From a virus: a DNA stretch of 34,889 nt. The stretch spans positions 1-34,889 of IMG/VR virus record IMGVR_UViG_3300019776_000257; one strand, 5' to 3'. The notes beneath the pieces are model-generated. The model made no database searches. It saw only the letters and a list, made by a program, of their open reading frames with translations, and was not told where the DNA came from. The translations under genes were made by a program, and so were the position numbers. Shown here one piece after another: positions 1 to 34,889 of this stretch (within the stretch, counting starts at the first letter, position 1; every line of letters starts with the position of its first letter).

Positions 1-4
1 ATAA

Positions 5-94
5 CGGCGTGGGTGTTGGTACACGGGAGGGCCTTATAATCCCTTTAGCACTAGATGAGTGTTCTTGACTTGGTTCGAATCCAAGCACGCCGAC
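5..94 (+). tRNA. tRNA, anticodon UAU (Ile by codon table), with long variable arm
   Basis: The acceptor CGGCGTG pairs fully with CACGCCG, followed by A and an encoded CCA. The D-stem GTGT/ACAC and T-arm CTTGG-TTCGAAT-CCAAG are clear. The anticodon loop is CTTATAA, closed by AGGG/CCCT plus one C-U mismatch, which gives UAU. Some 24 bases form a variable stem-loop (AGCACT/AGTGTT), normal for Leu, Ser or Tyr but not Ile. The amino acid identity is therefore uncertain. Confidence 0.75.
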
Positions 95-111
95 CAATTT
101 GAGTGTATGTA

Positions 112-1191
112 ATGAAATTGAGCTATCTTGACCATCTAATGCACAATCACTACTATGAGAGTGATTACAATTATAAAGAAGGCTGGGGCAAACCAACTCA
201 AAAGTGCGACGAGGGTCTGCTGATTGACATTTGCGATTATTTCTTTGAGAGAATGCTGAAAGAAAATATCGTCAATGGTGCTGATCCTATTACATGGGGT
301 CCAATCATATCGACTCATAAAGAATATGGCATGGCTCTTGTTGAGAAGAAGATACCGCAGCTTCATGATACGCTGAGAAATATGTGTAGCTCTCCTCTTA
401 CGCGCGGCGTTTTTGGCGGAGACTTACTATACGAGTTCTACAAAAAGAACAAACATGAAAGAACAATGTTTGTTTTTGGAGTTTTTGATAAGCTAGTCTC
501 TGTGGCTGAGGCCTCTGGATTATTGCCCTGCTTCAATCCAGAAGATCCTATGTTCAAGGAGATAATGTATCAAAAGCCAGAATACTTCTTAGACTTGATT
601 GCAAAGAAGTATGCCTTTGATATCTCTGCTCCAAAATATGCAGGAGATAATCTAGGAATTGAAACTGAATATGGGCTATATAGCCAGAGAGATATGTTTG
701 CTTTAAACTTGGCGCTGATCGTAGCAGACAAGTATAAAGATAAGAACATAAGCATTTGTGAAATCGGTGGTGGTGTTGGTCATCTGGCTTTCTATCTACA
801 TAGATTAGGATATAGAAACCTGACGATTGTGGATCTGCCGACCATATCAACATTGCAGATGTATTTTCTTGGTACCAATCTCAGTAGATATAACGGTATC
901 ACGTTTATGCCTACTGATGAGTTTACTGGAAACTATGATCTGGTAATTAATGCTGATAGTTTTATTGAAATGAGTCGAGAGAGTGCCAGTCAATATCTTG
1001 ATCTAATCAAGAGAAATGCAAAGCATCTAATCTCTCTCAACCAAGAAACTGGTCCGCATCAATTTGGTCCAGCAGGATTTAGAGTCTGTGATATAACAGA
1101 CATGAAACGAGTTGCTAGGCATATGTCTTGGATCCGCAAGGGTTGGGTATATGAAGAGTATCTAGGAAATAAAGCGAGAGTGACGGAATAG
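112..1191 (+). CDS. Class I SAM-dependent methyltransferase, sugar O-methyltransferase-like
   Basis: This protein of about 359 residues has a Rossmann-type SAM-binding motif near residue 220 (CEIGGGVGHLAFYL), followed by an acidic strand (TIVDLP) expected to bind the SAM ribose. The N-terminal 200 residues do not match a domain I can name. Long two-part proteins of this kind include putative sugar O-methyltransferases, so transfer of a methyl group to a sugar is the best guess, not a certainty. I chose the ATG at 112 because a GAG lies 8 bases upstream; an in-frame GTG at 103 is the other option. It sits between two tRNA genes, and its last 18 bases overlap the 5' end of the next tRNA. It may work with the sugar genes at 10-13 kb. 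Confidence 0.7.
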   Translation: MKLSYLDHLMHNHYYESDYNYKEGWGKPTQKCDEGLLIDICDYFFERMLKENIVNGADPITWGPIISTHKEYGMALVEKKIPQLHDTLRNMCSSPLTRGVFGGDLLYEFYKKNKHERTMFVFGVFDKLVSVAEASGLLPCFNPEDPMFKEIMYQKPEYFLDLIAKKYAFDISAPKYAGDNLGIETEYGLYSQRDMFALNLALIVADKYKDKNISICEIGGGVGHLAFYLHRLGYRNLTIVDLPTISTLQMYFLGTNLSRYNGITFMPTDEFTGNYDLVINADSFIEMSRESASQYLDLIKRNAKHLISLNQETGPHQFGPAGFRVCDITDMKRVARHMSWIRKGWVYEEYLGNKARVTE

Positions 1192-1250
1192 GTATACGTA
1201 TCGGTCTCAAAAACCGAGTTCTGTGGGTTCGAGTCCCACCTTTCGCACCA
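1174..1250 (+). tRNA. tRNA-Leu (anticodon CAA) with short variable loop
   Basis: Acceptor GCGAGAG/CTTTCGC, discriminator A, CCA encoded. Anticodon arm TCGGT-CTCAAAA-ACCGA gives CAA. The D-loop (GAATAGGTAT) is Leu-like, but the variable region is only 5 bases where Leu tRNAs normally carry a long arm. The 5' end lies inside the end of the preceding coding region. Confidence 0.88.
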
Positions 1251-1269
1251 AAAAATATTTTCACAAGAC

Positions 1270-1300
1270 TTGACAATCTAAGTTCCTTGTGATATAAATA
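1270..1300 (+). promoter_or_regulatory. Strong sigma70-type promoter with late-promoter-like -10
   Basis: TTGACA (1270-1275), a 17-base spacer and TATAAA (1293-1298). The -10 region reads TATAAATA, which is also the T4 late-promoter consensus, so it could be used by both host polymerase and a phage late factor. Transcription would start near 1307. Confidence 0.7.
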
Positions 1301-1325
1301 GAATACAAATTAAGAGAAAACGGAA

Positions 1326-1409
1326 ATGAAACAGCAATATTGCCAGATTACAAATAATCAACCAAAAGGTCGCCCATCATGGGCCGACAATAGGGGTGCT
1401 GTGCATTAA
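1326..1409 (+). CDS. Possible 27-residue peptide
   Basis: An ATG at 1326 opens a 27-codon frame (starting MKQQYCQITNN) that ends in TAA at 1407-1409, just before the terminator. The upstream GAGAAAACGGAA is only a weak ribosome site. The frame overlaps a stable hairpin, which argues for an RNA role or for control of this frame. I do not recognise the peptide. The position, alone between a strong promoter and a strong terminator, is the only support. Confidence 0.3.
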   Translation: MKQQYCQITNNQPKGRPSWADNRGAVH

Positions 1410-1433
1410 GTCTTGTTACAGACTTAGATTCTC

Positions 1434-1470
1434 AGAACCCCGAGGCGAAAGTTTCGGGGTTCTTCTTTTT
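1434..1470 (+). terminator. Rho-independent terminator
   Basis: A perfect 10-bp stem (AGAACCCCGA with TCGGGGTTCT, 1434-1443 and 1454-1463) with a 10-base loop is followed by a T-rich run (TTCTTTTT). It separates the short transcript from the main tRNA array. Confidence 0.9.
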
Positions 1471-1513
1471 CTAGATATGCAAAAACTGAATAGCTGCTAT
1501 GCAAAAACAAACA

Positions 1514-1542
1514 TTGAAAAAGACACTAGCAGACATTATATC
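1514..1542 (+). promoter_or_regulatory. Sigma70-type promoter for the tRNA array
   Basis: TTGAAA (1514-1519), 17 bases, TATATC (1537-1542), directly after the terminator and ahead of a long run of tRNA genes without coding sequence. The -10 is imperfect. Confidence 0.5.
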
Positions 1543-1650
1543 TAGTATGTAAGAGATTGAAAAGAGTTTCCCAGCCGCGCGGGCAAGATAGACGCGGTCG
1601 CTGATTGACATTGTTAAGTTCCTGACCTGAGTAAGTCTGTAAACTGCTCA
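1543..1650 (+). other. Non-coding leader of the tRNA array
   Basis: No gene seen. It contains an imperfect hairpin in which CAGC plus CCGCG (from 1572) can pair with CGCGG plus GCTG (to about 1603). It may be the processed 5' leader of the tRNA transcript. Confidence 0.4.
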
Positions 1651-1786
1651 TTCTCATTTCGTCAGAGGTCACTAGTAGGTGGCCACCGCGAAAAGCTAAC
1701 ATTAGTGTAGTGGAAGCACGGCCCTTGACGGGGCAGGCACAAGTTCGAATCTTGTATGTGAAGTGTGACCTCTGACGAAATGAGAA
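1651..1786 (+). repeat. 22-bp perfect inverted repeat enclosing a degenerate tRNA-like sequence
   Basis: Bases 1651-1672 are exactly complementary to 1765-1786. The 92 bases between hold a D-arm-like stretch (AGTGTAGTGGAAGCAC) and a perfect T-arm (ACAAG-TTCGAAT-CTTGT, 1739-1755), but only about 4 acceptor pairs and a 6-base anticodon loop (GCCC-TTGACG-GGGC). No CCA follows. A 10-base palindrome GGTGGCCACC lies at 1678-1687. Confidence 0.85.
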
Positions 1787-1792
1787 ATATAT

Positions 1793-1869
1793 TCTGGTGA
1801 ACTGTCCTAGGTGGAGAGGCGTGACTGTTAATCACGATGCGGTGGGTTCGAATCCTACCACCAGAGCCA
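1793..1869 (+). tRNA. tRNA-Asn (anticodon GUU)
   Basis: Acceptor TCTGGTG/CACCAGA, discriminator G, CCA encoded. Anticodon arm CGTGA-CTGTTAA-TCACG. T-arm GTGGG-TTCGAAT-CCTAC. Confidence 0.95.
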
Positions 1870-1874
1870 ATAAT

Positions 1875-1949
1875 GCGGGTGTAGCTCAGTGGTAGAGCGT
1901 CACGTTGCCAACGTGAATGTCGTGGGTTCGAACCCCATCTCCCGCTCCA
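1875..1949 (+). tRNA. tRNA-Gly (anticodon GCC)
   Basis: Acceptor starts GCGGGTG and ends CCCGC-T-CCA. Anticodon arm TCACG-TTGCCAA-CGTGA. The D-arm (TAGCTCAGTGGTAGAGC) is canonical. Confidence 0.95.
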
Positions 1950-1955
1950 ATTAAT

Positions 1956-2030
1956 GAACCACTAGCATAATGGTAGTGCATCGGACTCTTAATCCGTAAG
2001 GTCGGGATTCGACTTCCCGGTGGTTCTCCA
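1956..2030 (+). tRNA. tRNA-Lys (anticodon CUU)
   Basis: Acceptor GAACCAC/GTGGTTC, CCA encoded. Anticodon arm TCGGA-CTCTTAA-TCCGT. The discriminator is T, unusual for Lys, so charging identity is slightly uncertain. Confidence 0.9.
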
Positions 2031-2036
2031 ATAAAT

Positions 2037-2110
2037 GGTCTTGTAGTGAATGGATATCACACCTCTCTGTCTAAGAGGAGAAGCGAGTTTGAGCCTCGCC
2101 AAGATCGCCA
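2037..2110 (+). tRNA. tRNA-Asp (anticodon GUC)
   Basis: Acceptor GGTCTTG/CAAGATC, discriminator G, CCA encoded. Anticodon arm CCTCT-CTGTCTA-AGAGG. Confidence 0.94.
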
Positions 2111-2183
2111 ATTAGTGCGCCGAGCATCCTTCGGGATACGTTGGGTAGAGTTGACGGCACTCTCGCAGCACGAAAGCCGTTAT

Positions 2184-2260
2184 CGGAGTGTAGCGCAGTC
2201 TGGTAGCGCATCTGCTTTGGGAGCAGAGGGTCCTGGGTTCGAATCCTAGTACTCCGACCA
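2184..2260 (+). tRNA. tRNA-Pro (anticodon UGG)
   Basis: Acceptor CGGAGTG/TACTCCG, discriminator A, CCA encoded. Anticodon arm TCTGC-TTTGGGA-GCAGA. D-arm canonical. The 73-base spacer before it holds a UUCG-capped hairpin near 2125 but no gene. Confidence 0.95.
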
Positions 2261-2311
2261 GTTGGATAAGTTGTGGGTATACTCATTTAGGAACCCTCGC
2301 CTAATTCATAA

Positions 2312-2390
2312 CAGTGTGTGGGGAAGTCTGGCCGTTCCCACCTGCCTTGGAAGCAGGGGCTCGCTGGTTCAAATCCAGCTACACTGACCA
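2312..2390 (+). tRNA. tRNA, anticodon UGG (second Pro-type) with unusual D-arm
   Basis: Acceptor CAGTGTG/TACACTG, discriminator A, CCA encoded. Anticodon arm CCTGC-CTTGGAA-GCAGG places UGG at the anticodon. T-arm GCTGG-TTCAAAT-CCAGC. The D-arm has a GGGA/TCCC stem and an 11-base loop, unlike the other Pro tRNA in the array, so the true identity may differ. Confidence 0.8.
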
Positions 2391-2488
2391 ATTCGTAATA
2401 GTAATTGGACCTATCCCGGGAATGATAACAATGCTATTACAATAATGGCCCCGCGAAGAGGCTAGATAATATCTTCGCGCCTATTAAT
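2391..2488 (+). other. Structured tRNA-array spacer
   Basis: No gene seen. It contains two stems: GTAATAG/CTATTAC (2396-2402 with 2434-2440) and a perfect 8-bp CGCGAAGA/TCTTCGCG (2452-2459 with 2472-2479). Confidence 0.5.
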
Positions 2489-2563
2489 ATCAGTGTGGTG
2501 TAGTGGTAACATGCCGGTCTCCAAAACCGTGCGTCTAGGGTTCGAATCCTTACACTGGTGCCA
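2489..2563 (+). tRNA. tRNA-Trp (anticodon CCA)
   Basis: Acceptor ATCAGTG/CACTGGT, discriminator G, CCA encoded. Anticodon loop CTCCAAA gives CCA. T-arm TAGGG-TTCGAAT-CCTTA. Confidence 0.9.
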
Positions 2564-2691
2564 GTTATCTCGCTTTCTAGATAAGCGAGAGAGGCCCAAT
2601 CGGGATAACATGAGGGGAATACCCGTAAACGTAGGACTTGCTTACCTCTTCAGATCAATGGGCTGAACCTACGGGGCGTACAGAATATCGC
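2564..2691 (+). other. Structured spacer without a recognised gene
   Basis: The stretch can form CTCGCTT/AAGCGAG near its start and CGTAGG/CCTACG around a 35-base interior. Neither a tRNA nor a reading frame with a ribosome site is evident. Confidence 0.4.
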
Positions 2692-2720
2692 TTGACTTTG
2701 CCTTCTTCCTCGTCTATGAT
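2692..2720 (+). promoter_or_regulatory. Sigma70-type promoter
   Basis: TTGACT (2692-2697), 17 bases, TATGAT (2715-2720). Transcription would begin near 2727, giving a short leader to the small gene at 2745 and then the tRNAs beyond. Confidence 0.75.
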
Positions 2721-2744
2721 ATAACAACAATGACGAGGAAGATA

Positions 2745-2960
2745 ATGGGTAAAGTAACACGAAAACAGATTGAAGCTTTGCAGAATGATTTCATCAAAGC
2801 TGGCATTATGCGTGATCCTAATTCGTATAGTGCTGAAGAGTTGAAGCAACTTAATCCAAATATACCGCACTGGTTCATTGATGACCATGTTGCTGTTCGT
2901 GATGGCAAGAAAGCAAAGAGTGATTATAAACGGATCAAGATTGATCTAGACAAGATTTAA
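2745..2960 (+). CDS. Small basic protein of unknown function
   Basis: This 71-residue protein is lysine-rich and has no signal peptide or membrane segment. Its sequence (MGKVTRKQIEALQNDF at the start) suggests a short helical N-terminus and a basic C-terminus; I recognise no family. I chose the ATG at 2745 because GAGGA lies 6 bases upstream. The in-frame ATG at 2730 would leave a leader of only about 3 bases from the promoter at 2692-2720. It is the first gene after a strong host-type promoter, so it is probably expressed early, together with the tRNA-Ala that follows 7 bases later. A role in host takeover is possible but unsupported. Confidence 0.75.
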   Translation: MGKVTRKQIEALQNDFIKAGIMRDPNSYSAEELKQLNPNIPHWFIDDHVAVRDGKKAKSDYKRIKIDLDKI

Positions 2961-2967
2961 GAATAAC

Positions 2968-3042
2968 GGGCCCTTAGTGATAATGGGAGCACAACGCCTT
3001 TGCACGGCGTGGGTAAGAGTTCGATTCTCTTAGGGTCCACCA
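2968..3042 (+). tRNA. tRNA-Ala (anticodon UGC)
   Basis: Acceptor GGGCCCT/AGGGTCC, discriminator A, CCA encoded. Anticodon arm ACGCC-TTTGCAC-GGCGT. Confidence 0.93.
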
Positions 3043-3129
3043 AATTGGCGCCTTCAAAAGCCCATCGTAGGTCTGACTAACCTGTATCGCTAATCAATAC
3101 GGCATACAAAATAAGTCAACTCTTTAAGT

Positions 3130-3259
3130 AGAGTATAGACAGGGGGATAGGCATTAGGCTACTATCTTCCCTACTGATTTTAAGTCAAAGGGGAATACAC
3201 GGCTTATTATCAGGCGATAGAGTGGGTGCGATGCTCACATATCCTCCGGTCTATACTCT
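3130..3259 (+). ncRNA. tRNA-like RNA enclosed by a long imperfect stem
   Basis: Bases 3130-3149 pair with 3240-3259 over 20 positions with one mismatch and one G-U. Inside are a T-arm (GTGGG-TGCGATG-CTCAC, 3222-3238) and an anticodon-like hairpin with a 7-base loop TTTTAAG closed by TGA/TCA. The inner 7 bp of the stem (GGGGGAT/ATCCTCC) can serve as an acceptor, but G and T follow instead of CCA. The sequence before it (3043-3129) shows no gene. Confidence 0.6.
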
Positions 3260-3271
3260 ATAATACAGTTT

Positions 3272-3362
3272 GGGTGACGCAAGTAAGGATGCCTGGTGGC
3301 ATCGGCCGGCTGTAAACCGCCTCCCTAGTGGCAAGAAGTTCGATTCTGTCCGTCACCCACCA
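3272..3362 (+). tRNA. tRNA-Tyr (anticodon GUA)
   Basis: Acceptor GGGTGAC/GTCACCC, discriminator A, CCA encoded. Anticodon loop CTGTAAA. A long variable arm (about 18 bases) fits a bacterial Tyr tRNA. Confidence 0.94.
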
Positions 3363-3366
3363 ATTT

Positions 3367-3440
3367 GATCTGACTACGGAGTGTAACAACCCGTCATGAA
3401 TGTCAGACAGTCAGTCGAATAACTGTGAGACTGACACCAA
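3367..3440 (+). other. Two spacer hairpins, the second ending in ACCA
   Basis: TCTGAC pairs with GTCAGA around a 27-base loop. Then GTCAGTC pairs with GACTGAC over a 12-base loop and is followed at once by ACCA. The second resembles an acceptor minihelix. No gene is seen. Confidence 0.4.
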
Positions 3441-3444
3441 ATAC

Positions 3445-3518
3445 TGGCTTGTAGCTCAATGGTAGAGTAGGCGCTTGATAGGCGTTTGACGAGGGTTCGA
3501 TTCCCTACTGGCCAACCA
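3445..3518 (+). tRNA. tRNA-Ile (anticodon GAU)
   Basis: Acceptor TGGCTTG/CTGGCCA with one T-T mismatch, discriminator A, CCA encoded. Anticodon arm GGCGC-TTGATAG-GCGTT with two G-U pairs. D-arm canonical. Confidence 0.88.
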
Positions 3519-3523
3519 ATCAT

Positions 3524-3590
3524 CAAGGGTTTCTGACGAATGCAGATGCGCGCCTGTAAAATGGGGTTTGATTCCCTGTTCCCTTGGCCA
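3524..3590 (+). tRNA. Degenerate tRNA-like element with CCA end
   Basis: Acceptor CAAGGG/CCCTTG, discriminator G and CCA are present, with a D-arm (CTG/CAG) and a T-arm-like GGGG-TTTGATT-CCCT. The total is only 67 bases. The loop-like CTGTAAA has no pairing anticodon stem. It is probably a decayed or non-decoding tRNA. Confidence 0.5.
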
Positions 3591-3596
3591 ATTCAT

Positions 3597-3670
3597 TGGA
3601 AGATCGTCTAATGGTAGGACGGCGGCCTTTGACTCCGCGAATCTAGGTTCGATCCCTAGTCTTCCAGCCA
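3597..3670 (+). tRNA. tRNA-Gln (anticodon UUG)
   Basis: Acceptor TGGAAGA/TCTTCCA, discriminator G, CCA encoded. Anticodon loop CTTTGAC, with a C-T mismatch at the top of the stem GCGGC/TCCGC. Confidence 0.93.
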
Positions 3671-3727
3671 ATTTTTTGATGTTGTATAGCATATAGTCCA
3701 TAGATGAAGCCGCACTACAAAGTATAC

Positions 3728-3810
3728 GGACTGGTTACCGTAGTGGCGAACGGCGCGGACTTTTAATCCGCTATACAACACCGTGGGTTCGAGTCCCACC
3801 CAGTCCTCCA
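3728..3810 (+). tRNA. tRNA-Lys (anticodon UUU) with enlarged variable loop
   Basis: Acceptor GGACTGG/CCAGTCC, CCA encoded. Anticodon arm GCGGA-CTTTTAA-TCCGC. T-arm GTGGG-TTCGAGT-CCCAC. The variable loop has 11 bases, and 3770-3780, covering it, is complementary over 11 bp to 3680-3690 in the leader. Confidence 0.9.
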
Positions 3811-3816
3811 ATACAA

Positions 3817-3891
3817 GGCGCATTAGTTTAGTGGTTAGAATGCTGGGCTTTCAATCCGGAGAGAAGGGTTCAATTCCCTTATGCGCTGCCA
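3817..3891 (+). tRNA. tRNA-Glu (anticodon UUC)
   Basis: Acceptor GGCGCAT/ATGCGCT, discriminator G, CCA encoded. Anticodon arm CTGGG-CTTTCAA-TCCGG. T-arm AAGGG-TTCAATT-CCCTT. Confidence 0.93.
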
Positions 3892-3905
3892 ATCAAAGAG
3901 GTAAT

Positions 3906-4037
3906 ATGTTTAAGCTTACGTCACTATCACTAGCAGGTGCAAACTCTCTTGTTAAACAGTATAAGAGATTTGGCTTCAAGCATATATCTACAAAATACGA
4001 CAATAAGAAAGAAGTGTATATTCATACGTTCAAGTAG
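3906..4037 (+). CDS. Small basic protein of unknown function
   Basis: This 43-residue frame begins MFKLTSLSLAGANS and ends with basic and aromatic residues (KKEVYIHTF). AGAGGT lies 8 bases before the ATG, a good ribosome site, and the frame fills the gap between two tRNA genes exactly: its stop at 4035-4037 is one base before the next tRNA. I do not recognise it. The N-terminus is mildly hydrophobic but too short for a confident signal peptide. Confidence 0.6.
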   Translation: MFKLTSLSLAGANSLVKQYKRFGFKHISTKYDNKKEVYIHTFK

Positions 4038-4038
4038 T

Positions 4039-4114
4039 GCGGGATAGAGAAGCGGTCTATCTCACCGGCCTCATAAGTCGGAGATCGTGCGGTTCGAATC
4101 CCACTCCCGCAACA
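4039..4114 (+). tRNA. tRNA-Met (anticodon CAU) lacking an encoded CCA
   Basis: Acceptor GCGGGAT/CTCCCGC with one mismatch. Anticodon arm CCGGC-CTCATAA-GTCGG. The 3' end reads A-ACA instead of A-CCA, and the T-stem has a bulged C (GTG-C-GG with CCCAC). It could be elongator Met, or Ile if lysidine is made at C34. Confidence 0.82.
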
Positions 4115-4116
4115 TC

Positions 4117-4169
4117 GAAGTCCTCAGGATACTAAATAGTTTGTAAACCCTATTGTATCCTGAGGCTTC
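4117..4169 (+). promoter_or_regulatory. Hairpin hiding the GIY-YIG ribosome site, with a late promoter in its loop
   Basis: CCTCAGGATAC (4122-4132) pairs perfectly with GTATCCTGAGG (4155-4165), extended by GAAG/CTTC. The only Shine-Dalgarno, GAGG at 4162-4165, lies in the 3' arm, 7 bases before the ATG. The loop contains CTAAATA (4132-4138), a late-promoter-like box; a transcript starting near 4147 would lack the 5' arm and leave the site free. Confidence 0.7.
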
Positions 4170-4172
4170 CTA

Positions 4173-4718
4173 ATGTTCTATACTATTTACAAAACAACCA
4201 ATCTTGTGAATGGAAAGTTCTACATCGGTAAGCACAAGACCAAAGACTTGGACGATGGATACATGGGATCAGGCAAAATATTGAAACATGCCATCTCCAA
4301 GTATGGTCTTGATAACTTTCACAAAGAAATTCTTCACATATGCGAATCTGAAAAACAGATGAACGCACTAGAGAAGATTTTGGTTGTGCCTGACATAGAA
4401 ATGAACTATAATCTGTGTGACGGCGGTAAAGGTGGTTTCGGATACATAAACGCCAATCAAGAGATAGTGGCTAGACGAGACGCAAGAGAAAACAAGATAG
4501 CGGGCCGTTTGGCAGCCAATGCTAAAGGTGCCCATATCAAAGGTTCGCAAAAACATTCTCAACTGTTGAAAACTGATCCAGAATATAGAGAAAAGTATCT
4601 GGCTAAATTATGTGAAGCGCAAAGGATAGCCGAAAGAAAAGATTGTCCTTATTGTGAAATGAAAAATCTGAATGTCGGCAACTACAAACGACATTTGAAA
4701 GCAAAACACCAATTCTGA
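4173..4718 (+). CDS. GIY-YIG endonuclease with C-terminal C2H2 zinc finger (Seg/I-TevI type)
   Basis: This 181-residue protein starts with the GIY-YIG nuclease signature: YTIYK at 3-7 and FYIG at 16-19, with conserved GSGK and a later Asn/Glu region. The C-terminus has a zinc finger with Cys158, Cys161, His174 and His179, likely to bind DNA. Free-standing nucleases of this family cut DNA lacking the gene and spread by repair, and are frequent between T4-type genes. Here it sits between two tRNA clusters with no intron evidence. A hairpin covers its ribosome site (4117-4169), the type of control known for T4 I-TevI. The stop codon lies within the 5' arm of the following tRNA-like element. Confidence 0.92.
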   Translation: MFYTIYKTTNLVNGKFYIGKHKTKDLDDGYMGSGKILKHAISKYGLDNFHKEILHICESEKQMNALEKILVVPDIEMNYNLCDGGKGGFGYINANQEIVARRDARENKIAGRLAANAKGAHIKGSQKHSQLLKTDPEYREKYLAKLCEAQRIAERKDCPYCEMKNLNVGNYKRHLKAKHQF

Positions 4719-4795
4719 CTGTCCGTAAGGAGGGAGGTCCCCCGCAGCGCCGCGATAAACGGCTGTTCGCTGAACACCTGTCGGTCAGAATACCA
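4712..4795 (+). tRNA. Non-canonical tRNA-like element with long acceptor and CCA
   Basis: ATTCTGAC (4712-4719) pairs with GTCAGAAT (4784-4791), and the helix continues through a G-U and a G-C. A discriminator A and CCA follow. Interior hairpins (GGGAGGTCCC, GCCG/CGGC around 4752-4762, GTTC-GCT-GAAC) do not match D, anticodon or T arms; no TTCRANY T-loop exists. It overlaps the end of the GIY-YIG gene. Confidence 0.45.
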
Positions 4796-4801
4796 ATAAA
4801 T

Positions 4802-4878
4802 GGAGTCGTAGCAAAACGGTTCAATGCGCGGGACTGCAAATCCTTGAGGTGATGGTTCAAATCCATTCGACTCCTCCA
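4802..4878 (+). tRNA. tRNA-Cys (anticodon GCA)
   Basis: Acceptor GGAGTCG/CGACTCC, discriminator T, CCA encoded. Anticodon loop CTGCAAA. Confidence 0.92.
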
Positions 4879-4884
4879 ATTCAG

Positions 4885-4945
4885 TTTAGGTGAAGATGTA
4901 GAATGCGCCTGCCCGAAAGTCTTCTAATGGAGTGGCGCCCAACCT
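4885..4945 (+). other. Structured spacer closed by a 7-bp stem
   Basis: TTTAGGT pairs with ACCTAAA across about 50 bases that include GAAGA/TCTTC and GCGCC/GGCGC pairings. No CCA, T-loop or reading frame is seen. Confidence 0.35.
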
Positions 4946-4953
4946 AAATTCAT

Positions 4954-5027
4954 GCTGCATTAGTTCAATGGTAGAACGCTGGTTTGTGGAGCCAGTTACA
5001 GTAGTTCGATTCTACTATGCAGTGCCA
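4954..5027 (+). tRNA. tRNA-His (anticodon GUG)
   Basis: Acceptor GCTGCAT/ATGCAGT, CCA encoded. Anticodon arm CTGGT-TTGTGGA-GCCAG. The usual G at -1 is not encoded. Confidence 0.9.
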
Positions 5028-5063
5028 TTTGCTGAAGTAAACGAGATACCTGCGCCACGATTG

Positions 5064-5150
5064 GTGGACAGACTCCTAGAAAAGCGTGAAGCTAACGCCA
5101 GACTTAGAGTTAAACGTTACAACGGCCGTACGTTTAGGAGTATGATATGA
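5064..5150 (+). CDS. Possible 28-residue basic peptide
   Basis: An open frame after tRNA-His encodes a strongly basic peptide (ending GRTFRSMI) whose stop codon overlaps the next start as ATGA, the usual form of translational coupling. The start is unclear: GTG at 5064 or TTG at 5061, neither with a ribosome site. It could equally be a non-coding leader. Confidence 0.25.
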   Translation: MDRLLEKREANARLRVKRYNGRTFRSMI

Positions 5151-5374
5151 CACTATATCTAATTGCAGGTAAAAGCGGACCCAACAGGTCTGTTTCACTA
5201 TATCATACTAACAAACATCTACAAAATTTTCATTCTAACATAGAAGAAGAAGTTGATAAGGTATATTCATCAAATATCGCGGCAGGCATTTATGTTGCCC
5301 AACGCGGCTATCAGAATGGTTATGATGAAATAGGTTTTGTAGTATTACACATTAAAGATGCCGCTATCGTCTAG
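5147..5374 (+). CDS. Small protein of unknown function
   Basis: A 75-residue protein preceded by TTTAGGAG, a strong ribosome site 7 bases before ATG 5147. No signal peptide or membrane segment is seen; alternating hydrophobic stretches (GFVVLHIKD) suggest a small beta-rich fold. I recognise no family. Its last 15 bases overlap the 5' acceptor of the following tRNA-Glu, so mRNA and tRNA cannot both be processed intact from one transcript at that point. Lying inside the array, it is likely co-transcribed with the tRNAs. Confidence 0.75.
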   Translation: MTLYLIAGKSGPNRSVSLYHTNKHLQNFHSNIEEEVDKVYSSNIAAGIYVAQRGYQNGYDEIGFVVLHIKDAAIV

Positions 5375-5436
5375 ATTGGATAGGACGCCGCCCTCTCAAG
5401 GTGGTAGCACGGGTTTGAGTCCCGTTAGCGGTGCCA
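5360..5436 (+). tRNA. tRNA-Glu (anticodon CUC)
   Basis: Acceptor GCCGCTA/TAGCGGT, discriminator G, CCA encoded. Anticodon arm CCGCC-CTCTCAA-GGTGG. The 5' end overlaps the coding region before it. Confidence 0.93.
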
Positions 5437-5441
5437 ATTAT

Positions 5442-5502
5442 GGGCTGGCAGTAAGAAGGTCTATCGCGCGTGATGTGGGTTCGATTCCCACCCAGTCCAC
5501 CA
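5442..5502 (+). tRNA. Truncated tRNA-like element: acceptor and T-arm with CCA, no anticodon arm
   Basis: GGGCTGG pairs with CCAGTCC across all 7 positions (one G-U), with A and CCA following. The T-arm GTGGG-TTCGATT-CCCAC is perfect. Only 26 bases separate acceptor and T-stem, too few for D plus anticodon arms; ATC/GAT is the only pairing. It is 61 bases in all. Confidence 0.6.
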
Positions 5503-5505
5503 TAT

Positions 5506-5579
5506 TGCTCAATCGTCTAACGGTAGGACACCTGACTCTGACTCAGGGTATTGTGGTTCGAATCCATGTTGAGCAGCCA
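5506..5579 (+). tRNA. tRNA-Gln (anticodon CUG)
   Basis: Acceptor TGCTCAA/TTGAGCA, discriminator G, CCA encoded. Anticodon arm CCTGA-CTCTGAC-TCAGG. Confidence 0.95.
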
Positions 5580-5639
5580 AATTCGTAGGCAACTGCGAAT
5601 TGACAATGCAACTTCAGCATTGTTACCACTATCATGAAT

Positions 5640-5731
5640 GCATCCGTATCCCCCTTGGCTACGAACCAGGAGAAAGGTAACTGGAAATGGTTGAAAGACT
5701 AATGCAGGTTCGAATCCTGTCGGGTGCTCCA
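5640..5731 (+). tRNA. Atypical tRNA-like element with CCA; anticodon unclear
   Basis: Acceptor GCATCCG/CGGGTGC, discriminator T, CCA and a perfect T-arm GCAGG-TTCGAAT-CCTGT. At 92 bases it has the length of a long-variable-arm tRNA, and GGTT-GAAA-GACT could be that arm. One hairpin, CTTGG-CTACGAA-CCAGG, would give ACG (Arg) but leaves only 7 bases for a D-arm. I cannot fix the anticodon. Confidence 0.5.
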
Positions 5732-5752
5732 TGATATTCAAAGGAAAATCTA

Positions 5753-6121
5753 ATGAAGGTATTACTAACTGCTTTGACCGCAGCATTTTTGATAACTGCG
5801 GCGTTTCTACCTAGTCATGCGTCTACAATGAAAGCATCATGGTATGACTGTGCAACTCCCGGACAATGTTCCAAGAGTAAGCGTACAGCTAATGGTGAGC
5901 GTTTCAATCCAAACGCATTGACAGCAGCACATAAATCATTACCCTTTGGTACACGATTGAAGGTGACCCACAAAGGTCGTTCTATCATCGTGAGGATTAA
6001 TGATCGTGGCCCATTTGTAAAGGGAAGGCATTTAGACCTTTCCCGTGCCGCAGCCCGTAGCATCGGTTGCCATGGAGTCTGCGTTGTGCAAGTTCAAGTT
6101 TTAGGCAAAAAGAAGTCTTGA
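5753..6121 (+). CDS. RlpA-like secreted double-psi beta-barrel protein (first copy)
   Basis: This 122-residue protein has a signal peptide (about 1-23, ending PSHA) and then one double-psi beta-barrel domain (residues 28-118) of the RlpA family. The family motifs are clear: [26 protein letters not shown] and INDRGPF. His60 and Asp84 match the residues needed for lytic transglycosylase activity in active RlpA, so it may cleave peptidoglycan glycan strands in the periplasm. It lacks the SPOR domain of host RlpA. Four cysteines (33, 39 and two near GCHGVC) could form disulphides. AAGGA precedes the ATG. A paralogue lies at 13427. Roles in lysis, or in remodelling the wall during infection, are both possible. 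Confidence 0.88.
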
Positions 6122-6146
6122 CACTTGCACTAAAATAGTATACTAT
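6118..6146 (+). promoter_or_regulatory. Sigma70-type promoter overlapping the RlpA-like stop codon
   Basis: TTGACA (6118-6123), 17 bases, TACTAT (6141-6146). It would drive tRNA-Ser and the three or four genes after it. The leader to 6277 has only an 11-codon frame and a short hairpin (AGTGG/CCACT). Confidence 0.8.
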
Positions 6147-6277
6147 ATACACATGATGAGAATAGCGGTAAGCAAGGTATTCGTGTAAGAGGTTTGTGAG
6201 TGGACTGTGTGTACTGGAAACTCTCGCATATCATAAAAGTGGAGGGCGTAACCACTATAAGAAATCGCATCGATATT

Positions 6278-6367
6278 GGAAGTGTGGCCGAGAGGCTTAA
6301 GGCGCCAGTCTTGAAAACTGGAGGGCCCGCAAGGGTTCCGTGGGTTCGAATCCTACCGCTTCCGCCA
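6278..6367 (+). tRNA. tRNA-Ser (anticodon UGA)
   Basis: Starts GGAAGTG, ends CGCTTCC-G-CCA. Anticodon arm CCAGT-CTTGAAA-ACTGG. A long variable arm (GGGCCCGCAAGGGTTCC) is present. Confidence 0.95.
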
Positions 6368-6389
6368 CTTTTAACTTAGGAAAAGTCCA

Positions 6390-6884
6390 ATGATTAGAAA
6401 GCAATTAAACATCGAAGAAGTCAAGGCATTCATCAATGCACAGACACCAGAAACAAAAGTATATCTAGGTGGTGACTCCGAACGCTTTCAGATTGACGGT
6501 GTTTGGTATGCTGACTACATCAACGTTGTCGTTGTTCACAAGAACGGCAAGAACGGTTGTCGCGTGTTTGGTGGTATCGTGCGTGAGCGCGACTATGACC
6601 AGCAAAAGGACAAGCCACGTATGCGTCTGATGAACGAAGTCATGAAGACTGCACAGCTTTACATGGACTTGTATGATGTGCTTGAGGATCGTGAAACTGA
6701 AATACATCTTGACATTAACCCAAATAAAGAGTATGGTAGTTCATGTGTCATCAATGAAGCAGTTGGATATATTCGTGGTATGTGTAACATCGTTCCGCTT
6801 GTGAAGCCAAATGCTTGGGCTGCTTCTTACTGCGCTGATAGATACAAGGACGCTATTCAACATATTGAACATAAGGTAGCTTAA
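6390..6884 (+). CDS. RNase H-like nuclease family protein (DUF458-like)
   Basis: A 164-residue cytosolic protein resembling predicted RNase H-fold nucleases. An early strand ends in Asp (KVYLGGDSERF), followed by paired strands (YINVVVVHKNGKNGCRVFGG), an acidic helix, a second acidic strand (EIHLDINP) and a late aspartate (CADRYKDA). These are the usual positions of metal-binding acids. Such proteins are thought to act on RNA or RNA-DNA hybrids; no substrate can be read here. AGGAAAA lies ahead of the ATG. It follows tRNA-Ser by 22 bases and the next gene begins one base after its stop, so the three are probably co-transcribed from the promoter at 6118. Confidence 0.65.
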   Translation: MIRKQLNIEEVKAFINAQTPETKVYLGGDSERFQIDGVWYADYINVVVVHKNGKNGCRVFGGIVRERDYDQQKDKPRMRLMNEVMKTAQLYMDLYDVLEDRETEIHLDINPNKEYGSSCVINEAVGYIRGMCNIVPLVKPNAWAASYCADRYKDAIQHIEHKVA

Positions 6885-6885
6885 A

Positions 6886-7311
6886 ATGGCAAAGTTTCTT
6901 GTTATGGTTTGTGTCGTGATTGCCGCAATCTTTATGATTGTCACTGGTGCAAAAGCAGAAGTGTTTATCACGATTGATAAGTCTACTCAGCAAATGTATG
7001 TCGAAACGCCTACCGATTCATACGTGTGGAAAGTTTCGACTGGGCGAAAGGGCTATCGTACACCCACTGGAGAGTTCAAGCCTTATCTTCTGAAGACTAT
7101 GCACTATTCGCGCAAGTATGATAATGCTCCGATGCCTCACTCTATCTTCTTTCATGGTGGTTATGCTATTCATGCTACAAATGCAGTAAACAAGCTTGGT
7201 GCACCAGCTTCTCACGGTTGCATTCGGCTTAGTCCTCAAAATGCTCGTTGGCTTTATCGTATTGTAAACGAGTATGGCAAGGAAGATACATATATCAGGA
7301 TCGTTGAGTAA
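6886..7311 (+). CDS. L,D-transpeptidase (YkuD family), secreted
   Basis: This 141-residue protein has a signal peptide (1-24, ending GAKA) and a YkuD domain. The catalytic motif is complete: HGGYAIH at 90-96 and SHGCIRL at 109-115, with Cys112 as the nucleophile and His110 and His96 in support; TPTGEF (59-64) is also conserved. In bacteria these enzymes form 3-3 peptidoglycan cross-links or attach proteins to the wall in the periplasm. A phage copy could change the host wall during infection, for example to block superinfection or delay lysis (inference). It starts one base after the preceding stop and lies beside another secreted gene. Confidence 0.92.
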   Translation: MAKFLVMVCVVIAAIFMIVTGAKAEVFITIDKSTQQMYVETPTDSYVWKVSTGRKGYRTPTGEFKPYLLKTMHYSRKYDNAPMPHSIFFHGGYAIHATNAVNKLGAPASHGCIRLSPQNARWLYRIVNEYGKEDTYIRIVE

Positions 7312-7321
7312 AGGACATATC

Positions 7322-7831
7322 ATGATTAGAAAGACATTGATTGCCGCGGCTGCTGCTATCGCACTCTTAGCAACTCCCGCATATGCTTTGACACAGTTTT
7401 ATGACTGGAGTTCTGGGCAGTGGAGAATTGAAGGTTACTACGGCAAAAAGGAATTCTGTTCAGCAAAGACATATTGGGACAATGGTTCTTATGTCTCACT
7501 ATTTAACATGAGAGGTTCGGATATCTTTTCTCTTTATGTTCACAATGTAGCTTGGGACATGGCTGGCGACTATGGTGCATACTATGACGGTATAATCTCA
7601 TTTGACGGTCGTGCTGGTAGCGGTGGTGGACCAATGTCTTTTGAGTTGAAGGATCCACAGACAATTATCATTCGTAATCTTACCAATGACTTTTTGCGGA
7701 ACTGGATTGAGTTCCGAGAAATGACTATCATAATGCCGAATGGTATTTCTGATATGCGTGTCGGTCTTGTAGGTACTGCTGACGCTGTTAATGCTTTTGC
7801 AAATTGCATTGATATGTTGAACGGCAATTAA
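7322..7831 (+). CDS. Secreted protein of unknown function
   Basis: A 169-residue protein with a textbook signal peptide (1-22, MIRKTLIAAAAAIALLATPAYA cut after AYA). The mature part is rich in aromatic residues and Gly and has two cysteines, in a pattern that suggests a beta-sandwich. I recognise no family. AAAGGA stands 8 bases before ATG 7322; an upstream in-frame ATG at 7274 would destroy the signal peptide, so 7322 is preferred. It follows the L,D-transpeptidase by 10 bases and is probably made with it, acting in the periplasm. Confidence 0.8.
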   Translation: MIRKTLIAAAAAIALLATPAYALTQFYDWSSGQWRIEGYYGKKEFCSAKTYWDNGSYVSLFNMRGSDIFSLYVHNVAWDMAGDYGAYYDGIISFDGRAGSGGGPMSFELKDPQTIIIRNLTNDFLRNWIEFREMTIIMPNGISDMRVGLVGTADAVNAFANCIDMLNGN

Positions 7832-7838
7832 CATAACA

Positions 7839-7928
7839 GGAAGGTTGGCCGAGAGGCCGAAGGCACCTCACTGCTAACGAGGCGTACTAGCGATAGTACC
7901 GTGGGTTCGAATCCCACACCTTCCGCCA
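7839..7928 (+). tRNA. tRNA-Ser (anticodon GCU)
   Basis: Acceptor GGAAGGT/ACCTTCC, discriminator G, CCA encoded. Anticodon loop CTGCTAA. A long variable arm is present. Confidence 0.94.
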
Positions 7929-7935
7929 TTTTTAT

Positions 7936-7997
7936 GTGGGTGCATCGCCAACAAGCTTGATGGCTGCTAAGTCGAGTAGTGCCTCCAGCCCACACCA
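7936..7997 (+). tRNA. Short tRNA-like element with CCA
   Basis: GTGGGT pairs with GCCCAC (6 bp, one G-U), then A and CCA. Inside, CATC/GATG forms a stem and CTGCTAA recurs without a matching stem. No T-loop is seen. It is 62 bases long. Confidence 0.4.
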
Positions 7998-8016
7998 ACA
8001 CATTAGGAGAAAACAA

Positions 8017-8163
8017 ATGAGTAAGGATTGTGGCTGCGGCCGTTCACCAACTGGTAAGTGTATTGGTTGGCACAACTTGACAAACGAGCAATATTCTGCT
8101 AAACTACAAGAATACAATAAGCAACAATTAACGGAATCAGCTCCGCAACTGCTGAGAGATTAA
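8017..8163 (+). CDS. Small cysteine-rich protein (CxCGRSPTGxCxGWH motif)
   Basis: A 48-residue protein starting MSKDCGCGRSPTGKCIGWHN. Three cysteines and one histidine lie within 15 residues, in a pattern that recalls CDGSH-type iron-sulphur or zinc sites, though it does not match the CDGSH consensus. Short bacterial proteins with this motif exist, but I know of no assigned function. TTAGGAGA lies ahead of the ATG. It ends two bases before tRNA-Phe, so the transcript must be processed there. Confidence 0.75.
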   Translation: MSKDCGCGRSPTGKCIGWHNLTNEQYSAKLQEYNKQQLTESAPQLLRD

Positions 8164-8165
8164 AA

Positions 8166-8241
8166 GCTGCCTTGGTATAGCTGGTGCGTACATACGCCTG
8201 AAGAGCGTGGGGACTCTGTTCGATTCAGAGAGGCAGCACCA
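8166..8241 (+). tRNA. tRNA-Phe (anticodon GAA)
   Basis: Acceptor GCTGCCT/AGGCAGC, discriminator A, CCA encoded. Anticodon arm TACGC-CTGAAGA-GCGTG. Confidence 0.94.
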
Positions 8242-8277
8242 ATGCCAGCGGCATGGCTATTAGTCGCCGCCTCCAAC

Positions 8278-8337
8278 GCTGCCACGGGGAAAGGGTCTAC
8301 GATATCGAAAGATACTTAACAGTAGACGGCAGCACCA
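8278..8337 (+). ncRNA. Minihelix-like RNA with ACCA end
   Basis: GCTGCC (8278-8283) pairs with GGCAGC (8328-8333), followed by ACCA. Directly against it, GTCTAC (8295-8300) pairs with GTAGAC (8322-8327), which would stack on the first helix as a T-arm does on an acceptor. A TATC-GAAA-GATA hairpin caps it. No anticodon arm is present. GCTGCC could also pair with the 3' strand of the preceding tRNA-Phe. Confidence 0.45.
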
Positions 8338-8342
8338 ATAAT

Positions 8343-8418
8343 GCCGCTGGGACGGTATTGGAAATCGTGCGCGCCTCATAAGCGCGATAACCCAGTTCGA
8401 AACTTGGCAGCGGCACCA
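8343..8418 (+). tRNA. tRNA-Met (anticodon CAU), or Ile if modified
   Basis: Acceptor GCCGCTG/CAGCGGC, discriminator A, CCA encoded. Anticodon arm CGCGC-CTCATAA-GCGCG. It lacks initiator features. With another CAU tRNA at 4039, one of the two may be the lysidine-modified AUA reader. Confidence 0.92.
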
Positions 8419-8429
8419 AATTAGAAATG

Positions 8430-8625
8430 CTGACTCCGACGGGAGTTGGCCGAGTGCAAGGAAATGGCTGGACGCAAAGACCGGCTAACTTGGCTAGATG
8501 TTGTGGTGACCCAGTGTGACTAACGAGAGTTAGAGACGTTGCGCCTCACACCAAGAGGATCTAGGCTGTCGCGTTGAACAGGTATCTGTGCCGTGACTTG
8601 TGGGTGTACCCGAATCCCACCTCAC
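8430..8625 (+). ncRNA. Large structured non-coding region, possible ncRNA
   Basis: No reading frame. It holds hairpins ACTCC-GACG-GGAGT (8433-8446), GCTGG/CCGGC with loop ACGCAAAGA (8467-8485), CTAAC-GAGA-GTTAG (8520-8533) inside GTGTGA/TCACAC, a long-range CTAGAT/ATCTAG (8494-8499 with 8559-8564) and a T-arm-like GTGGG/CCCAC with an enlarged loop (8600-8620). The D-arm-like TTGGCCGAGTGCAAGG suggests descent from a Ser-type tRNA. Confidence 0.4.
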
Positions 8626-8643
8626 CTTATTAATTTTTAGCGA

Positions 8644-8650
8644 ATAAATA
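8644..8650 (+). promoter_or_regulatory. Late-promoter-like ATAAATA
   Basis: ATAAATA lies 36 bases before the small membrane gene and is followed by a CGGTC/GACCG hairpin. It matches the late box repeated at other gene starts here. Confidence 0.5.
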
Positions 8651-8685
8651 GTACACGGTCAATCAAGACCGAATGAGGTACTAAT

Positions 8686-8859
8686 ATGCTAAACACACTA
8701 GTCGTTTTAGTTTTAGTTGCAGCCGTTCTTTGGGTCGTTTGGACTCTATGGAAGAATGGTTGGGATATGAAGAAGGCAGGCGCTGCTCTTGTAGCTGCTG
8801 TAGCTGCTTGGTGGTTGTGGGTCTCTGACTCAATCACTTCATTGACTTCAGGTTTGTAA
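8686..8859 (+). CDS. Small two-segment membrane protein
   Basis: A 57-residue protein. Residues 3-22 form a hydrophobic segment rich in Val, Leu and Trp; a short Lys-containing turn follows, then a second Ala/Trp-rich segment at about 31-46. GAGG lies 7 bases before ATG. No family recognised. Small hairpin membrane proteins of this size in phages include holin-like and superinfection-exclusion proteins, but the lysis genes seem to be at 28 kb. A late-promoter-like box stands upstream. Confidence 0.75.
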   Translation: MLNTLVVLVLVAAVLWVVWTLWKNGWDMKKAGAALVAAVAAWWLWVSDSITSLTSGL

Positions 8860-8875
8860 TTCAGAAACCGCCGTT

Positions 8876-8963
8876 GGCCCGTGGCGGTATATAAGTCGGC
8901 TCACCGTAAGGGGGCTGGGTAAAATAGTTCGGATTCCAAGCCGTACTCGCTAACGGGCCGCCA
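8876..8963 (+). tRNA. Non-canonical tRNA-like element with perfect acceptor and CCA
   Basis: GGCCCGT pairs perfectly with ACGGGCC (8953-8959), then G and CCA. At 88 bases it is as long as a class II tRNA, but no T-arm can form next to the acceptor. Internal stems are CGG/CCG and GGCTGG/CCaAGCC. The anticodon cannot be read. Confidence 0.5.
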
Positions 8964-8970
8964 GATTTAT

Positions 8971-9045
8971 AGCCGATTAGTTCACTGGCAGAACACCTCG
9001 TTTACACCGAGGGTGTAGGGAGTTCGATTCTCTCATCGGCTACCA
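8971..9045 (+). tRNA. tRNA-Val (anticodon UAC)
   Basis: Acceptor AGCCGAT/ATCGGCT, discriminator A, CCA encoded. Anticodon arm CCTCG-TTTACAC-CGAGG. Confidence 0.95.
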
Positions 9046-9062
9046 TTTTTAGAAAGAGTAAT

Positions 9063-9236
9063 ATGGAAAGTCATAAAAGGTCAATCGTCAAGTCTATTAC
9101 TTGGCGTATCATTGCAACACTGATTGCTGCTTACTGGGTTGGCTTTCACATTGCTATTCTAATGAATATAGTCCAAACCATTGCATATTACTTCCACGAA
9201 AGATTGTGGGTGCATGTGAAATGGGGAAAAGAATAA
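9063..9236 (+). CDS. DUF2061-like small membrane protein
   Basis: A 57-residue protein with the features of the DUF2061 family: a basic N-terminus (MESHKRSIVKSITWR), a hydrophobic stretch with TxxAAYWVG, a second one, and the ending YYFHERLWVHVKWG. The family is a predicted inner-membrane protein of unknown function found in bacteria, so this copy probably came from a host. AAAGAG lies ahead of ATG 9063. It ends two bases before tRNA-Leu. Confidence 0.85.
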   Translation: MESHKRSIVKSITWRIIATLIAAYWVGFHIAILMNIVQTIAYYFHERLWVHVKWGKE

Positions 9237-9238
9237 AA

Positions 9239-9320
9239 GCGAGTATGGTGAAATGGCAGACACGCTAGTCTTAGGAACTAGTGCTTCGGCGTGGGGGTTC
9301 AAGTCCCTCTACTCGCACCA
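9239..9320 (+). tRNA. tRNA-Leu (anticodon UAG)
   Basis: Starts GCGAGTA, ends TACTCGC-A-CCA. Anticodon arm CTAGT-CTTAGGA-ACTAG. It has a normal long variable arm (TGCTTCGGCG). Confidence 0.95.
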
Positions 9321-9325
9321 TTAAT

Positions 9326-9399
9326 GCCTCTATAGTATAGTGGTAGAACAGCCCTTTGGTAGGGGGCTGGCTCCAGTTCGATTCTGGATAGAGGCACCA
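9326..9399 (+). tRNA. tRNA-Thr (anticodon GGU)
   Basis: Acceptor GCCTCTA/TAGAGGC, discriminator A, CCA encoded. Anticodon arm GCCCT-TTGGTAG-GGGGC. Confidence 0.92.
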
Positions 9400-9405
9400 G
9401 ATAAC

Positions 9406-9479
9406 GCCCGCTTAGTTAAGTGGCATAACATCGGTTTTGTAATCCGAGGTTGGGGGTTCGATTCCCTCAGCGGGCACCA
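9406..9479 (+). tRNA. tRNA-Thr (anticodon UGU)
   Basis: Acceptor GCCCGCT/AGCGGGC, discriminator A, CCA encoded. Anticodon loop TTTGTAA. Last tRNA of the array. Confidence 0.94.
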
Positions 9480-9496
9480 TTTTTAGGAACTTGATA

Positions 9497-9838
9497 ATGC
9501 GTATACTTGTATGCGGCGGCCGCGACTTCTCAGACTCCAATCTTGTCTCAACAGTTCTCAACGAATATCAACCTCACAATCCAACAATCATTCACGGTGC
9601 CGCTAAAGGCGCAGACAGTCTAGCCAACTATTGGGCATATGAAAATGACTGTGATGTTATAGCATATCCGGCCAATTGGGATAAGTATGGTAAGAGAGCT
9701 GGATACATTCGCAATACTCAAATGCTCAACGAAGGCAAACCAGATTTGGTAATTGCTTTTCCGGGTGGTAAAGGCACTCAGATGATGATTAACTTGGCCG
9801 AAGCGGCTAACGTGCCAGTGATAAGGATAAATGATTAA
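9497..9838 (+). CDS. DUF2493/YspA-like SLOG-family protein
   Basis: This 113-residue protein shows the DUF2493 pattern: MRILVCGGRDF at the start, IIHGAAKGADSLA near residue 33, the PANWDKYGKRAG segment near 58, and LVIAFPGGKGTQMMINLA near 88. It is a one-domain Rossmann-like fold of the SLOG superfamily, whose members bind nucleotides or nucleotide-derived ligands. The function is unknown, though SLOG proteins often serve as ligand sensors in defence or stress systems. ATG 9497 is chosen because AGGA lies 8 bases before it; TTG 9491 is in frame. The next gene starts within its stop (TAATG), showing coupling. Confidence 0.9.
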   Translation: MRILVCGGRDFSDSNLVSTVLNEYQPHNPTIIHGAAKGADSLANYWAYENDCDVIAYPANWDKYGKRAGYIRNTQMLNEGKPDLVIAFPGGKGTQMMINLAEAANVPVIRIND

Positions 9839-10524
9839 TGTATGATGGTATCTTTTTTGTGAATCACGCATTGAAAGTCAGTCAGCTTTCAATCTATAAT
9901 GAAGAAGAGCGTTTCAAGCAAACGATTGAAACTCTCGATTCTATCAACAAGTATTGTCCCAACAATCAAGTCTTCATATTTGATTCTTCTCCCGAAAGAC
10001 CTAATGTAGAATACTTCCAGGAACTTAGCAATAGAAAAGCTATTATCTTCTACACTGGTGATGAGCCAGATGTAAAGAGATTTTCGCAACTAGGTCAACG
10101 CAGTGTTGCTGAGTGTATTACATTTATTTACTTTCTGTCTTGGTTCAAGCAACAGAACTTCCAATCAAAGCGCATCTATAAGCTTTCAGGTCGTTACAGA
10201 CTGAATGACAATTTCATTTTGAATGATGATAGCTACAAAGATGCCTTTGTGTTTTCTAAAGCTCTACATTCTTGGATGCCTGAGAATCGTCAAGATGCTA
10301 TTGGTGTACACAAGCTGTTTCGTCTTCGTCTCTGGCATATGGATTACAGTCTGCTTGATACTTTCCAATTAAATCTGTCCAAGATTCTACAAGATTGTTC
10401 CACGTACGGTATAGACGTTGAGCATTCGTACTATAAAAACTTGCATATATACAATACAATTGAACTTGACAAAATTGGTGTATGTGGTAATATAGCACCA
10501 AGTGGAGAATACATTGATGAGTAA
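9838..10524 (+). CDS. Glycosyltransferase-like protein of unknown specificity
   Basis: This 228-residue protein has the layout of a GT-A type sugar transferase: an N-terminal strand-helix (IFFVNHALKVSQ), a second strand with VFIFDSSPERP, and the segment IYKLSGRYRLNDNF, typical of a group of predicted glycosyltransferases. No clear DxD motif is seen, so enzymatic function is uncertain. It is coupled to the preceding gene by TAATG and overlaps the next start by 8 bases. With the nucleotide-sugar genes that follow it could transfer or help make a modified sugar. Confidence 0.55.
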   Translation: MYDGIFFVNHALKVSQLSIYNEEERFKQTIETLDSINKYCPNNQVFIFDSSPERPNVEYFQELSNRKAIIFYTGDEPDVKRFSQLGQRSVAECITFIYFLSWFKQQNFQSKRIYKLSGRYRLNDNFILNDDSYKDAFVFSKALHSWMPENRQDAIGVHKLFRLRLWHMDYSLLDTFQLNLSKILQDCSTYGIDVEHSYYKNLHIYNTIELDKIGVCGNIAPSGEYIDE

Positions 10525-11542
10525 AACGGTACTGATTACTGGTGGCGCTGGCTTTATTGCACACCATGTTGTTGATTATTTTCTGGACAATACTGACTGG
10601 AATATTATCACACTAGATAGGCTTGATTATTCAGGCAATCTTAATCGTCTACATGAAGTTGTTGGTCATAGAACACATGACCAAATCTGTCGTGTTCGCA
10701 CAGTCTTTCATGATCTTAAGGCCGAACTAAATCCTCTTGTGCAGAACTTCATTGGCAAGGTAGATATCATTCTACATCTTGCTGCCGCTTCACATGTGGA
10801 TCGGTCTATCACACATCCTCTTGAATTTATCACGGACAACATTATGGGCACAGCTAATCTGCTGGAGTATGCTCGTAAGTTGGATCATCTTGAAATGTTC
10901 CTGTATTTCAGCACTGATGAAATCTTTGGTGTTGCACCGCCTGGCGTGAACTACAAGGAACGCGACCGCTACAACTCTACCAATCCATACTCTGCATCAA
11001 AGGCTGGTGCGGAAGAGTTGTGCGTGGCTTATGAGAATACTTACAAGATGCCGATGATGATTACTCACACCATGAACGTGTTTGGTGAACGTCAGACGCC
11101 AGAGAAGTTTATTCCTCTTTGCATCAAGAAGGTCATGCATGATGAGACTGTAACCATTCACGCTGACCACACAAAGACTAAGGCTGGTTCGCGCTTCTAC
11201 GTACACGCGCGAGACGTTGCCGACGCTCTCCTGTTTATTCTTCAAAAGAATCCTCAGATTGAACCAGACTTTGGTCTTGCAAAGTGTCGTAAGTTTAATA
11301 TCGTTGGTAAAGAAGAAGTAGACAATCTATCTCTTGCTAAGATGATTGCTGCTGCTCAAGGTAAGGAACTAAAATATGAAATGGTGGATTTTCACACTTC
11401 AAGGCCGGGTCACGATTTACGCTATGCTCTTTCTGGTGATCTTATGCGTTCCCTTGGTTGGGAACCTAGGGTTGCTCTAAGTGAGCGAATCAAGGAAGTA
11501 TCTGATTGGTATATGAATAACACGAAATGGCTAGGAATGTGA
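10517..11542 (+). CDS. Nucleotide-sugar 4,6-dehydratase-like (RmlB-type SDR)
   Basis: This 341-residue extended short-chain dehydrogenase has the NAD-binding TGGAGFIAHHV at its N-terminus, LDRLDYSGNL (ribose binding), HLAAASHVDRSI and STDEIFGV. The catalytic Tyr-x3-Lys lies in NPYSASKAGAEE. Asp and Glu in STDEIFG are the acid-base pair typical of dTDP-glucose 4,6-dehydratase, which makes the 4-keto-6-deoxy sugar that is the entry point to deoxysugars. ATG 10517 is used, with GGAG 10 bases upstream, overlapping the previous gene. Substrate could be dTDP-, UDP- or CDP-sugar. The two genes behind it are methyltransferases, so the product is probably methylated. Confidence 0.87.
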   Translation: MSKTVLITGGAGFIAHHVVDYFLDNTDWNIITLDRLDYSGNLNRLHEVVGHRTHDQICRVRTVFHDLKAELNPLVQNFIGKVDIILHLAAASHVDRSITHPLEFITDNIMGTANLLEYARKLDHLEMFLYFSTDEIFGVAPPGVNYKERDRYNSTNPYSASKAGAEELCVAYENTYKMPMMITHTMNVFGERQTPEKFIPLCIKKVMHDETVTIHADHTKTKAGSRFYVHARDVADALLFILQKNPQIEPDFGLAKCRKFNIVGKEEVDNLSLAKMIAAAQGKELKYEMVDFHTSRPGHDLRYALSGDLMRSLGWEPRVALSERIKEVSDWYMNNTKWLGM

Positions 11543-11544
11543 TA

Positions 11545-12753
11545 ATGAAGCATTGTGAAGAAATCAAAGAGTGTATTGCTTGTGGTAATACCAATCTTGT
11601 ACCTTTGCTTAATCTTGGTTTGCAGCCTCTGGCCAATTCATTCTTGAAGAGTCAGAGCCAAACAGAAAACATTTTTCCTCTTGCAACGAACTACTGCAAA
11701 GACTGCTTTCATGTTCAGTTGACACATAAGGTCAATCCCGATCTTCTGTTCAAGAATTATCTGTATGTGTCTGGAACAACAAAGACACAGCTTGAATACT
11801 TTGATTGGTTTGCCAAGCTTGTCTGTGAGAATGGCACTAGAATTAGCAGCGTCTTGGACATTGGATGCAATGATGGATCACAGCTAGATTCTTTTGCAAA
11901 GCTGGGAGTCAAGACTTACGGCGTTGATCCCGCAGAAAATCTATATGAGATTAGCTCAAAAAAGCATTCTGTTCATTGTAATTATTTTGATGAAACATTC
12001 CCGAACGGAAACTTTGATGTGGTAATCTGTCAGAATGCCTTTGCTCATAACTACAATCAGCTTGGGTTTCTTAGAAACATGAAGAGAGTTTTGGCAGATC
12101 ATGGTCAAATCTATATCACAACTTCACAAGCTGATATGATTATGAACGGCGAGTTTGATACTATCTATCATGAACATCTTTCTTTCTATAACATTAGGTC
12201 TATGAACGAGCTATGTAAGAGAGCAGGACTTAATCTGATAGAGGTATTGAAGCATCCAATTCATGGCAACAGCTTCATCTTCATTATCTCAAAGAACCAT
12301 GCAAGAAATGCATATCTTGAATTGAAGATGAATGAAGAGAAGCTTTGGGACTTGCATGAGCCTAGACTTTACAGAACTTATGTTGATGAATGTAGAGAAA
12401 TCATTGAAGAGTTTGCCCAAGAAGTTATGAGACATAGGGCTGCTGGTAAGACAATCATTGGCTATGGTGCACCAGCAAAAGGCAATACTCTACTCAATGC
12501 AGCCAATATTGTACTAGACTTTATCATTGACGATAATCCACTGAAGCAGGGTCTATACACACCAGGTATGCGTATTCCAATCTTCTCTTCTGAAAAGCTA
12601 AAAGAATATGCAGAAGCCGACAATCTCGTTTTCGTGCCTCTCGCATGGAACTTCTTTGATGAGATTAAGACTAAGATTGAAACGCTTCGTCCTAACAAGA
12701 GGGACGAATATCTAAAATATTTCCCCTACGTATATACGGAACAAACAAAATGA
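11545..12753 (+). CDS. Sugar C-methyltransferase, three-domain (NovU/TylC3 type)
   Basis: This 402-residue protein has the three-domain build of nucleotide-sugar C-methyltransferases. First comes a zinc-binding domain with CIACGN and CKDC pairs, including LGLQPLANSF. Next is a SAM-binding domain with LDIGCNDGSQL and YGVDPAEN, and then a C-terminal domain with IGYGAPAKGNTLLN and IIDDNPLKQG. Enzymes of this type methylate the carbon next to the keto group of a 4-keto-6-deoxy sugar, the product of the gene just before it. It starts 2 bases after that gene, with AGG upstream; the in-frame ATG at 11527 lies within the dehydratase. Its last bases overlap the next start. Confidence 0.9.
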   Translation: MKHCEEIKECIACGNTNLVPLLNLGLQPLANSFLKSQSQTENIFPLATNYCKDCFHVQLTHKVNPDLLFKNYLYVSGTTKTQLEYFDWFAKLVCENGTRISSVLDIGCNDGSQLDSFAKLGVKTYGVDPAENLYEISSKKHSVHCNYFDETFPNGNFDVVICQNAFAHNYNQLGFLRNMKRVLADHGQIYITTSQADMIMNGEFDTIYHEHLSFYNIRSMNELCKRAGLNLIEVLKHPIHGNSFIFIISKNHARNAYLELKMNEEKLWDLHEPRLYRTYVDECREIIEEFAQEVMRHRAAGKTIIGYGAPAKGNTLLNAANIVLDFIIDDNPLKQGLYTPGMRIPIFSSEKLKEYAEADNLVFVPLAWNFFDEIKTKIETLRPNKRDEYLKYFPYVYTEQTK

Positions 12754-13418
12754 ACAAGATTGAAGAACTTTTCGACAAGACTGAAAAGCCATCGACAAAG
12801 TGGACTGGATACTTTGATGTGTATGAACGTCATCTATCCAAGTTCGTGGGCAAGGCACCAAAGATCCTAGAGATTGGTGTATTGGGTGGTGGTTCTATTG
12901 AACTATGGCTGAAATATTTCGGCGAAGGCACACAGGTCATTGGCGTTGACATTGATCCGCGCTGCTTAGAATACAAGTATGATGGCAACGCTCAAGTCAT
13001 CATGGGCGACCAAAGTGATCCTGATTTTTGGGATCAGTTCTTGGATAAGCATACTGATTTTGATATCATCATTGACGATGGTAGTCATATCATGGAACAT
13101 CAGGTACTAACACTCGCAAAAACTTTCCCACACTTGAAGGTTGGTGGTGCTTATATCTGTGAAGATACACACACAAGTTACTGGCCAAAATGGAATGGCG
13201 AGTATAACAAAGAGAATACTTTCCTGGGGTACTCTAAATACTTAACTGACGTTATGAATCAGCAACATTTCCAAAACAAAATGGATCCCGATGCGCTGAA
13301 AAGATTTGAGAATTTATACTCAATGTCATTTTACAACAGCATGGTAGTCTTAGAAAAAGAAGCTTTGAAGCTATTCACTATTAAGGACAATTCTAAGATT
13401 ACTATCAACATAGGATAG
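12750..13418 (+). CDS. Class I SAM-dependent methyltransferase (macrocin/TylF-like)
   Basis: This 222-residue protein has SAM motif [18 protein letters not shown], the acidic [10 protein letters not shown], and [13 protein letters not shown] with metal-binding acids and a histidine. This set marks the cation-dependent sugar O-methyltransferases of the MycE/TylF/CmcI group. It overlaps the C-methyltransferase by 4 bases (ATGA), which supports a shared pathway and makes O-methylation of the same sugar likely. The true acceptor is unknown. Confidence 0.85.
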
Positions 13419-13426
13419 AAAATCTA

Positions 13427-13768
13427 ATGAAATTACTAATAACTTTGCTTACTGGACTATTTCTTTTTGTTAGTCCAGCACACTCAACCATTGCCTCTTG
13501 GTACGATTGTGCCAAGCCAGGAGAATGCAGCAGAAGTAAGAGAACTGCAAATGGTGAGAAGTTTAATCCGAACGCTTTAACAGCAGCACATAAGACACTG
13601 CCGTTCGGCACAAAAGTAAAAGTGACACACAAGGGTAGATCGGTAATAGTTCGTATTAATGACCGAGGCCCATTCATTAAAGGCAGACATATTGATTTAT
13701 CAAGAGCCGCGGCCCGAAAGATTGGTTGTCATGGCGTTTGCAAAGTCACAATGAAAGTGATTCGCTAA
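13427..13768 (+). CDS. RlpA-like secreted double-psi beta-barrel protein (second copy)
   Basis: At 113 residues this is a close paralogue of the protein at 5753: a signal peptide (about 1-20, ending PAHS) followed by [26 protein letters not shown] and INDRGPF, with His55 and Asp79 as the expected catalytic pair. The barrel is almost the same in sequence but the DNA differs in codon choice and the signal peptide is distinct, so duplication is not recent. The ATG lies 8 bases after the methyltransferase stop. It may act on peptidoglycan in the periplasm; why two copies are kept is unknown. Confidence 0.88.
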
Positions 13769-13771
13769 ATA
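13765..13771 (+). promoter_or_regulatory. Late-promoter-like CTAAATA before the Dps-like gene
   Basis: CTAAATA overlaps the stop of the second RlpA-like gene, 25 bases before the next ATG. A TAGGAG ribosome site follows. Confidence 0.55.
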
Positions 13772-13795
13772 GTCATATAACCATAGGAGATTAAG

Positions 13796-14239
13796 ATGGA
13801 AGAATTACATAACGCATTAAAAGTTGTTCTCGCAGACACATTTACAATGTACTTTAAGACACATTCATATCACTGGAACGTTATCGGACCTAACTTTTCT
13901 CAGTACCATGAGTTCTTTGGCGAACTATACGGAGAGCTTCATGGAGCAGTAGACACAATTGCAGAACAGATTCGTGCTGTTAATTCTTTCGCACCCAGTT
14001 CTTTGGACAGACTAAAAGAACTAACAAGAATCCAAGAATCTGATACTATTCCTACATCAGATAGAATGTTTCAGATTCTAATGAATGATAATAACATCGT
14101 TTTGGATTCACTTAAATCGGCATACGAGCTTGCAGATAAGAATGAAGAACTTGGTCTAGCAAACTTTCTACAAGATCGTATGGACATTCACAAGAAGCAC
14201 GGTTGGATGTTAAAAGCCACAGCAGGAATGAAGTCTTAA
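13796..14239 (+). CDS. Dps-like ferritin-fold protein
   Basis: This 147-residue, all-helical protein has the Dps signature: FKTHSYHWNVIGPNF near residues 20-34, with the first ferroxidase histidine, then H..FF.ELY.ELH, then VDTIAEQIRAVN with Asp and Glu ligands. Dps proteins form 12-subunit shells that oxidise and store iron and protect DNA from peroxide; several phages carry them. It lacks the long lysine-rich tail that binds DNA in some Dps proteins. TAGGAG precedes the ATG and a late-type box lies 25 bases before it. It converges with the glycosyltransferase gene on the other strand, and the two stops overlap by 4 bases. Confidence 0.88.
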   Translation: MEELHNALKVVLADTFTMYFKTHSYHWNVIGPNFSQYHEFFGELYGELHGAVDTIAEQIRAVNSFAPSSLDRLKELTRIQESDTIPTSDRMFQILMNDNNIVLDSLKSAYELADKNEELGLANFLQDRMDIHKKHGWMLKATAGMKS

Positions 14240-15495
14240 ACTCTAGGTAAAATTCCTTCTACGGGTTGACCCCATCCATCTTTTTCAGAGTGAGGCCATA
14301 CGATCCATTTGTGTGGCCTCACTTTTGTTTCAAACTCTCTCCATATGTTATAGAAGTCGCCAGGAGTAAGCTTGATGTTTTCTATCTCTTCTCTACTAGC
14401 ATCCTCTCTGTACAAATCTTCACCGCTTTCATTTTGAAATACTACTACCCAAAAGTCATAGTCTTTGTCGGGTATTGAGTTTTTCCAAACATCTATACAA
14501 TGACGGAATACATTTTTATATGAAGCCTCAAAAGCATCAAGAGTTCTGTACATTGGATTAGGAGCATCAAATCTGTTCAGAGTGTATTGCTGTATGGCTC
14601 TATCTCTAAATCTGATGCCCGCGTAGTCTTCATAGTCTGTAAGTGTTCTCTCTTTACCAAAGCCGTGTATACCAAAATCATAGTCTGCGATATCGCCGTC
14701 TACGCCAAGAAGCTGCTTTACTCTTTTGAGGGACTTCTTGTTTAGCTCTTCCCACTTTTTATTTTCGTCCCAGTGTCTTACTCTTCCCTTTCGCGTATAC
14801 TCATGCCAGCAAACGATTTCGTTAGGAATGAATAGGTCGTACCCGTGCGTATACGCGCGTACGGCCATAGAAATCTCTTCACCATGAAAATACAGATCGG
14901 GATCATAAGGCACATCTTTAATGAACTGACCATATGTAAACACGAAATGCGCTGAGAAAAATCTTGTAGGTATAGGTAGAGGATACATCTCAAGGTTTTC
15001 AACCATTGAAGGTAACATGAAGATTATGCCCTCTGGTGTAAACCTATCAAAGTCTAGTCTCCATACTTCTTTAACTCTTTCGGCAGGATCGTTAGATGGA
15101 TCGTATGATGGAACATATGCAGTTAAAACAGGTTTCTTATGTCCTTCTTTTTGCAAGTCGTCTATCATCTTCTTGCACTTGACATCCCAATTACGAACAA
15201 AGCGGTGATGGCTGTCAATTTGTAGAGTATACTTTTCGTCTTTGTAATTTTCATTTAACAGGTGTCTTGCCCAGCAGGTACCTAGTCCATCCTTATAGTC
15301 TATGTCTATAATTCTGAACCTAGGATCATTTACAAACTCTTCTAGTGTGTCCCATTCGTCTTCTTTTGAACGCTGCCAAGCTATACCAAATACCAGATTT
15401 TCTGGTTCTTTGGCTCTCTTGATGCAGTCTCGGATTGTAGGAAGAAGTTCTGGATCACGATAGGCAGCAATTTGCACATAGATTTTGTCGGACAT
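14236..15495 (-). CDS. GlcNAc-type glycosyltransferase (GT-A fold)
   Basis: On the minus strand, 419 residues. The N-terminus (YVQIAAYRDPELLPTIRDC) and the following GIAWQRS, RIIDIDYKDGLGTCWARHLL and TLQIDSHHRFVRNWD match the glycosyltransferase family typed by GlcNAc transferases, with the DSH segment in the position of a DxD metal site. Later HGEEISMAVRAYTHGYDLF also fits. GGAG lies 9 bases before the chosen ATG (15495); the longer form has four more residues. It likely transfers a sugar to a glycan or protein, and the deoxysugar genes just upstream on the other strand make a shared pathway plausible. Confidence 0.85.
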   Translation of the reverse strand: MSDKIYVQIAAYRDPELLPTIRDCIKRAKEPENLVFGIAWQRSKEDEWDTLEEFVNDPRFRIIDIDYKDGLGTCWARHLLNENYKDEKYTLQIDSHHRFVRNWDVKCKKMIDDLQKEGHKKPVLTAYVPSYDPSNDPAERVKEVWRLDFDRFTPEGIIFMLPSMVENLEMYPLPIPTRFFSAHFVFTYGQFIKDVPYDPDLYFHGEEISMAVRAYTHGYDLFIPNEIVCWHEYTRKGRVRHWDENKKWEELNKKSLKRVKQLLGVDGDIADYDFGIHGFGKERTLTDYEDYAGIRFRDRAIQQYTLNRFDAPNPMYRTLDAFEASYKNVFRHCIDVWKNSIPDKDYDFWVVVFQNESGEDLYREDASREEIENIKLTPGDFYNIWREFETKVRPHKWIVWPHSEKDGWGQPVEGILPRV

Positions 15496-15545
15496 TATAT
15501 ACTCCATAATAACGTATAAGTATATAGACGATTTGGAGATATACT

Positions 15546-15746
15546 ATGAAGGACTTTTTTAAGAACAGATTCAAGATTGCTGACGAAAGAATGGCCATAT
15601 GCAAGCAATGTGACAAGTTCAATCAGACCAATTCTAGATGTAATGAGTGTGGTTGTTTCATGGACTATAAGACATTGCTGCCATACGTATCATGTCCTCT
15701 GGATAAGTGGAAAGCTATTGAGTCCGAAGAAGACATAAATAAGTAA
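15546..15746 (+). CDS. Small zinc-ribbon protein (DUF6171-like)
   Basis: A 66-residue protein with Cys19, Cys22, Cys32, Cys35, Cys37 and Cys50 (ICKQC, RCNECGC, YVSC), suitable for binding one or two zinc ions. Short proteins with this arrangement are common in T4-type phages of marine and soil bacteria, usually near structural genes. I recall the label DUF6171 but cannot confirm it. GGAG precedes the ATG. It begins a long plus-strand run of structural-type genes, with an ATAAATA box overlapping its 3' end that probably serves the next gene. Confidence 0.7.
   Translation: MKDFFKNRFKIADERMAICKQCDKFNQTNSRCNECGCFMDYKTLLPYVSCPLDKWKAIESEEDINK
15735..15741 (+). promoter_or_regulatory. Late-promoter-like ATAAATA
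   Basis: Lies inside the end of the zinc-ribbon gene, 27 bases before the ATG at 15768. Confidence 0.45.
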
Positions 15747-15767
15747 AACGACAAATAGGACTACAAT

Positions 15768-16988
15768 ATGGCATCTTCTGGACAAGCGGCTTGGATAAAG
15801 TATTTCAAAGGCCAAGGCAACATAGAAACAATTATAAAGAAAAGTTCACCTGTTTACGACATGAATAAACCCAATCAGAAGATTGGAGATGTGTCGGCAG
15901 GTACAAAAGTTTTATATCTATCGTCCAAAAACTATGAAGCTAAGGCAGCCATAGAATACACAGTTAACAGAAAAAAAATATCAGGCAGAGTGCCCTTTGA
16001 TAATCTAGCAAAACCAGGCGTCAAAGCGTCTGGTGCGGCATCATTTAAACCTCAAGCTTTTGGAATAGGTGAACAGAAATACTCGTTTTCTGCCTACAAG
16101 AGAGCTATCATGGAATCAATAGAATCAAGAAAAGATTTGAATGCAGAATCCAGAGCATACTTGTCTGCTTTGTTTGACTTTCATTCTGGCGGTTCAACAT
16201 CAAAACAAAAAGTGATGAAGATATTTCAGCAGGTCAAAGGATCAGTTTCTCTAAATGATGTGAACAAAGACTTCGGCGAAGTATTAGGTCCAGTGGCCAT
16301 ATTAGAACAAGGTCTGTTTAGAGCAAACAAGATATCTTTAAACAAGGGATCATCACGAATATATATTCCACTAAGACCTAACGAACCTCTAATGGACTAT
16401 GCCATAATAAACGGAGACGTTCAGTATACCATATCAGCTAAAAGCGGCACGACAACTAACGTTGTGAAGCCTCCTGATATCATAGCTCTATTATCAAAAA
16501 GCCCAAAGAAACTAAAAAAGTGGTCTAAGAGTAAAGAGTTTCGCATTCTTCAAACACTGGCACAAGAATCTATATTGACAGGTCCAGTTAAAGCGGTATC
16601 AGAAGTCTATCCACAATTGATATCTGCGGCAGCGGCAACAAGCTTTTCAGGAAAAGGATATGATAAGAAACTTTTCTCTAAGTTTATCTCACAGAATGAA
16701 TACTTGAAAAACAAAAAAGATCCTACACCTAATGAGATAATGTATGAGTGTGAAAAGATTTTACAACAAAGAACAAAAGACCAGACTTTTGATATGACGG
16801 AAATATTTGCTGATGCGATAGAGAACCAAGTTTTCTATGTGAAGTTTGAATTGGATTCTTCTGGAATTGGAAAATGGGATGTTATTGTTAGTGATGATAT
16901 CAGAAAAACAAAAAGCGGAAGCGTTGTTTATCTAAGGTCAAAAAATGGATATACAAGAGCTTCTGACAGAATGGGTATACAGGTATAA
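15768..16988 (+). CDS. Phage protein of unknown function, possible nuclease-like core
   Basis: This 406-residue protein is not one I can name. Residues 20-80 look like an SH3-type beta domain. The middle has VNKDFGEVLGPVAILEQ, then EPLMDYAIINGDVQYTISAKSG; an Asp followed by S-x-K on the next strand is the spacing of a PD-(D/E)XK nuclease core, though the acid before the lysine is a serine-alanine here, so this is weak. The rest is helical and basic. The next gene starts within its stop (TAATG). Its place ahead of proteins with capsid-targeting peptides suggests a virion or head-assembly link. Confidence 0.6.
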   Translation: MASSGQAAWIKYFKGQGNIETIIKKSSPVYDMNKPNQKIGDVSAGTKVLYLSSKNYEAKAAIEYTVNRKKISGRVPFDNLAKPGVKASGAASFKPQAFGIGEQKYSFSAYKRAIMESIESRKDLNAESRAYLSALFDFHSGGSTSKQKVMKIFQQVKGSVSLNDVNKDFGEVLGPVAILEQGLFRANKISLNKGSSRIYIPLRPNEPLMDYAIINGDVQYTISAKSGTTTNVVKPPDIIALLSKSPKKLKKWSKSKEFRILQTLAQESILTGPVKAVSEVYPQLISAAAATSFSGKGYDKKLFSKFISQNEYLKNKKDPTPNEIMYECEKILQQRTKDQTFDMTEIFADAIENQVFYVKFELDSSGIGKWDVIVSDDIRKTKSGSVVYLRSKNGYTRASDRMGIQV

Positions 16989-18223
16989 TGCTAAACTATC
17001 AAGAGTATCTAACAGAATCAAAAGAAGGTAAGAACCTTCATCTAGAACACTTAGAGGACGAAGTATTAAATGGAGGAGTTGTTGGCACAAGAGGTGCAAT
17101 ATCCTTTTTACAGTCTCTTCGCGATATGCTTGCTGGTCATGCTACTGGTAGAACTGTTAATCTAACAACAAAATGGGATGGCGCACCCGCTATCTTTGCT
17201 GGTATTAATCCAGAAAACGGTAAGTTCTTTGTTGGTACTAAAGGCGTGTTTGCTAAGAATGCAAAGCTTAACTATACCAATGAAGATATTGATACCAATC
17301 ATCAAGGAGAAGGTCTAAACAAGAAACTCAAGATTGCTTTACAGTATCTACCAGAACTTGGAATTACTGGTGTGCTGCAAGGCGATATGATGTTTGCTGC
17401 TTCTGACTTAAAGAACGAAACGATTGAAGGTCAGAAATATATTACATTTCAGCCAAACACAATCGTATATGCTGTTCCTGCTGATTCGAATTTGGCCAAT
17501 ACAATAAAGTCTGCTAAGATGGGTATTGTCTGGCATACTACATATTCTGGCGATACAATGACTGACATGAAAGCATCATTTGGTGCTGATATTGGTTCAT
17601 TGAAAAAATCAAGAAATGTTTGGTATCGTGACGCATCATTCGTTGACGCATCTGGTACTGCTACATTTACAAAGCAAGAGACAGATGCACTAACGTCTAT
17701 TCTATCGCAGGCAGGATCTCTATTCAGAACCATATCTGCCAGAACACTAAACGAGATTGCAGTAAACGATTCATACAAGATTACCATCAAAGCATGGAAC
17801 AATCTAAAAGTACGTGAAGGAAAAGAAATCACGAACACATCTCAGCACGTTGCTGGTCTTATTGCCACTGTGGAAGAAAAGCTAAACAAGTCAATATTGG
17901 AAGCAAAGAAAGCAGACACCAAAAAGAAGCGTGAAATGGAAAAGAAGATTGTAATGGACTTCTACAAGTCAAATAAAAATGAGCTAAAAAAGATTTTTGA
18001 CTTGCAAAACTTGTTGGTTCGTGCTAAGAATATGATAGTCAAGAAACTACAGCAGGTACAAGACAGCGTTGGAACATATCTAAGGACAGATTCCACTGGA
18101 CTGAAAGTGACAGCCCCAGAAGGATTTGTTGCGATTGACCATATTGGAAATGCAGTTAAATTGGTAGACAGATTGGAATTCTCACAAGCAAACTTCAACG
18201 CCGTAAAGAATTGGAGCAAATAA
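16988..18223 (+). CDS. Ligase/nucleotidyltransferase-like protein with capsid-targeting N-terminus (DUF6267-like)
   Basis: A 411-residue protein. The start MLNYQEYLTE is very close to the T4 internal-protein capsid-targeting peptide, with Leu8 and Glu10 at the cleavage positions. Residues 60-68 (TTKWDGAPA) contain K62-x-D-G65, the lysine motif of DNA and RNA ligases and capping enzymes. GTKGVFAKNAK (83-93) and LQGDMMF (130-136) lie where motifs Ia and III are expected, and ITIKAWNNLK could be motif V. I recall the family label DUF6267. Covalent nucleotidyl transfer is inferred from motifs only. Predicted role: a packaged protein delivered with phage DNA, perhaps for nucleic acid repair. Confidence 0.7.
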   Translation: MLNYQEYLTESKEGKNLHLEHLEDEVLNGGVVGTRGAISFLQSLRDMLAGHATGRTVNLTTKWDGAPAIFAGINPENGKFFVGTKGVFAKNAKLNYTNEDIDTNHQGEGLNKKLKIALQYLPELGITGVLQGDMMFAASDLKNETIEGQKYITFQPNTIVYAVPADSNLANTIKSAKMGIVWHTTYSGDTMTDMKASFGADIGSLKKSRNVWYRDASFVDASGTATFTKQETDALTSILSQAGSLFRTISARTLNEIAVNDSYKITIKAWNNLKVREGKEITNTSQHVAGLIATVEEKLNKSILEAKKADTKKKREMEKKIVMDFYKSNKNELKKIFDLQNLLVRAKNMIVKKLQQVQDSVGTYLRTDSTGLKVTAPEGFVAIDHIGNAVKLVDRLEFSQANFNAVKNWSK

Positions 18224-18723
18224 TGAAAACTTTTAAACAAATGCTTTATGAGATGAAAAAGCCTAGATGGGAAGTTCCTGCTGAACCAGGCTCTACTCCT
18301 ACACCAGAGGGCAAGATAAAGCTGTATCATCAAACAAGTGATAAGAATTTAACAAACATCCGTAAGCAGGGCATCAAACTATCCCATGCTAAAGGATATG
18401 AAGGACCAAAAGCTATCTATGCATCACCACCCGATAGTAAGAACAGGGGTTTTTATGGCGCTGCCCATGATACTCCAACAGCAGAGTTTCATGTAGATAA
18501 AGATGAATATAAAGCGCCGTTCGTTCACAGAGACGAAGTACCAGCAAAAGATATTGTAGCTCACAAGCGTTGGCATTCAACTGTTCGTTATATTGATGCT
18601 GATCCTGAACTACGCAAAGCAGTAGAAGCCGGTGAGCATGATGACTTGATGAAGCAAGGTAAGAAAGATAATTTTGCCAAAGCCGTTCGTTTTGTGAAAA
18701 AGAGAGCCAAAGCAAAGAAATGA
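18223..18723 (+). CDS. ADP-ribosyltransferase-like protein with capsid-targeting N-terminus
   Basis: A 166-residue protein. It starts MKTFKQMLYE, again with (L)8-x-E10 and the MKT opening of T4 internal proteins. The core KLYHQTSDKNLTNIRKQGIKLS, then AIYASP and later TAEFHV, follows the His, Tyr/Ser, Glu order of small ADP-ribosyltransferase folds; VPAKDIVAH is also typical of such domains. The exact catalytic glutamate (Glu88 or Glu105) is unclear. T4 packages the ADP-ribosyltransferase Alt and injects it, so this could be a functional counterpart. ATG 18223 is coupled to the preceding stop by TAATG with GGAG upstream; the C-terminus is Lys-rich. Confidence 0.68.
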   Translation: MKTFKQMLYEMKKPRWEVPAEPGSTPTPEGKIKLYHQTSDKNLTNIRKQGIKLSHAKGYEGPKAIYASPPDSKNRGFYGAAHDTPTAEFHVDKDEYKAPFVHRDEVPAKDIVAHKRWHSTVRYIDADPELRKAVEAGEHDDLMKQGKKDNFAKAVRFVKKRAKAKK

Positions 18724-19409
18724 AGCTTAACACATACTTAAAGAAACATAAGAACGAGGTTCGCACATTGAATGTGTGGGACATTGACGACACTTTAGGT
18801 AAAACTTCTGCCAAAGTATCAGTAATCAAAGACGGTAAAGTTGTTAAAGTTTTAGAGCCAGGCGAGTATAACACGTATAAGCCAAAAGAAGGCGAAAGCT
18901 TTGACTTTGCTCAGTTTCGTTCAGGTAAGGTCTTTCGCGACACATTCAAGCCTATCAACAATGTTCTAGATAAGGCCAAAGACATTGTTATGAATCAATC
19001 TGAAAACTCACACTCAATCATTCTAACGGCTCGTTCAGACTTTGATGACCATAAAGAGTTTTTACAGACGTTTCGTGACCATGGATTTCCTATTGACCAT
19101 GTGTATGTTGAACGTTCGGGCAATCTCTCAAAGCTGAATCCAAGCTCACCAGCACACATCAATAAGGGTGTTATCCTCAAGAAATACCTAGCAACAGGTA
19201 AGTGGGATCGTGTTCGTATGTGGGATGACCATGAAAAAAATCTAGATATGCTGTACAAGGTTGCGGCTCAATTTCCAAAAGTTGAAGCTGTGGGATATCT
19301 AGTGAAAGATGGCAGAGTTACAAAATACACACCAAAGAAAGTAATTGCAAAAGAGATTACCGAAGCTGCCAAAACAGCCTTATTGAAAAGGAAGTATCAA
19401 GTTGACTGA
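18720..19409 (+). CDS. HAD-superfamily phosphatase-like protein
   Basis: A 229-residue protein with the HAD motifs in order: DIDDTL (Asp21 and Asp23, nucleophile and acid), IILTARSD (motif II), a lysine in the middle region, and RMWDDHEKN (motif IV acids). Relatives in T4-type phages are described as HAD domains linked to RNA repair, similar to the phosphatase part of polynucleotide kinase; the substrate here is inferred. It overlaps the ART-like gene by 4 bases (ATGA). With the ligase-like gene two positions upstream, a nucleic acid end-repair set is possible. Confidence 0.8.
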   Translation: MKLNTYLKKHKNEVRTLNVWDIDDTLGKTSAKVSVIKDGKVVKVLEPGEYNTYKPKEGESFDFAQFRSGKVFRDTFKPINNVLDKAKDIVMNQSENSHSIILTARSDFDDHKEFLQTFRDHGFPIDHVYVERSGNLSKLNPSSPAHINKGVILKKYLATGKWDRVRMWDDHEKNLDMLYKVAAQFPKVEAVGYLVKDGRVTKYTPKKVIAKEITEAAKTALLKRKYQVD

Positions 19410-19554
19410 TAACAATGCTCAATGGAATCGTGAAGTAGCAAACAAGATATGGCAAAAACTCAAAGGTAAGTCTATACCAGAGAGCTATACCGACAAAGAA
19501 TGCGAAGAGATTCTGAAAAGATACTGGCACAAAGCCATGGAGTCGGAACAGTAG
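19402..19554 (+). CDS. Small conserved-type protein, TTG start
   Basis: A 50-residue acidic protein (starting with TDNNAQWNREVANKIW) read from TTG 19402, overlapping the end of the HAD gene; AAGGAA lies about 10 bases upstream. The frame is helical and ends at a TAG just before a late-type promoter. I recognise no family. The TTG start makes it less certain, but the frame fills the gap and keeps phage-like codon use. Confidence 0.5.
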   Translation: MTDNNAQWNREVANKIWQKLKGKSIPESYTDKECEEILKRYWHKAMESEQ

Positions 19555-19558
19555 AATA

Positions 19559-19565
19559 CTAAATA
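19559..19565 (+). promoter_or_regulatory. Late-promoter-like CTAAATA before the 1135-residue gene
   Basis: CTAAATA lies 34 bases before ATG 19599; GAGGGA follows as ribosome site. Confidence 0.55.
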
Positions 19566-19598
19566 CCTCTATAAGTTAACATTCCTATAGAGGGAATA

Positions 19599-22500
19599 AT
19601 GGTAAAAAAGACGCCTGGAGTGGCGTTTTATGGTAAAGTTCGTATACCGACTATTGGTCATGCCGAAGCCATAAACACAGCCAAGAGTATAGCAAAAAAG
19701 CGTGGTGCAAGACTTACAATCGGTCTTTCTCATACAAACGCACCTTTAAATTCTTCCCAAAAAAGAGTTCATGCTGAAAAAGTGTTTAATCATCCTGTAA
19801 TGACGGGTGATGAACACACTAAAAATCTGTTTTCATTTCTATCCCATCTCAACAAAAGTCACGACGAACTTCATCTGGTTGCTGGCTCAGATAGAGCCGA
19901 GCAGTATCGTTCTACCTTACAACAGTATAATGGTAGAGCCGATAAGAGCGGCAAAGTACCTTTTCATTTTAAGAGTTGGAAAGTACATGAAGTTGAGGGT
20001 GAAAGAGGAGATAGTGGTAAAGATCCAACAAAAATGTCCAGAGACGAACTGGTCAGATCGGTTAGCGCATCTAAGCTAGAGAAATTGGCCTCAGAAGGCA
20101 ACTATGAACACTTTAAAGCATATCATCCTGGTATGCCAGAGTCTCATGTTAAAAAAGTATATGGTCAGATTCGCAAAGGTCTTTCATTAAACGAAGAAGT
20201 TACACGCAAAGAACTAGCACCTATGCTAGATTCGTTTGTATCATTTGCATCTGATAAGCTTGGATTGAAGTCAATGCCAACTGTCAGATATAAGACAGAT
20301 GATGATGATTACAATTCATTTGCCGCATACAATCCCTCATCTAACGAACTTTCAGTCTCTACAATCAACAGACATCCAATGGACATTTTCCGTTCTGTGG
20401 CACATGAACTTGTGCATCACAAGCAGAACGAAGATGGTCGTATTGGTAAAGATATAGCGAAAGAGGGTGAGACTGGCTCAGACATAGAGAACGAAGCAAA
20501 CGCAGAAGCAGGTAAGATTATGCGCTGGTTTGCAAAATCAAATCCTGATATGTTTGCAAAAAGCTTTGTTGTCGAGACAAACACAGCAGCAATGGCGCCC
20601 GTTAGTGGTATTCGTGGTCTAGGCAATGTAACTGGCGAAGTATCGCCTACAGGAACATCTCAGTATGTCATTGCAAATCAGACATACACTCAGAATGCAC
20701 AGGGCGGTAATAACACAGATGGACTTTGGTATGATGACGGCATAGACAGTTATTGGCTGGATAAAAAAGGTTCTGGTGAATATCAAAAGAAAGCTGTCAA
20801 AGGTTTCAAGGCTGTTCGTGGACAACTGAACGAAGGCATCAACGATCCTGGCAGACTCAAAGCGGTCTTCTTGGCTGGTGGTCCAGGTTCTGGTAAAGAC
20901 TTTGTTATGAACAAAGCACTTGCTGGTAATGGCCTAAGAGAGATTAATTCTGATACAGCATTTGAATATCTGATGAAGAAGAACGGTCTTGACTTAGAAA
21001 TGCCAGATGAAGAAAGAGTTGAGCGTGAGGTTGTTCGCGGTCGTGCCAAGAACATTACTTCAACGAAAGAAATCAACTCACTTTCTGGTCGTTTAGGTCT
21101 GATAGTAAATGGTACAGCAGACGATTTAGAAAAAATCAAGACTGTGAAATCAGAACTAGAAGACCTTGGCTACGATACAATGATGGTGTTTGTTAACACA
21201 TCAAATGAAGTATCGCGTCAGCGTAATGTTGAAAGAGGCAAGTCTGGCAATCGTAAAGTTCCAGATGGTACCGACAAGCAAGGTAATCCAGATGGATCGC
21301 CAAACATTCGTCAAGAGAAGTGGGATCTTGCACAGAAGAATATCGGTGAGCTTGAAAAGATTTTCGGTAAAGATAGCTTCACTGTTATCGACAATACAGC
21401 AGATATTCGTAAAGTTGCGCCAGATGTAAAAGACCGAATCGAAGCAGATTTCAATCGTGTTCGTCGCATGACTATGCAGTTTGTGCAATCTCCTGTGAAG
21501 AACAAGAGAGGTCAAGCATGGACTCAAAGACGCGCAAGATATCAGGGTACCACACAGTATACACCACCAACTGCATACACAAAAGTACCCACACCTACTC
21601 GTATTGAAACACCCAAGGCTATCATAAAACCATCAAGCGAAGTAATGGATCAAGCCAGAAGACTTGGCTTATCTTATTACGGTTTCGGTCGTTTTGGTCG
21701 TAAAGTTGGTGGCAAGAATAAAGTAATGTATCATAGCAAGGGCAATCAGCTTGTTAAAGTACAAATCAACGAAGACCTGAGACAGTGGTTTAGCAAAGAT
21801 CATCCAAAGGGTAATTGGAAAAGAGTAGATACAAAAGGCAATATAAAAGGCGATTGTGCAAGAGAGCCTGGCGAGGGTAAACCAAAGTGTATGCCAGCAT
21901 CCAGAGCATATTCAATGTCGAAAGAAGATAGAGCAAAGTCAGCTAGAAGAAAAAGAAGAGAGGATCCCGTGGCAAATAGACCAGGAAAAGGCAATAAGCC
22001 TATTAATGTAAAAACAGAATCGGTACAAAAAGCAATAGACAAGATTAAGGCCGATAGAATATCAGAACAAGTTTTGATAGAAAAGAATGTTCCGACAAAT
22101 CCAGAGTTATGGAGCAAGGCCAAGTCGTTAGCAAAAAGCAAGTTTGATGTTTATCCTTCTGCATACGCTAATGGTTGGGCATCAAAGTGGTATAAGTCAA
22201 AAGGTGGTGGTTGGAAAACTGCTACAAACGAAGCATGTTGGGATGGCTATGAGCAGAAAGGTATGAAGAAGAAGGGCGGTCGCAGTGTTCCTAATTGTGT
22301 ACCAGCAAACGAAGCCTTTGAACAATTCATGCAGTCTATGGGCAATAAGCCATCAACAGAAAAGAAAAAGCCAAAGAAGAAGGCTCTAAATCAAGAGGCT
22401 CTCACTGCACCAGAACCATGGGGCTATAACTTCGGTGGTGATGGCATTGGTCCAACATACGCTGTTCCGCGCGCGGGTACGCCATTTGGATTTGGATATG

Positions 22501-23006
22501 GTTCTGCATACTCTGCTGGCATATCTGAAAGTATTCAGACATGGATGAACTCAGAAAAAACACAGCAAAAGTTTGCTAATAAGTATGGCGACTTATGGGA
22601 AGAAAAGCTAACCGAAGCAGCACTTAGACTTGAAGAAGCTGGATGTGGTTGTGACCACAGCGAAAAGAAGTCTATAAAGAAGTTGAGAGAGGGTATGGAA
22701 GGCGGTGTTAACAACATGAGCATGATTCCAACTCAACGCAAAAGCGAAGAACAGTTAAACGAAAAAGGTGCAGACTCAAAAGGTTTGTATCGCTCAACAG
22801 AAAGTGGTGCTGGTTTAACAAGAAAAGGCGCAAAGCACTTTGGCGTGAAAACAGCAGTTACCACACCACCGTCAAAACTAAAAAGGGGTGGTAAAGCATG
22901 GAAACGCCGTAAGTCATTCTGTGCAAGAATGGGCGGTGTTGTTCGCAGATCAAAAAATGCAGAACGCGCAAGAGCTTCTATGCGCCGTTGGAACTGCGAA
23001 GAATAG
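19599..23006 (+). CDS. Multidomain protein: nucleotidyltransferase, metallopeptidase, P-loop kinase and basic modules
   Basis: This 1135-residue protein appears to be a chain of separate domains. Residues 1-190 form a nucleotidyltransferase-like fold with the HIGH-type TIGH (18-21). Residues 205-400 form a metallopeptidase-like region with HELVH (269-273) and downstream acids (ENEANAEAG). Residues 418-625 form a zeta-toxin-like P-loop kinase with GGPGSGKD (427-434). From 725 on come Lys/Arg-rich modules, one with GNWKRVD and another with KSKFDVYPSAYANGWASKWY, and a basic tail (WKRRKSFCARMGG). Sites of the T4 prohead protease type, (L/I)-x-E, fall at the borders: LNE at 197-199, 410-412 and 1053-1055, INE at 723-725, ISE at 821-823, LTE at 1004-1006. 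It is probably a virion polyprotein. The ATG has GAGGGA upstream. Confidence 0.75.
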   Translation: MVKKTPGVAFYGKVRIPTIGHAEAINTAKSIAKKRGARLTIGLSHTNAPLNSSQKRVHAEKVFNHPVMTGDEHTKNLFSFLSHLNKSHDELHLVAGSDRAEQYRSTLQQYNGRADKSGKVPFHFKSWKVHEVEGERGDSGKDPTKMSRDELVRSVSASKLEKLASEGNYEHFKAYHPGMPESHVKKVYGQIRKGLSLNEEVTRKELAPMLDSFVSFASDKLGLKSMPTVRYKTDDDDYNSFAAYNPSSNELSVSTINRHPMDIFRSVAHELVHHKQNEDGRIGKDIAKEGETGSDIENEANAEAGKIMRWFAKSNPDMFAKSFVVETNTAAMAPVSGIRGLGNVTGEVSPTGTSQYVIANQTYTQNAQGGNNTDGLWYDDGIDSYWLDKKGSGEYQKKAVKGFKAVRGQLNEGINDPGRLKAVFLAGGPGSGKDFVMNKALAGNGLREINSDTAFEYLMKKNGLDLEMPDEERVEREVVRGRAKNITSTKEINSLSGRLGLIVNGTADDLEKIKTVKSELEDLGYDTMMVFVNTSNEVSRQRNVERGKSGNRKVPDGTDKQGNPDGSPNIRQEKWDLAQKNIGELEKIFGKDSFTVIDNTADIRKVAPDVKDRIEADFNRVRRMTMQFVQSPVKNKRGQAWTQRRARYQGTTQYTPPTAYTKVPTPTRIETPKAIIKPSSEVMDQARRLGLSYYGFGRFGRKVGGKNKVMYHSKGNQLVKVQINEDLRQWFSKDHPKGNWKRVDTKGNIKGDCAREPGEGKPKCMPASRAYSMSKEDRAKSARRKRREDPVANRPGKGNKPINVKTESVQKAIDKIKADRISEQVLIEKNVPTNPELWSKAKSLAKSKFDVYPSAYANGWASKWYKSKGGGWKTATNEACWDGYEQKGMKKKGGRSVPNCVPANEAFEQFMQSMGNKPSTEKKKPKKKALNQEALTAPEPWGYNFGGDGIGPTYAVPRAGTPFGFGYGSAYSAGISESIQTWMNSEKTQQKFANKYGDLWEEKLTEAALRLEEAGCGCDHSEKKSIKKLREGMEGGVNNMSMIPTQRKSEEQLNEKGADSKGLYRSTESGAGLTRKGAKHFGVKTAVTTPPSKLKRGGKAWKRRKSFCARMGGVVRRSKNAERARASMRRWNCEE

Positions 23007-23013
23007 TAATTCA

Positions 23014-23020
23014 ATAAATA
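23014..23020 (+). promoter_or_regulatory. Late-promoter-like ATAAATA
   Basis: Lies 30 bases before ATG 23050, after the stop of the 1135-residue gene; a GAGGA ribosome site follows. Confidence 0.55.
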
Positions 23021-23049
23021 TAAGTAAATATCCATAGAGGAAAACTACA

Positions 23050-25050
23050 ATGCTTAACAAAAACGATCCATTAATTGGCGCAGTTCAAGAAGTGATGAAG
23101 AGAAATCATGCTGAACGTGAAGCCGTAAAACTAGTGAACGAAAAGTTTGGTGTGACAGACCGCAAGGCTCTTCCACACGAACGTCAGGGCGAGTGGGATG
23201 CTGCATATAAGTCTGTATTAACAGAAGGTCTTCATCCAAATCAGCAGAAGCTTGATGTGCATGAGCCTGATAAAGATGAACTAACATCTGATGATTTCAG
23301 AAAGCTTCGTGCTAAGAAGAAGCCAATGGAAGAAGATGTAACATCTCCTTCTTCAATGGGTATTCCAAAGCCTAACTATGCATCTGGAACACCAGCTTAT
23401 GCTAACAAGGGACCACAGATGGTCAATCGCACTGGAAAAGGCAATGCCGAAACTGGTATGGGTAGATCAGAAAATATTGCACATCAAGGCAATTCAGTTG
23501 TGACCAAAACAAGTAAAAAGTCTTCTTCGGTAATGCCAAGCACAATGAAAGAAGCTAAGGTTAATCCTTATGCTGTAGGCATGGCCGCAGTTGAGAAGTC
23601 CACTGGTGATGAACCACCAATGGAAAAGAAGAACATCATGAAGGCACATAAGATTGCAAAGAAGATTATTGCTAGAAAGAAGATGAACGAGGGTTTTAAT
23701 GACCGCCACGATTTGAGCGAAAATGCTTCTGCTAAAAAGCAGGTCGTGGCGGATCAGCTTAATGAAGATGACATTGATTCTTATGAAAATAGAATGACTG
23801 CCGGCCTTGGAATCGGTGGTTATAGTCCATATGGTGGTGGTCGTTTTGGAGGCGGTTCAGCTAAAACAAGTGGTTCTGGTGCAATGACAGGAAGAGTAAA
23901 AGCTTCTAATATTAATACTAGAACAGGCGAACCTTTGCCAGCAAAACGTTCAGTTCCAAAAGTAAATATTAAAGATGCGCCAGGACTTTCCGCGGCAGCT
24001 AAATCTCGCTTTAAAAAGAGACTCGATGCAATACAAAGTGCGGCTCCAAAAAGTCCAAAAAATTCATTAAAATCATCGAAAAAACCTTCGACAACTCCAG
24101 CACAACCTGTTCCTGGAGATAAAAATTATGAATCTCCTATTCGAAGTTTCGTTAGAAAGCAGAATGAAAAAAATGCTAAAATTAAAGCAAATGCTAGACC
24201 AGCTAAAGACATTAAAGCAGATGATGCTCGTTCTGAATTTTTGTCAAGAGCAAAGGGTGTGACACAGGCGTCTAGACCGGCATCTGATGTTAAAGCTGGT
24301 GATGCTCGTTCTGAATTTTTGTCAAGAGCAAAGGGTGCGACACCACCAAGACCGGCATCTGATGTTAAAGCTGGTGATGCTCGTTCTGAATTTTTGTCAA
24401 GAGCAAAATCTAGTGCTGCTAAACCGCCAGCATCTTCAGCTTTAGCAAAAACTCAACAAGCAAAAAGAATCTCTGCAATACGTAGAACAAGTGTTGGTGC
24501 TGGATTAGCCCTCGGTACTGTCGCATCTGGTGGTGATCCGCTTGGGTTAGATAATACAGTAACTTCCAGTGCATCAACTCCTAAGAAGAAGGAAATTACT
24601 GATAGAGTTCCTCCATCTGATGCTAAGGAACAAGGCGCAAAGGTCGGTACTTCTGGTTTACAAAAGCCATCAGGAACAACAGCGCAGCCATATGGCATGA
24701 ATATACCTAAGAAGCTTGATCCAGATTCTCGTATTGCTAAAGGTACTGCTCCTCAAGCACAAGCACCTGCTTTGCAGAAGAAGGCTGCTCCTCAAGCACA
24801 AGCACCTGCTTTGCAGAAGAAGGCTACCAAACCAGCAGCACAAGCACCTGCTGTTCAAAAGAAAGCTGCTCCTCAAGCAAATCAACCCTCTGCATCAGAG
24901 CGCAGAGAAAACAGAAGATTGCTTGATAGAGGAATGGTTGTTGGACCAGAAGCCAAGAGGGCACAGCAAAGGTCTGGTACTGGTGTAACAACAGGAACAA
25001 CAGTAGTGCAAAAACCAATGAAAATTAACAAAAATTTACCAGGTAAATAA
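23050..25050 (+). CDS. Basic, repetitive virion-type protein
   Basis: A 666-residue protein of low complexity, rich in Lys, Ala, Ser, Pro and Gln. The first 60 residues may be folded (ending VLTEG); the rest looks disordered. Three tandem 20-residue repeats containing DARSEFLSRAK are encoded at 24196-24408, and about four 13-residue repeats of the form APQAQAPALQKKA near 24740-24880. Sites of protease type occur at LTE 57-59, LSE 222-224 and LNE 237-239. A basic, cleavable, repeat-rich protein next to the other packaged candidates suggests a head-interior or DNA-associated role. I recognise no enzyme domain. GAGGA precedes the ATG. Confidence 0.7.
   Translation: MLNKNDPLIGAVQEVMKRNHAEREAVKLVNEKFGVTDRKALPHERQGEWDAAYKSVLTEGLHPNQQKLDVHEPDKDELTSDDFRKLRAKKKPMEEDVTSPSSMGIPKPNYASGTPAYANKGPQMVNRTGKGNAETGMGRSENIAHQGNSVVTKTSKKSSSVMPSTMKEAKVNPYAVGMAAVEKSTGDEPPMEKKNIMKAHKIAKKIIARKKMNEGFNDRHDLSENASAKKQVVADQLNEDDIDSYENRMTAGLGIGGYSPYGGGRFGGGSAKTSGSGAMTGRVKASNINTRTGEPLPAKRSVPKVNIKDAPGLSAAAKSRFKKRLDAIQSAAPKSPKNSLKSSKKPSTTPAQPVPGDKNYESPIRSFVRKQNEKNAKIKANARPAKDIKADDARSEFLSRAKGVTQASRPASDVKAGDARSEFLSRAKGATPPRPASDVKAGDARSEFLSRAKSSAAKPPASSALAKTQQAKRISAIRRTSVGAGLALGTVASGGDPLGLDNTVTSSASTPKKKEITDRVPPSDAKEQGAKVGTSGLQKPSGTTAQPYGMNIPKKLDPDSRIAKGTAPQAQAPALQKKAAPQAQAPALQKKATKPAAQAPAVQKKAAPQANQPSASERRENRRLLDRGMVVGPEAKRAQQRSGTGVTTGTTVVQKPMKINKNLPGK
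24196..24408 (+). repeat. Three 60-bp tandem coding repeats with short spacers
   Basis: Units at 24196-24255, 24274-24333 and 24349-24408 share GATGCTCGTTCTGAATTTTT and flanks. Units 2 and 3 are nearly identical, unit 1 has diverged. They encode a 20-residue repeat in the 666-residue protein. Confidence 0.9.
24740..24880 (+). repeat. 39-bp coding repeats
   Basis: About four copies of a unit starting GCTCCTCAAGCACAAGCACC, the first two identical, the third and fourth changed. They encode an Ala/Gln/Lys-rich repeat. Confidence 0.85.
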
Positions 25051-25051
25051 A

Positions 25052-25450
25052 ATGAACAACAAAAAGCTAGCGGAGATGATAAAACGTCTCCGCGAAGAAA
25101 AGTTAAAACAGATTGGTTCAGGCGGTTCTTATAGAGGTAGCGGAGCAGACATACAAGATCCTGCTAGTCCAAATCGAGAACCAGGTTCAGCAACAAAAGA
25201 AATTCATCATGGCATAGTAAAAGAAGAAGAACTGAATGAGTTTCAATCAAGAGCAAGACCAACACACAGTTATATTGGATTAAAAATCCAATCTAGAAGA
25301 CAACCATTCCGTAATGCTGTAAGTCGTCCTTTAGGATCAAATCAAAAGGGTAGATATAGACTTGAAGAGAAAGAGAAGTCTTCCAATACTAAATCAACAT
25401 TCATAAATACTACACCAGAAAACGATTCGGCTATGGTAGGAACACAATAA
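25052..25450 (+). CDS. Small basic protein, probable virion component
   Basis: A 132-residue protein with a helical N-terminus (NKKLAEMIKRLREEKLKQ), then a Gly/Ser-rich polar stretch and a basic C-terminal half. A protease-type site ELNEF (LNE at 61-63) divides the two parts. It begins two bases after the stop of the 666-residue gene and probably shares its mRNA. No family recognised. Confidence 0.65.
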   Translation: MNNKKLAEMIKRLREEKLKQIGSGGSYRGSGADIQDPASPNREPGSATKEIHHGIVKEEELNEFQSRARPTHSYIGLKIQSRRQPFRNAVSRPLGSNQKGRYRLEEKEKSSNTKSTFINTTPENDSAMVGTQ

Positions 25451-25461
25451 GGAGAAAGTAA

Positions 25462-26052
25462 ATGTCACTTTGGACTAATCTAGATGGCGTAACAGGCAAC
25501 GGTAAGCCTTTATATGCCAACACAACATATAGAGTTTCAAACTCTACAATAAACGGAAGCAAAGCAAACACTGCCAAGTATTATGGCGCTGTTTATGGCC
25601 TTTCTGCAACAGAAGCAGCTAACACACTCGTAGATGGTGGTAAAACAGCACATGCTGGTTGGGTATCACAGAAGATTGGCACAGGCCCAATCAAGACAAT
25701 CACAATCGTCAATGGCGGACAGGGTTACAACTCTGCTGGCTTCTTGACAATCTCGGGTGGTGGCGACGGCACAGTTAATGTTGCTTACACAATTGCAAAC
25801 TCACAAAACAGTTTGCAGTCATATTCAAGTAATGCTAGACTAAATGCAATTGCTACACTTACAATCGTAAGTCCTGGCGCAGGGTTTAACGTTGCTCCTA
25901 CTGTAATTGCTGGCGGTGCTAACATTGCACCAGCAGTATTCTCAGTTACCATGGGCGGCCGCGCAGGTCGTGTACAGTATGAGACTCTAGTTGCTATGGG
26001 TTCTATTACTGGTGATGATCCAGGCGACGATAAGTATTTCCCAGGAACTTAA
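25462..26052 (+). CDS. Glycine-rich structural protein, likely head decoration or similar
   Basis: A 196-residue protein that lacks charge clusters and is rich in Gly, Ala, Thr and Asn. Paired segments such as TITIVNGGQGYNSAGFLTIS and TIVSPGAGFNVAPTVI form an internal duplication with a GxGY/F turn, typical of beta-rich phage surface proteins. A very strong ribosome site (AAGGAGAAAG) and even codon use suggest high expression. Similar proteins are abundant virion components in marine T4-type phages (recalled, not checked). No signal peptide. Confidence 0.7.
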   Translation: MSLWTNLDGVTGNGKPLYANTTYRVSNSTINGSKANTAKYYGAVYGLSATEAANTLVDGGKTAHAGWVSQKIGTGPIKTITIVNGGQGYNSAGFLTISGGGDGTVNVAYTIANSQNSLQSYSSNARLNAIATLTIVSPGAGFNVAPTVIAGGANIAPAVFSVTMGGRAGRVQYETLVAMGSITGDDPGDDKYFPGT

Positions 26053-26074
26053 TAGAGAAAAATGGCGGTAACAA

Positions 26075-27235
26075 ATGAAGAGATTTACAGAATATCTAAA
26101 CGAAGATTTTGATCCAGCAGTTTTCAATGCTGATGGTGGTATTTCTATTGACGATCCAACAGTAATTGATGCTATCAATTCTAACCTTGAGATGGCAACA
26201 AGTTGCAGTTATAGAACACCATACAACGGCCTTGAAGAAGTTACAAAGACGCTGGCATACTACAAAATCTTTCTCCCAAAGGGCGTCTTTCTAGATCAAA
26301 ATCACGGTAACGATGTTTTTGAAGTCTCTCAGTTTGGCGAAAAGACAGGAATGAATAATCAAGGAGAAGTCGTAACCGCCAACGACTTTCCACTATTCAT
26401 CTATTATGAATGGTCACTAAACGAAAAAGGCATGTATGATACTTTTGCATGTCTATGTAATCAGGATGAGTTAGACGAAATTCTAGCTGATTTTGAAGCA
26501 GAAGTAGGAGATGATGAAACTGATTTGCAAGAACAGCACTCTATGGGCAAAATCTCAAAGATGCTTTATAAGGCTGTAAATCAGGTCAAGGCTCAAAAGC
26601 AAAGTGATGATGTAGACTCATATATCGAACATGAGAAAGAAGGTAAAACTTTTACTCAGATTTGTGAAGAGCCAATGCCAAATTTAAACAAAAGAATGGC
26701 AGCAAAGCTTGGTTCAAAAGCAGTAACTTTGGCCAAGAGAATGACCAAGGAAGAAACCATCAACGAAATCTCAAAGAAGTTGGCACATAAGGCTTCTGAG
26801 AAGGCCTATGAAGCTGGTCTTAAACACTATGATGAGACTAGCAGAAAAAGACGCAAGGCTTTAAAGTCAAAAGACAAGAAAGACATGGATGCAGCCACAG
26901 CCGAACAAGGCAAGATGAGCAAGAAGTGGAAGCAGTCTATGAGATTCAAGGCTTATGCCGATAAGAAGATGGAAGAAGACTATGATTTCAGATCCAAGCA
27001 AGATGCTGAAGATAGTGCGGCTATTGCTAAGAGAGCAAGAAAGCCTAGTGAAAAAGCTTTCTGGAAAAAAGCATATAAAAAGAACAACAAAAAGGCTGTA
27101 ACTGGCATGGATGAAGAGAAAGAGCCATTCGATCCGCCTTTCAAGAACGTTCAAAGAACCGAAAAGAAAGATGCTGCAAGAGCTTCACAATTAGCTAAAA
27201 AGGCAGAAAAGAAAGCTAAAGCAAAAAAGAAATAA
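26075..27235 (+). CDS. Probable internal head protein with capsid-targeting N-terminus
   Basis: A 386-residue protein starting MKRFTEYLNE, with Leu8-x-Glu10 as in T4 internal proteins. Residues 11-140 look globular and acidic (AYYKIFLPKGVFL, LFIYYEWSLNEK). From about residue 200 the chain is strongly basic, with many Lys, ending KKAEKKAKAKKK, as expected of a DNA-binding packaged protein. Further protease-type sites are LNE 115-117 and INE 229-231; the second separates the acidic and basic halves. No enzyme domain recognised. The stop overlaps the next start (TAATG). Confidence 0.68.
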   Translation: MKRFTEYLNEDFDPAVFNADGGISIDDPTVIDAINSNLEMATSCSYRTPYNGLEEVTKTLAYYKIFLPKGVFLDQNHGNDVFEVSQFGEKTGMNNQGEVVTANDFPLFIYYEWSLNEKGMYDTFACLCNQDELDEILADFEAEVGDDETDLQEQHSMGKISKMLYKAVNQVKAQKQSDDVDSYIEHEKEGKTFTQICEEPMPNLNKRMAAKLGSKAVTLAKRMTKEETINEISKKLAHKASEKAYEAGLKHYDETSRKRRKALKSKDKKDMDAATAEQGKMSKKWKQSMRFKAYADKKMEEDYDFRSKQDAEDSAAIAKRARKPSEKAFWKKAYKKNNKKAVTGMDEEKEPFDPPFKNVQRTEKKDAARASQLAKKAEKKAKAKKK

Positions 27236-27621
27236 TGATTGATAATTTAAATGATGAGAACTTCATGATATATGCCATGAAGTGTTATGACTCTCCAAAC
27301 TGCATAATGAGTGAATTTGAGGAAGACTTAAAGCGTATTAAGTACGTAAAGAGACTTATCAAAAGGTATAAAACGACTGGTGAACTAAAAGAGAGGCTGA
27401 TACTTAATCACATTATCATCCTCTCTAATGTTTTTGGAACTCGTAATGCAGTGAGAATGTTGTTCTTTAAACTAGACGAACAAGACTACCAGATACTTAA
27501 AACGTTTCTGATTTTTCTTGGATACATGCCAGATAGTGTAACAGGAATAAACGGTAAGAACATTAACTCACACAGTATCTCAATTGACTTGTTTGTAGGT
27601 AAACGTCTTAGAGATATTTAA
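27235..27621 (+). CDS. Conserved T4-type phage protein (DUF7207-like)
   Basis: This 128-residue all-helical protein matches, from memory, a family conserved in T4-type phages of marine bacteria: NDENFMIYAMKCYDSP, then LKRIKYVKRLIKRYKTTGEL, then LILNHIIILSNVFG and the ending LKTFLIFLGYMP. The function is unknown, though its steady place near late structural genes suggests a link to head or tail assembly. It is coupled to the preceding gene by TAATG. After its stop is a nested hairpin (27623-27657). Confidence 0.75.
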   Translation: MIDNLNDENFMIYAMKCYDSPNCIMSEFEEDLKRIKYVKRLIKRYKTTGELKERLILNHIIILSNVFGTRNAVRMLFFKLDEQDYQILKTFLIFLGYMPDSVTGINGKNINSHSISIDLFVGKRLRDI

Positions 27622-27622
27622 A

Positions 27623-27657
27623 GGTATTCATATCATCACTGGCATAGCCAGAATACC
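27623..27657 (+). other. Nested hairpin followed by a direct repeat
   Basis: GGTATTC pairs with GAATACC, enclosing TGGC-ATA-GCCA. There is no T-run, so it is not a standard terminator. At once after it TTGTCAAGA occurs twice (27661-27669, 27672-27680). Confidence 0.5.
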
Positions 27658-27685
27658 ATGTTGTCAAGAGGTTGTCAAGACTAAA

Positions 27686-28168
27686 ATGAATAGAGTAAGA
27701 AAATACATTAAAGAGAGTTTAGCTGGTGCAGGTGCTTCTATGGATGGCATGTCTGCTCCTTTTTCTGCTATGGGCCAAGAGATTGATTCTAGAAGAAAGC
27801 AAAAACCTATACCACTAGGCAAGACAATGGGATCATATGTTGATGAAGAAAACACAGCAGGTTCAGGAGCAGTTGCCGCACTTGGTGTTGGACCACAAGG
27901 TGAACCAGGTCGTTCGGCAGAGTTGATGCCGATGGTTCGTCGTGGAAAAAAGTTTATGGGTGTTGAACCATATATTGTTCCATCAAGAGTGTTCAACCAA
28001 ATCAGAGAAGCAAAGAGAAAAGGCAAGCACTGGCGCAAGTTTTTAGACGAAGATGATACATTCCATCACATTCGCATGGAAGCTAAGAAGAACAAAAAAG
28101 GTGCTATTATAATAGAAGATGAAAACACTGGCGCATTGATATTTGCCAGATACGGAAAGGAAGTATAA
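27686..28168 (+). CDS. Small protein with capsid-targeting-like N-terminus
   Basis: A 160-residue protein that begins MNRVRKYIKE, with Ile8-x-Glu10 matching the internal-protein pattern. A Gly/Ala/Met-rich stretch follows, then a collagen-like GVGPQGEPG, and a basic C-terminal half (REAKRKGKHWRKFLDE; EAKKNKKGAII). No family recognised. It is predicted to be packaged. The next gene starts in its stop (TAATG). Confidence 0.6.
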   Translation: MNRVRKYIKESLAGAGASMDGMSAPFSAMGQEIDSRRKQKPIPLGKTMGSYVDEENTAGSGAVAALGVGPQGEPGRSAELMPMVRRGKKFMGVEPYIVPSRVFNQIREAKRKGKHWRKFLDEDDTFHHIRMEAKKNKKGAIIIEDENTGALIFARYGKEV

Positions 28169-28689
28169 TGTCAAATTGGCCATTACAACGCGATTGCGAT
28201 TCATTCTATGGTAATCCACGCGGTAAGAACGTAACACAACCATCAGCGAAGTGGGAAGCAGCATATCTTGTTCCGTTTAAACCACCATTTCGTATTACAT
28301 ATGCTGGCAAGCCAGTATCGCAGTTCAAGGTAAACAAGAATTGCCTCGAAGGTTTTCAGGAAGCATTTAACAATCTTCTCAAAGCAGCAGGCGGAAAACA
28401 AAAGACGCTAGATCATTGGGGCGTGTCTATATTTGCAGGTTGCTATAACTATCGCTTGATGCGCGGTGGCAACAGTCTATCAATGCACTCATGGGGTTGT
28501 GCTATTGACTTAGATCCAGCAAACAATTCACTCAGCGATAACACACCACGCTTCGCGCAGTTTCCAGAGGTTCTAGACGCATGGGCACAGACTGGTGCTA
28601 TATGGGGTGGTGACTGGAACGGCAATAAGAATACGCTAGACGAACGCCGCTGTGACGGTATGCATTGGCAGTTTGCGAGATTGAGATGA
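28168..28689 (+). CDS. Endolysin, M15 family D,D/L,D-carboxypeptidase
   Basis: A 173-residue protein with the zinc site of M15 peptidases: SMHSWGCAIDLDP (His107 and Asp114) and DGMHWQF (His166), with a nearby acid. The family cuts peptide bonds in peptidoglycan, and phage members of this size act as endolysins. No signal peptide is visible, so a holin is needed to release it, and the two genes following encode membrane proteins of that type. AAAGGAAG precedes the ATG. Confidence 0.9.
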   Translation: MSNWPLQRDCDSFYGNPRGKNVTQPSAKWEAAYLVPFKPPFRITYAGKPVSQFKVNKNCLEGFQEAFNNLLKAAGGKQKTLDHWGVSIFAGCYNYRLMRGGNSLSMHSWGCAIDLDPANNSLSDNTPRFAQFPEVLDAWAQTGAIWGGDWNGNKNTLDERRCDGMHWQFARLR

Positions 28690-28973
28690 GAGAAGAAAGC
28701 TGGTTAAAACAATATTGGAGACCCGCTATTGCTTGGCAGTATTTTGCTGTCTGTGTGTTTGACTTTATTATTTTTCCAGCAGCGTATATGTATTTTTCAA
28801 GAGAACCATGGGATCCTATCACGCTGAAAGAAGGTGGCTTTTATCATTTGGCTATGGCAGCAATCATTGGTGTAGCCGCGTGGACGCGCGGACAAGAAAA
28901 GATTACAAAGTTATTAGAAGGCGGTGAAGAAATACAAAAGACTACAACAAGTCAAACGCCTAAAGGAAAATGA
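28686..28973 (+). CDS. Holin-like membrane protein
   Basis: A 95-residue protein with two hydrophobic segments, roughly 15-38 and 52-65, after the motif RPAIAWQYFAVCVFDF, typical of a phage holin group with the RP..AW pattern. The C-terminus is polar and basic. It starts within the stop of the endolysin gene (ATGA). ATG 28686 is preferred over the upstream frame start because of this coupling. Expected role: timed permeabilisation of the inner membrane for lysis. Confidence 0.8.
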   Translation: MREESWLKQYWRPAIAWQYFAVCVFDFIIFPAAYMYFSREPWDPITLKEGGFYHLAMAAIIGVAAWTRGQEKITKLLEGGEEIQKTTTSQTPKGK

Positions 28974-28981
28974 GGTAAACT

Positions 28982-29542
28982 ATGTTAGCATTATTATCAC
29001 CCTTTTTTGGCATTATAGGTAGTTTACTACCATCAATCGTGAGAATATTTGAGCGCAAGCAGGAGATACAATATGAAATACAACTTACACAAATCAAGTT
29101 GGCCGCTGCCGAAAAGCAGGCCGATCTCCAATTTGATATTGAGATGGTTAAAGCTGACGCTAACCTACGACAATCTGCTCTTGATCATGATAAGTCTATT
29201 GATGGTGGAAAGTTTATTAACGCACTACGCGCTTCTATACGTCCTGTTATAACATATTCATTCTTCTTCCTATTTGTTGCAGTCAAGTTGGCTGCTGCTT
29301 ATGTGATGCTATCAACTGGACAGTCTGTACCTGAAATGCTTAATGCGGTATGGGATGTAGAAACGATGTCGCTGTTCTCTACTATCATTGCATTCTGGTT
29401 TGGTAGTCGTGTAATGGAAAAGCAAGAAAAGCAAGCTGCTGTCGTGGCCGCAACACAGCCGCAACTTAACGTAACTGTGTCTAATAAAGTCTCTGAGAAA
29501 AAAGTAACAAAGCCGCCAGTAGGAATGGGCAGAGATAAATAA
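28982..29542 (+). CDS. Holin-like protein of the 3TM type
   Basis: A 186-residue protein with an N-terminal hydrophobic segment (1-22), a long charged helix (25-75), then two membrane segments around ITYSFFFLFVAVKLAAAYVM and MSLFSTIIAFWFGSRVM. The RP.I and WFGSR motifs recall the 3TM holins described for gene transfer agents and related phages of alphaproteobacteria. Following a holin-like gene, it may be a second holin or an accessory lysis regulator. GAGGT precedes the ATG. Confidence 0.75.
   Translation: MLALLSPFFGIIGSLLPSIVRIFERKQEIQYEIQLTQIKLAAAEKQADLQFDIEMVKADANLRQSALDHDKSIDGGKFINALRASIRPVITYSFFFLFVAVKLAAAYVMLSTGQSVPEMLNAVWDVETMSLFSTIIAFWFGSRVMEKQEKQAAVVAATQPQLNVTVSNKVSEKKVTKPPVGMGRDK
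29535..29541 (+). promoter_or_regulatory. Late-promoter-like ATAAATA
   Basis: Overlaps the end of the 3TM holin gene, 25 bases before the GTG at 29566. Confidence 0.4.
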
Positions 29543-29565
29543 AACAGTAATAGGAGTGAATTGAA

Positions 29566-30039
29566 GTGTCTGACCAAGAAATTAAAGTTGATATTGAGCT
29601 TTTGAAAAAAGATGTAGTCACAATGTCGGCTTTGTTAGAAAAGTTTGACACAACTATCGACAAGATGCAAGAGATTGCTTCAAATCTTTCTAGAATGATA
29701 TCTTTGCAAGAACAAAGACTTGAAAATCAAGAAAAAGTAACAGCAGAGGTACAGAGCGTTCTGGAAATGAGAAGAATAGAACACAATAACAACATCAAAG
29801 AAGTATACAACCGTATCAATACGGTAAACAAAGAACTAACAGACAAGATTGAAGATACTGAAAGAGCAATCTTGTCTGAACTTCACAAGCTTAGAGAAGA
29901 CATTCAAAATGAAGATCGCGGAATATCTTCCAGAATCGGTCAGATTGAAACCTGGAAATATGGAGTTGCGGCAATCATAGGTTTCTTGGTATTCCTGATA
30001 GCCAACAACGCAATCAACATCAGCAAACTCTTCGATTGA
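29566..30039 (+). CDS. Coiled-coil membrane-anchored protein
   Basis: A 157-residue protein from a GTG start with TAGGAG upstream. Residues 1-120 are heptad-rich helix; residues 130-150 form one membrane segment (YGVAAIIGFLVFLIANNA) near the C-terminus. This topology would place the coiled coil on the cytoplasmic side. The position behind the lysis genes suggests a role in lysis timing or the envelope, but no family is recognised. It ends just as the primase promoter begins. Confidence 0.75.
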   Translation: MSDQEIKVDIELLKKDVVTMSALLEKFDTTIDKMQEIASNLSRMISLQEQRLENQEKVTAEVQSVLEMRRIEHNNNIKEVYNRINTVNKELTDKIEDTERAILSELHKLREDIQNEDRGISSRIGQIETWKYGVAAIIGFLVFLIANNAINISKLFD

Positions 30040-30063
30040 CTTTCTAACACAATCTGTTATAAT
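30036..30063 (+). promoter_or_regulatory. Sigma70-type promoter of the primase operon
   Basis: TTGACT (30036-30041), 16 bases, TATAAT (30058-30063). It begins within the end of the preceding gene. The start site falls near 30070. Confidence 0.85.
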
Positions 30064-30090
30064 GCCATCTAAGTAACACTAGGTGGCATT
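30061..30090 (+). promoter_or_regulatory. Hairpin covering the primase ribosome site
   Basis: AATGCCATC (30061-30069) pairs with GGTGGCATT (30082-30090), 9 bp with one G-U, loop of 12. It holds the Shine-Dalgarno AGGTGG and abuts the ATG. The local promoter starts the mRNA at about the loop, so only read-through transcripts carry the 5' arm. Confidence 0.7.
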
Positions 30091-31116
30091 ATGTCTTTAT
30101 ACATTGACAAGAAGTTCGTTTCCTTAGTATCTCCCAAACTGGAACGTTTCAAACAAAAGTCTGAGTACCTGTGGAATTTTAGGTGCCCAATCTGTGGAGA
30201 TTCCCATAAGAACAAGTTGAAGACGCGCGGCTATTTCTATCGCCGCAAGTCTGACCTATTCTTTCAGTGCCATAACTGCGGTACTTCGCTGTCTATTGGA
30301 AACTTTCTCAAGACGATTGACCGTTCACTGTATCGTGAGTATCAGCTTGAACGATACAAGGACGAGAGTGCAGGCAATACTGCGAAGCCTGATTTCTCAT
30401 GGGCAAAGACAAAACCCGTCTTTGCATCGAAAACTGACACACAAGAGTCGAAAATCAATCTACCTACAATCGACTTGTTGAAGGAAGATCATGCCGCAAA
30501 GCAGTATCTATTGAAGCGCAAGATTCCGCGCGAACACTTGAAGCATATCTATTATGCCGAGAACTTCAAGGCTTTCGTGCTTGAAATGCTTCCTGATTAT
30601 GAGAAGACTTTATATGATGAACAGCGCATTGTGTTTCCATTCTACGGCCAGGACAAGAAGCTGCTCGGCTTTCAAGGTCGCGCTTTAACTGATTCCAAAG
30701 TCAAGTACATCACAATCAAAATGGATGATGACTTTACTAAAATCTATGGACTAGATAGAGTTGACTTCGCAAAGCGTATCTATGTGGTAGAGGGCCCGAT
30801 TGATAGCCTATTCTTGCAGAATTCACTTGCAACTATGGACGCTTCGCTGTATAATATTACTCTTTTACTTGGCAACTATGACTATGTGTTCATTCACGAC
30901 AATGAACCACGCAATGCTGCAATCACAAAGCAGATGGCGAAGACAATTAGTCACGGTAAAAATATTTTTATTTGGCCACAAAATATAGTAGCAAAAGACA
31001 TAAACGACTGGATCCTGACAGGAACGACTCCTTCTGAGGCTCAGAGTATTATAGATAGACATACGTTCAATGATTTGAGAGCAAAGTTGGAGTTTGAAAG
31101 ATGGCGAAAGGCGTGA
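30091..31116 (+). CDS. DNA primase, T4 gp61 type
   Basis: A 341-residue protein with an N-terminal zinc site Cys32-x2-Cys35 ... Cys60-x2-Cys63 (FRCPICGDSH and FQCHNCG) and a TOPRIM domain: IYVVEGPIDS with Glu234, then FIHDNEP with Asp270. This matches T4 gp61, which makes short RNA primers together with the replicative helicase. The length agrees with the family (T4 342). It is the first gene of a nucleotide-metabolism operon under a strong early-type promoter; the ribosome site can be hidden by a hairpin. Its end overlaps the next gene by 16 bases. Confidence 0.95.
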   Translation: MSLYIDKKFVSLVSPKLERFKQKSEYLWNFRCPICGDSHKNKLKTRGYFYRRKSDLFFQCHNCGTSLSIGNFLKTIDRSLYREYQLERYKDESAGNTAKPDFSWAKTKPVFASKTDTQESKINLPTIDLLKEDHAAKQYLLKRKIPREHLKHIYYAENFKAFVLEMLPDYEKTLYDEQRIVFPFYGQDKKLLGFQGRALTDSKVKYITIKMDDDFTKIYGLDRVDFAKRIYVVEGPIDSLFLQNSLATMDASLYNITLLLGNYDYVFIHDNEPRNAAITKQMAKTISHGKNIFIWPQNIVAKDINDWILTGTTPSEAQSIIDRHTFNDLRAKLEFERWRKA

Positions 31117-31364
31117 GACATTTTCGTAAGAGACCTGTGACTATAGAAGCAATGCAGATTACCGATGCTACTTCAGTTTTAGACATAGAAGAGTGGATCA
31201 ACAGCCCAACTGTTGGTTTCAATACTAATCCACCTACAATCTGGATAGATACACTAGAAGGTCGTATGGAAGGTCGCGCGGGTGACTGGATCATCAAGGG
31301 TGTGAACGGTGAGTTCTATCCTTGCAAGAATGAAATCTTTATCAAGACATATCAGGAAGTATAA
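31101..31364 (+). CDS. PGDYG-family small protein
   Basis: An 87-residue protein showing the pattern of a widespread phage family: RKRPVTIEAMQ at the start, TLEGRMEGRAGDWIIKGVNGEFYPCKNEIFIKTY at the end, with GDWII in the position of the PGDYG motif. The function is unknown. It starts inside the primase gene with TTGGAG upstream and is followed 2 bases later by ThyX, so it belongs to the same operon. Confidence 0.88.
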   Translation: MAKGVRHFRKRPVTIEAMQITDATSVLDIEEWINSPTVGFNTNPPTIWIDTLEGRMEGRAGDWIIKGVNGEFYPCKNEIFIKTYQEV

Positions 31365-31365
31365 T

Positions 31366-32061
31366 ATGAACAATGTGACTTTGATCGGTGTTACGCAGCC
31401 GACTATTTTCTTGGCTAATATGGATAATCTGCCTGAGAAGGCAAAAGACATTCCAAACATGACCGCAGAACAGTTGATTGCTTACTGTGCCCGCGTGTCT
31501 AATCCTGCTAATCAGGACAACCCAGATAGCGAAAGACTTCTCAAGTATCTTGTGAAGAACAAGCACTGGTCGCCTTTTGAAATGGTGCATATCATCATGG
31601 AAATCCAGACTACGCGCGATATCGGTCGTCAGATACTTCGTCATCGCTCGTTCTCATTCCAAGAGTTCTCACAGCGTTATGCAGCAGTTGCAGAAATGAG
31701 TGAACCACGCGAAACGCGATTGCAAGATCAGAAGAACCGTCAGAACAGCATTGAGACGGATAATGAGAAACTTACTGAAGTTTGGGAAGCATATCAGAGA
31801 AATGTTATTCGTTATGCTAAAACTACATATGACTGGGCAATCAAGAACGGCGTAGCCAAAGAACAGGCCCGCGTTATTCTTCCCGAAGGTCTTACTATGA
31901 GCCGAATGTATATGTCAGGATCCCTTCGTTCCTGGATCCATTATTGCGAACTACGCATGGGTAATGGCACCCAGAAAGAACACCGTGAAATCGCTATTCA
32001 GTGTTGGAACATCATCACTGAGCAATTCCCCTCTCTCAAGAATGTATTGAACAATGACTGA
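31366..32061 (+). CDS. thyX: Flavin-dependent thymidylate synthase ThyX
   Basis: A 231-residue protein with the ThyX motif RHRSFSFQEFSQR at 92-104 (RHRxxSxxxxSxR). It uses FAD and NADPH to methylate dUMP to dTMP with methylene-tetrahydrofolate. Length and the second half (EQARVILPEGLTM, SLRSWIHYCELRM) fit the family. I chose ATG 31366 because AGGAAG lies upstream and the PGDYG gene ends at 31364; an earlier in-frame ATG at 31309 lies inside that gene. It supplies dTTP alongside the reductase downstream. Confidence 0.97.
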   Translation: MNNVTLIGVTQPTIFLANMDNLPEKAKDIPNMTAEQLIAYCARVSNPANQDNPDSERLLKYLVKNKHWSPFEMVHIIMEIQTTRDIGRQILRHRSFSFQEFSQRYAAVAEMSEPRETRLQDQKNRQNSIETDNEKLTEVWEAYQRNVIRYAKTTYDWAIKNGVAKEQARVILPEGLTMSRMYMSGSLRSWIHYCELRMGNGTQKEHREIAIQCWNIITEQFPSLKNVLNND

Positions 32062-32215
32062 TAAAGATAAAGAATTGATGGTAAAACTTGCCAGTGCGAA
32101 TCCAAACGCGATTGCATCGGATCTTTGTTCGGTACAACCGATATCATCTAATACAATATCAGAACTAATCAAAGAAACGAAGAAGAATCGTATCTTCGGA
32201 CAAAACAACCAATAA
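32054..32215 (+). CDS. Small protein of unknown function
   Basis: A 53-residue helical protein (starting MTDKDKELMVKLASANP) that overlaps the end of thyX by 8 bases. It has no membrane segment. The repeated helix-turn pattern could be a small DNA-binding or regulatory fold, but nothing decisive is seen. The overlap and position between thyX and the reductase gene indicate co-transcription. Confidence 0.6.
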   Translation: MTDKDKELMVKLASANPNAIASDLCSVQPISSNTISELIKETKKNRIFGQNNQ

Positions 32216-32237
32216 AAAAATTCAGGAGTACTATCGT

Positions 32238-34178
32238 ATGTCAGGCAGTAATATGTTACCGTCTCTCTATCAAGAATTCATTCACAAGAGCCGCTATGCT
32301 CGTTGGCTTTGGGATGAGAACCGTAGAGAAAATTGGGATGAAACTGTGTCCCGTTATTTCAACTTCTTTGATGAACATATCAAGGACGTTACTGGTTACA
32401 GTGTAAGCGCAGAAGAACGCAAAGAACTGGAACAGGCCGTTCTCAATCTTGAAATCATGCCATCTATGCGTTGCTTGATGACTGCTGGTGAAGCTCTCAA
32501 ACGTGAGAATGTTGCTGGGTATAACTGCTCTTATGTTGCTGTAGATAACCCTCGCTCGTTTGATGAGATTCTTTACATTCTCATGAACGGCACTGGTGTT
32601 GGTTTCTCTGTTGAGTCAAAGTATGTCGATCAACTGCCTATCGTACCTGACGCTTTCTTTGACACAGAAACAAATATTGTAGTCGCAGACTCAAAGCTGG
32701 GTTGGGCAAAATCTCTCAAGGAACTCATTCATCTTCTCTACGCCGGTCAAGTTCCGCGTTGGGATCTTTCTAAGGTTCGTCCTGCTGGCGCGCCTCTTAA
32801 GACATTTGGTGGTCGTGCATCTGGCCCAGCACCACTAGAAGAATTGTTCAAGTTTACTGTTGCAACATTCAAGAAGGCTGCTGGTCGTCGCCTGACAACT
32901 CTGGAGGCACATGACATTGTTTGTAAGATTGCTGAGATTGTCGTTGTCGGCGGTGTTCGACGCTCTGCGCTTATTTCTCTTTCTGATCTTAGCGATGATA
33001 GAATGCGCGTTGCCAAGTCTGGCGACTGGTGGAAAGAGAATGTTCAACGCGCTCTTGCTAACAACTCATTCGTTGCAAAGGAAAAGCCTGATGTTGGTAT
33101 CTTCATGCGTGAGTGGCTTTCGCTCTATGAGTCGCGCTCTGGTGAACGCGGTATCTTCTCCCGTCAAGCGTCTAAGAAGCAAGCAGAGAAGTTCGGCCGC
33201 CGTGATTCAAATCACGATTTCGGCACCAACCCATGTTCGGAGATTATTCTACGTTCCAGAGAGTTCTGTAATCTCACAGAGGTTGTTGTTCGCGGACATG
33301 ATACTCCCGAAAGCCTCAAACGAAAGGTCCGTCTCGCGACCATACTTGGTACATTTCAATCAACGCTCATCAACTTCAAGTACCTGAGTAAGAAGTGGCA
33401 AGAGAACTGTGCTGAAGAGCGTTTGCTTGGCGTGTCTTTGACTGGTATCATGGACAATGAGTATACGAATGGTACAGTTAAGGATTCGTATCTTGATAAG
33501 TATTCGTTGAGTGGTTTATTGGAGGATCTCCGTGAAGAAGCTGTTGAAACTAACGGTATTTGGGCTGCCAAGCTTGGCATTCCTGTCTCTGCTGCTATCA
33601 CCTGTGTTAAGCCTTCTGGTACTGTTTCTCAACTTGTGGACTCCGCCTCTGGTATTCATGCCCGTCACAGTCCTTATTATATTCGTACTGTTCGTGCTGA
33701 TAAGAAAGACCCTCTCGCTATTATGATGAAAGACATGGGTTTCCCTGTCGAGGATGATATCACAAAGCCTCAGCATACCTATGTCTTCTCATTCCCGCAG
33801 AAGTCTCCAGATCACGCCGTGTATCGCAAGGACTTGACTGCCATCGAACAACTTGAAATGTGGTTGGTCTATCAGCGTCATTGGGCGGAACATAAGCCAA
33901 GCGTAACGATTTCGGTCAGAGAAGAAGAATGGCCTGCTGTTGGTGCTTGGGTGTATGACCACTTCGATGAACTCAGCGGAATCTCATTTCTTCCACATAG
34001 CGACCATGTTTATAAGCAGGCACCTTATCAAGATTGTTCTAAAGAAGAATACGAGGAACTACTGGCCAAGATGCCCAAGCACATCGATTGGAACGAACTG
34101 TCCAAGTATGAAAAAAGAGATACAACAACCGGAAGTCAAGAACTAGCCTGCTCAGCCGCTGGAGGCTGTGAGATATAA
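32238..34178 (+). CDS. nrdJ: Adenosylcobalamin-dependent class II ribonucleotide reductase
   Basis: A 646-residue, single-chain class II enzyme. Key cysteines can be placed: Cys97 (GYNCSYV) and Cys344 (FCNLTEV) as the redox pair, Cys333 (NPCSEI) as the thiyl-radical cysteine, and Cys638 with Cys644 in the C-terminal tail (ACSAAGGC) as the reductant shuttle. The 11-residue gap between Cys333 and Cys344 equals that between Cys408 and Cys419 in the Lactobacillus enzyme. It reduces ribonucleotides using B12 and needs no oxygen or second subunit. CAGGAG lies ahead of the ATG. With ThyX it supplies dNTPs. The host must supply cobalamin. Confidence 0.95.
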   Translation: MSGSNMLPSLYQEFIHKSRYARWLWDENRRENWDETVSRYFNFFDEHIKDVTGYSVSAEERKELEQAVLNLEIMPSMRCLMTAGEALKRENVAGYNCSYVAVDNPRSFDEILYILMNGTGVGFSVESKYVDQLPIVPDAFFDTETNIVVADSKLGWAKSLKELIHLLYAGQVPRWDLSKVRPAGAPLKTFGGRASGPAPLEELFKFTVATFKKAAGRRLTTLEAHDIVCKIAEIVVVGGVRRSALISLSDLSDDRMRVAKSGDWWKENVQRALANNSFVAKEKPDVGIFMREWLSLYESRSGERGIFSRQASKKQAEKFGRRDSNHDFGTNPCSEIILRSREFCNLTEVVVRGHDTPESLKRKVRLATILGTFQSTLINFKYLSKKWQENCAEERLLGVSLTGIMDNEYTNGTVKDSYLDKYSLSGLLEDLREEAVETNGIWAAKLGIPVSAAITCVKPSGTVSQLVDSASGIHARHSPYYIRTVRADKKDPLAIMMKDMGFPVEDDITKPQHTYVFSFPQKSPDHAVYRKDLTAIEQLEMWLVYQRHWAEHKPSVTISVREEEWPAVGAWVYDHFDELSGISFLPHSDHVYKQAPYQDCSKEEYEELLAKMPKHIDWNELSKYEKRDTTTGSQELACSAAGGCEI

Positions 34179-34708
34179 CACTCGGTATGACCTGAGAACT
34201 TTATCTTAGGTCTATATACATTGGACTTGTATGTCTGTTTATATTCTTGTTCTTTGAGATACGCAGCATACAAGTCCATCGGATCTTCTTGAATGATTTC
34301 GAAATAATAAGGCAGTCGACCTCTATATCTAAGGTGTGCTCCTGTTGTTGTAATGCCAAACTTGAAGAATGATTCCGTTGCGTTATAGATACGAACAACA
34401 TAGAATGATGCTGGAATAGACTTTAGTTCAGGTTTTTCAGTGAATAGTTTTTCGGAATAATATCCTTCTCTATTCGTTTCTTTGGTGTTCTGTAATGCTA
34501 AATCAATCTGTTGCTTCTTGGTCTTTTGAGCGCCAAAAGTAACACACCATTTATCGACGGTGCCTTTAGATACGCCGTAGTATGATGCTATTTCTTTGCG
34601 GGATTTGTTTTGGACTTCATAGAGATCGATAAACTCTTGCTGATCCGGAAGAGGAATCTTCCCATCAGGTTGTCCGAGACGAAGTGGTTGATAAGTATAT
34701 ATAGTCAT
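34136..34708 (-). CDS. HTH plus GIY-YIG-like protein, possible homing endonuclease
   Basis: A 190-residue minus-strand protein. Residues 34-56 are a helix-turn-helix (RKEIASYYGVSKGTVDKW). The C-terminal half has SFYVVRIYNATESFFKFGIT, then an Arg-rich and later Glu-containing segment, and the ending HTECYI. This follows the layout of the GIY-YIG-like MUG113/T5orf172 domains, with the second motif as KFGIT. Such proteins are often selfish endonucleases of phages. ATG 34708 has AAGGAG upstream; the longer form has 19 more residues. Its 3' end overlaps the reductase gene by 43 bases. A CTAAATA box lies on the minus strand upstream. Confidence 0.75.
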   Translation of the reverse strand: MTIYTYQPLRLGQPDGKIPLPDQQEFIDLYEVQNKSRKEIASYYGVSKGTVDKWCVTFGAQKTKKQQIDLALQNTKETNREGYYSEKLFTEKPELKSIPASFYVVRIYNATESFFKFGITTTGAHLRYRGRLPYYFEIIQEDPMDLYAAYLKEQEYKQTYKSNVYRPKIKFSGHTECYISQPPAAEQASS

Positions 34709-34766
34709 AGGCTGATGCTCCTTGAAAGCGTTAGAGTGGTGGGGATTCCAGTCCCGCGACCACACC

Positions 34767-34773
34767 TATTTAG
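34767..34773 (-). promoter_or_regulatory. Late-promoter-like CTAAATA on the minus strand
   Basis: Read on the minus strand, CTAAATAG stands 59 bases before the ATG at 34708. It could drive the HTH/GIY-YIG-like gene late in infection. Confidence 0.4.
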
Positions 34774-34778
34774 TAAAC

Positions 34779-34889
34779 ATGGACTTTGATATGAAGATTT
34801 CTGAAAGAAAATATGAGATAGAGAAACGCCGCAGAGCCGAACGCGAAGTTTTGTTGAAAGAACATAATGAACGCTTTAAGGAAGAAATG
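34779..34889 (+). CDS. Partial gene, charged N-terminus, runs off the window
   Basis: An ATG at 34779 opens a frame to the end of the window (37 codons). The residues are highly charged (MKISERKYEIEKRRRAE and so on) and suggest a coiled coil. No ribosome site is obvious. No function can be assigned. Confidence 0.5.
   Translation, partial: MDFDMKISERKYEIEKRRRAEREVLLKEHNERFKEEM

Follow-up and report, generated by a model that had tools for sequence, protein, structure and literature searches.

Stem-locked tRNA-like RNAs in the spacers of a phage tRNA array: a non-decoding tRNA mimic and possible decoy

The tRNA cluster of phage T4 ends in two small non-tRNA RNAs, the stable RNAs C and D (species 1 and 2; NC_000866, 70908-71171), which are assigned to the late class and whose function is called unknown in a 2022 paper (PMC9697503). 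A canonical T-arm (CCGGG UUCGAAU CCCGG) can be read in the sequence of RNA C, whose predicted fold is branched. GOLLD and ROOL, two structured RNAs of unknown function, are described near phage tRNA islands (PMC12286853). Phage tRNAs are also reported to counter tRNA-cutting defences, and in the case of tRNA-Tyr of T5 and retron-Eco7 a phage tRNA-gene region has been turned against a host defence (PMC11555353). In an animal virus, adenovirus VA RNA I combines a terminal stem with a pseudoknot-anchored central domain, has a proposed tRNA-gene origin and antagonises an antiviral sensor (PMC6599070).

The window analysed here is the whole IMG/VR virus record IMGVR_UViG_3300019776_000257 (34,889 bases), the first 9.5 kb of which form a tRNA array with 28 tRNAs called by ARAGORN. 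Rfam returned 24 matches at gathering scores. A manA RNA (RF01745, 57.7 bits), a family reported from marine metagenomes and T4-like cyanophages (PMC2864571), lies at 8432-8628. The element of interest, E2, occupies positions 3128-3261 of the plus strand. It starts 85 nt past tRNA-Ala(tgc) (2968-3042) and ends 10 nt before a tRNA-Tyr(gta) (3272-3362, plus strand) that ARAGORN missed and that was read from the sequence; at the matching place in three relatives, tRNA-Tyr(gta) was found by ARAGORN.

The T4 RNAs C and D, small non-tRNA RNAs of a tRNA cluster as E2 is, are the nearest known kind, and E2 is set apart from them by its long closing stem and its knot. Neither sequence comparison nor the E2 covariance model R1 gave a match on the T4 stretch. 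In design, VA RNA is the closest, as E2 has a VA-like architecture of a terminal stem and a pseudoknotted centre; the comparison is one of how such RNAs might work and implies no homology. VA RNA differs in that an apical stem carries its PKR-binding activity, for which the terminal stem is not needed. GOLLD and ROOL, which share with E2 the neighbourhood of phage tRNAs, differ in being several hundred nucleotides long and forming self-assembling cages, and neither had a match in the window at Rfam gathering scores. Compared with tRNA (RF00005), E2 has a T-arm, a D-like hairpin and a place in a tRNA array, but it lacks an anticodon loop and CCA and carries an acceptor extension of about 20 bp and a pseudoknot. 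Whereas T5 tRNA-Tyr is a functional replacement tRNA, E2 is not chargeable as drawn and would therefore have to act as a decoy.

Relatives were sought in 70 related loci retrieved via the protein encoded at 6390-6884. BlastN identified E2 in L034 and L022, and a hairpin scan added L030. All four copies sit between tRNA-Ala(tgc) and tRNA-Tyr(gta), and the gap from stem to tRNA-Tyr is 10 nt in the window and, by ARAGORN starts, 10, 7 and 51 nt in L034, L022 and L030, respectively. A separate contig, L213, carries a sequence identical to that of L034. E2 is present at only 4 of 22 distinct Ala-to-Tyr/Ile sites, indicating that it is dispensable, and R1 found no fifth member in 79 sources plus 42 whole records, so its distribution is sporadic. 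BlastN against 50,697 phage records gave only short chance pieces. The near search (window positions 1-24000, 24,000 of the 34,889 bases) and the distant search (1500-5800) returned mainly tRNA genes. A pattern of the E2 stem matched eight stretches, comprising two re-finds (L084, the contig of L030, and L085, the contig of L022) and six without any tRNA, and a pattern of the knot matched eleven, of which three were real (L085, L216, the contig of L034, and L213) and eight looked like chance.

E2 is almost certainly a real structured non-coding RNA. Its closing stem P1 (plus strand, 5' arm 3128-3149, 3' arm 3240-3261) spans 22 positions with one A-G mismatch and two G-U pairs, including the outermost, which agrees with the long pairing with a single mismatch noticed in the first-pass annotation. 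None of 400 dinucleotide shuffles of window positions 1-9600 yielded a stem scoring at least 18 at the E2 loop size (best 16.5); in the same scoring, E2 reaches 18 and the neighbouring element E1 reaches 22. The fold as a whole has a z of −5.65, with 0 of 200 shuffles equally stable. Among E2 relatives the stem measures 20-23 bp, and 9 of 21 scored P1 pairs changed on both sides in the four relatives.

Inside the closing stem, the fold comprises a 3-bp D-like hairpin, a T-arm and a hairpin with a loop that folds back to form a pseudoknot, all on the plus strand. The D-like hairpin (3150-3160, GGC/GCU) was paired in 12 of 12 cells in the manual alignment and in 66.7% in the MAFFT alignment. Helix P3 joins CUAUC (3162-3166) to GAUAG (3216-3220), and its four versions (CUAUC/GAUAG, UCAUC/GAUGG, GUAUC/GAUAC and UUGUC/GACAA) left all cells paired while 3 of 5 pairs changed on both sides. 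The pseudoknot strand UCCCU (3168-3172) pairs with GGGGA (3190-3194) in the loop of hairpin P4 in both alignments; again all cells were paired, with the strand reading UCCCU, UCCCU, UCCCC and UCUCC, the partner reading GGGGA three times and GGAGA once, and C-G replaced by U-A in L030. P4 (3174-3213) takes the place of the anticodon arm. Its sequence is unconserved among the four, and 3 of 5 pairs of its lower helix changed on both sides. The T-arm (3222-3238, loop UGCGAUG, with UGC for the usual UUC) bears out the first-pass annotation on this point; it lies one nucleotide from the closing stem and is stacked on the acceptor as in tRNA. The loop follows UGCRANN and the arm has 5 bp in three of the four sequences, and L030 has the loop UUCAAUU on 3 bp.

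The manual alignment, whose letters match the DNA in all four sequences, and the MAFFT alignment were made independently. In the latter, 93.3% of 180 cells were paired and 20 of 46 pairs changed on both sides, a number reached by 0 of 500 shuffles, and sliding the partners by one to three columns left 0-3 such pairs; this covariation rests on four distinct sequences. R1, which was built from the four, scores E2 at 131 bits on the plus strand and 36 on the minus strand, these being its training sequences. A covariance model of E1 and E2 together had been suggested beforehand. The E2-only model was built and run without gaining a fifth member, and no joint model was made, since the two are separate families that are not alignable as one and a joint model would be unsuitable and mislead. 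Their common ground is the closing-stem design and the T-arm.

The second family, E1 (1651-1786, plus strand), was the first stem-locked tRNA-like RNA of the array. Its 5' arm (1651-1672) pairs with 1765-1786 over 22 perfect base pairs, followed by a small hairpin (1678-1687) with GGCCA invariant in 10 of 10 sequences and a tRNA-like core (1696-1763) that matches RF00005 with 38.1 bits; no CCA is encoded. In an alignment of 10 sequences (A5), which left out L036 (a near-copy of L035), L043 and L045 (copies of L042), L218, L221 and L226 (near-copies of L024) and the wrong-strand rows of alignments A2 and A4, 98.5% of cells were paired and 17 of 33 pairs changed on both sides. The D-arm (75.4%) and T-arm (69.3%) are far more identical than the anticodon arm (28.5%), suggesting that selection holds the elbow and not the anticodon. 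A lax E1 pattern gave mostly chance hits among the matches listed, and a stricter one gave 12 stretches, 11 of them with at least three ARAGORN tRNAs. A closing stem in Erythrobacter phage L02 (L243, 16177-16309) contains CTCTTCGTCAG, very like the E1 stem motif, and might be an E1 relative. A third family, E3, has stems with CUCUUC or variants in the same neighbourhood of relatives, and its arms, as read from the sequence, often end in tetraloops instead of anticodon loops.

The first-pass annotation had also taken two such RNAs in one array for a class and not chance, and this view gained support, with far more than two elements and covarying relatives for both E1 and E2. Hairpins scoring at least 17 with loops of 50-140 nt were counted at one locus per distinct array: the 303,772 array bases contain 27 such enclosed hairpins, 262,816 bases from elsewhere contain 2, and five rounds of shuffling the arrays produced one. 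Of the related loci, 33 have 15 or more tRNAs (some are near-copies); 20 of these hold at least one stem-enclosed RNA and 13 show no such stem. In a second lineage, found through an alignment, 56 loci have 8 or more tRNAs, and 38 of them hold one when the whole locus is counted. Altogether, 86 distinct enclosed elements lie inside tRNA stretches, and the closing stems were 20-26 bp in all 24 sequences measured.

A strict T-arm is present in 25 of the 86 elements, compared with 28 of 1,720 shuffled loops (1.6%) and 3 of 86 reverse complements. It ends 0-1 nt from the stem, as in tRNA, in 15 of these 25. The other 61 bodies fail this test; among them, E2 of L030 and several E3 members miss by a detail of loop or stem, and others look unrelated to tRNA. 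Mimicry of tRNA thus accounts for part of the class at most. A stem motif is common to 16 elements of the second lineage (70% identity, 55% in shuffled stems), and their bodies have 53% identity (52% in shuffled ones), with 11 of 120 body pairs above 60%. A near-identical stem motif, CCATATTGAAGCACATT, surrounds different bodies in L295, L297, L287 and others of L249-L313, often several times per genome and beginning in the CCA end of the upstream tRNA.

Named phages also carry enclosed hairpins, which were detected in 3 of 11 stretches: Erythrobacter phage L02 (four), Synechococcus phage BUCT-ZZ01 (five) and Vibrio phage D479 (two). None was seen in the stretches of T4, DLP6, X1, RcXuper, Pyxpy01, Aeromonas phage 65, Atu_ph07 and S-PM2. 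In D479 (L246, 14498-15932), two of four annotated 'tRNAs' of 116-124 nt are stem-enclosed, and the four share a hairpin followed by an ACCGCA/CAGCA-type stretch in place of the anticodon arm. At L060 3812-3909 and L240 26076-26179 (BUCT-ZZ01 among them), the only tRNA-His(gtg) called by ARAGORN has a closing stem of about 20 bp and no CCA, and its body looks like an ordinary tRNA, so a long stem does not always mean a non-decoding RNA. No description of stem-enclosed tRNA-like RNAs in phage arrays was found in the literature searched.

Two array spacers contain other recurrent sequences. The spacer after tRNA-Trp (2563-2695) has conserved blocks (CTTTCTAGATAAG..., ACATGAGGG..., GGGCT.AACCT...) that recur in L010, L031, L042 and L047; it has no Rfam match and is probably another structured RNA family. 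A spacer at 3363-3444, GATCTGACTACG...ATGTCAGACAGTCAGTCGAATAACTGTGAGACTGAC, recurs between tRNAs in L010, L023, L042 and L046.

Several simpler accounts of E2 were considered and rejected. The perfect or near-perfect inverted repeats would fit a DNA palindrome that serves in recombination, in homing or as an origin and whose arms stay alike through template switching and not RNA selection, and homing-type genes are nearby (the ORF at 2730-2960 overlaps a stretch resembling Seg-like endonuclease genes). However, the closing stems of 24 sequences from the three families, in which related members are not independent, contain 24 G-U and 0 A-C among 561 cells, and the E2 structure contains 15 G-U and 0 A-C among 168. 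Such a bias is not expected of a DNA palindrome and identifies the RNA in tRNA sense as the selected molecule. The strand asymmetry largely refutes the palindrome, and the R1 scores by strand also speak against it; in addition, the pairs of P3, the pseudoknot, P4 and the T-arm covary as well, and E2 keeps one site in the same sense as the tRNAs. We consider this account highly improbable. A decayed tRNA gene in a chance hairpin would explain a body without a standard anticodon arm, but it has next to no probability given the result of the 400 shuffles, the recurrence of the element and, decisively, the compensatory changes.

A tRNA that reads UAA through a UUA loop, or a divergent tRNA matured after the stem is cut, was also considered, and ARAGORN calls several enclosed elements tRNAs in relatives (L024, L060 and L076). 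The first-pass annotation saw an anticodon-like hairpin with the loop TTTTAAG (3178-3184), but these bases are paired inside the longer pseudoknotted hairpin, and the fold supported by all four E2 sequences has no 7-nt anticodon loop. The corresponding columns read TTTTAAG, ATAAATG, ACCTA-G and AAGGTTA (mean identity 28.6%), so that the proposed UUA anticodon occurs in one of four sequences, within the region replaced by the knotted domain. Moreover, TAA is the commonest stop codon, ending 20 of the 36 ORFs counted, which leaves UAA suppression unsupported; it was rejected on this ground and for the unconserved loop. CCA is encoded by 26 of the 28 ARAGORN tRNAs in the window, the exceptions being E1 and tRNA-Met (4038-4113). 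E2 encodes none, and the position is buried in the stem, as had been noted before. ARAGORN called no tRNA at E2, and RF00005 gave no match in 3050-3280 at E up to 10, on which a tRNA with a hidden anticodon was rejected too. Neither ARAGORN nor Rfam gave a tmRNA in the window. Locked in a long stem and with a knotted domain in the anticodon's place, E2 cannot serve as a normal tRNA; we regard it as very probably non-decoding and a suppressor or sense tRNA as extremely improbable.

E2 has a tRNA-like structure, is selected in the tRNA sense, recurs at one site and has lost decoding features. The best overall explanation, to which we give a probability of roughly 0.4, is a non-decoding, stem-locked tRNA mimic that is released in tRNA processing and probably acts as a decoy. 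E2 would be co-transcribed with the phage tRNAs and would fold into a tRNA-like body with a T-arm and a D-like hairpin, in which the acceptor stem continues into a closing helix of 20-23 bp and a pseudoknotted hairpin replaces the anticodon arm. This helix would block normal tRNA maturation, leaving no free CCA and burying the RNase P site, and would seal the ends. RNase P is reported to be inhibited by leader pairing with the 3' RCCA (PMC9433436), and on that account E2, with its 20-bp extension, should escape tRNA maturation. Maturation cuts at the neighbours, for example where tRNA-Tyr starts 10 nt further on, probably contribute to freeing a stable closed RNA. Among the 86 elements, the next tRNA begins at most 15 nt past the 3' arm in 54, and the 5' arm begins within the 3' end of the upstream tRNA in 30 (by 4-5 nt in 22); in such arrangements, what is left once the flanking tRNAs are excised would be a closed hairpin RNA. 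For E2 this fits the downstream side only; upstream, 85 nt separate its 5' end from tRNA-Ala, so that its limits are not set by tRNA cuts alone.

A tRNA-like, uncharged and end-sealed RNA is best explained as a decoy. E2 would most likely bind and occupy a tRNA- or dsRNA-binding host factor, and the most plausible targets would be tRNA-cleaving or RNA-sensing anti-phage defences. For E2 itself we hold the decoy role tentatively, at somewhat less than even odds. Extending it to the whole class is rather doubtful: phage tRNA arrays would then contain a modular class in which a closing helix, about 20-26 bp long and in some cases bearing a common sequence motif, surrounds interchangeable bodies (tRNA mimics, pseudoknots and others). 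These RNAs would be freed by the cuts that mature the tRNAs on either side and would act as decoys against host defences, as the equivalent in bacterial viruses of the adenovirus VA RNAs.

The chief rival to the decoy reading places the function in the stem, which would be a site for RNase III or a similar enzyme that cuts the pre-tRNA transcript, with the body a passive element or a fold chaperone. RNase III favours stems of about two helical turns, and all 24 measured stems have such a length. The 16 elements of the second lineage, whose shared stem motif encloses bodies no more alike than shuffled ones, also fit a stem that carries the function. In contrast, conservation and covariation extend to the bodies of E1 and E2, down to a pseudoknot for which a passive spacer would have no use, and the 13 of 33 related tRNA-rich loci that show no such stem likewise count against it. 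The RNase III family PF14622 was found in 0 of 28 related records, although these are fragments and a host enzyme would suffice. We consider this processing role unlikely; both readings may hold, with the stem as a shared handle and the body as the working part. Unlikely to a similar degree is a trans-acting regulatory RNA that pairs with an mRNA or binds the ribosome, the latter for instance by way of the GGGGA/GGAGA loop, which is rich in purines, resembles a Shine-Dalgarno sequence and is masked by the pseudoknot. One or other of these loops is present in all four E2 sequences, and T4 rnaC and rnaD, late small RNAs (PMC9697503), stand at the end of the tRNA cluster, with a T-arm in rnaC; yet neither has a long closing stem, and the T4 stretch contained 0 enclosed hairpins.

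Phage tRNA arrays tend to be treated as plain lists of tRNAs. The structured RNAs described here form a recurrent class in the spacers and are overlooked or misnamed by programs that search for tRNAs, as in the annotations of Vibrio phage D479. These stem-enclosed RNAs give the T4 RNAs C and D relatives in kind, and members in three named phages, Erythrobacter phage L02, Synechococcus phage BUCT-ZZ01 and Vibrio phage D479, make the class testable at the bench. If they are decoys, they would offer a direct way of learning which defences aimed at tRNA or RNA these phages encounter.

Follow-up and report, generated by a model that had tools for sequence, protein, structure and literature searches.

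A putative SegB-like homing cassette with a ribosome-site hairpin and an embedded late promoter at the CCA end of a phage tRNA-Met gene

The GIY-YIG nuclease gene in the tRNA array of a phage DNA fragment (IMG/VR virus record IMGVR_UViG_3300019776_000257, positions 1 to 34,889; this 34,889-nt stretch, a 34.9-kb fragment, is the whole of the DNA analyzed and is called the window) is, with high probability, part of a homing cassette of the SegB kind that sits at the CCA end of a tRNA-Met gene, is silenced by a hairpin in read-through RNA and is made late. The parts of the cassette (Table 1) would be the hairpin, within which a T4-type late promoter would lie, a Shine-Dalgarno (SD) sequence and the ORF. 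In RNA that reads through from the tRNAs, the leader would fold and pair the SD, and the nuclease would not be made. Late in infection, an RNA polymerase of the gp55 type would start inside the hairpin and yield an mRNA in which the ribosome site would be free because the 5' arm is missing, and the nuclease would then be made during DNA replication, when recombination could copy the cassette. As gene and leader move together, the cassette would bring its own silencer into any tRNA operon in which it is inserted. Judged from the sequence, the switch itself is of a known kind (I-TevI, T4 segB, and Aeh1 mobE) and not new; the larger result, missed in the preliminary description, is what appears to be a mobile cassette that carries its own silencer and occupies the CCA ends of tRNA genes.

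Table 1. Features of the cassette and its tRNA neighbor (window coordinates).
Feature	Position	Strand	Basis and remarks
tRNA-Met(cat), maybe tRNA-Ile2	4038..4112	+	ARAGORN/Rfam; discriminator A4112; 3' end A-CA-T, not A-CCA
Cassette 5' junction CATC	4113..4116	+	stands in for the CCA of the empty site ACCCGCAACCA-ATTC (L220/L221)
Hairpin 5' arm	4117..4132	+	GAAG (4117-4120)-T-CCTCAGGATAC (4122-4132); fold z -6.4, compensatory changes; missing from the predicted late transcript
Putative T4-type late promoter ACTAAATA	4131..4138	+	sequence match; 2 mismatches to TATAAATA; predicted +1 ~4145
Hairpin 3' arm	4155..4169	+	GTATCCTGAGG (4155-4165)-CTTC (4166-4169)
Shine-Dalgarno TGAGG	4161..4165	+	predicted wholly paired in read-through RNA
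SegB/SegE-like GIY-YIG homing endonuclease, 181 aa	4173..4718	+	phrog_314, Pfam SegE_GIY-YIG, relatives, junction

The nuclease gene and its leader hairpin

The nuclease ORF, which lies intact in a window with 28 ARAGORN tRNA calls, matched phrog_314 (E 6e-37) and the Pfam family SegE_GIY-YIG (31.4 bits, above the cut-off), and the GIY-YIG residues Y3, Y6, Y17, and G19 are invariant among its relatives. These matches bear out the preliminary description of this DNA, in which the gene had been called a free-standing GIY-YIG nuclease in a tRNA array. An Rfam search of positions 1-9600 found no group I intron that would make this an intron-encoded endonuclease.

The RNA of positions 4117-4169 is predicted to fold into a hairpin (GAAG-U-CCUCAGGAUAC paired with GUAUCCUGAGG-CUUC, MFE -25 kcal/mol) with a z-score of -6.4 against 200 dinucleotide shuffles, none of which folded as well. 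Of the approximately 38 annotated ORF starts that the window contains, that of ORF 2745 alone has a fold as extreme, and the next are 30091 and 8686. The perfect 11-bp stem reported earlier is present at 4122-4132/4155-4165, but its extent had been understated: 4 further base pairs make it a 15-bp stem with one bulge, and within the loop a weak pairing of AAUAG (4135-4139) with CUAUU (4150-4154) is predicted. The sole SD of the nuclease gene sits in the 3' arm, 7 nt before the ATG at 4173, as expected from the earlier claim that the stem hides the only ribosome site, and its predicted probability of being unpaired is 0.000 in the read-through RNA. In the modelled late RNA this probability rises to approximately 0.53 (range about 0.5 to 0.6), while that of the start codon is 0.05 in a long fold, where it pairs with downstream coding sequence, and 0.72 in a short fold. 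A reading of the hairpin as a transcription terminator was rejected, as the stem is not followed by a T run and is missing from the output of the terminator scan.

The late promoter match at the border of stem and loop

The preliminary description had placed the motif CTAAATA in the loop. The motif does lie in the hairpin (4132-4138), but at the border of stem and loop, with C4132 as the last stem base. From this position, a T4-type late transcript would begin downstream of the 5' arm and be without it, so that the promoter match fits the late transcript lacking this arm that had been proposed. To judge whether such promoters operate in this phage, we considered the late sigma factor and the placement of the motif. 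A 136-kb relative (G001), in which the array order and the stem are identical to those of the window and the primase is 75% identical, encodes gp55 (E 4.7e-55); a search for gp55 in the 34.9-kb window fragment found none. Since the number of [AC]TAAATA sites in the window is not above Markov expectation and their placement alone is enriched, we used placement relative to anagrams as promoter evidence: on the + strand, 8 of the 10 sites lie 20 to 62 nt before an ORF, compared with 49 of 477 anagram words (Fisher p 8e-7). Because of the gp55 gene of the relative and this placement, T4-type late promoters, those with CTAAATA (13764, 19558) included, are very likely in use in the window phage.

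The promoter of the cassette may nevertheless be weak or decaying in the window lineage because ACTAAATA has two mismatches to the consensus and three close relatives carry the still weaker ACTATATA at this place, whereas the consensus TATAAATA is found elsewhere, with L003/L036, L088, and L133 having it at the equivalent position. These differences would also be expected if the window copy were a decaying cassette with an intact hairpin and a weakened promoter, its gene simply silent in the window phage. We regard this as unlikely, as the nuclease ORF is intact and CTAAATA occurs also 32 nt before ORF 13796 and 41 nt before ORF 19599, which suggests that the variant functions in this phage.

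Other leaders in the window have similar features. At 8643-8686, RNA from the predicted +1 of a late promoter match would be without the 5' arm of the hairpin that covers the ribosome site (ORF 8686, z approximately -4), and another late promoter match with a likewise arranged ribosome-site hairpin (CCTCTATA/TATAGAGG, weak) lies at 19558-19599. In the leader of ORF 2745 (71 aa, unknown), the SD lies inside a perfect 11-bp hairpin (2692-2745, z -6.45), the 5' arm of which is within the 17-bp spacer of a sigma-70 promoter match (TTGACT-17-TATGAT); RNA made from this promoter would begin in the loop and lack the arm. By its sequence this leader, the design of which is also kept in L204 and L205, is the same switch in a host-promoter version.

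Known switches and the hairpin family

In phage T4, the ribosome-site hairpin of I-TevI forms only on upstream-initiated RNA and contains the late promoter (PMC2988022), and segB and, in Aeh1, mobE have an anatomy like that of the I-TevI switch (PMC2988022; PMC3014915). The window leader shares with I-TevI the ribosome-site hairpin with the late promoter inside, but I-TevI is encoded in the td intron and the window nuclease has no group I intron. The I-TevI-type control proposed in the preliminary description is supported as a design, although its nearest precedent is T4 segB. This free-standing GIY-YIG gene of the Seg family belongs to a tRNA cluster and immediately follows a tRNA that lacks CCA; its late motif CATAAATA lies in a hairpin, which we saw directly, that pairs with the ribosome site and the start codon. 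The T4 hairpin is short, occludes the start codon and has the SD near the loop, whereas in the window the SD is in the 15-bp stem and the start codon outside it; the tRNA isotype and the phage lineage differ too. Between the T4 and RB33 segB hairpins, the outer pair changes from A-T to G-C. Aeh1 mobE is also a free-standing nuclease gene with a hairpin sequestering the ribosome-binding site and a late promoter (PMC2988022), but it belongs to the HNH family and lies in the nrd operon, not among tRNAs. The leader of the T4 lysozyme gene e is likewise folded shut in early RNA and open in late RNA (PMC3014915), in this case for a lysis function and not in a mobile gene.

To see how far the design extends, we collected 149 leaders in wider searches, which were reduced to 76 by removing those at least 80% identical. 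The late motif was found with at most 2 mismatches in 58 of the 76 and with at most 1 in 52, usually as the consensus TATAAATA, and in 53 the region upstream of the predicted +1 forms at least 6 bp with the ribosome site; 18 of the 76 have no recognizable late motif, and a strong hairpin is missing in about half. The mean number of these pairs is 13.3 in HEG leaders compared with 5.2 in motif-preserving shuffles, and 7.5 compared with 5.6 for non-HEG genes with late motifs. A z-score below -3 was obtained for 37/76 HEG leaders versus 11/88 other late-promoter ORFs, and modelled SD accessibility averages 0.55 for RNA that begins at the late promoter, up from 0.22. The 3' arm usually extends to the SD or the start codon, with the late promoter at the border of 5' arm and loop, and some members (L051, L089, L093, and T4 segB) have the start codon itself buried. 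By sequence comparison, the combination of hairpin and late promoter is a design that recurs in most of the 76 dereplicated relatives and in T4 segB.

An alternative is that the hairpin serves the tRNA-Met as a 3'-processing or stability element (a signal for RNase E, III, or Z, or an exonuclease block), the hiding of the ribosome site being a side effect. The hairpin starts just 4 nt past the discriminator base of a CCA-less tRNA, and T4 segB RNA is processed by RNase E (PMC2988022). However, the hairpin tracks the nuclease gene: orthologous tRNAs without the gene keep their CCA and have no hairpin. Close relatives bear the window's hairpin, and an exact-arm pattern search of IMG/VR for the hairpin without the gene returned 8 contigs, all already known gene carriers. 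Processing also leaves unexplained the usual reach of the 3' arm and the position of the promoter described above, and we consider this reading improbable.

Compensatory changes in the stem argue for its proposed silencing role as RNA. Four homologous hairpins that share the loop GTAAACCCTATT are each paired at 15 of 15 positions despite double changes at 13 of the 15 pairs, while arms cross-matched between them pair at merely 6 to 12 of 15; the covariation among relatives that the preliminary description had named as a check is thus found. Pairs were counted along the helix and not from the MAFFT leader alignment because the aligned arms shift by one column between homologues. In the family at large, the 5' arms of 43 hairpins have a median identity of 33%, each with its own complement. 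A role of the inverted repeat as DNA, as an operator of the nuclease or as an end at which the mobile element recombines, is highly improbable. I-TevI does repress its own late promoter by binding an operator over it (PMC2988022), and the mobile unit has the repeat at its 5' end; but a binding site would conserve its sequence, these arms diverge with complementarity kept, and no matching repeat is present at the 3' end. Because compensatory change is seen across dozens of distinct cassettes, the I-TevI/segB timing switch appears to be a portable module under selection and not a T4 curiosity.

Four related cassettes (L054, L060, L068, and L100) occur in one 178.6-kb phage contig (IMGVR_UViG_3300010234_000001), and late motifs and leader pairing are also found with two ORFs that are HNH-like by motif (L055 386, MHHIIPEHAGG; L113 2711, VHHIVPIHAGG).

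Insertion at the CCA end of tRNA genes

All but one of the 27 typed window tRNAs encode the CCA; the exception is the tRNA-Met before the cassette. The same holds beyond the window: none of the 32 tRNAs directly before strong-hairpin cassettes encodes CCA (30 end in N-CA), compared with 291 of 331 other tRNAs. These tRNAs span many isotypes, and in related arrays, where the cassette follows Met, Glu, Trp, or Asp, individual tRNA ends are found both empty and occupied. The Trp end is occupied in L008 (GGTGC/ATTGAAG, the slash marking the junction) and empty in L009 (GGTGCCA/ATAACGG). Reciprocally, the Asp end is occupied in L009 (GGTCGC/ATTGAAG) and empty in L008 (GGTCGCCA/ATTCTAAAG), and ATTCTAAAG resumes 3' of the L009 ORF and supplies its stop. 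L007 and the window form such a pair for the Glu end. The window's own tRNA-Met site is empty in L220 and L221 (CCCGCAACCA-ATTC or -AACT), and the last codons and stop of the nuclease ORF (CAA TTC TGA, in CACCAATTCTGA) resemble the empty-site flank CCAATTC. The junction type of the window recurs in L003, L004, L007, L008, and L009. The likeness to segB extends to empty CCA sites, which we found for the T4 allele in Dhakavirus QL01 (GGGTCA/TATTTTG in T4 and GGGTCACCAACTACGTCCCGC in QL01, with ACGTCCCGC resuming after segB) and for the RB33 allele in UFV09 (GGGCCA/TATTTTGG and GGGCCACCAAATTAAGG, respectively).

T6 SegB cuts within tRNA genes at the motif RAWTSGAAC, and an association with tRNAs without isotype preference is reported (PMC13096335). 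We read the reverse complement of this motif, GTTCSAWTY, as the consensus of the T-arm. Such a target would account for cassettes entering different isotypes at one fixed position, and the window nuclease probably cleaves at the tRNA T-arm, which all isotypes share. The words CCA and hairpin are absent from the text of that paper, and in the literature that we covered, which does not include the original segB paper, we found no description of hairpin and gene as a portable cassette at tRNA CCA ends.

We think it likely that genes of the SegB type make up a widespread class of mobile cassettes that silence themselves and that target, specifically, the CCA end of phage tRNA genes of nearly every isotype. 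On insertion, they would displace the encoded CCA, and each would carry a late promoter and a hairpin whose sequence keeps changing but is always self-complementary. Loss of the CCA would destroy the target and make the tRNA a substrate for 3' cleavage of the RNase BN/Z type plus CCA addition, separating the tRNA from the nuclease mRNA. This would be a concrete rule of insertion, at the CCA end of whichever tRNA, that accounts for CCA-less tRNA genes in T4-like arrays; the T4 tRNA-Ile would have lost its CCA to the landing of segB. As a testable reason for the switch, it would keep ribosomes off tRNA precursors: several ORFs run into the next tRNA (that of L007 into tRNA-Met and that of L008 into tRNA-Ala), so that early translation would put ribosomes on the precursors. 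The harm would parallel the impaired splicing that early translation causes in the td intron (PMC2988022). SegB has recently been tied to escape from tRNA-cutting defences (PMC13096335), and its timing and landing site therefore bear on that escape.

In the Mosigviruses G53 and SA79RD (L199 945-985, L203 1050-1085), a T4-type tRNA-Ile is without CCA and without segB (GGGTCATATATTC), possibly as the scar of a lost cassette. In the window, the spacer after the nuclease gene (4711-4800) contains a closing stem (TTCTGAC/GTCAGAA) followed by ACCA, as in a degenerate tRNA or a small RNA; as a tRNA, this 84-nt spacer was rejected because it has no Rfam match. Two similar secreted RlpA-like proteins are encoded at 5753-6121 and 13427-13768, one of them within the tRNA array. 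Also inside the array, positions 8432-8628 match the Rfam manA RNA motif RF01745 (57.7 bits, gathering threshold 55.2).

Follow-up and report, generated by a model that had tools for sequence, protein, structure and literature searches.

Putative T4-type capsid-targeting leaders on enzyme-like proteins of an aquatic T4-like phage

Organization of the locus

The window, i.e. the whole stretch of DNA analysed here, is a virus record of 34,889 bases and represents a fragment of a T4-like aquatic phage. Between 15.8 and 28 kb it contains a block situated upstream of the genes for a gp61-type primase and a B12-dependent ribonucleotide reductase. Methylophilales phage Melnitz (Kyanoviridae) and three larger viral contigs, namely G001 (167 kb), G002 (137 kb) and G004 (98 kb), show synteny with this block. 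The genes given with coordinates in this section are all encoded on the plus strand. An RNA-ligase-like DUF6267 protein of 411 amino acids (16988..18223; PF19782, E 2e-112) starts with the leader MLNYQEYLTE (16988-17017), with a predicted cut after Glu10. The adjacent 166-aa protein (18223..18723; leader MKTFKQMLYE, 18223-18252) is weakly ADP-ribosyltransferase-like. A multidomain protein of 1135 amino acids (19599..23006) comprises a nucleotidyltransferase, a Zeta-toxin-like kinase, DUF6321 and other domains and lacks an N-terminal leader. The block further harbors a 386-aa protein (26075..27235; leader MKRFTEYLNE, 26075-26104), a conserved neighbour (27235..27621) and a 160-aa protein with the leader-like start MNRVRKYIKE (27686..28168), whose membership is doubtful on account of its homologues' N-termini. 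The conserved neighbour is a homologue of gp159 of cyanophage S-CREM2, which is not among the proteins detected in virions of that phage. The block is bordered by the gp61-type DNA primase (30091..31116), a homologue of the S-CREM2 primase gp162.

A shared pattern at four N-termini

The four leader-like starts at the ATGs 16988, 18223, 26075 and 27686, which had been noticed in a preceding sequence-only reading, can be read directly from the DNA, and an independent gene caller picked the identical positions. The ORF list offers an alternative TTG start for the second gene at 18211, 12 bases upstream, but we favour the ATG, which is the choice of the gene caller and agrees with the homologous starts MKTFNQYITE and MKTFKQYLYE. 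All four proteins indeed have Leu or Ile at position 8 and Glu at position 10, and their agreement is stronger than that reading saw once residues 4 and 7 are included. The motif [LI]-x-E at residues 8 to 10 is found in five of the 37 window genes, compared with 0.40 expected (p=4.6e-5). The fifth gene (6390, MIRKQLNIEE) is devoid of the remaining leader residues; positions 8 and 10 alone are thus unspecific, and a criterion based on them was dropped as too loose.

Genetic analyses of the T4 internal protein IPIII assigned targeting mainly to residues 4 and 7 and processing to residues 8 and 10 (PMC9026906). Our full pattern comprises hydrophobic residues at positions 4 and 7, which were adopted from T4 and not fitted to the window, plus [LI]xE at positions 8 to 10. 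It is present in exactly four of the 37 window genes, namely those starting at 16988, 18223, 26075 and 27686, versus 0.018 expected (p=4e-9), and at none of 200 internal methionines. In the T4 control, four of 244 genes fit (IPII, IPIII, gp24 and gp61.1, identified by sequence, length and position; the annotation of 61.1 was checked), and no gene of phage lambda does. The pattern is enriched in G001, G002, G004, S-CRM01 and C48C1, and more weakly so in Melnitz.

A blind scan of viral contigs with a degenerate DNA pattern for MKTFK[QE][FY]LxE retrieved at least 120 stretches, whereas a permuted pattern of equal degeneracy had no match. Each of the 83 matches examined is close to an ORF start: the distance to an in-frame stop upstream is at most 30 codons for 80 of them and at most 42 for the other three. 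Short motifs recur, and even 6390 fits positions 8 and 10 though it is no candidate, so that the agreement of the four proteins might be ascribed to chance or shared ancestry. We give this explanation hardly any credence: the p value of the full pattern, the empty permuted scan and the unrelated bodies of the leader proteins contradict it for 16988, 18223 and 26075, and it may hold for 27686.

Conservation of the leader in homologues

Homologues were gathered by their protein bodies before the N-termini were compared; those of 18223, 26075 and 27686 were taken from viral contigs, because tblastn of these three proteins against isolated phages gave no match. Glu is located near position 10 in 55 of the 59 distinct N-termini (DUF6267, 26075, 18223 and Alt-like families). 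These 55 body-selected N-termini have Phe or Tyr six residues before the Glu (50/55) and three residues before it (51/55) and Leu or Ile two residues before it (53/55); P1' is mostly Ser or Ala, and the remaining leader positions are variable.

We considered a protein a member if it has hydrophobic residues at positions 4 and 7 and (L/I)xE at positions 8 to 10 and if its homologues keep them. This is the case for 16988, 18223 and 26075, whose homologues retain the leader at the positions that T4 genetics requires, thereby bearing out the T4-like peptide proposed for them. One example is 26075, whose leader is retained down to 38% identity (MKKFKDFLSE, MKTFRQKIAE) and whose counterpart in Melnitz, recognized by position and sequence, starts with MKNFKNHIAE. 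For the DUF6267 protein of Melnitz, a possible start reads MINFSKYITE, with Asp as the following residue. Another example is 18223 with the homologous leaders MKTFNQYITE, MKTLKEHLEE, MKTFKQYLYE and MISFKNFLRE and a fused copy that retains LSE at the junction. The window copy of 27686 fits as well, but its homologues start with MKLVRKKIKE or MKYIKE or have no leader; they keep the KE but not the targeting residues, and 27686 was therefore not counted as a member. T4 gp61.1 (MKTFKEFIKEDMVAGDSGG), whose gene is located directly upstream of the primase gene, might be a distant counterpart, which we regard as a lead only.

Prohead protease and major capsid protein

The gp21-type protease that the proposed trimming calls for was found in relatives only: PF03420, the gp21 family, has no match in the window's own record, a 35-kb fragment outside of which the phage's own protease gene would lie. 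The family is present in G001, G002, G004, Melnitz, S-CRM01, C48C1, DLP_6 and S-CREM2, and its His and Ser blocks (GEL-HP, GVS-RG) are invariant across eight aligned proteases. Moreover, the major capsid proteins of G001, G002 and Melnitz exhibit LNE or LSE followed by Ala or Ser in the alignment column of the T4 gp23 site LTE65-A66. In view of the invariant protease blocks and the maintenance of this site, the cleavage specificity is probably conserved.

The leader as a portable module

The distribution of the leader documents its modular nature. DUF6267 proteins of the cyanophages P-HM2, S-PM2, S-CRM01 and DSL-LC02 are leaderless; in the latter two phages the leader sits on neighbouring genes (MISFDQFLSE, MKKLDQFLTE, MKLFNQFFKE, MKRFLQFLSE). 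The 18223 protein is encoded behind DUF6267 in the window and two viral contigs (L127, L129) and between the terminase genes in a third one (L130), and it forms a fusion behind an LSE site in two others (L131, L132). The gp16-gp17 gap is a known hot spot of cyanophages (PMC3037559).

Behind the leader, the 83 scan matches examined harbor at least 32 unrelated cargo families. The largest one is S-adenosylmethionine (SAM) lyase (PF23780, E 7e-19) with 27 of 81 proteins among the matches listed, which also include phage lysozyme with LysM, lytic transglycosylase, GNAT and DUF6321. G001 encodes one leader-bearing GNAT and one leader-bearing SAM lyase, and G002 an Alt-like ADP-ribosyltransferase directly after the portal gene (PF03496, E 2e-24; PHROG Alt, E 3e-12). 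Leader-bearing genes of the relatives are also located between the terminase genes and beside the portal gene, and the block from helicase to primase and the terminase gap are often their cargo sites. As far as can be read from the sequences, the leader is thus a portable module that may be lost or joined to other proteins, and the relatives combine it with SAM lyase, Alt-like ADP-ribosyltransferase, acetyltransferase, kinase, lysozyme and many other domains.

Leader-bearing proteins in cyanophage virions

Mass spectrometry of S-CREM2 virions detected 52 proteins (PMC10665884, Table 3), for which the authors could not exclude co-purification; the accessible part of that study does not mention the leader. 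Four of the five annotated leader-pattern proteins of S-CREM2 belong to this published proteome (hypergeometric p=0.012, n=5 proteins), namely the SAM hydrolase gp6 (MKDFDSFLEE), gp13 (MKDLHSFLTE), the kinase gp14 (MKRFDAFLTE) and the cytidylyltransferase gp154 (MKNFSSFLTE); the fifth is a 55-aa ORF. A looser pattern with Glu at positions 8 to 14 showed no significant enrichment among the same tabulated virion proteins (4/7, p=0.057). The leaderless DUF6267 homologue gp87 is not among the virion proteins listed there.

The block of the window is set among replication genes (helicase, primase) and away from head genes, a location that would also suit an N-terminal docking helix for another complex, for instance the replisome or the tail, with a merely coincidental likeness to T4. 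We consider this very unlikely, because the T4 leaders have the same residues and a known function (PMC9026906), the Glu and the Leu or Ile are conserved as strongly as the aromatic residues with mostly Ser or Ala at P1', leader genes elsewhere are found in the terminase gap and next to the portal gene, and the published S-CREM2 virions contain leader-bearing proteins. Leader conservation, the protease, the capsid protein site and the S-CREM2 virions together make head entry and trimming likely for 16988, 18223 and 26075. The proposal of the sequence-only reading that all four proteins enter the head is therefore upheld for these three, and 27686 is left doubtful by its homologues.

Nature of the cargo proteins

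The two enzymatic labels of the sequence-only reading fared differently. In the family of 16988, K62-W-D-G, E378-G-F-V and K391-L are invariant in 20 homologues (KWDG, EGFV and VKL at least nearly so). We take KxDG, EGxV and the VKL region to be ligase motifs I, IV and V, and these are present in the order of the ligase superfamily. Foldseek with the AlphaFold2 model of the DUF6267 protein gave no significant match; in a VIA realignment, RNA, tRNA or DNA ligases fill nearly all top rows with modest Z scores of 7.5 to 5 (7.5 for a Naegleria RNA ligase, 6.4 for T4 Rnl2). The realignment and the motifs support the ligase-like label, which we word as RNA-ligase-like because a Z below 8 is modest. 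Residues 1-18 of the model have a pLDDT below 50, and hardly any ligase match extends N-terminal of residue 14, as expected for a detachable tag. The 18223 protein has no Pfam match, and TreTu, Tpt1/KptA, DarT and PARP head its list of fold matches at a Z of about 4 or less, so that its ADP-ribosyltransferase-like label is weakly supported.

A possible cargo polyprotein

The leaderless 1135-aa protein may tentatively be regarded as a cargo polyprotein that the prohead protease would cut at conserved LxE sites into jointly injected enzymes, although we find this doubtful. It has 13 LxE sites, and their Glu is conserved in three homologues at 12 of 13 positions versus 36 of 64 for other Glu (p=0.012), which is only suggestive of a polyprotein. 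The density of LxE exceeds that of shuffled sequences in the window copy (p=0.015) but not in the three homologues, and density alone thus does not show a polyprotein; for the 23050 protein it is not significant. The sites after residues 199, 412, 725, 828 and 1055 (window bases 20195, 20834, 21773, 22082 and 22763) sit at apparent domain starts. The junction LNE-GINDPGRLKAVFLAGGPGSGK of the 1135-aa protein matches MKTFAELQE-GVYDPNIFKAIFLAGGPGSGK in Melnitz, and the segment after residue 199 is retained even though the window and its relatives have different nucleotidyltransferases upstream of it. Some segments match S-CREM2 gp154, gp160 and gp137, all of them virion proteins in the published detections, and further ones match free-standing leader-bearing proteins. 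If the polyprotein existed, a single gene would deliver a multi-enzyme payload.

Discussion

Our preferred reading, to which we assign a probability of roughly 85%, is that the proteins 16988, 18223 and 26075 carry a T4-type capsid-targeting sequence, are trimmed in the head and are delivered with the DNA. In the infected cell, the leader would dock the protein on the scaffold core of the prohead via the aromatic or hydrophobic residues 4 and 7. A gp21-type prohead protease would then cut after Glu10 of (L/I)xE and free the protein inside the head, where it would be enclosed with the DNA and ejected with it at the next infection. We infer this docking and cleavage, and the subsequent injection, for the phage of the window.

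Alternatively, proteins brought into the head by the leaders might function there in assembly or in the packing of DNA, a role that IPIII may have, without being injected as active enzymes. IPIII of T4 does influence head morphogenesis (PMC9026906), but cargo such as SAM lyase, Alt-like ADP-ribosyltransferase, lysozyme and acetyltransferase is more plausible in the host than in the head, and the host is also where T4 IPI and Alt, which have comparable leaders or processing, exert their action; a purely structural role is hence unlikely. Under delivery with the DNA, early protection or takeover functions would be the most likely role of the cargo, and related phages probably deliver an exchangeable enzyme set to the host.

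The closest known equivalents are T4 IPI, IPII and IPIII (MKTYQEFIAE), which share with the window the ten-residue N-terminal leader, the aromatic or hydrophobic residues 4 and 7 and (L/I)xE at positions 8 to 10, and with its lineage the gp21-type protease, here seen in relatives. Unlike the T4 internal proteins, the cargo, here recognized from sequence data, is large, enzyme-like and drawn from many families, including a ligase-like protein. T4 Alt is a head ADP-ribosyltransferase processed by gp21, and the Alt-like protein encoded right after the portal gene in relatives differs from it by its IP-type leader MKRFNEYLEE; the 18223 protein of the window is a different and weakly supported ADP-ribosyltransferase-like protein. 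The cyanophages S-CREM2 and S-CRM01 provide a parallel with their virion-associated kinase, SAM hydrolase and cytidylyltransferase, leader-bearing proteins that were found in virions (PMC10665884), but in contrast to the window cyanophage DUF6267 is leaderless. In phiKZ and SPN3US, a relative of gp21 trims many head proteins after Glu, and these are presumed to be ejected; the phiKZ motif is S/A-x-E, whereas here a compact ten-residue leader ends with (L/I)xE. The open-access literature on cyanophage capsid-targeting leaders yielded papers on T4, giant phages and P1 and reviews only. The breadth of the cargo and the possible polyprotein at 19599-23006 appear to be new, although their novelty is not proven.

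T4-like phages are very common in marine and lake waters. With a ten-residue tag that has been compared with T4 genetics and with one published virion proteome, the proteins that they inject along with their DNA could be listed from sequence, and the tag offers a reason for the presence of a kinase, a SAM hydrolase and a cytidylyltransferase in cyanophage virions. The leader thereby yields candidate anti-defence and takeover proteins, with SAM lyase as the commonest cargo among the scan matches listed, and it is indicative of a natural delivery system open to many different folds.

Probable capsid-targeting leaders in related and named phages

The open frame of the cytidyltransferase gene of phage C48C1 (L142, 7688-9031) continues upstream of the annotated start and reads there VIKNFSQYLLEEEREVYFTFGR, a capsid-targeting leader, which suggests that the start was probably annotated too late.

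In cyanophage S-CREM2, gp12 (L269, 7704-10313), a virion protein annotated as Cas9, carries the leader-like segment PLRFASFMAE about 15 residues from its N-terminus, preceded by an extension of the protein. The viral stretch L133 harbors three leader-bearing genes within 3.3 kb (2553-5885), the leaders of which are near-identical (MISFKNFLRE, MISFKNFLNE and MISFRNFLIE) while the bodies differ.

Further genes of the window

The polynucleotide-kinase-like HAD protein (18720-19409; phrog_415 match) is devoid of a leader, whereas a HAD-like protein of the viral stretch L151 bears the leader MKTFKEYLEE. Two putative secreted RlpA-like proteins (5753-6121 and 13427-13768), named from the impression given by their sequences, are similar to each other, and in the viral stretch L188 a leader precedes a lytic transglycosylase domain of the same kind.

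The array of 28 tRNA genes, which spans 9.5 kb (5-9479) with small genes in between, is unusually large for a phage fragment. The protein encoded at 13796-14239, which judging by sequence alone looks like a Dps/ferritin-like protein, has conserved counterparts in two of the larger syntenic viral contigs (G001 and G002).

Follow-up and report, generated by a model that had tools for sequence, protein, structure and literature searches.

The locus analyzed here raises the question of how a phage that carries its replication primase gene behind lysis genes could make primase from an early promoter without also making it from late mRNA that reads through from upstream. The DNA analyzed (referred to as the window) consists of positions 1 to 34,889 of IMG/VR record IMGVR_UViG_3300019776_000257, one strand, 5′ to 3′; its features near the primase gene are collected in Table 1, where the name gp61 is taken from annotations of matched primases. 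The element belongs to a family of uncultured T4-like phages. The upstream neighbors (endolysin- and holin-like proteins, with ATAAATA nearby) would fit a late operon, and endolysin- and holin-like genes also lie upstream in relatives L025 and L104 (4 of the 10 proteins queried matched such genes). At its other end (5-9479) the window holds 28 tRNA-like genes, a nearly full set (ARAGORN), and among them a manA RNA motif (RF01745, 8432-8628; 57.7 bits, gathering threshold 55.2); Rfam gives no family at the hairpin/promoter element.

Table 1. Features at and upstream of the primase gene, in window coordinates.
Feature	Position	Strand	Description
Endolysin-like gene	28168-28689	+	protein match
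Holin-like gene	28665-28973	+	protein match
ATAAATA, T4-type late-promoter-like motif	29535-29541	+	directly 5′ of last upstream gene
Last upstream gene	29566-30039	+	matches N-terminal part of phrog_451; stop 18 nt 5′ of hairpin
-35 box TTGACT	30036-30041	+	read in sequence
Extended -10, TGT TATAAT	30055-30063	+	TGT 30055-30057, TATAAT 30058-30063
5′ arm of hairpin	30058-30071	+	contains entire -10 box plus discriminator
Predicted transcription start	30071	+	predicted from position, 8 nt after -10 box, at loop edge
Loop	30072-30079	+	freely variable; length 7 to 16 nt among relatives
3′ arm of hairpin	30080-30093	+	Shine-Dalgarno AGGTGG 30081-30086, start codon 30091-30093
Primase, T4 gp61-like	30091-31116	+	phrog_47, E 1e-82

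The primase promoter is near-consensus sigma70 (TTGACT, a 16-nt spacer, TGT and TATAAT), and its score of 11 matches out of 12 is the highest for any promoter-like site when both strands are scanned over 15500-34889; the stop codon of the upstream gene (TGA, 30037-30039) sits within the -35 box. TATAAT is kept in all 20 distinct close-clade sequences, in which position 30070 is invariably T and position 30071 is A in 19 and G in one, the usual pyrimidine/purine pair, which fits a start at 30071. An mRNA initiated at this point would lack the 5′ arm, as the predicted start lies at the loop edge, and would have a leader of 20 nt; starts anywhere from 30069 to 30072 each remove nearly all or all of the arm. 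A promoter of the sigma70 class would be expected to be early, the timing being deduced from promoter type and neighbors.

The earlier note had placed the -10 box over the 5′ arm of a 9-bp hairpin (30061-30069 with 30082-30090) whose 3′ arm holds the ribosome site. Both arms are present as claimed, with one G-U pair, and the overlap with the -10 box can be read directly in the sequence; the stem is longer than first described, with 12 pairs (30060-30071/30080-30091), or 14 when U58-G93 and A59-U92 are counted, so that the whole -10 box, the Shine-Dalgarno (SD) sequence and the AUG all lie within it. The stem alone has a predicted energy of -17.1 kcal/mol. For 30040-30110 the predicted folding energy is -19.5 kcal/mol, compared with an average of -8.5 among 200 shuffled sequences, none of which does as well (z -4.5). 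Folding is weaker on the opposite strand (z -2.4) and ordinary for RNA from 30071 onward (z 0.17). The mean pair probability of the stem is 0.96-0.97 in contexts of 91 to 701 nt, upstream and coding sequence included. In read-through RNA the SD is predicted to be unpaired with a probability of 0.001, vs 0.33-0.55 in RNA from 30071 and 0.29-0.55 over starts at 30069-30072; by prediction, the SD would be no more than half open in the short RNA from 30071.

These features point to a cis-acting translational gate that would block late read-through translation of the early primase gene, a reading to which we assign a probability of roughly two in three. In the mechanism that we infer (start site, timing, late read-through and loss of translation included), a host-type RNA polymerase would initiate at ~30071, where the inverted repeat meets its loop, and the resulting mRNA, being without the 5′ arm, would leave the SD accessible so that primase is made. 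Polymerase that had initiated at late promoters farther upstream, such as the motif at 29535, would transcribe the -10 box and discriminator, which would then pair with the SD and AUG and exclude ribosomes. Primase output would come from its own sigma70-type (early) promoter and would be insulated from late read-through. The proposal that primase is translated only from the early transcript is retained as a deduction in softened form, "only" being too strong. The own-promoter half of the gate would follow from promoter geometry, and the masking half from predicted folding together with selection for pairing. In 53 of the 58 distinct leaders the upstream open frame (found in 57, none in 1) stops at least 10 nt 5′ of the -10 box, and a ribosome finishing there would therefore not need to open the stem.

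A protein search for close primase relatives yielded 40 loci (that of L015 is cut inside the promoter), and a recognizable version of the element lies 5′ of the primase start in 38 of them, L034 and L035 being without it. A pattern scan of IMG/VR returned 33 contigs and a looser pattern 34; of these 34, 33 are contigs in which a primase relative had been found, and the other, L090, breaks off after the first 13 nt of an ORF with a primase-like beginning. A search through the full length of 14 records found a single copy of the element in each of 12 and none in those of L037 (stem mismatch) and L035, and the promoter pattern has just one further site in the 14, with two mismatches; on these grounds, the idea of a repeated control site of an early regulon was rejected. 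The element pattern gave 0 matches in bacterial genomes, and cultured phages gave no DNA match to window positions 28500-31500. The best cultured primase is 45% identical, the cultured relatives include Kyanoviridae and other T4-like phages, and at four cultured loci, from 2406 records with a primase match, no such hairpin was seen by eye.

Stem conservation favors the view that RNA pairing is under selection. With the -10 box and AUG set aside, the stem shows 8 distinct variants in 20 sequences, all of them transitions, and 7 of the 8 stay paired via G-U, the sole break being an A-C mismatch in L037; the loop variants comprise 3 transitions and 10 transversions (Fisher p 0.001 vs stem). Sliding the partners lowers paired cells from 98.9% to 26-50%. 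Two-sided pair changes (covariation) do not occur in the close clade, a shuffle control on the close-clade stem shows no signal, as the 3′ arm is nearly invariant, and the transition pattern is partly set by the bases in the 5′ arm, so that taken alone it is moderate evidence.

The same variants bear on the reading in which the repeat is a DNA operator, with a phage or host repressor dimer bound across -10 and +1 to shut the primase promoter. A dyad over -10 and +1 is in the classical operator position, and the arms are conserved; however, asymmetric changes of the G-U kind (7 of the 8 distinct variants) are relevant to an RNA and not to a DNA dyad, the element is present in one copy per record, and in the sister clade described below the arm sequence is wholly replaced. 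The fixed half-site spacing expected of an operator is also lacking, as the loop ranges from 7 to 16 nt in close relatives and would rotate the half-sites relative to each other, which argues against a DNA-binding dimer. We consider an operator unlikely.

A role in ending or stabilizing late mRNA (as terminator or 3′-end protector), with the inner start letting primase mRNA escape, is likewise improbable. The hairpin has the longest stem in a terminator-type scan of the region and is its top terminator-like site by that measure, and T tracts follow the stem in two relatives. In L040 the usual hairpin is followed by T7, and the two outermost counted pairs are missing because the T run displaces the ATG; L117, a member of the window clade, carries a hairpin unlike the usual one that the targeted pairing test misses (p 0.73), with a 5′ arm that starts before the -10 box and with T6GT4 after it. 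In these two the T tract means that the block could be termination and not RBS masking. However, the window and most relatives lack a T run and have the AUG directly after the stem, and the scan counted just 4 G-C pairs; the G+C-rich stem and following U run of an intrinsic terminator are thus not found here, the U run occurring in L040 and L117 alone among distinct leaders. That the repeat is a replication origin or primase loading site overlapping the promoter by chance is very improbable, for although it lies beside primase once per record in 12 of 14, the close-clade 3′ arm always has the SD, and the AUG in all but L040, and sequence conservation does not extend past the close clade. All three readings are ranked below the translational gate.

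The relation of the hairpin to primase was assessed over 4436 distinct start regions in the loci. A strong promoter lies 20-46 nt 5′ of 108 of them, including 49 primase starts, recognized by N-terminus. Pairing reaches p ≤ 0.05 at 26 of the 49 primase starts vs 1 of the 59 other promoter-proximal starts (which are not all independent, since a few are nearby alternative starts of one gene), and -10 kcal/mol is reached by 24 of 49 vs 0 of 59. The notion that a hairpin accompanies every strong promoter of these phages was rejected on the single case among the 59.

For more distant relatives, an alignment search confirmed 284, of which 80 loci were kept (43 new), and the window plus loci supplied 84 leaders, 58 of them distinct. 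In the pairing test, in which the discriminator-to-start stretch alone is shuffled, significant 5′-arm/leader pairing is seen in each of the 20 window-type leaders (p ≤ 0.0075) and in 11 of the 38 others (p ≤ 0.05). The arms of distant paired leaders (e.g., L100, L131, L110, L119 and L111) are mostly unrelated, reading by eye GACAGATC/GATCTGTC in L100, ACAATCC/GGATTGT in L131, GAACTCTTT/AAGGAGTTC in L110 and ATCCTTT/AAAGGAT in L111. The 60-row primase tree places the window clade (20 rows, support 100/99) beside a 15-row sister clade (98/91) that is rich in hairpins, with a combined p of 2e-7 for 12 leaders, or 1e-5 for 10 leaders when the worst member of close pairs is used; another 10-row clade has two hairpins (nine leaders, combined p 0.003). 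Significant pairing at the tested position is missing from 27 of the 38 more distant leaders, the whole L122-L140 clade included (combined p 0.94, ten leaders), and the gate is therefore not essential to this primase. Conservation of the hairpin across all primase relatives was rejected on its absence from that clade.

The leaders of most of this hairpin-less clade have a form of their own. In L123, L124, L125, L132, L133, L135, L139 and L140 they read ATG NNN AGG TGA NNN ATG 5′ of primase, with the first ATG ~11-13 nt past the -10 box, possibly a near-leaderless mini-ORF whose Arg codon AGG is the primase Shine-Dalgarno. By eye, Pelagibacter phage Mosig (L094) and Methylophilales phage Melnitz-3 (L095) have a promoter-like site very near the primase start, going by which their primase mRNA would be almost leaderless.

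In the proposed gate, late read-through would come from upstream late promoters, and [CA]TAAATA could serve as such by analogy to T4 TATAAATA. Across 54 loci, the window among them and most near-duplicates omitted, the stretch 80-1200 nt 5′ of primase contains 47 copies of the motif on the + strand and 3 on the minus strand, vs 13-24 and 4-14, respectively, for eight scrambled motifs; 39 of the 54 loci have at least one [CA]TAAATA, and 15 have none within 1.2 kb. Over the whole window it is found 10 times on the + strand (1294, 4132, 8644, 13234, 13765, 15735, 19559, 23014, 25403 and 29535) vs once on the minus strand, a count of 10 that is no excess over shuffles (mean 8.4, with 69 of 200 at least as high). 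The resemblance to T4-type late promoters lies in this placement on the + strand, mostly close before + strand genes; the difference is that the motif at 29535 is ATAAATA after G and not TATAAATA, leaving it a candidate promoter. A 21-nt imperfect inverted repeat with a 2-nt gap (4122-4165) overlaps a CTAAATA motif elsewhere in the window.

Taken together, the element is real and conserved, and is probably a read-through-sensitive translational gate. A more specific version, to which we give slightly better than even odds, is a mirror-image time gate in which the 5′ arm of an early gene's hairpin is its own promoter and late RNA is untranslatable; pairing alone would be selected, with the arms rewritten across lineages and at least two relatives apparently having a start site in a terminator.

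Two known arrangements invite comparison. In IS10 and IS50, read-through RNA folds over the transposase RBS and own-promoter RNA does not, which insulates the gene of the own promoter from outside promoters. The likeness is that, as predicted here, RNA from the own promoter begins within the outer arm and masking affects the read-through RNA; the difference is that the IS arrangement sets a mobile element against host transcription, with a weak promoter and no phage time switch, whereas the gene here is a phage primase and not the transposase gene of an insertion sequence. The available text of PMC4265352 and PMC8450116 contains no description of IS10/IS50 fold-back protection, and among the open-access papers listed by literature searches none describes an early promoter placed within an RBS hairpin.

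In phage T4, according to the available text of one review (PMC3014915), the TIRs of genes e, soc, 49 and I-TevI are masked in upstream-initiated RNA, and in gene e, where the structure brings lysozyme synthesis down 100-fold, late promoters lie within the region encoding its 5′ strand; the genes under such control are all late genes carried on early or middle transcripts, as stated in the available part of another (PMC2988022). The likeness to these genes and to Aeh1 mobE is that upstream RNA masks the SD or AUG and an inner promoter gives RNA without the 5′ arm (PMC3014915, PMC2988022, available text), and the earlier note's description of the locus as the gene e trick in the opposite sense agrees with both reviews, as far as their available text goes. 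By prediction, the present locus has both the helix that masks SD and AUG in upstream RNA and the promoter whose RNA lacks the 5′ arm. However, in T4 the inner promoter is late (TATAAATA) and so is the gene, whereas here a sigma70-type promoter (TTGACT-16-TATAAT, its -10 preceded by TGT) stands before a replication primase gene that follows lysis genes. If the reading is true, T4-like phages use the gene e device both ways, shutting late genes early and an early gene late, and have a terminator-free way to turn off an early gene that follows a late operon; the arrangement would also offer a compact insulated promoter design, and a promoter inside a sequestering arm is a signature that could be searched for in other compact genomes. 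Given the reverse order relative to T4 gene e, the element would work like the T4 device without belonging to it by promoter class; the logic of the device is known, and its direction and target look new.
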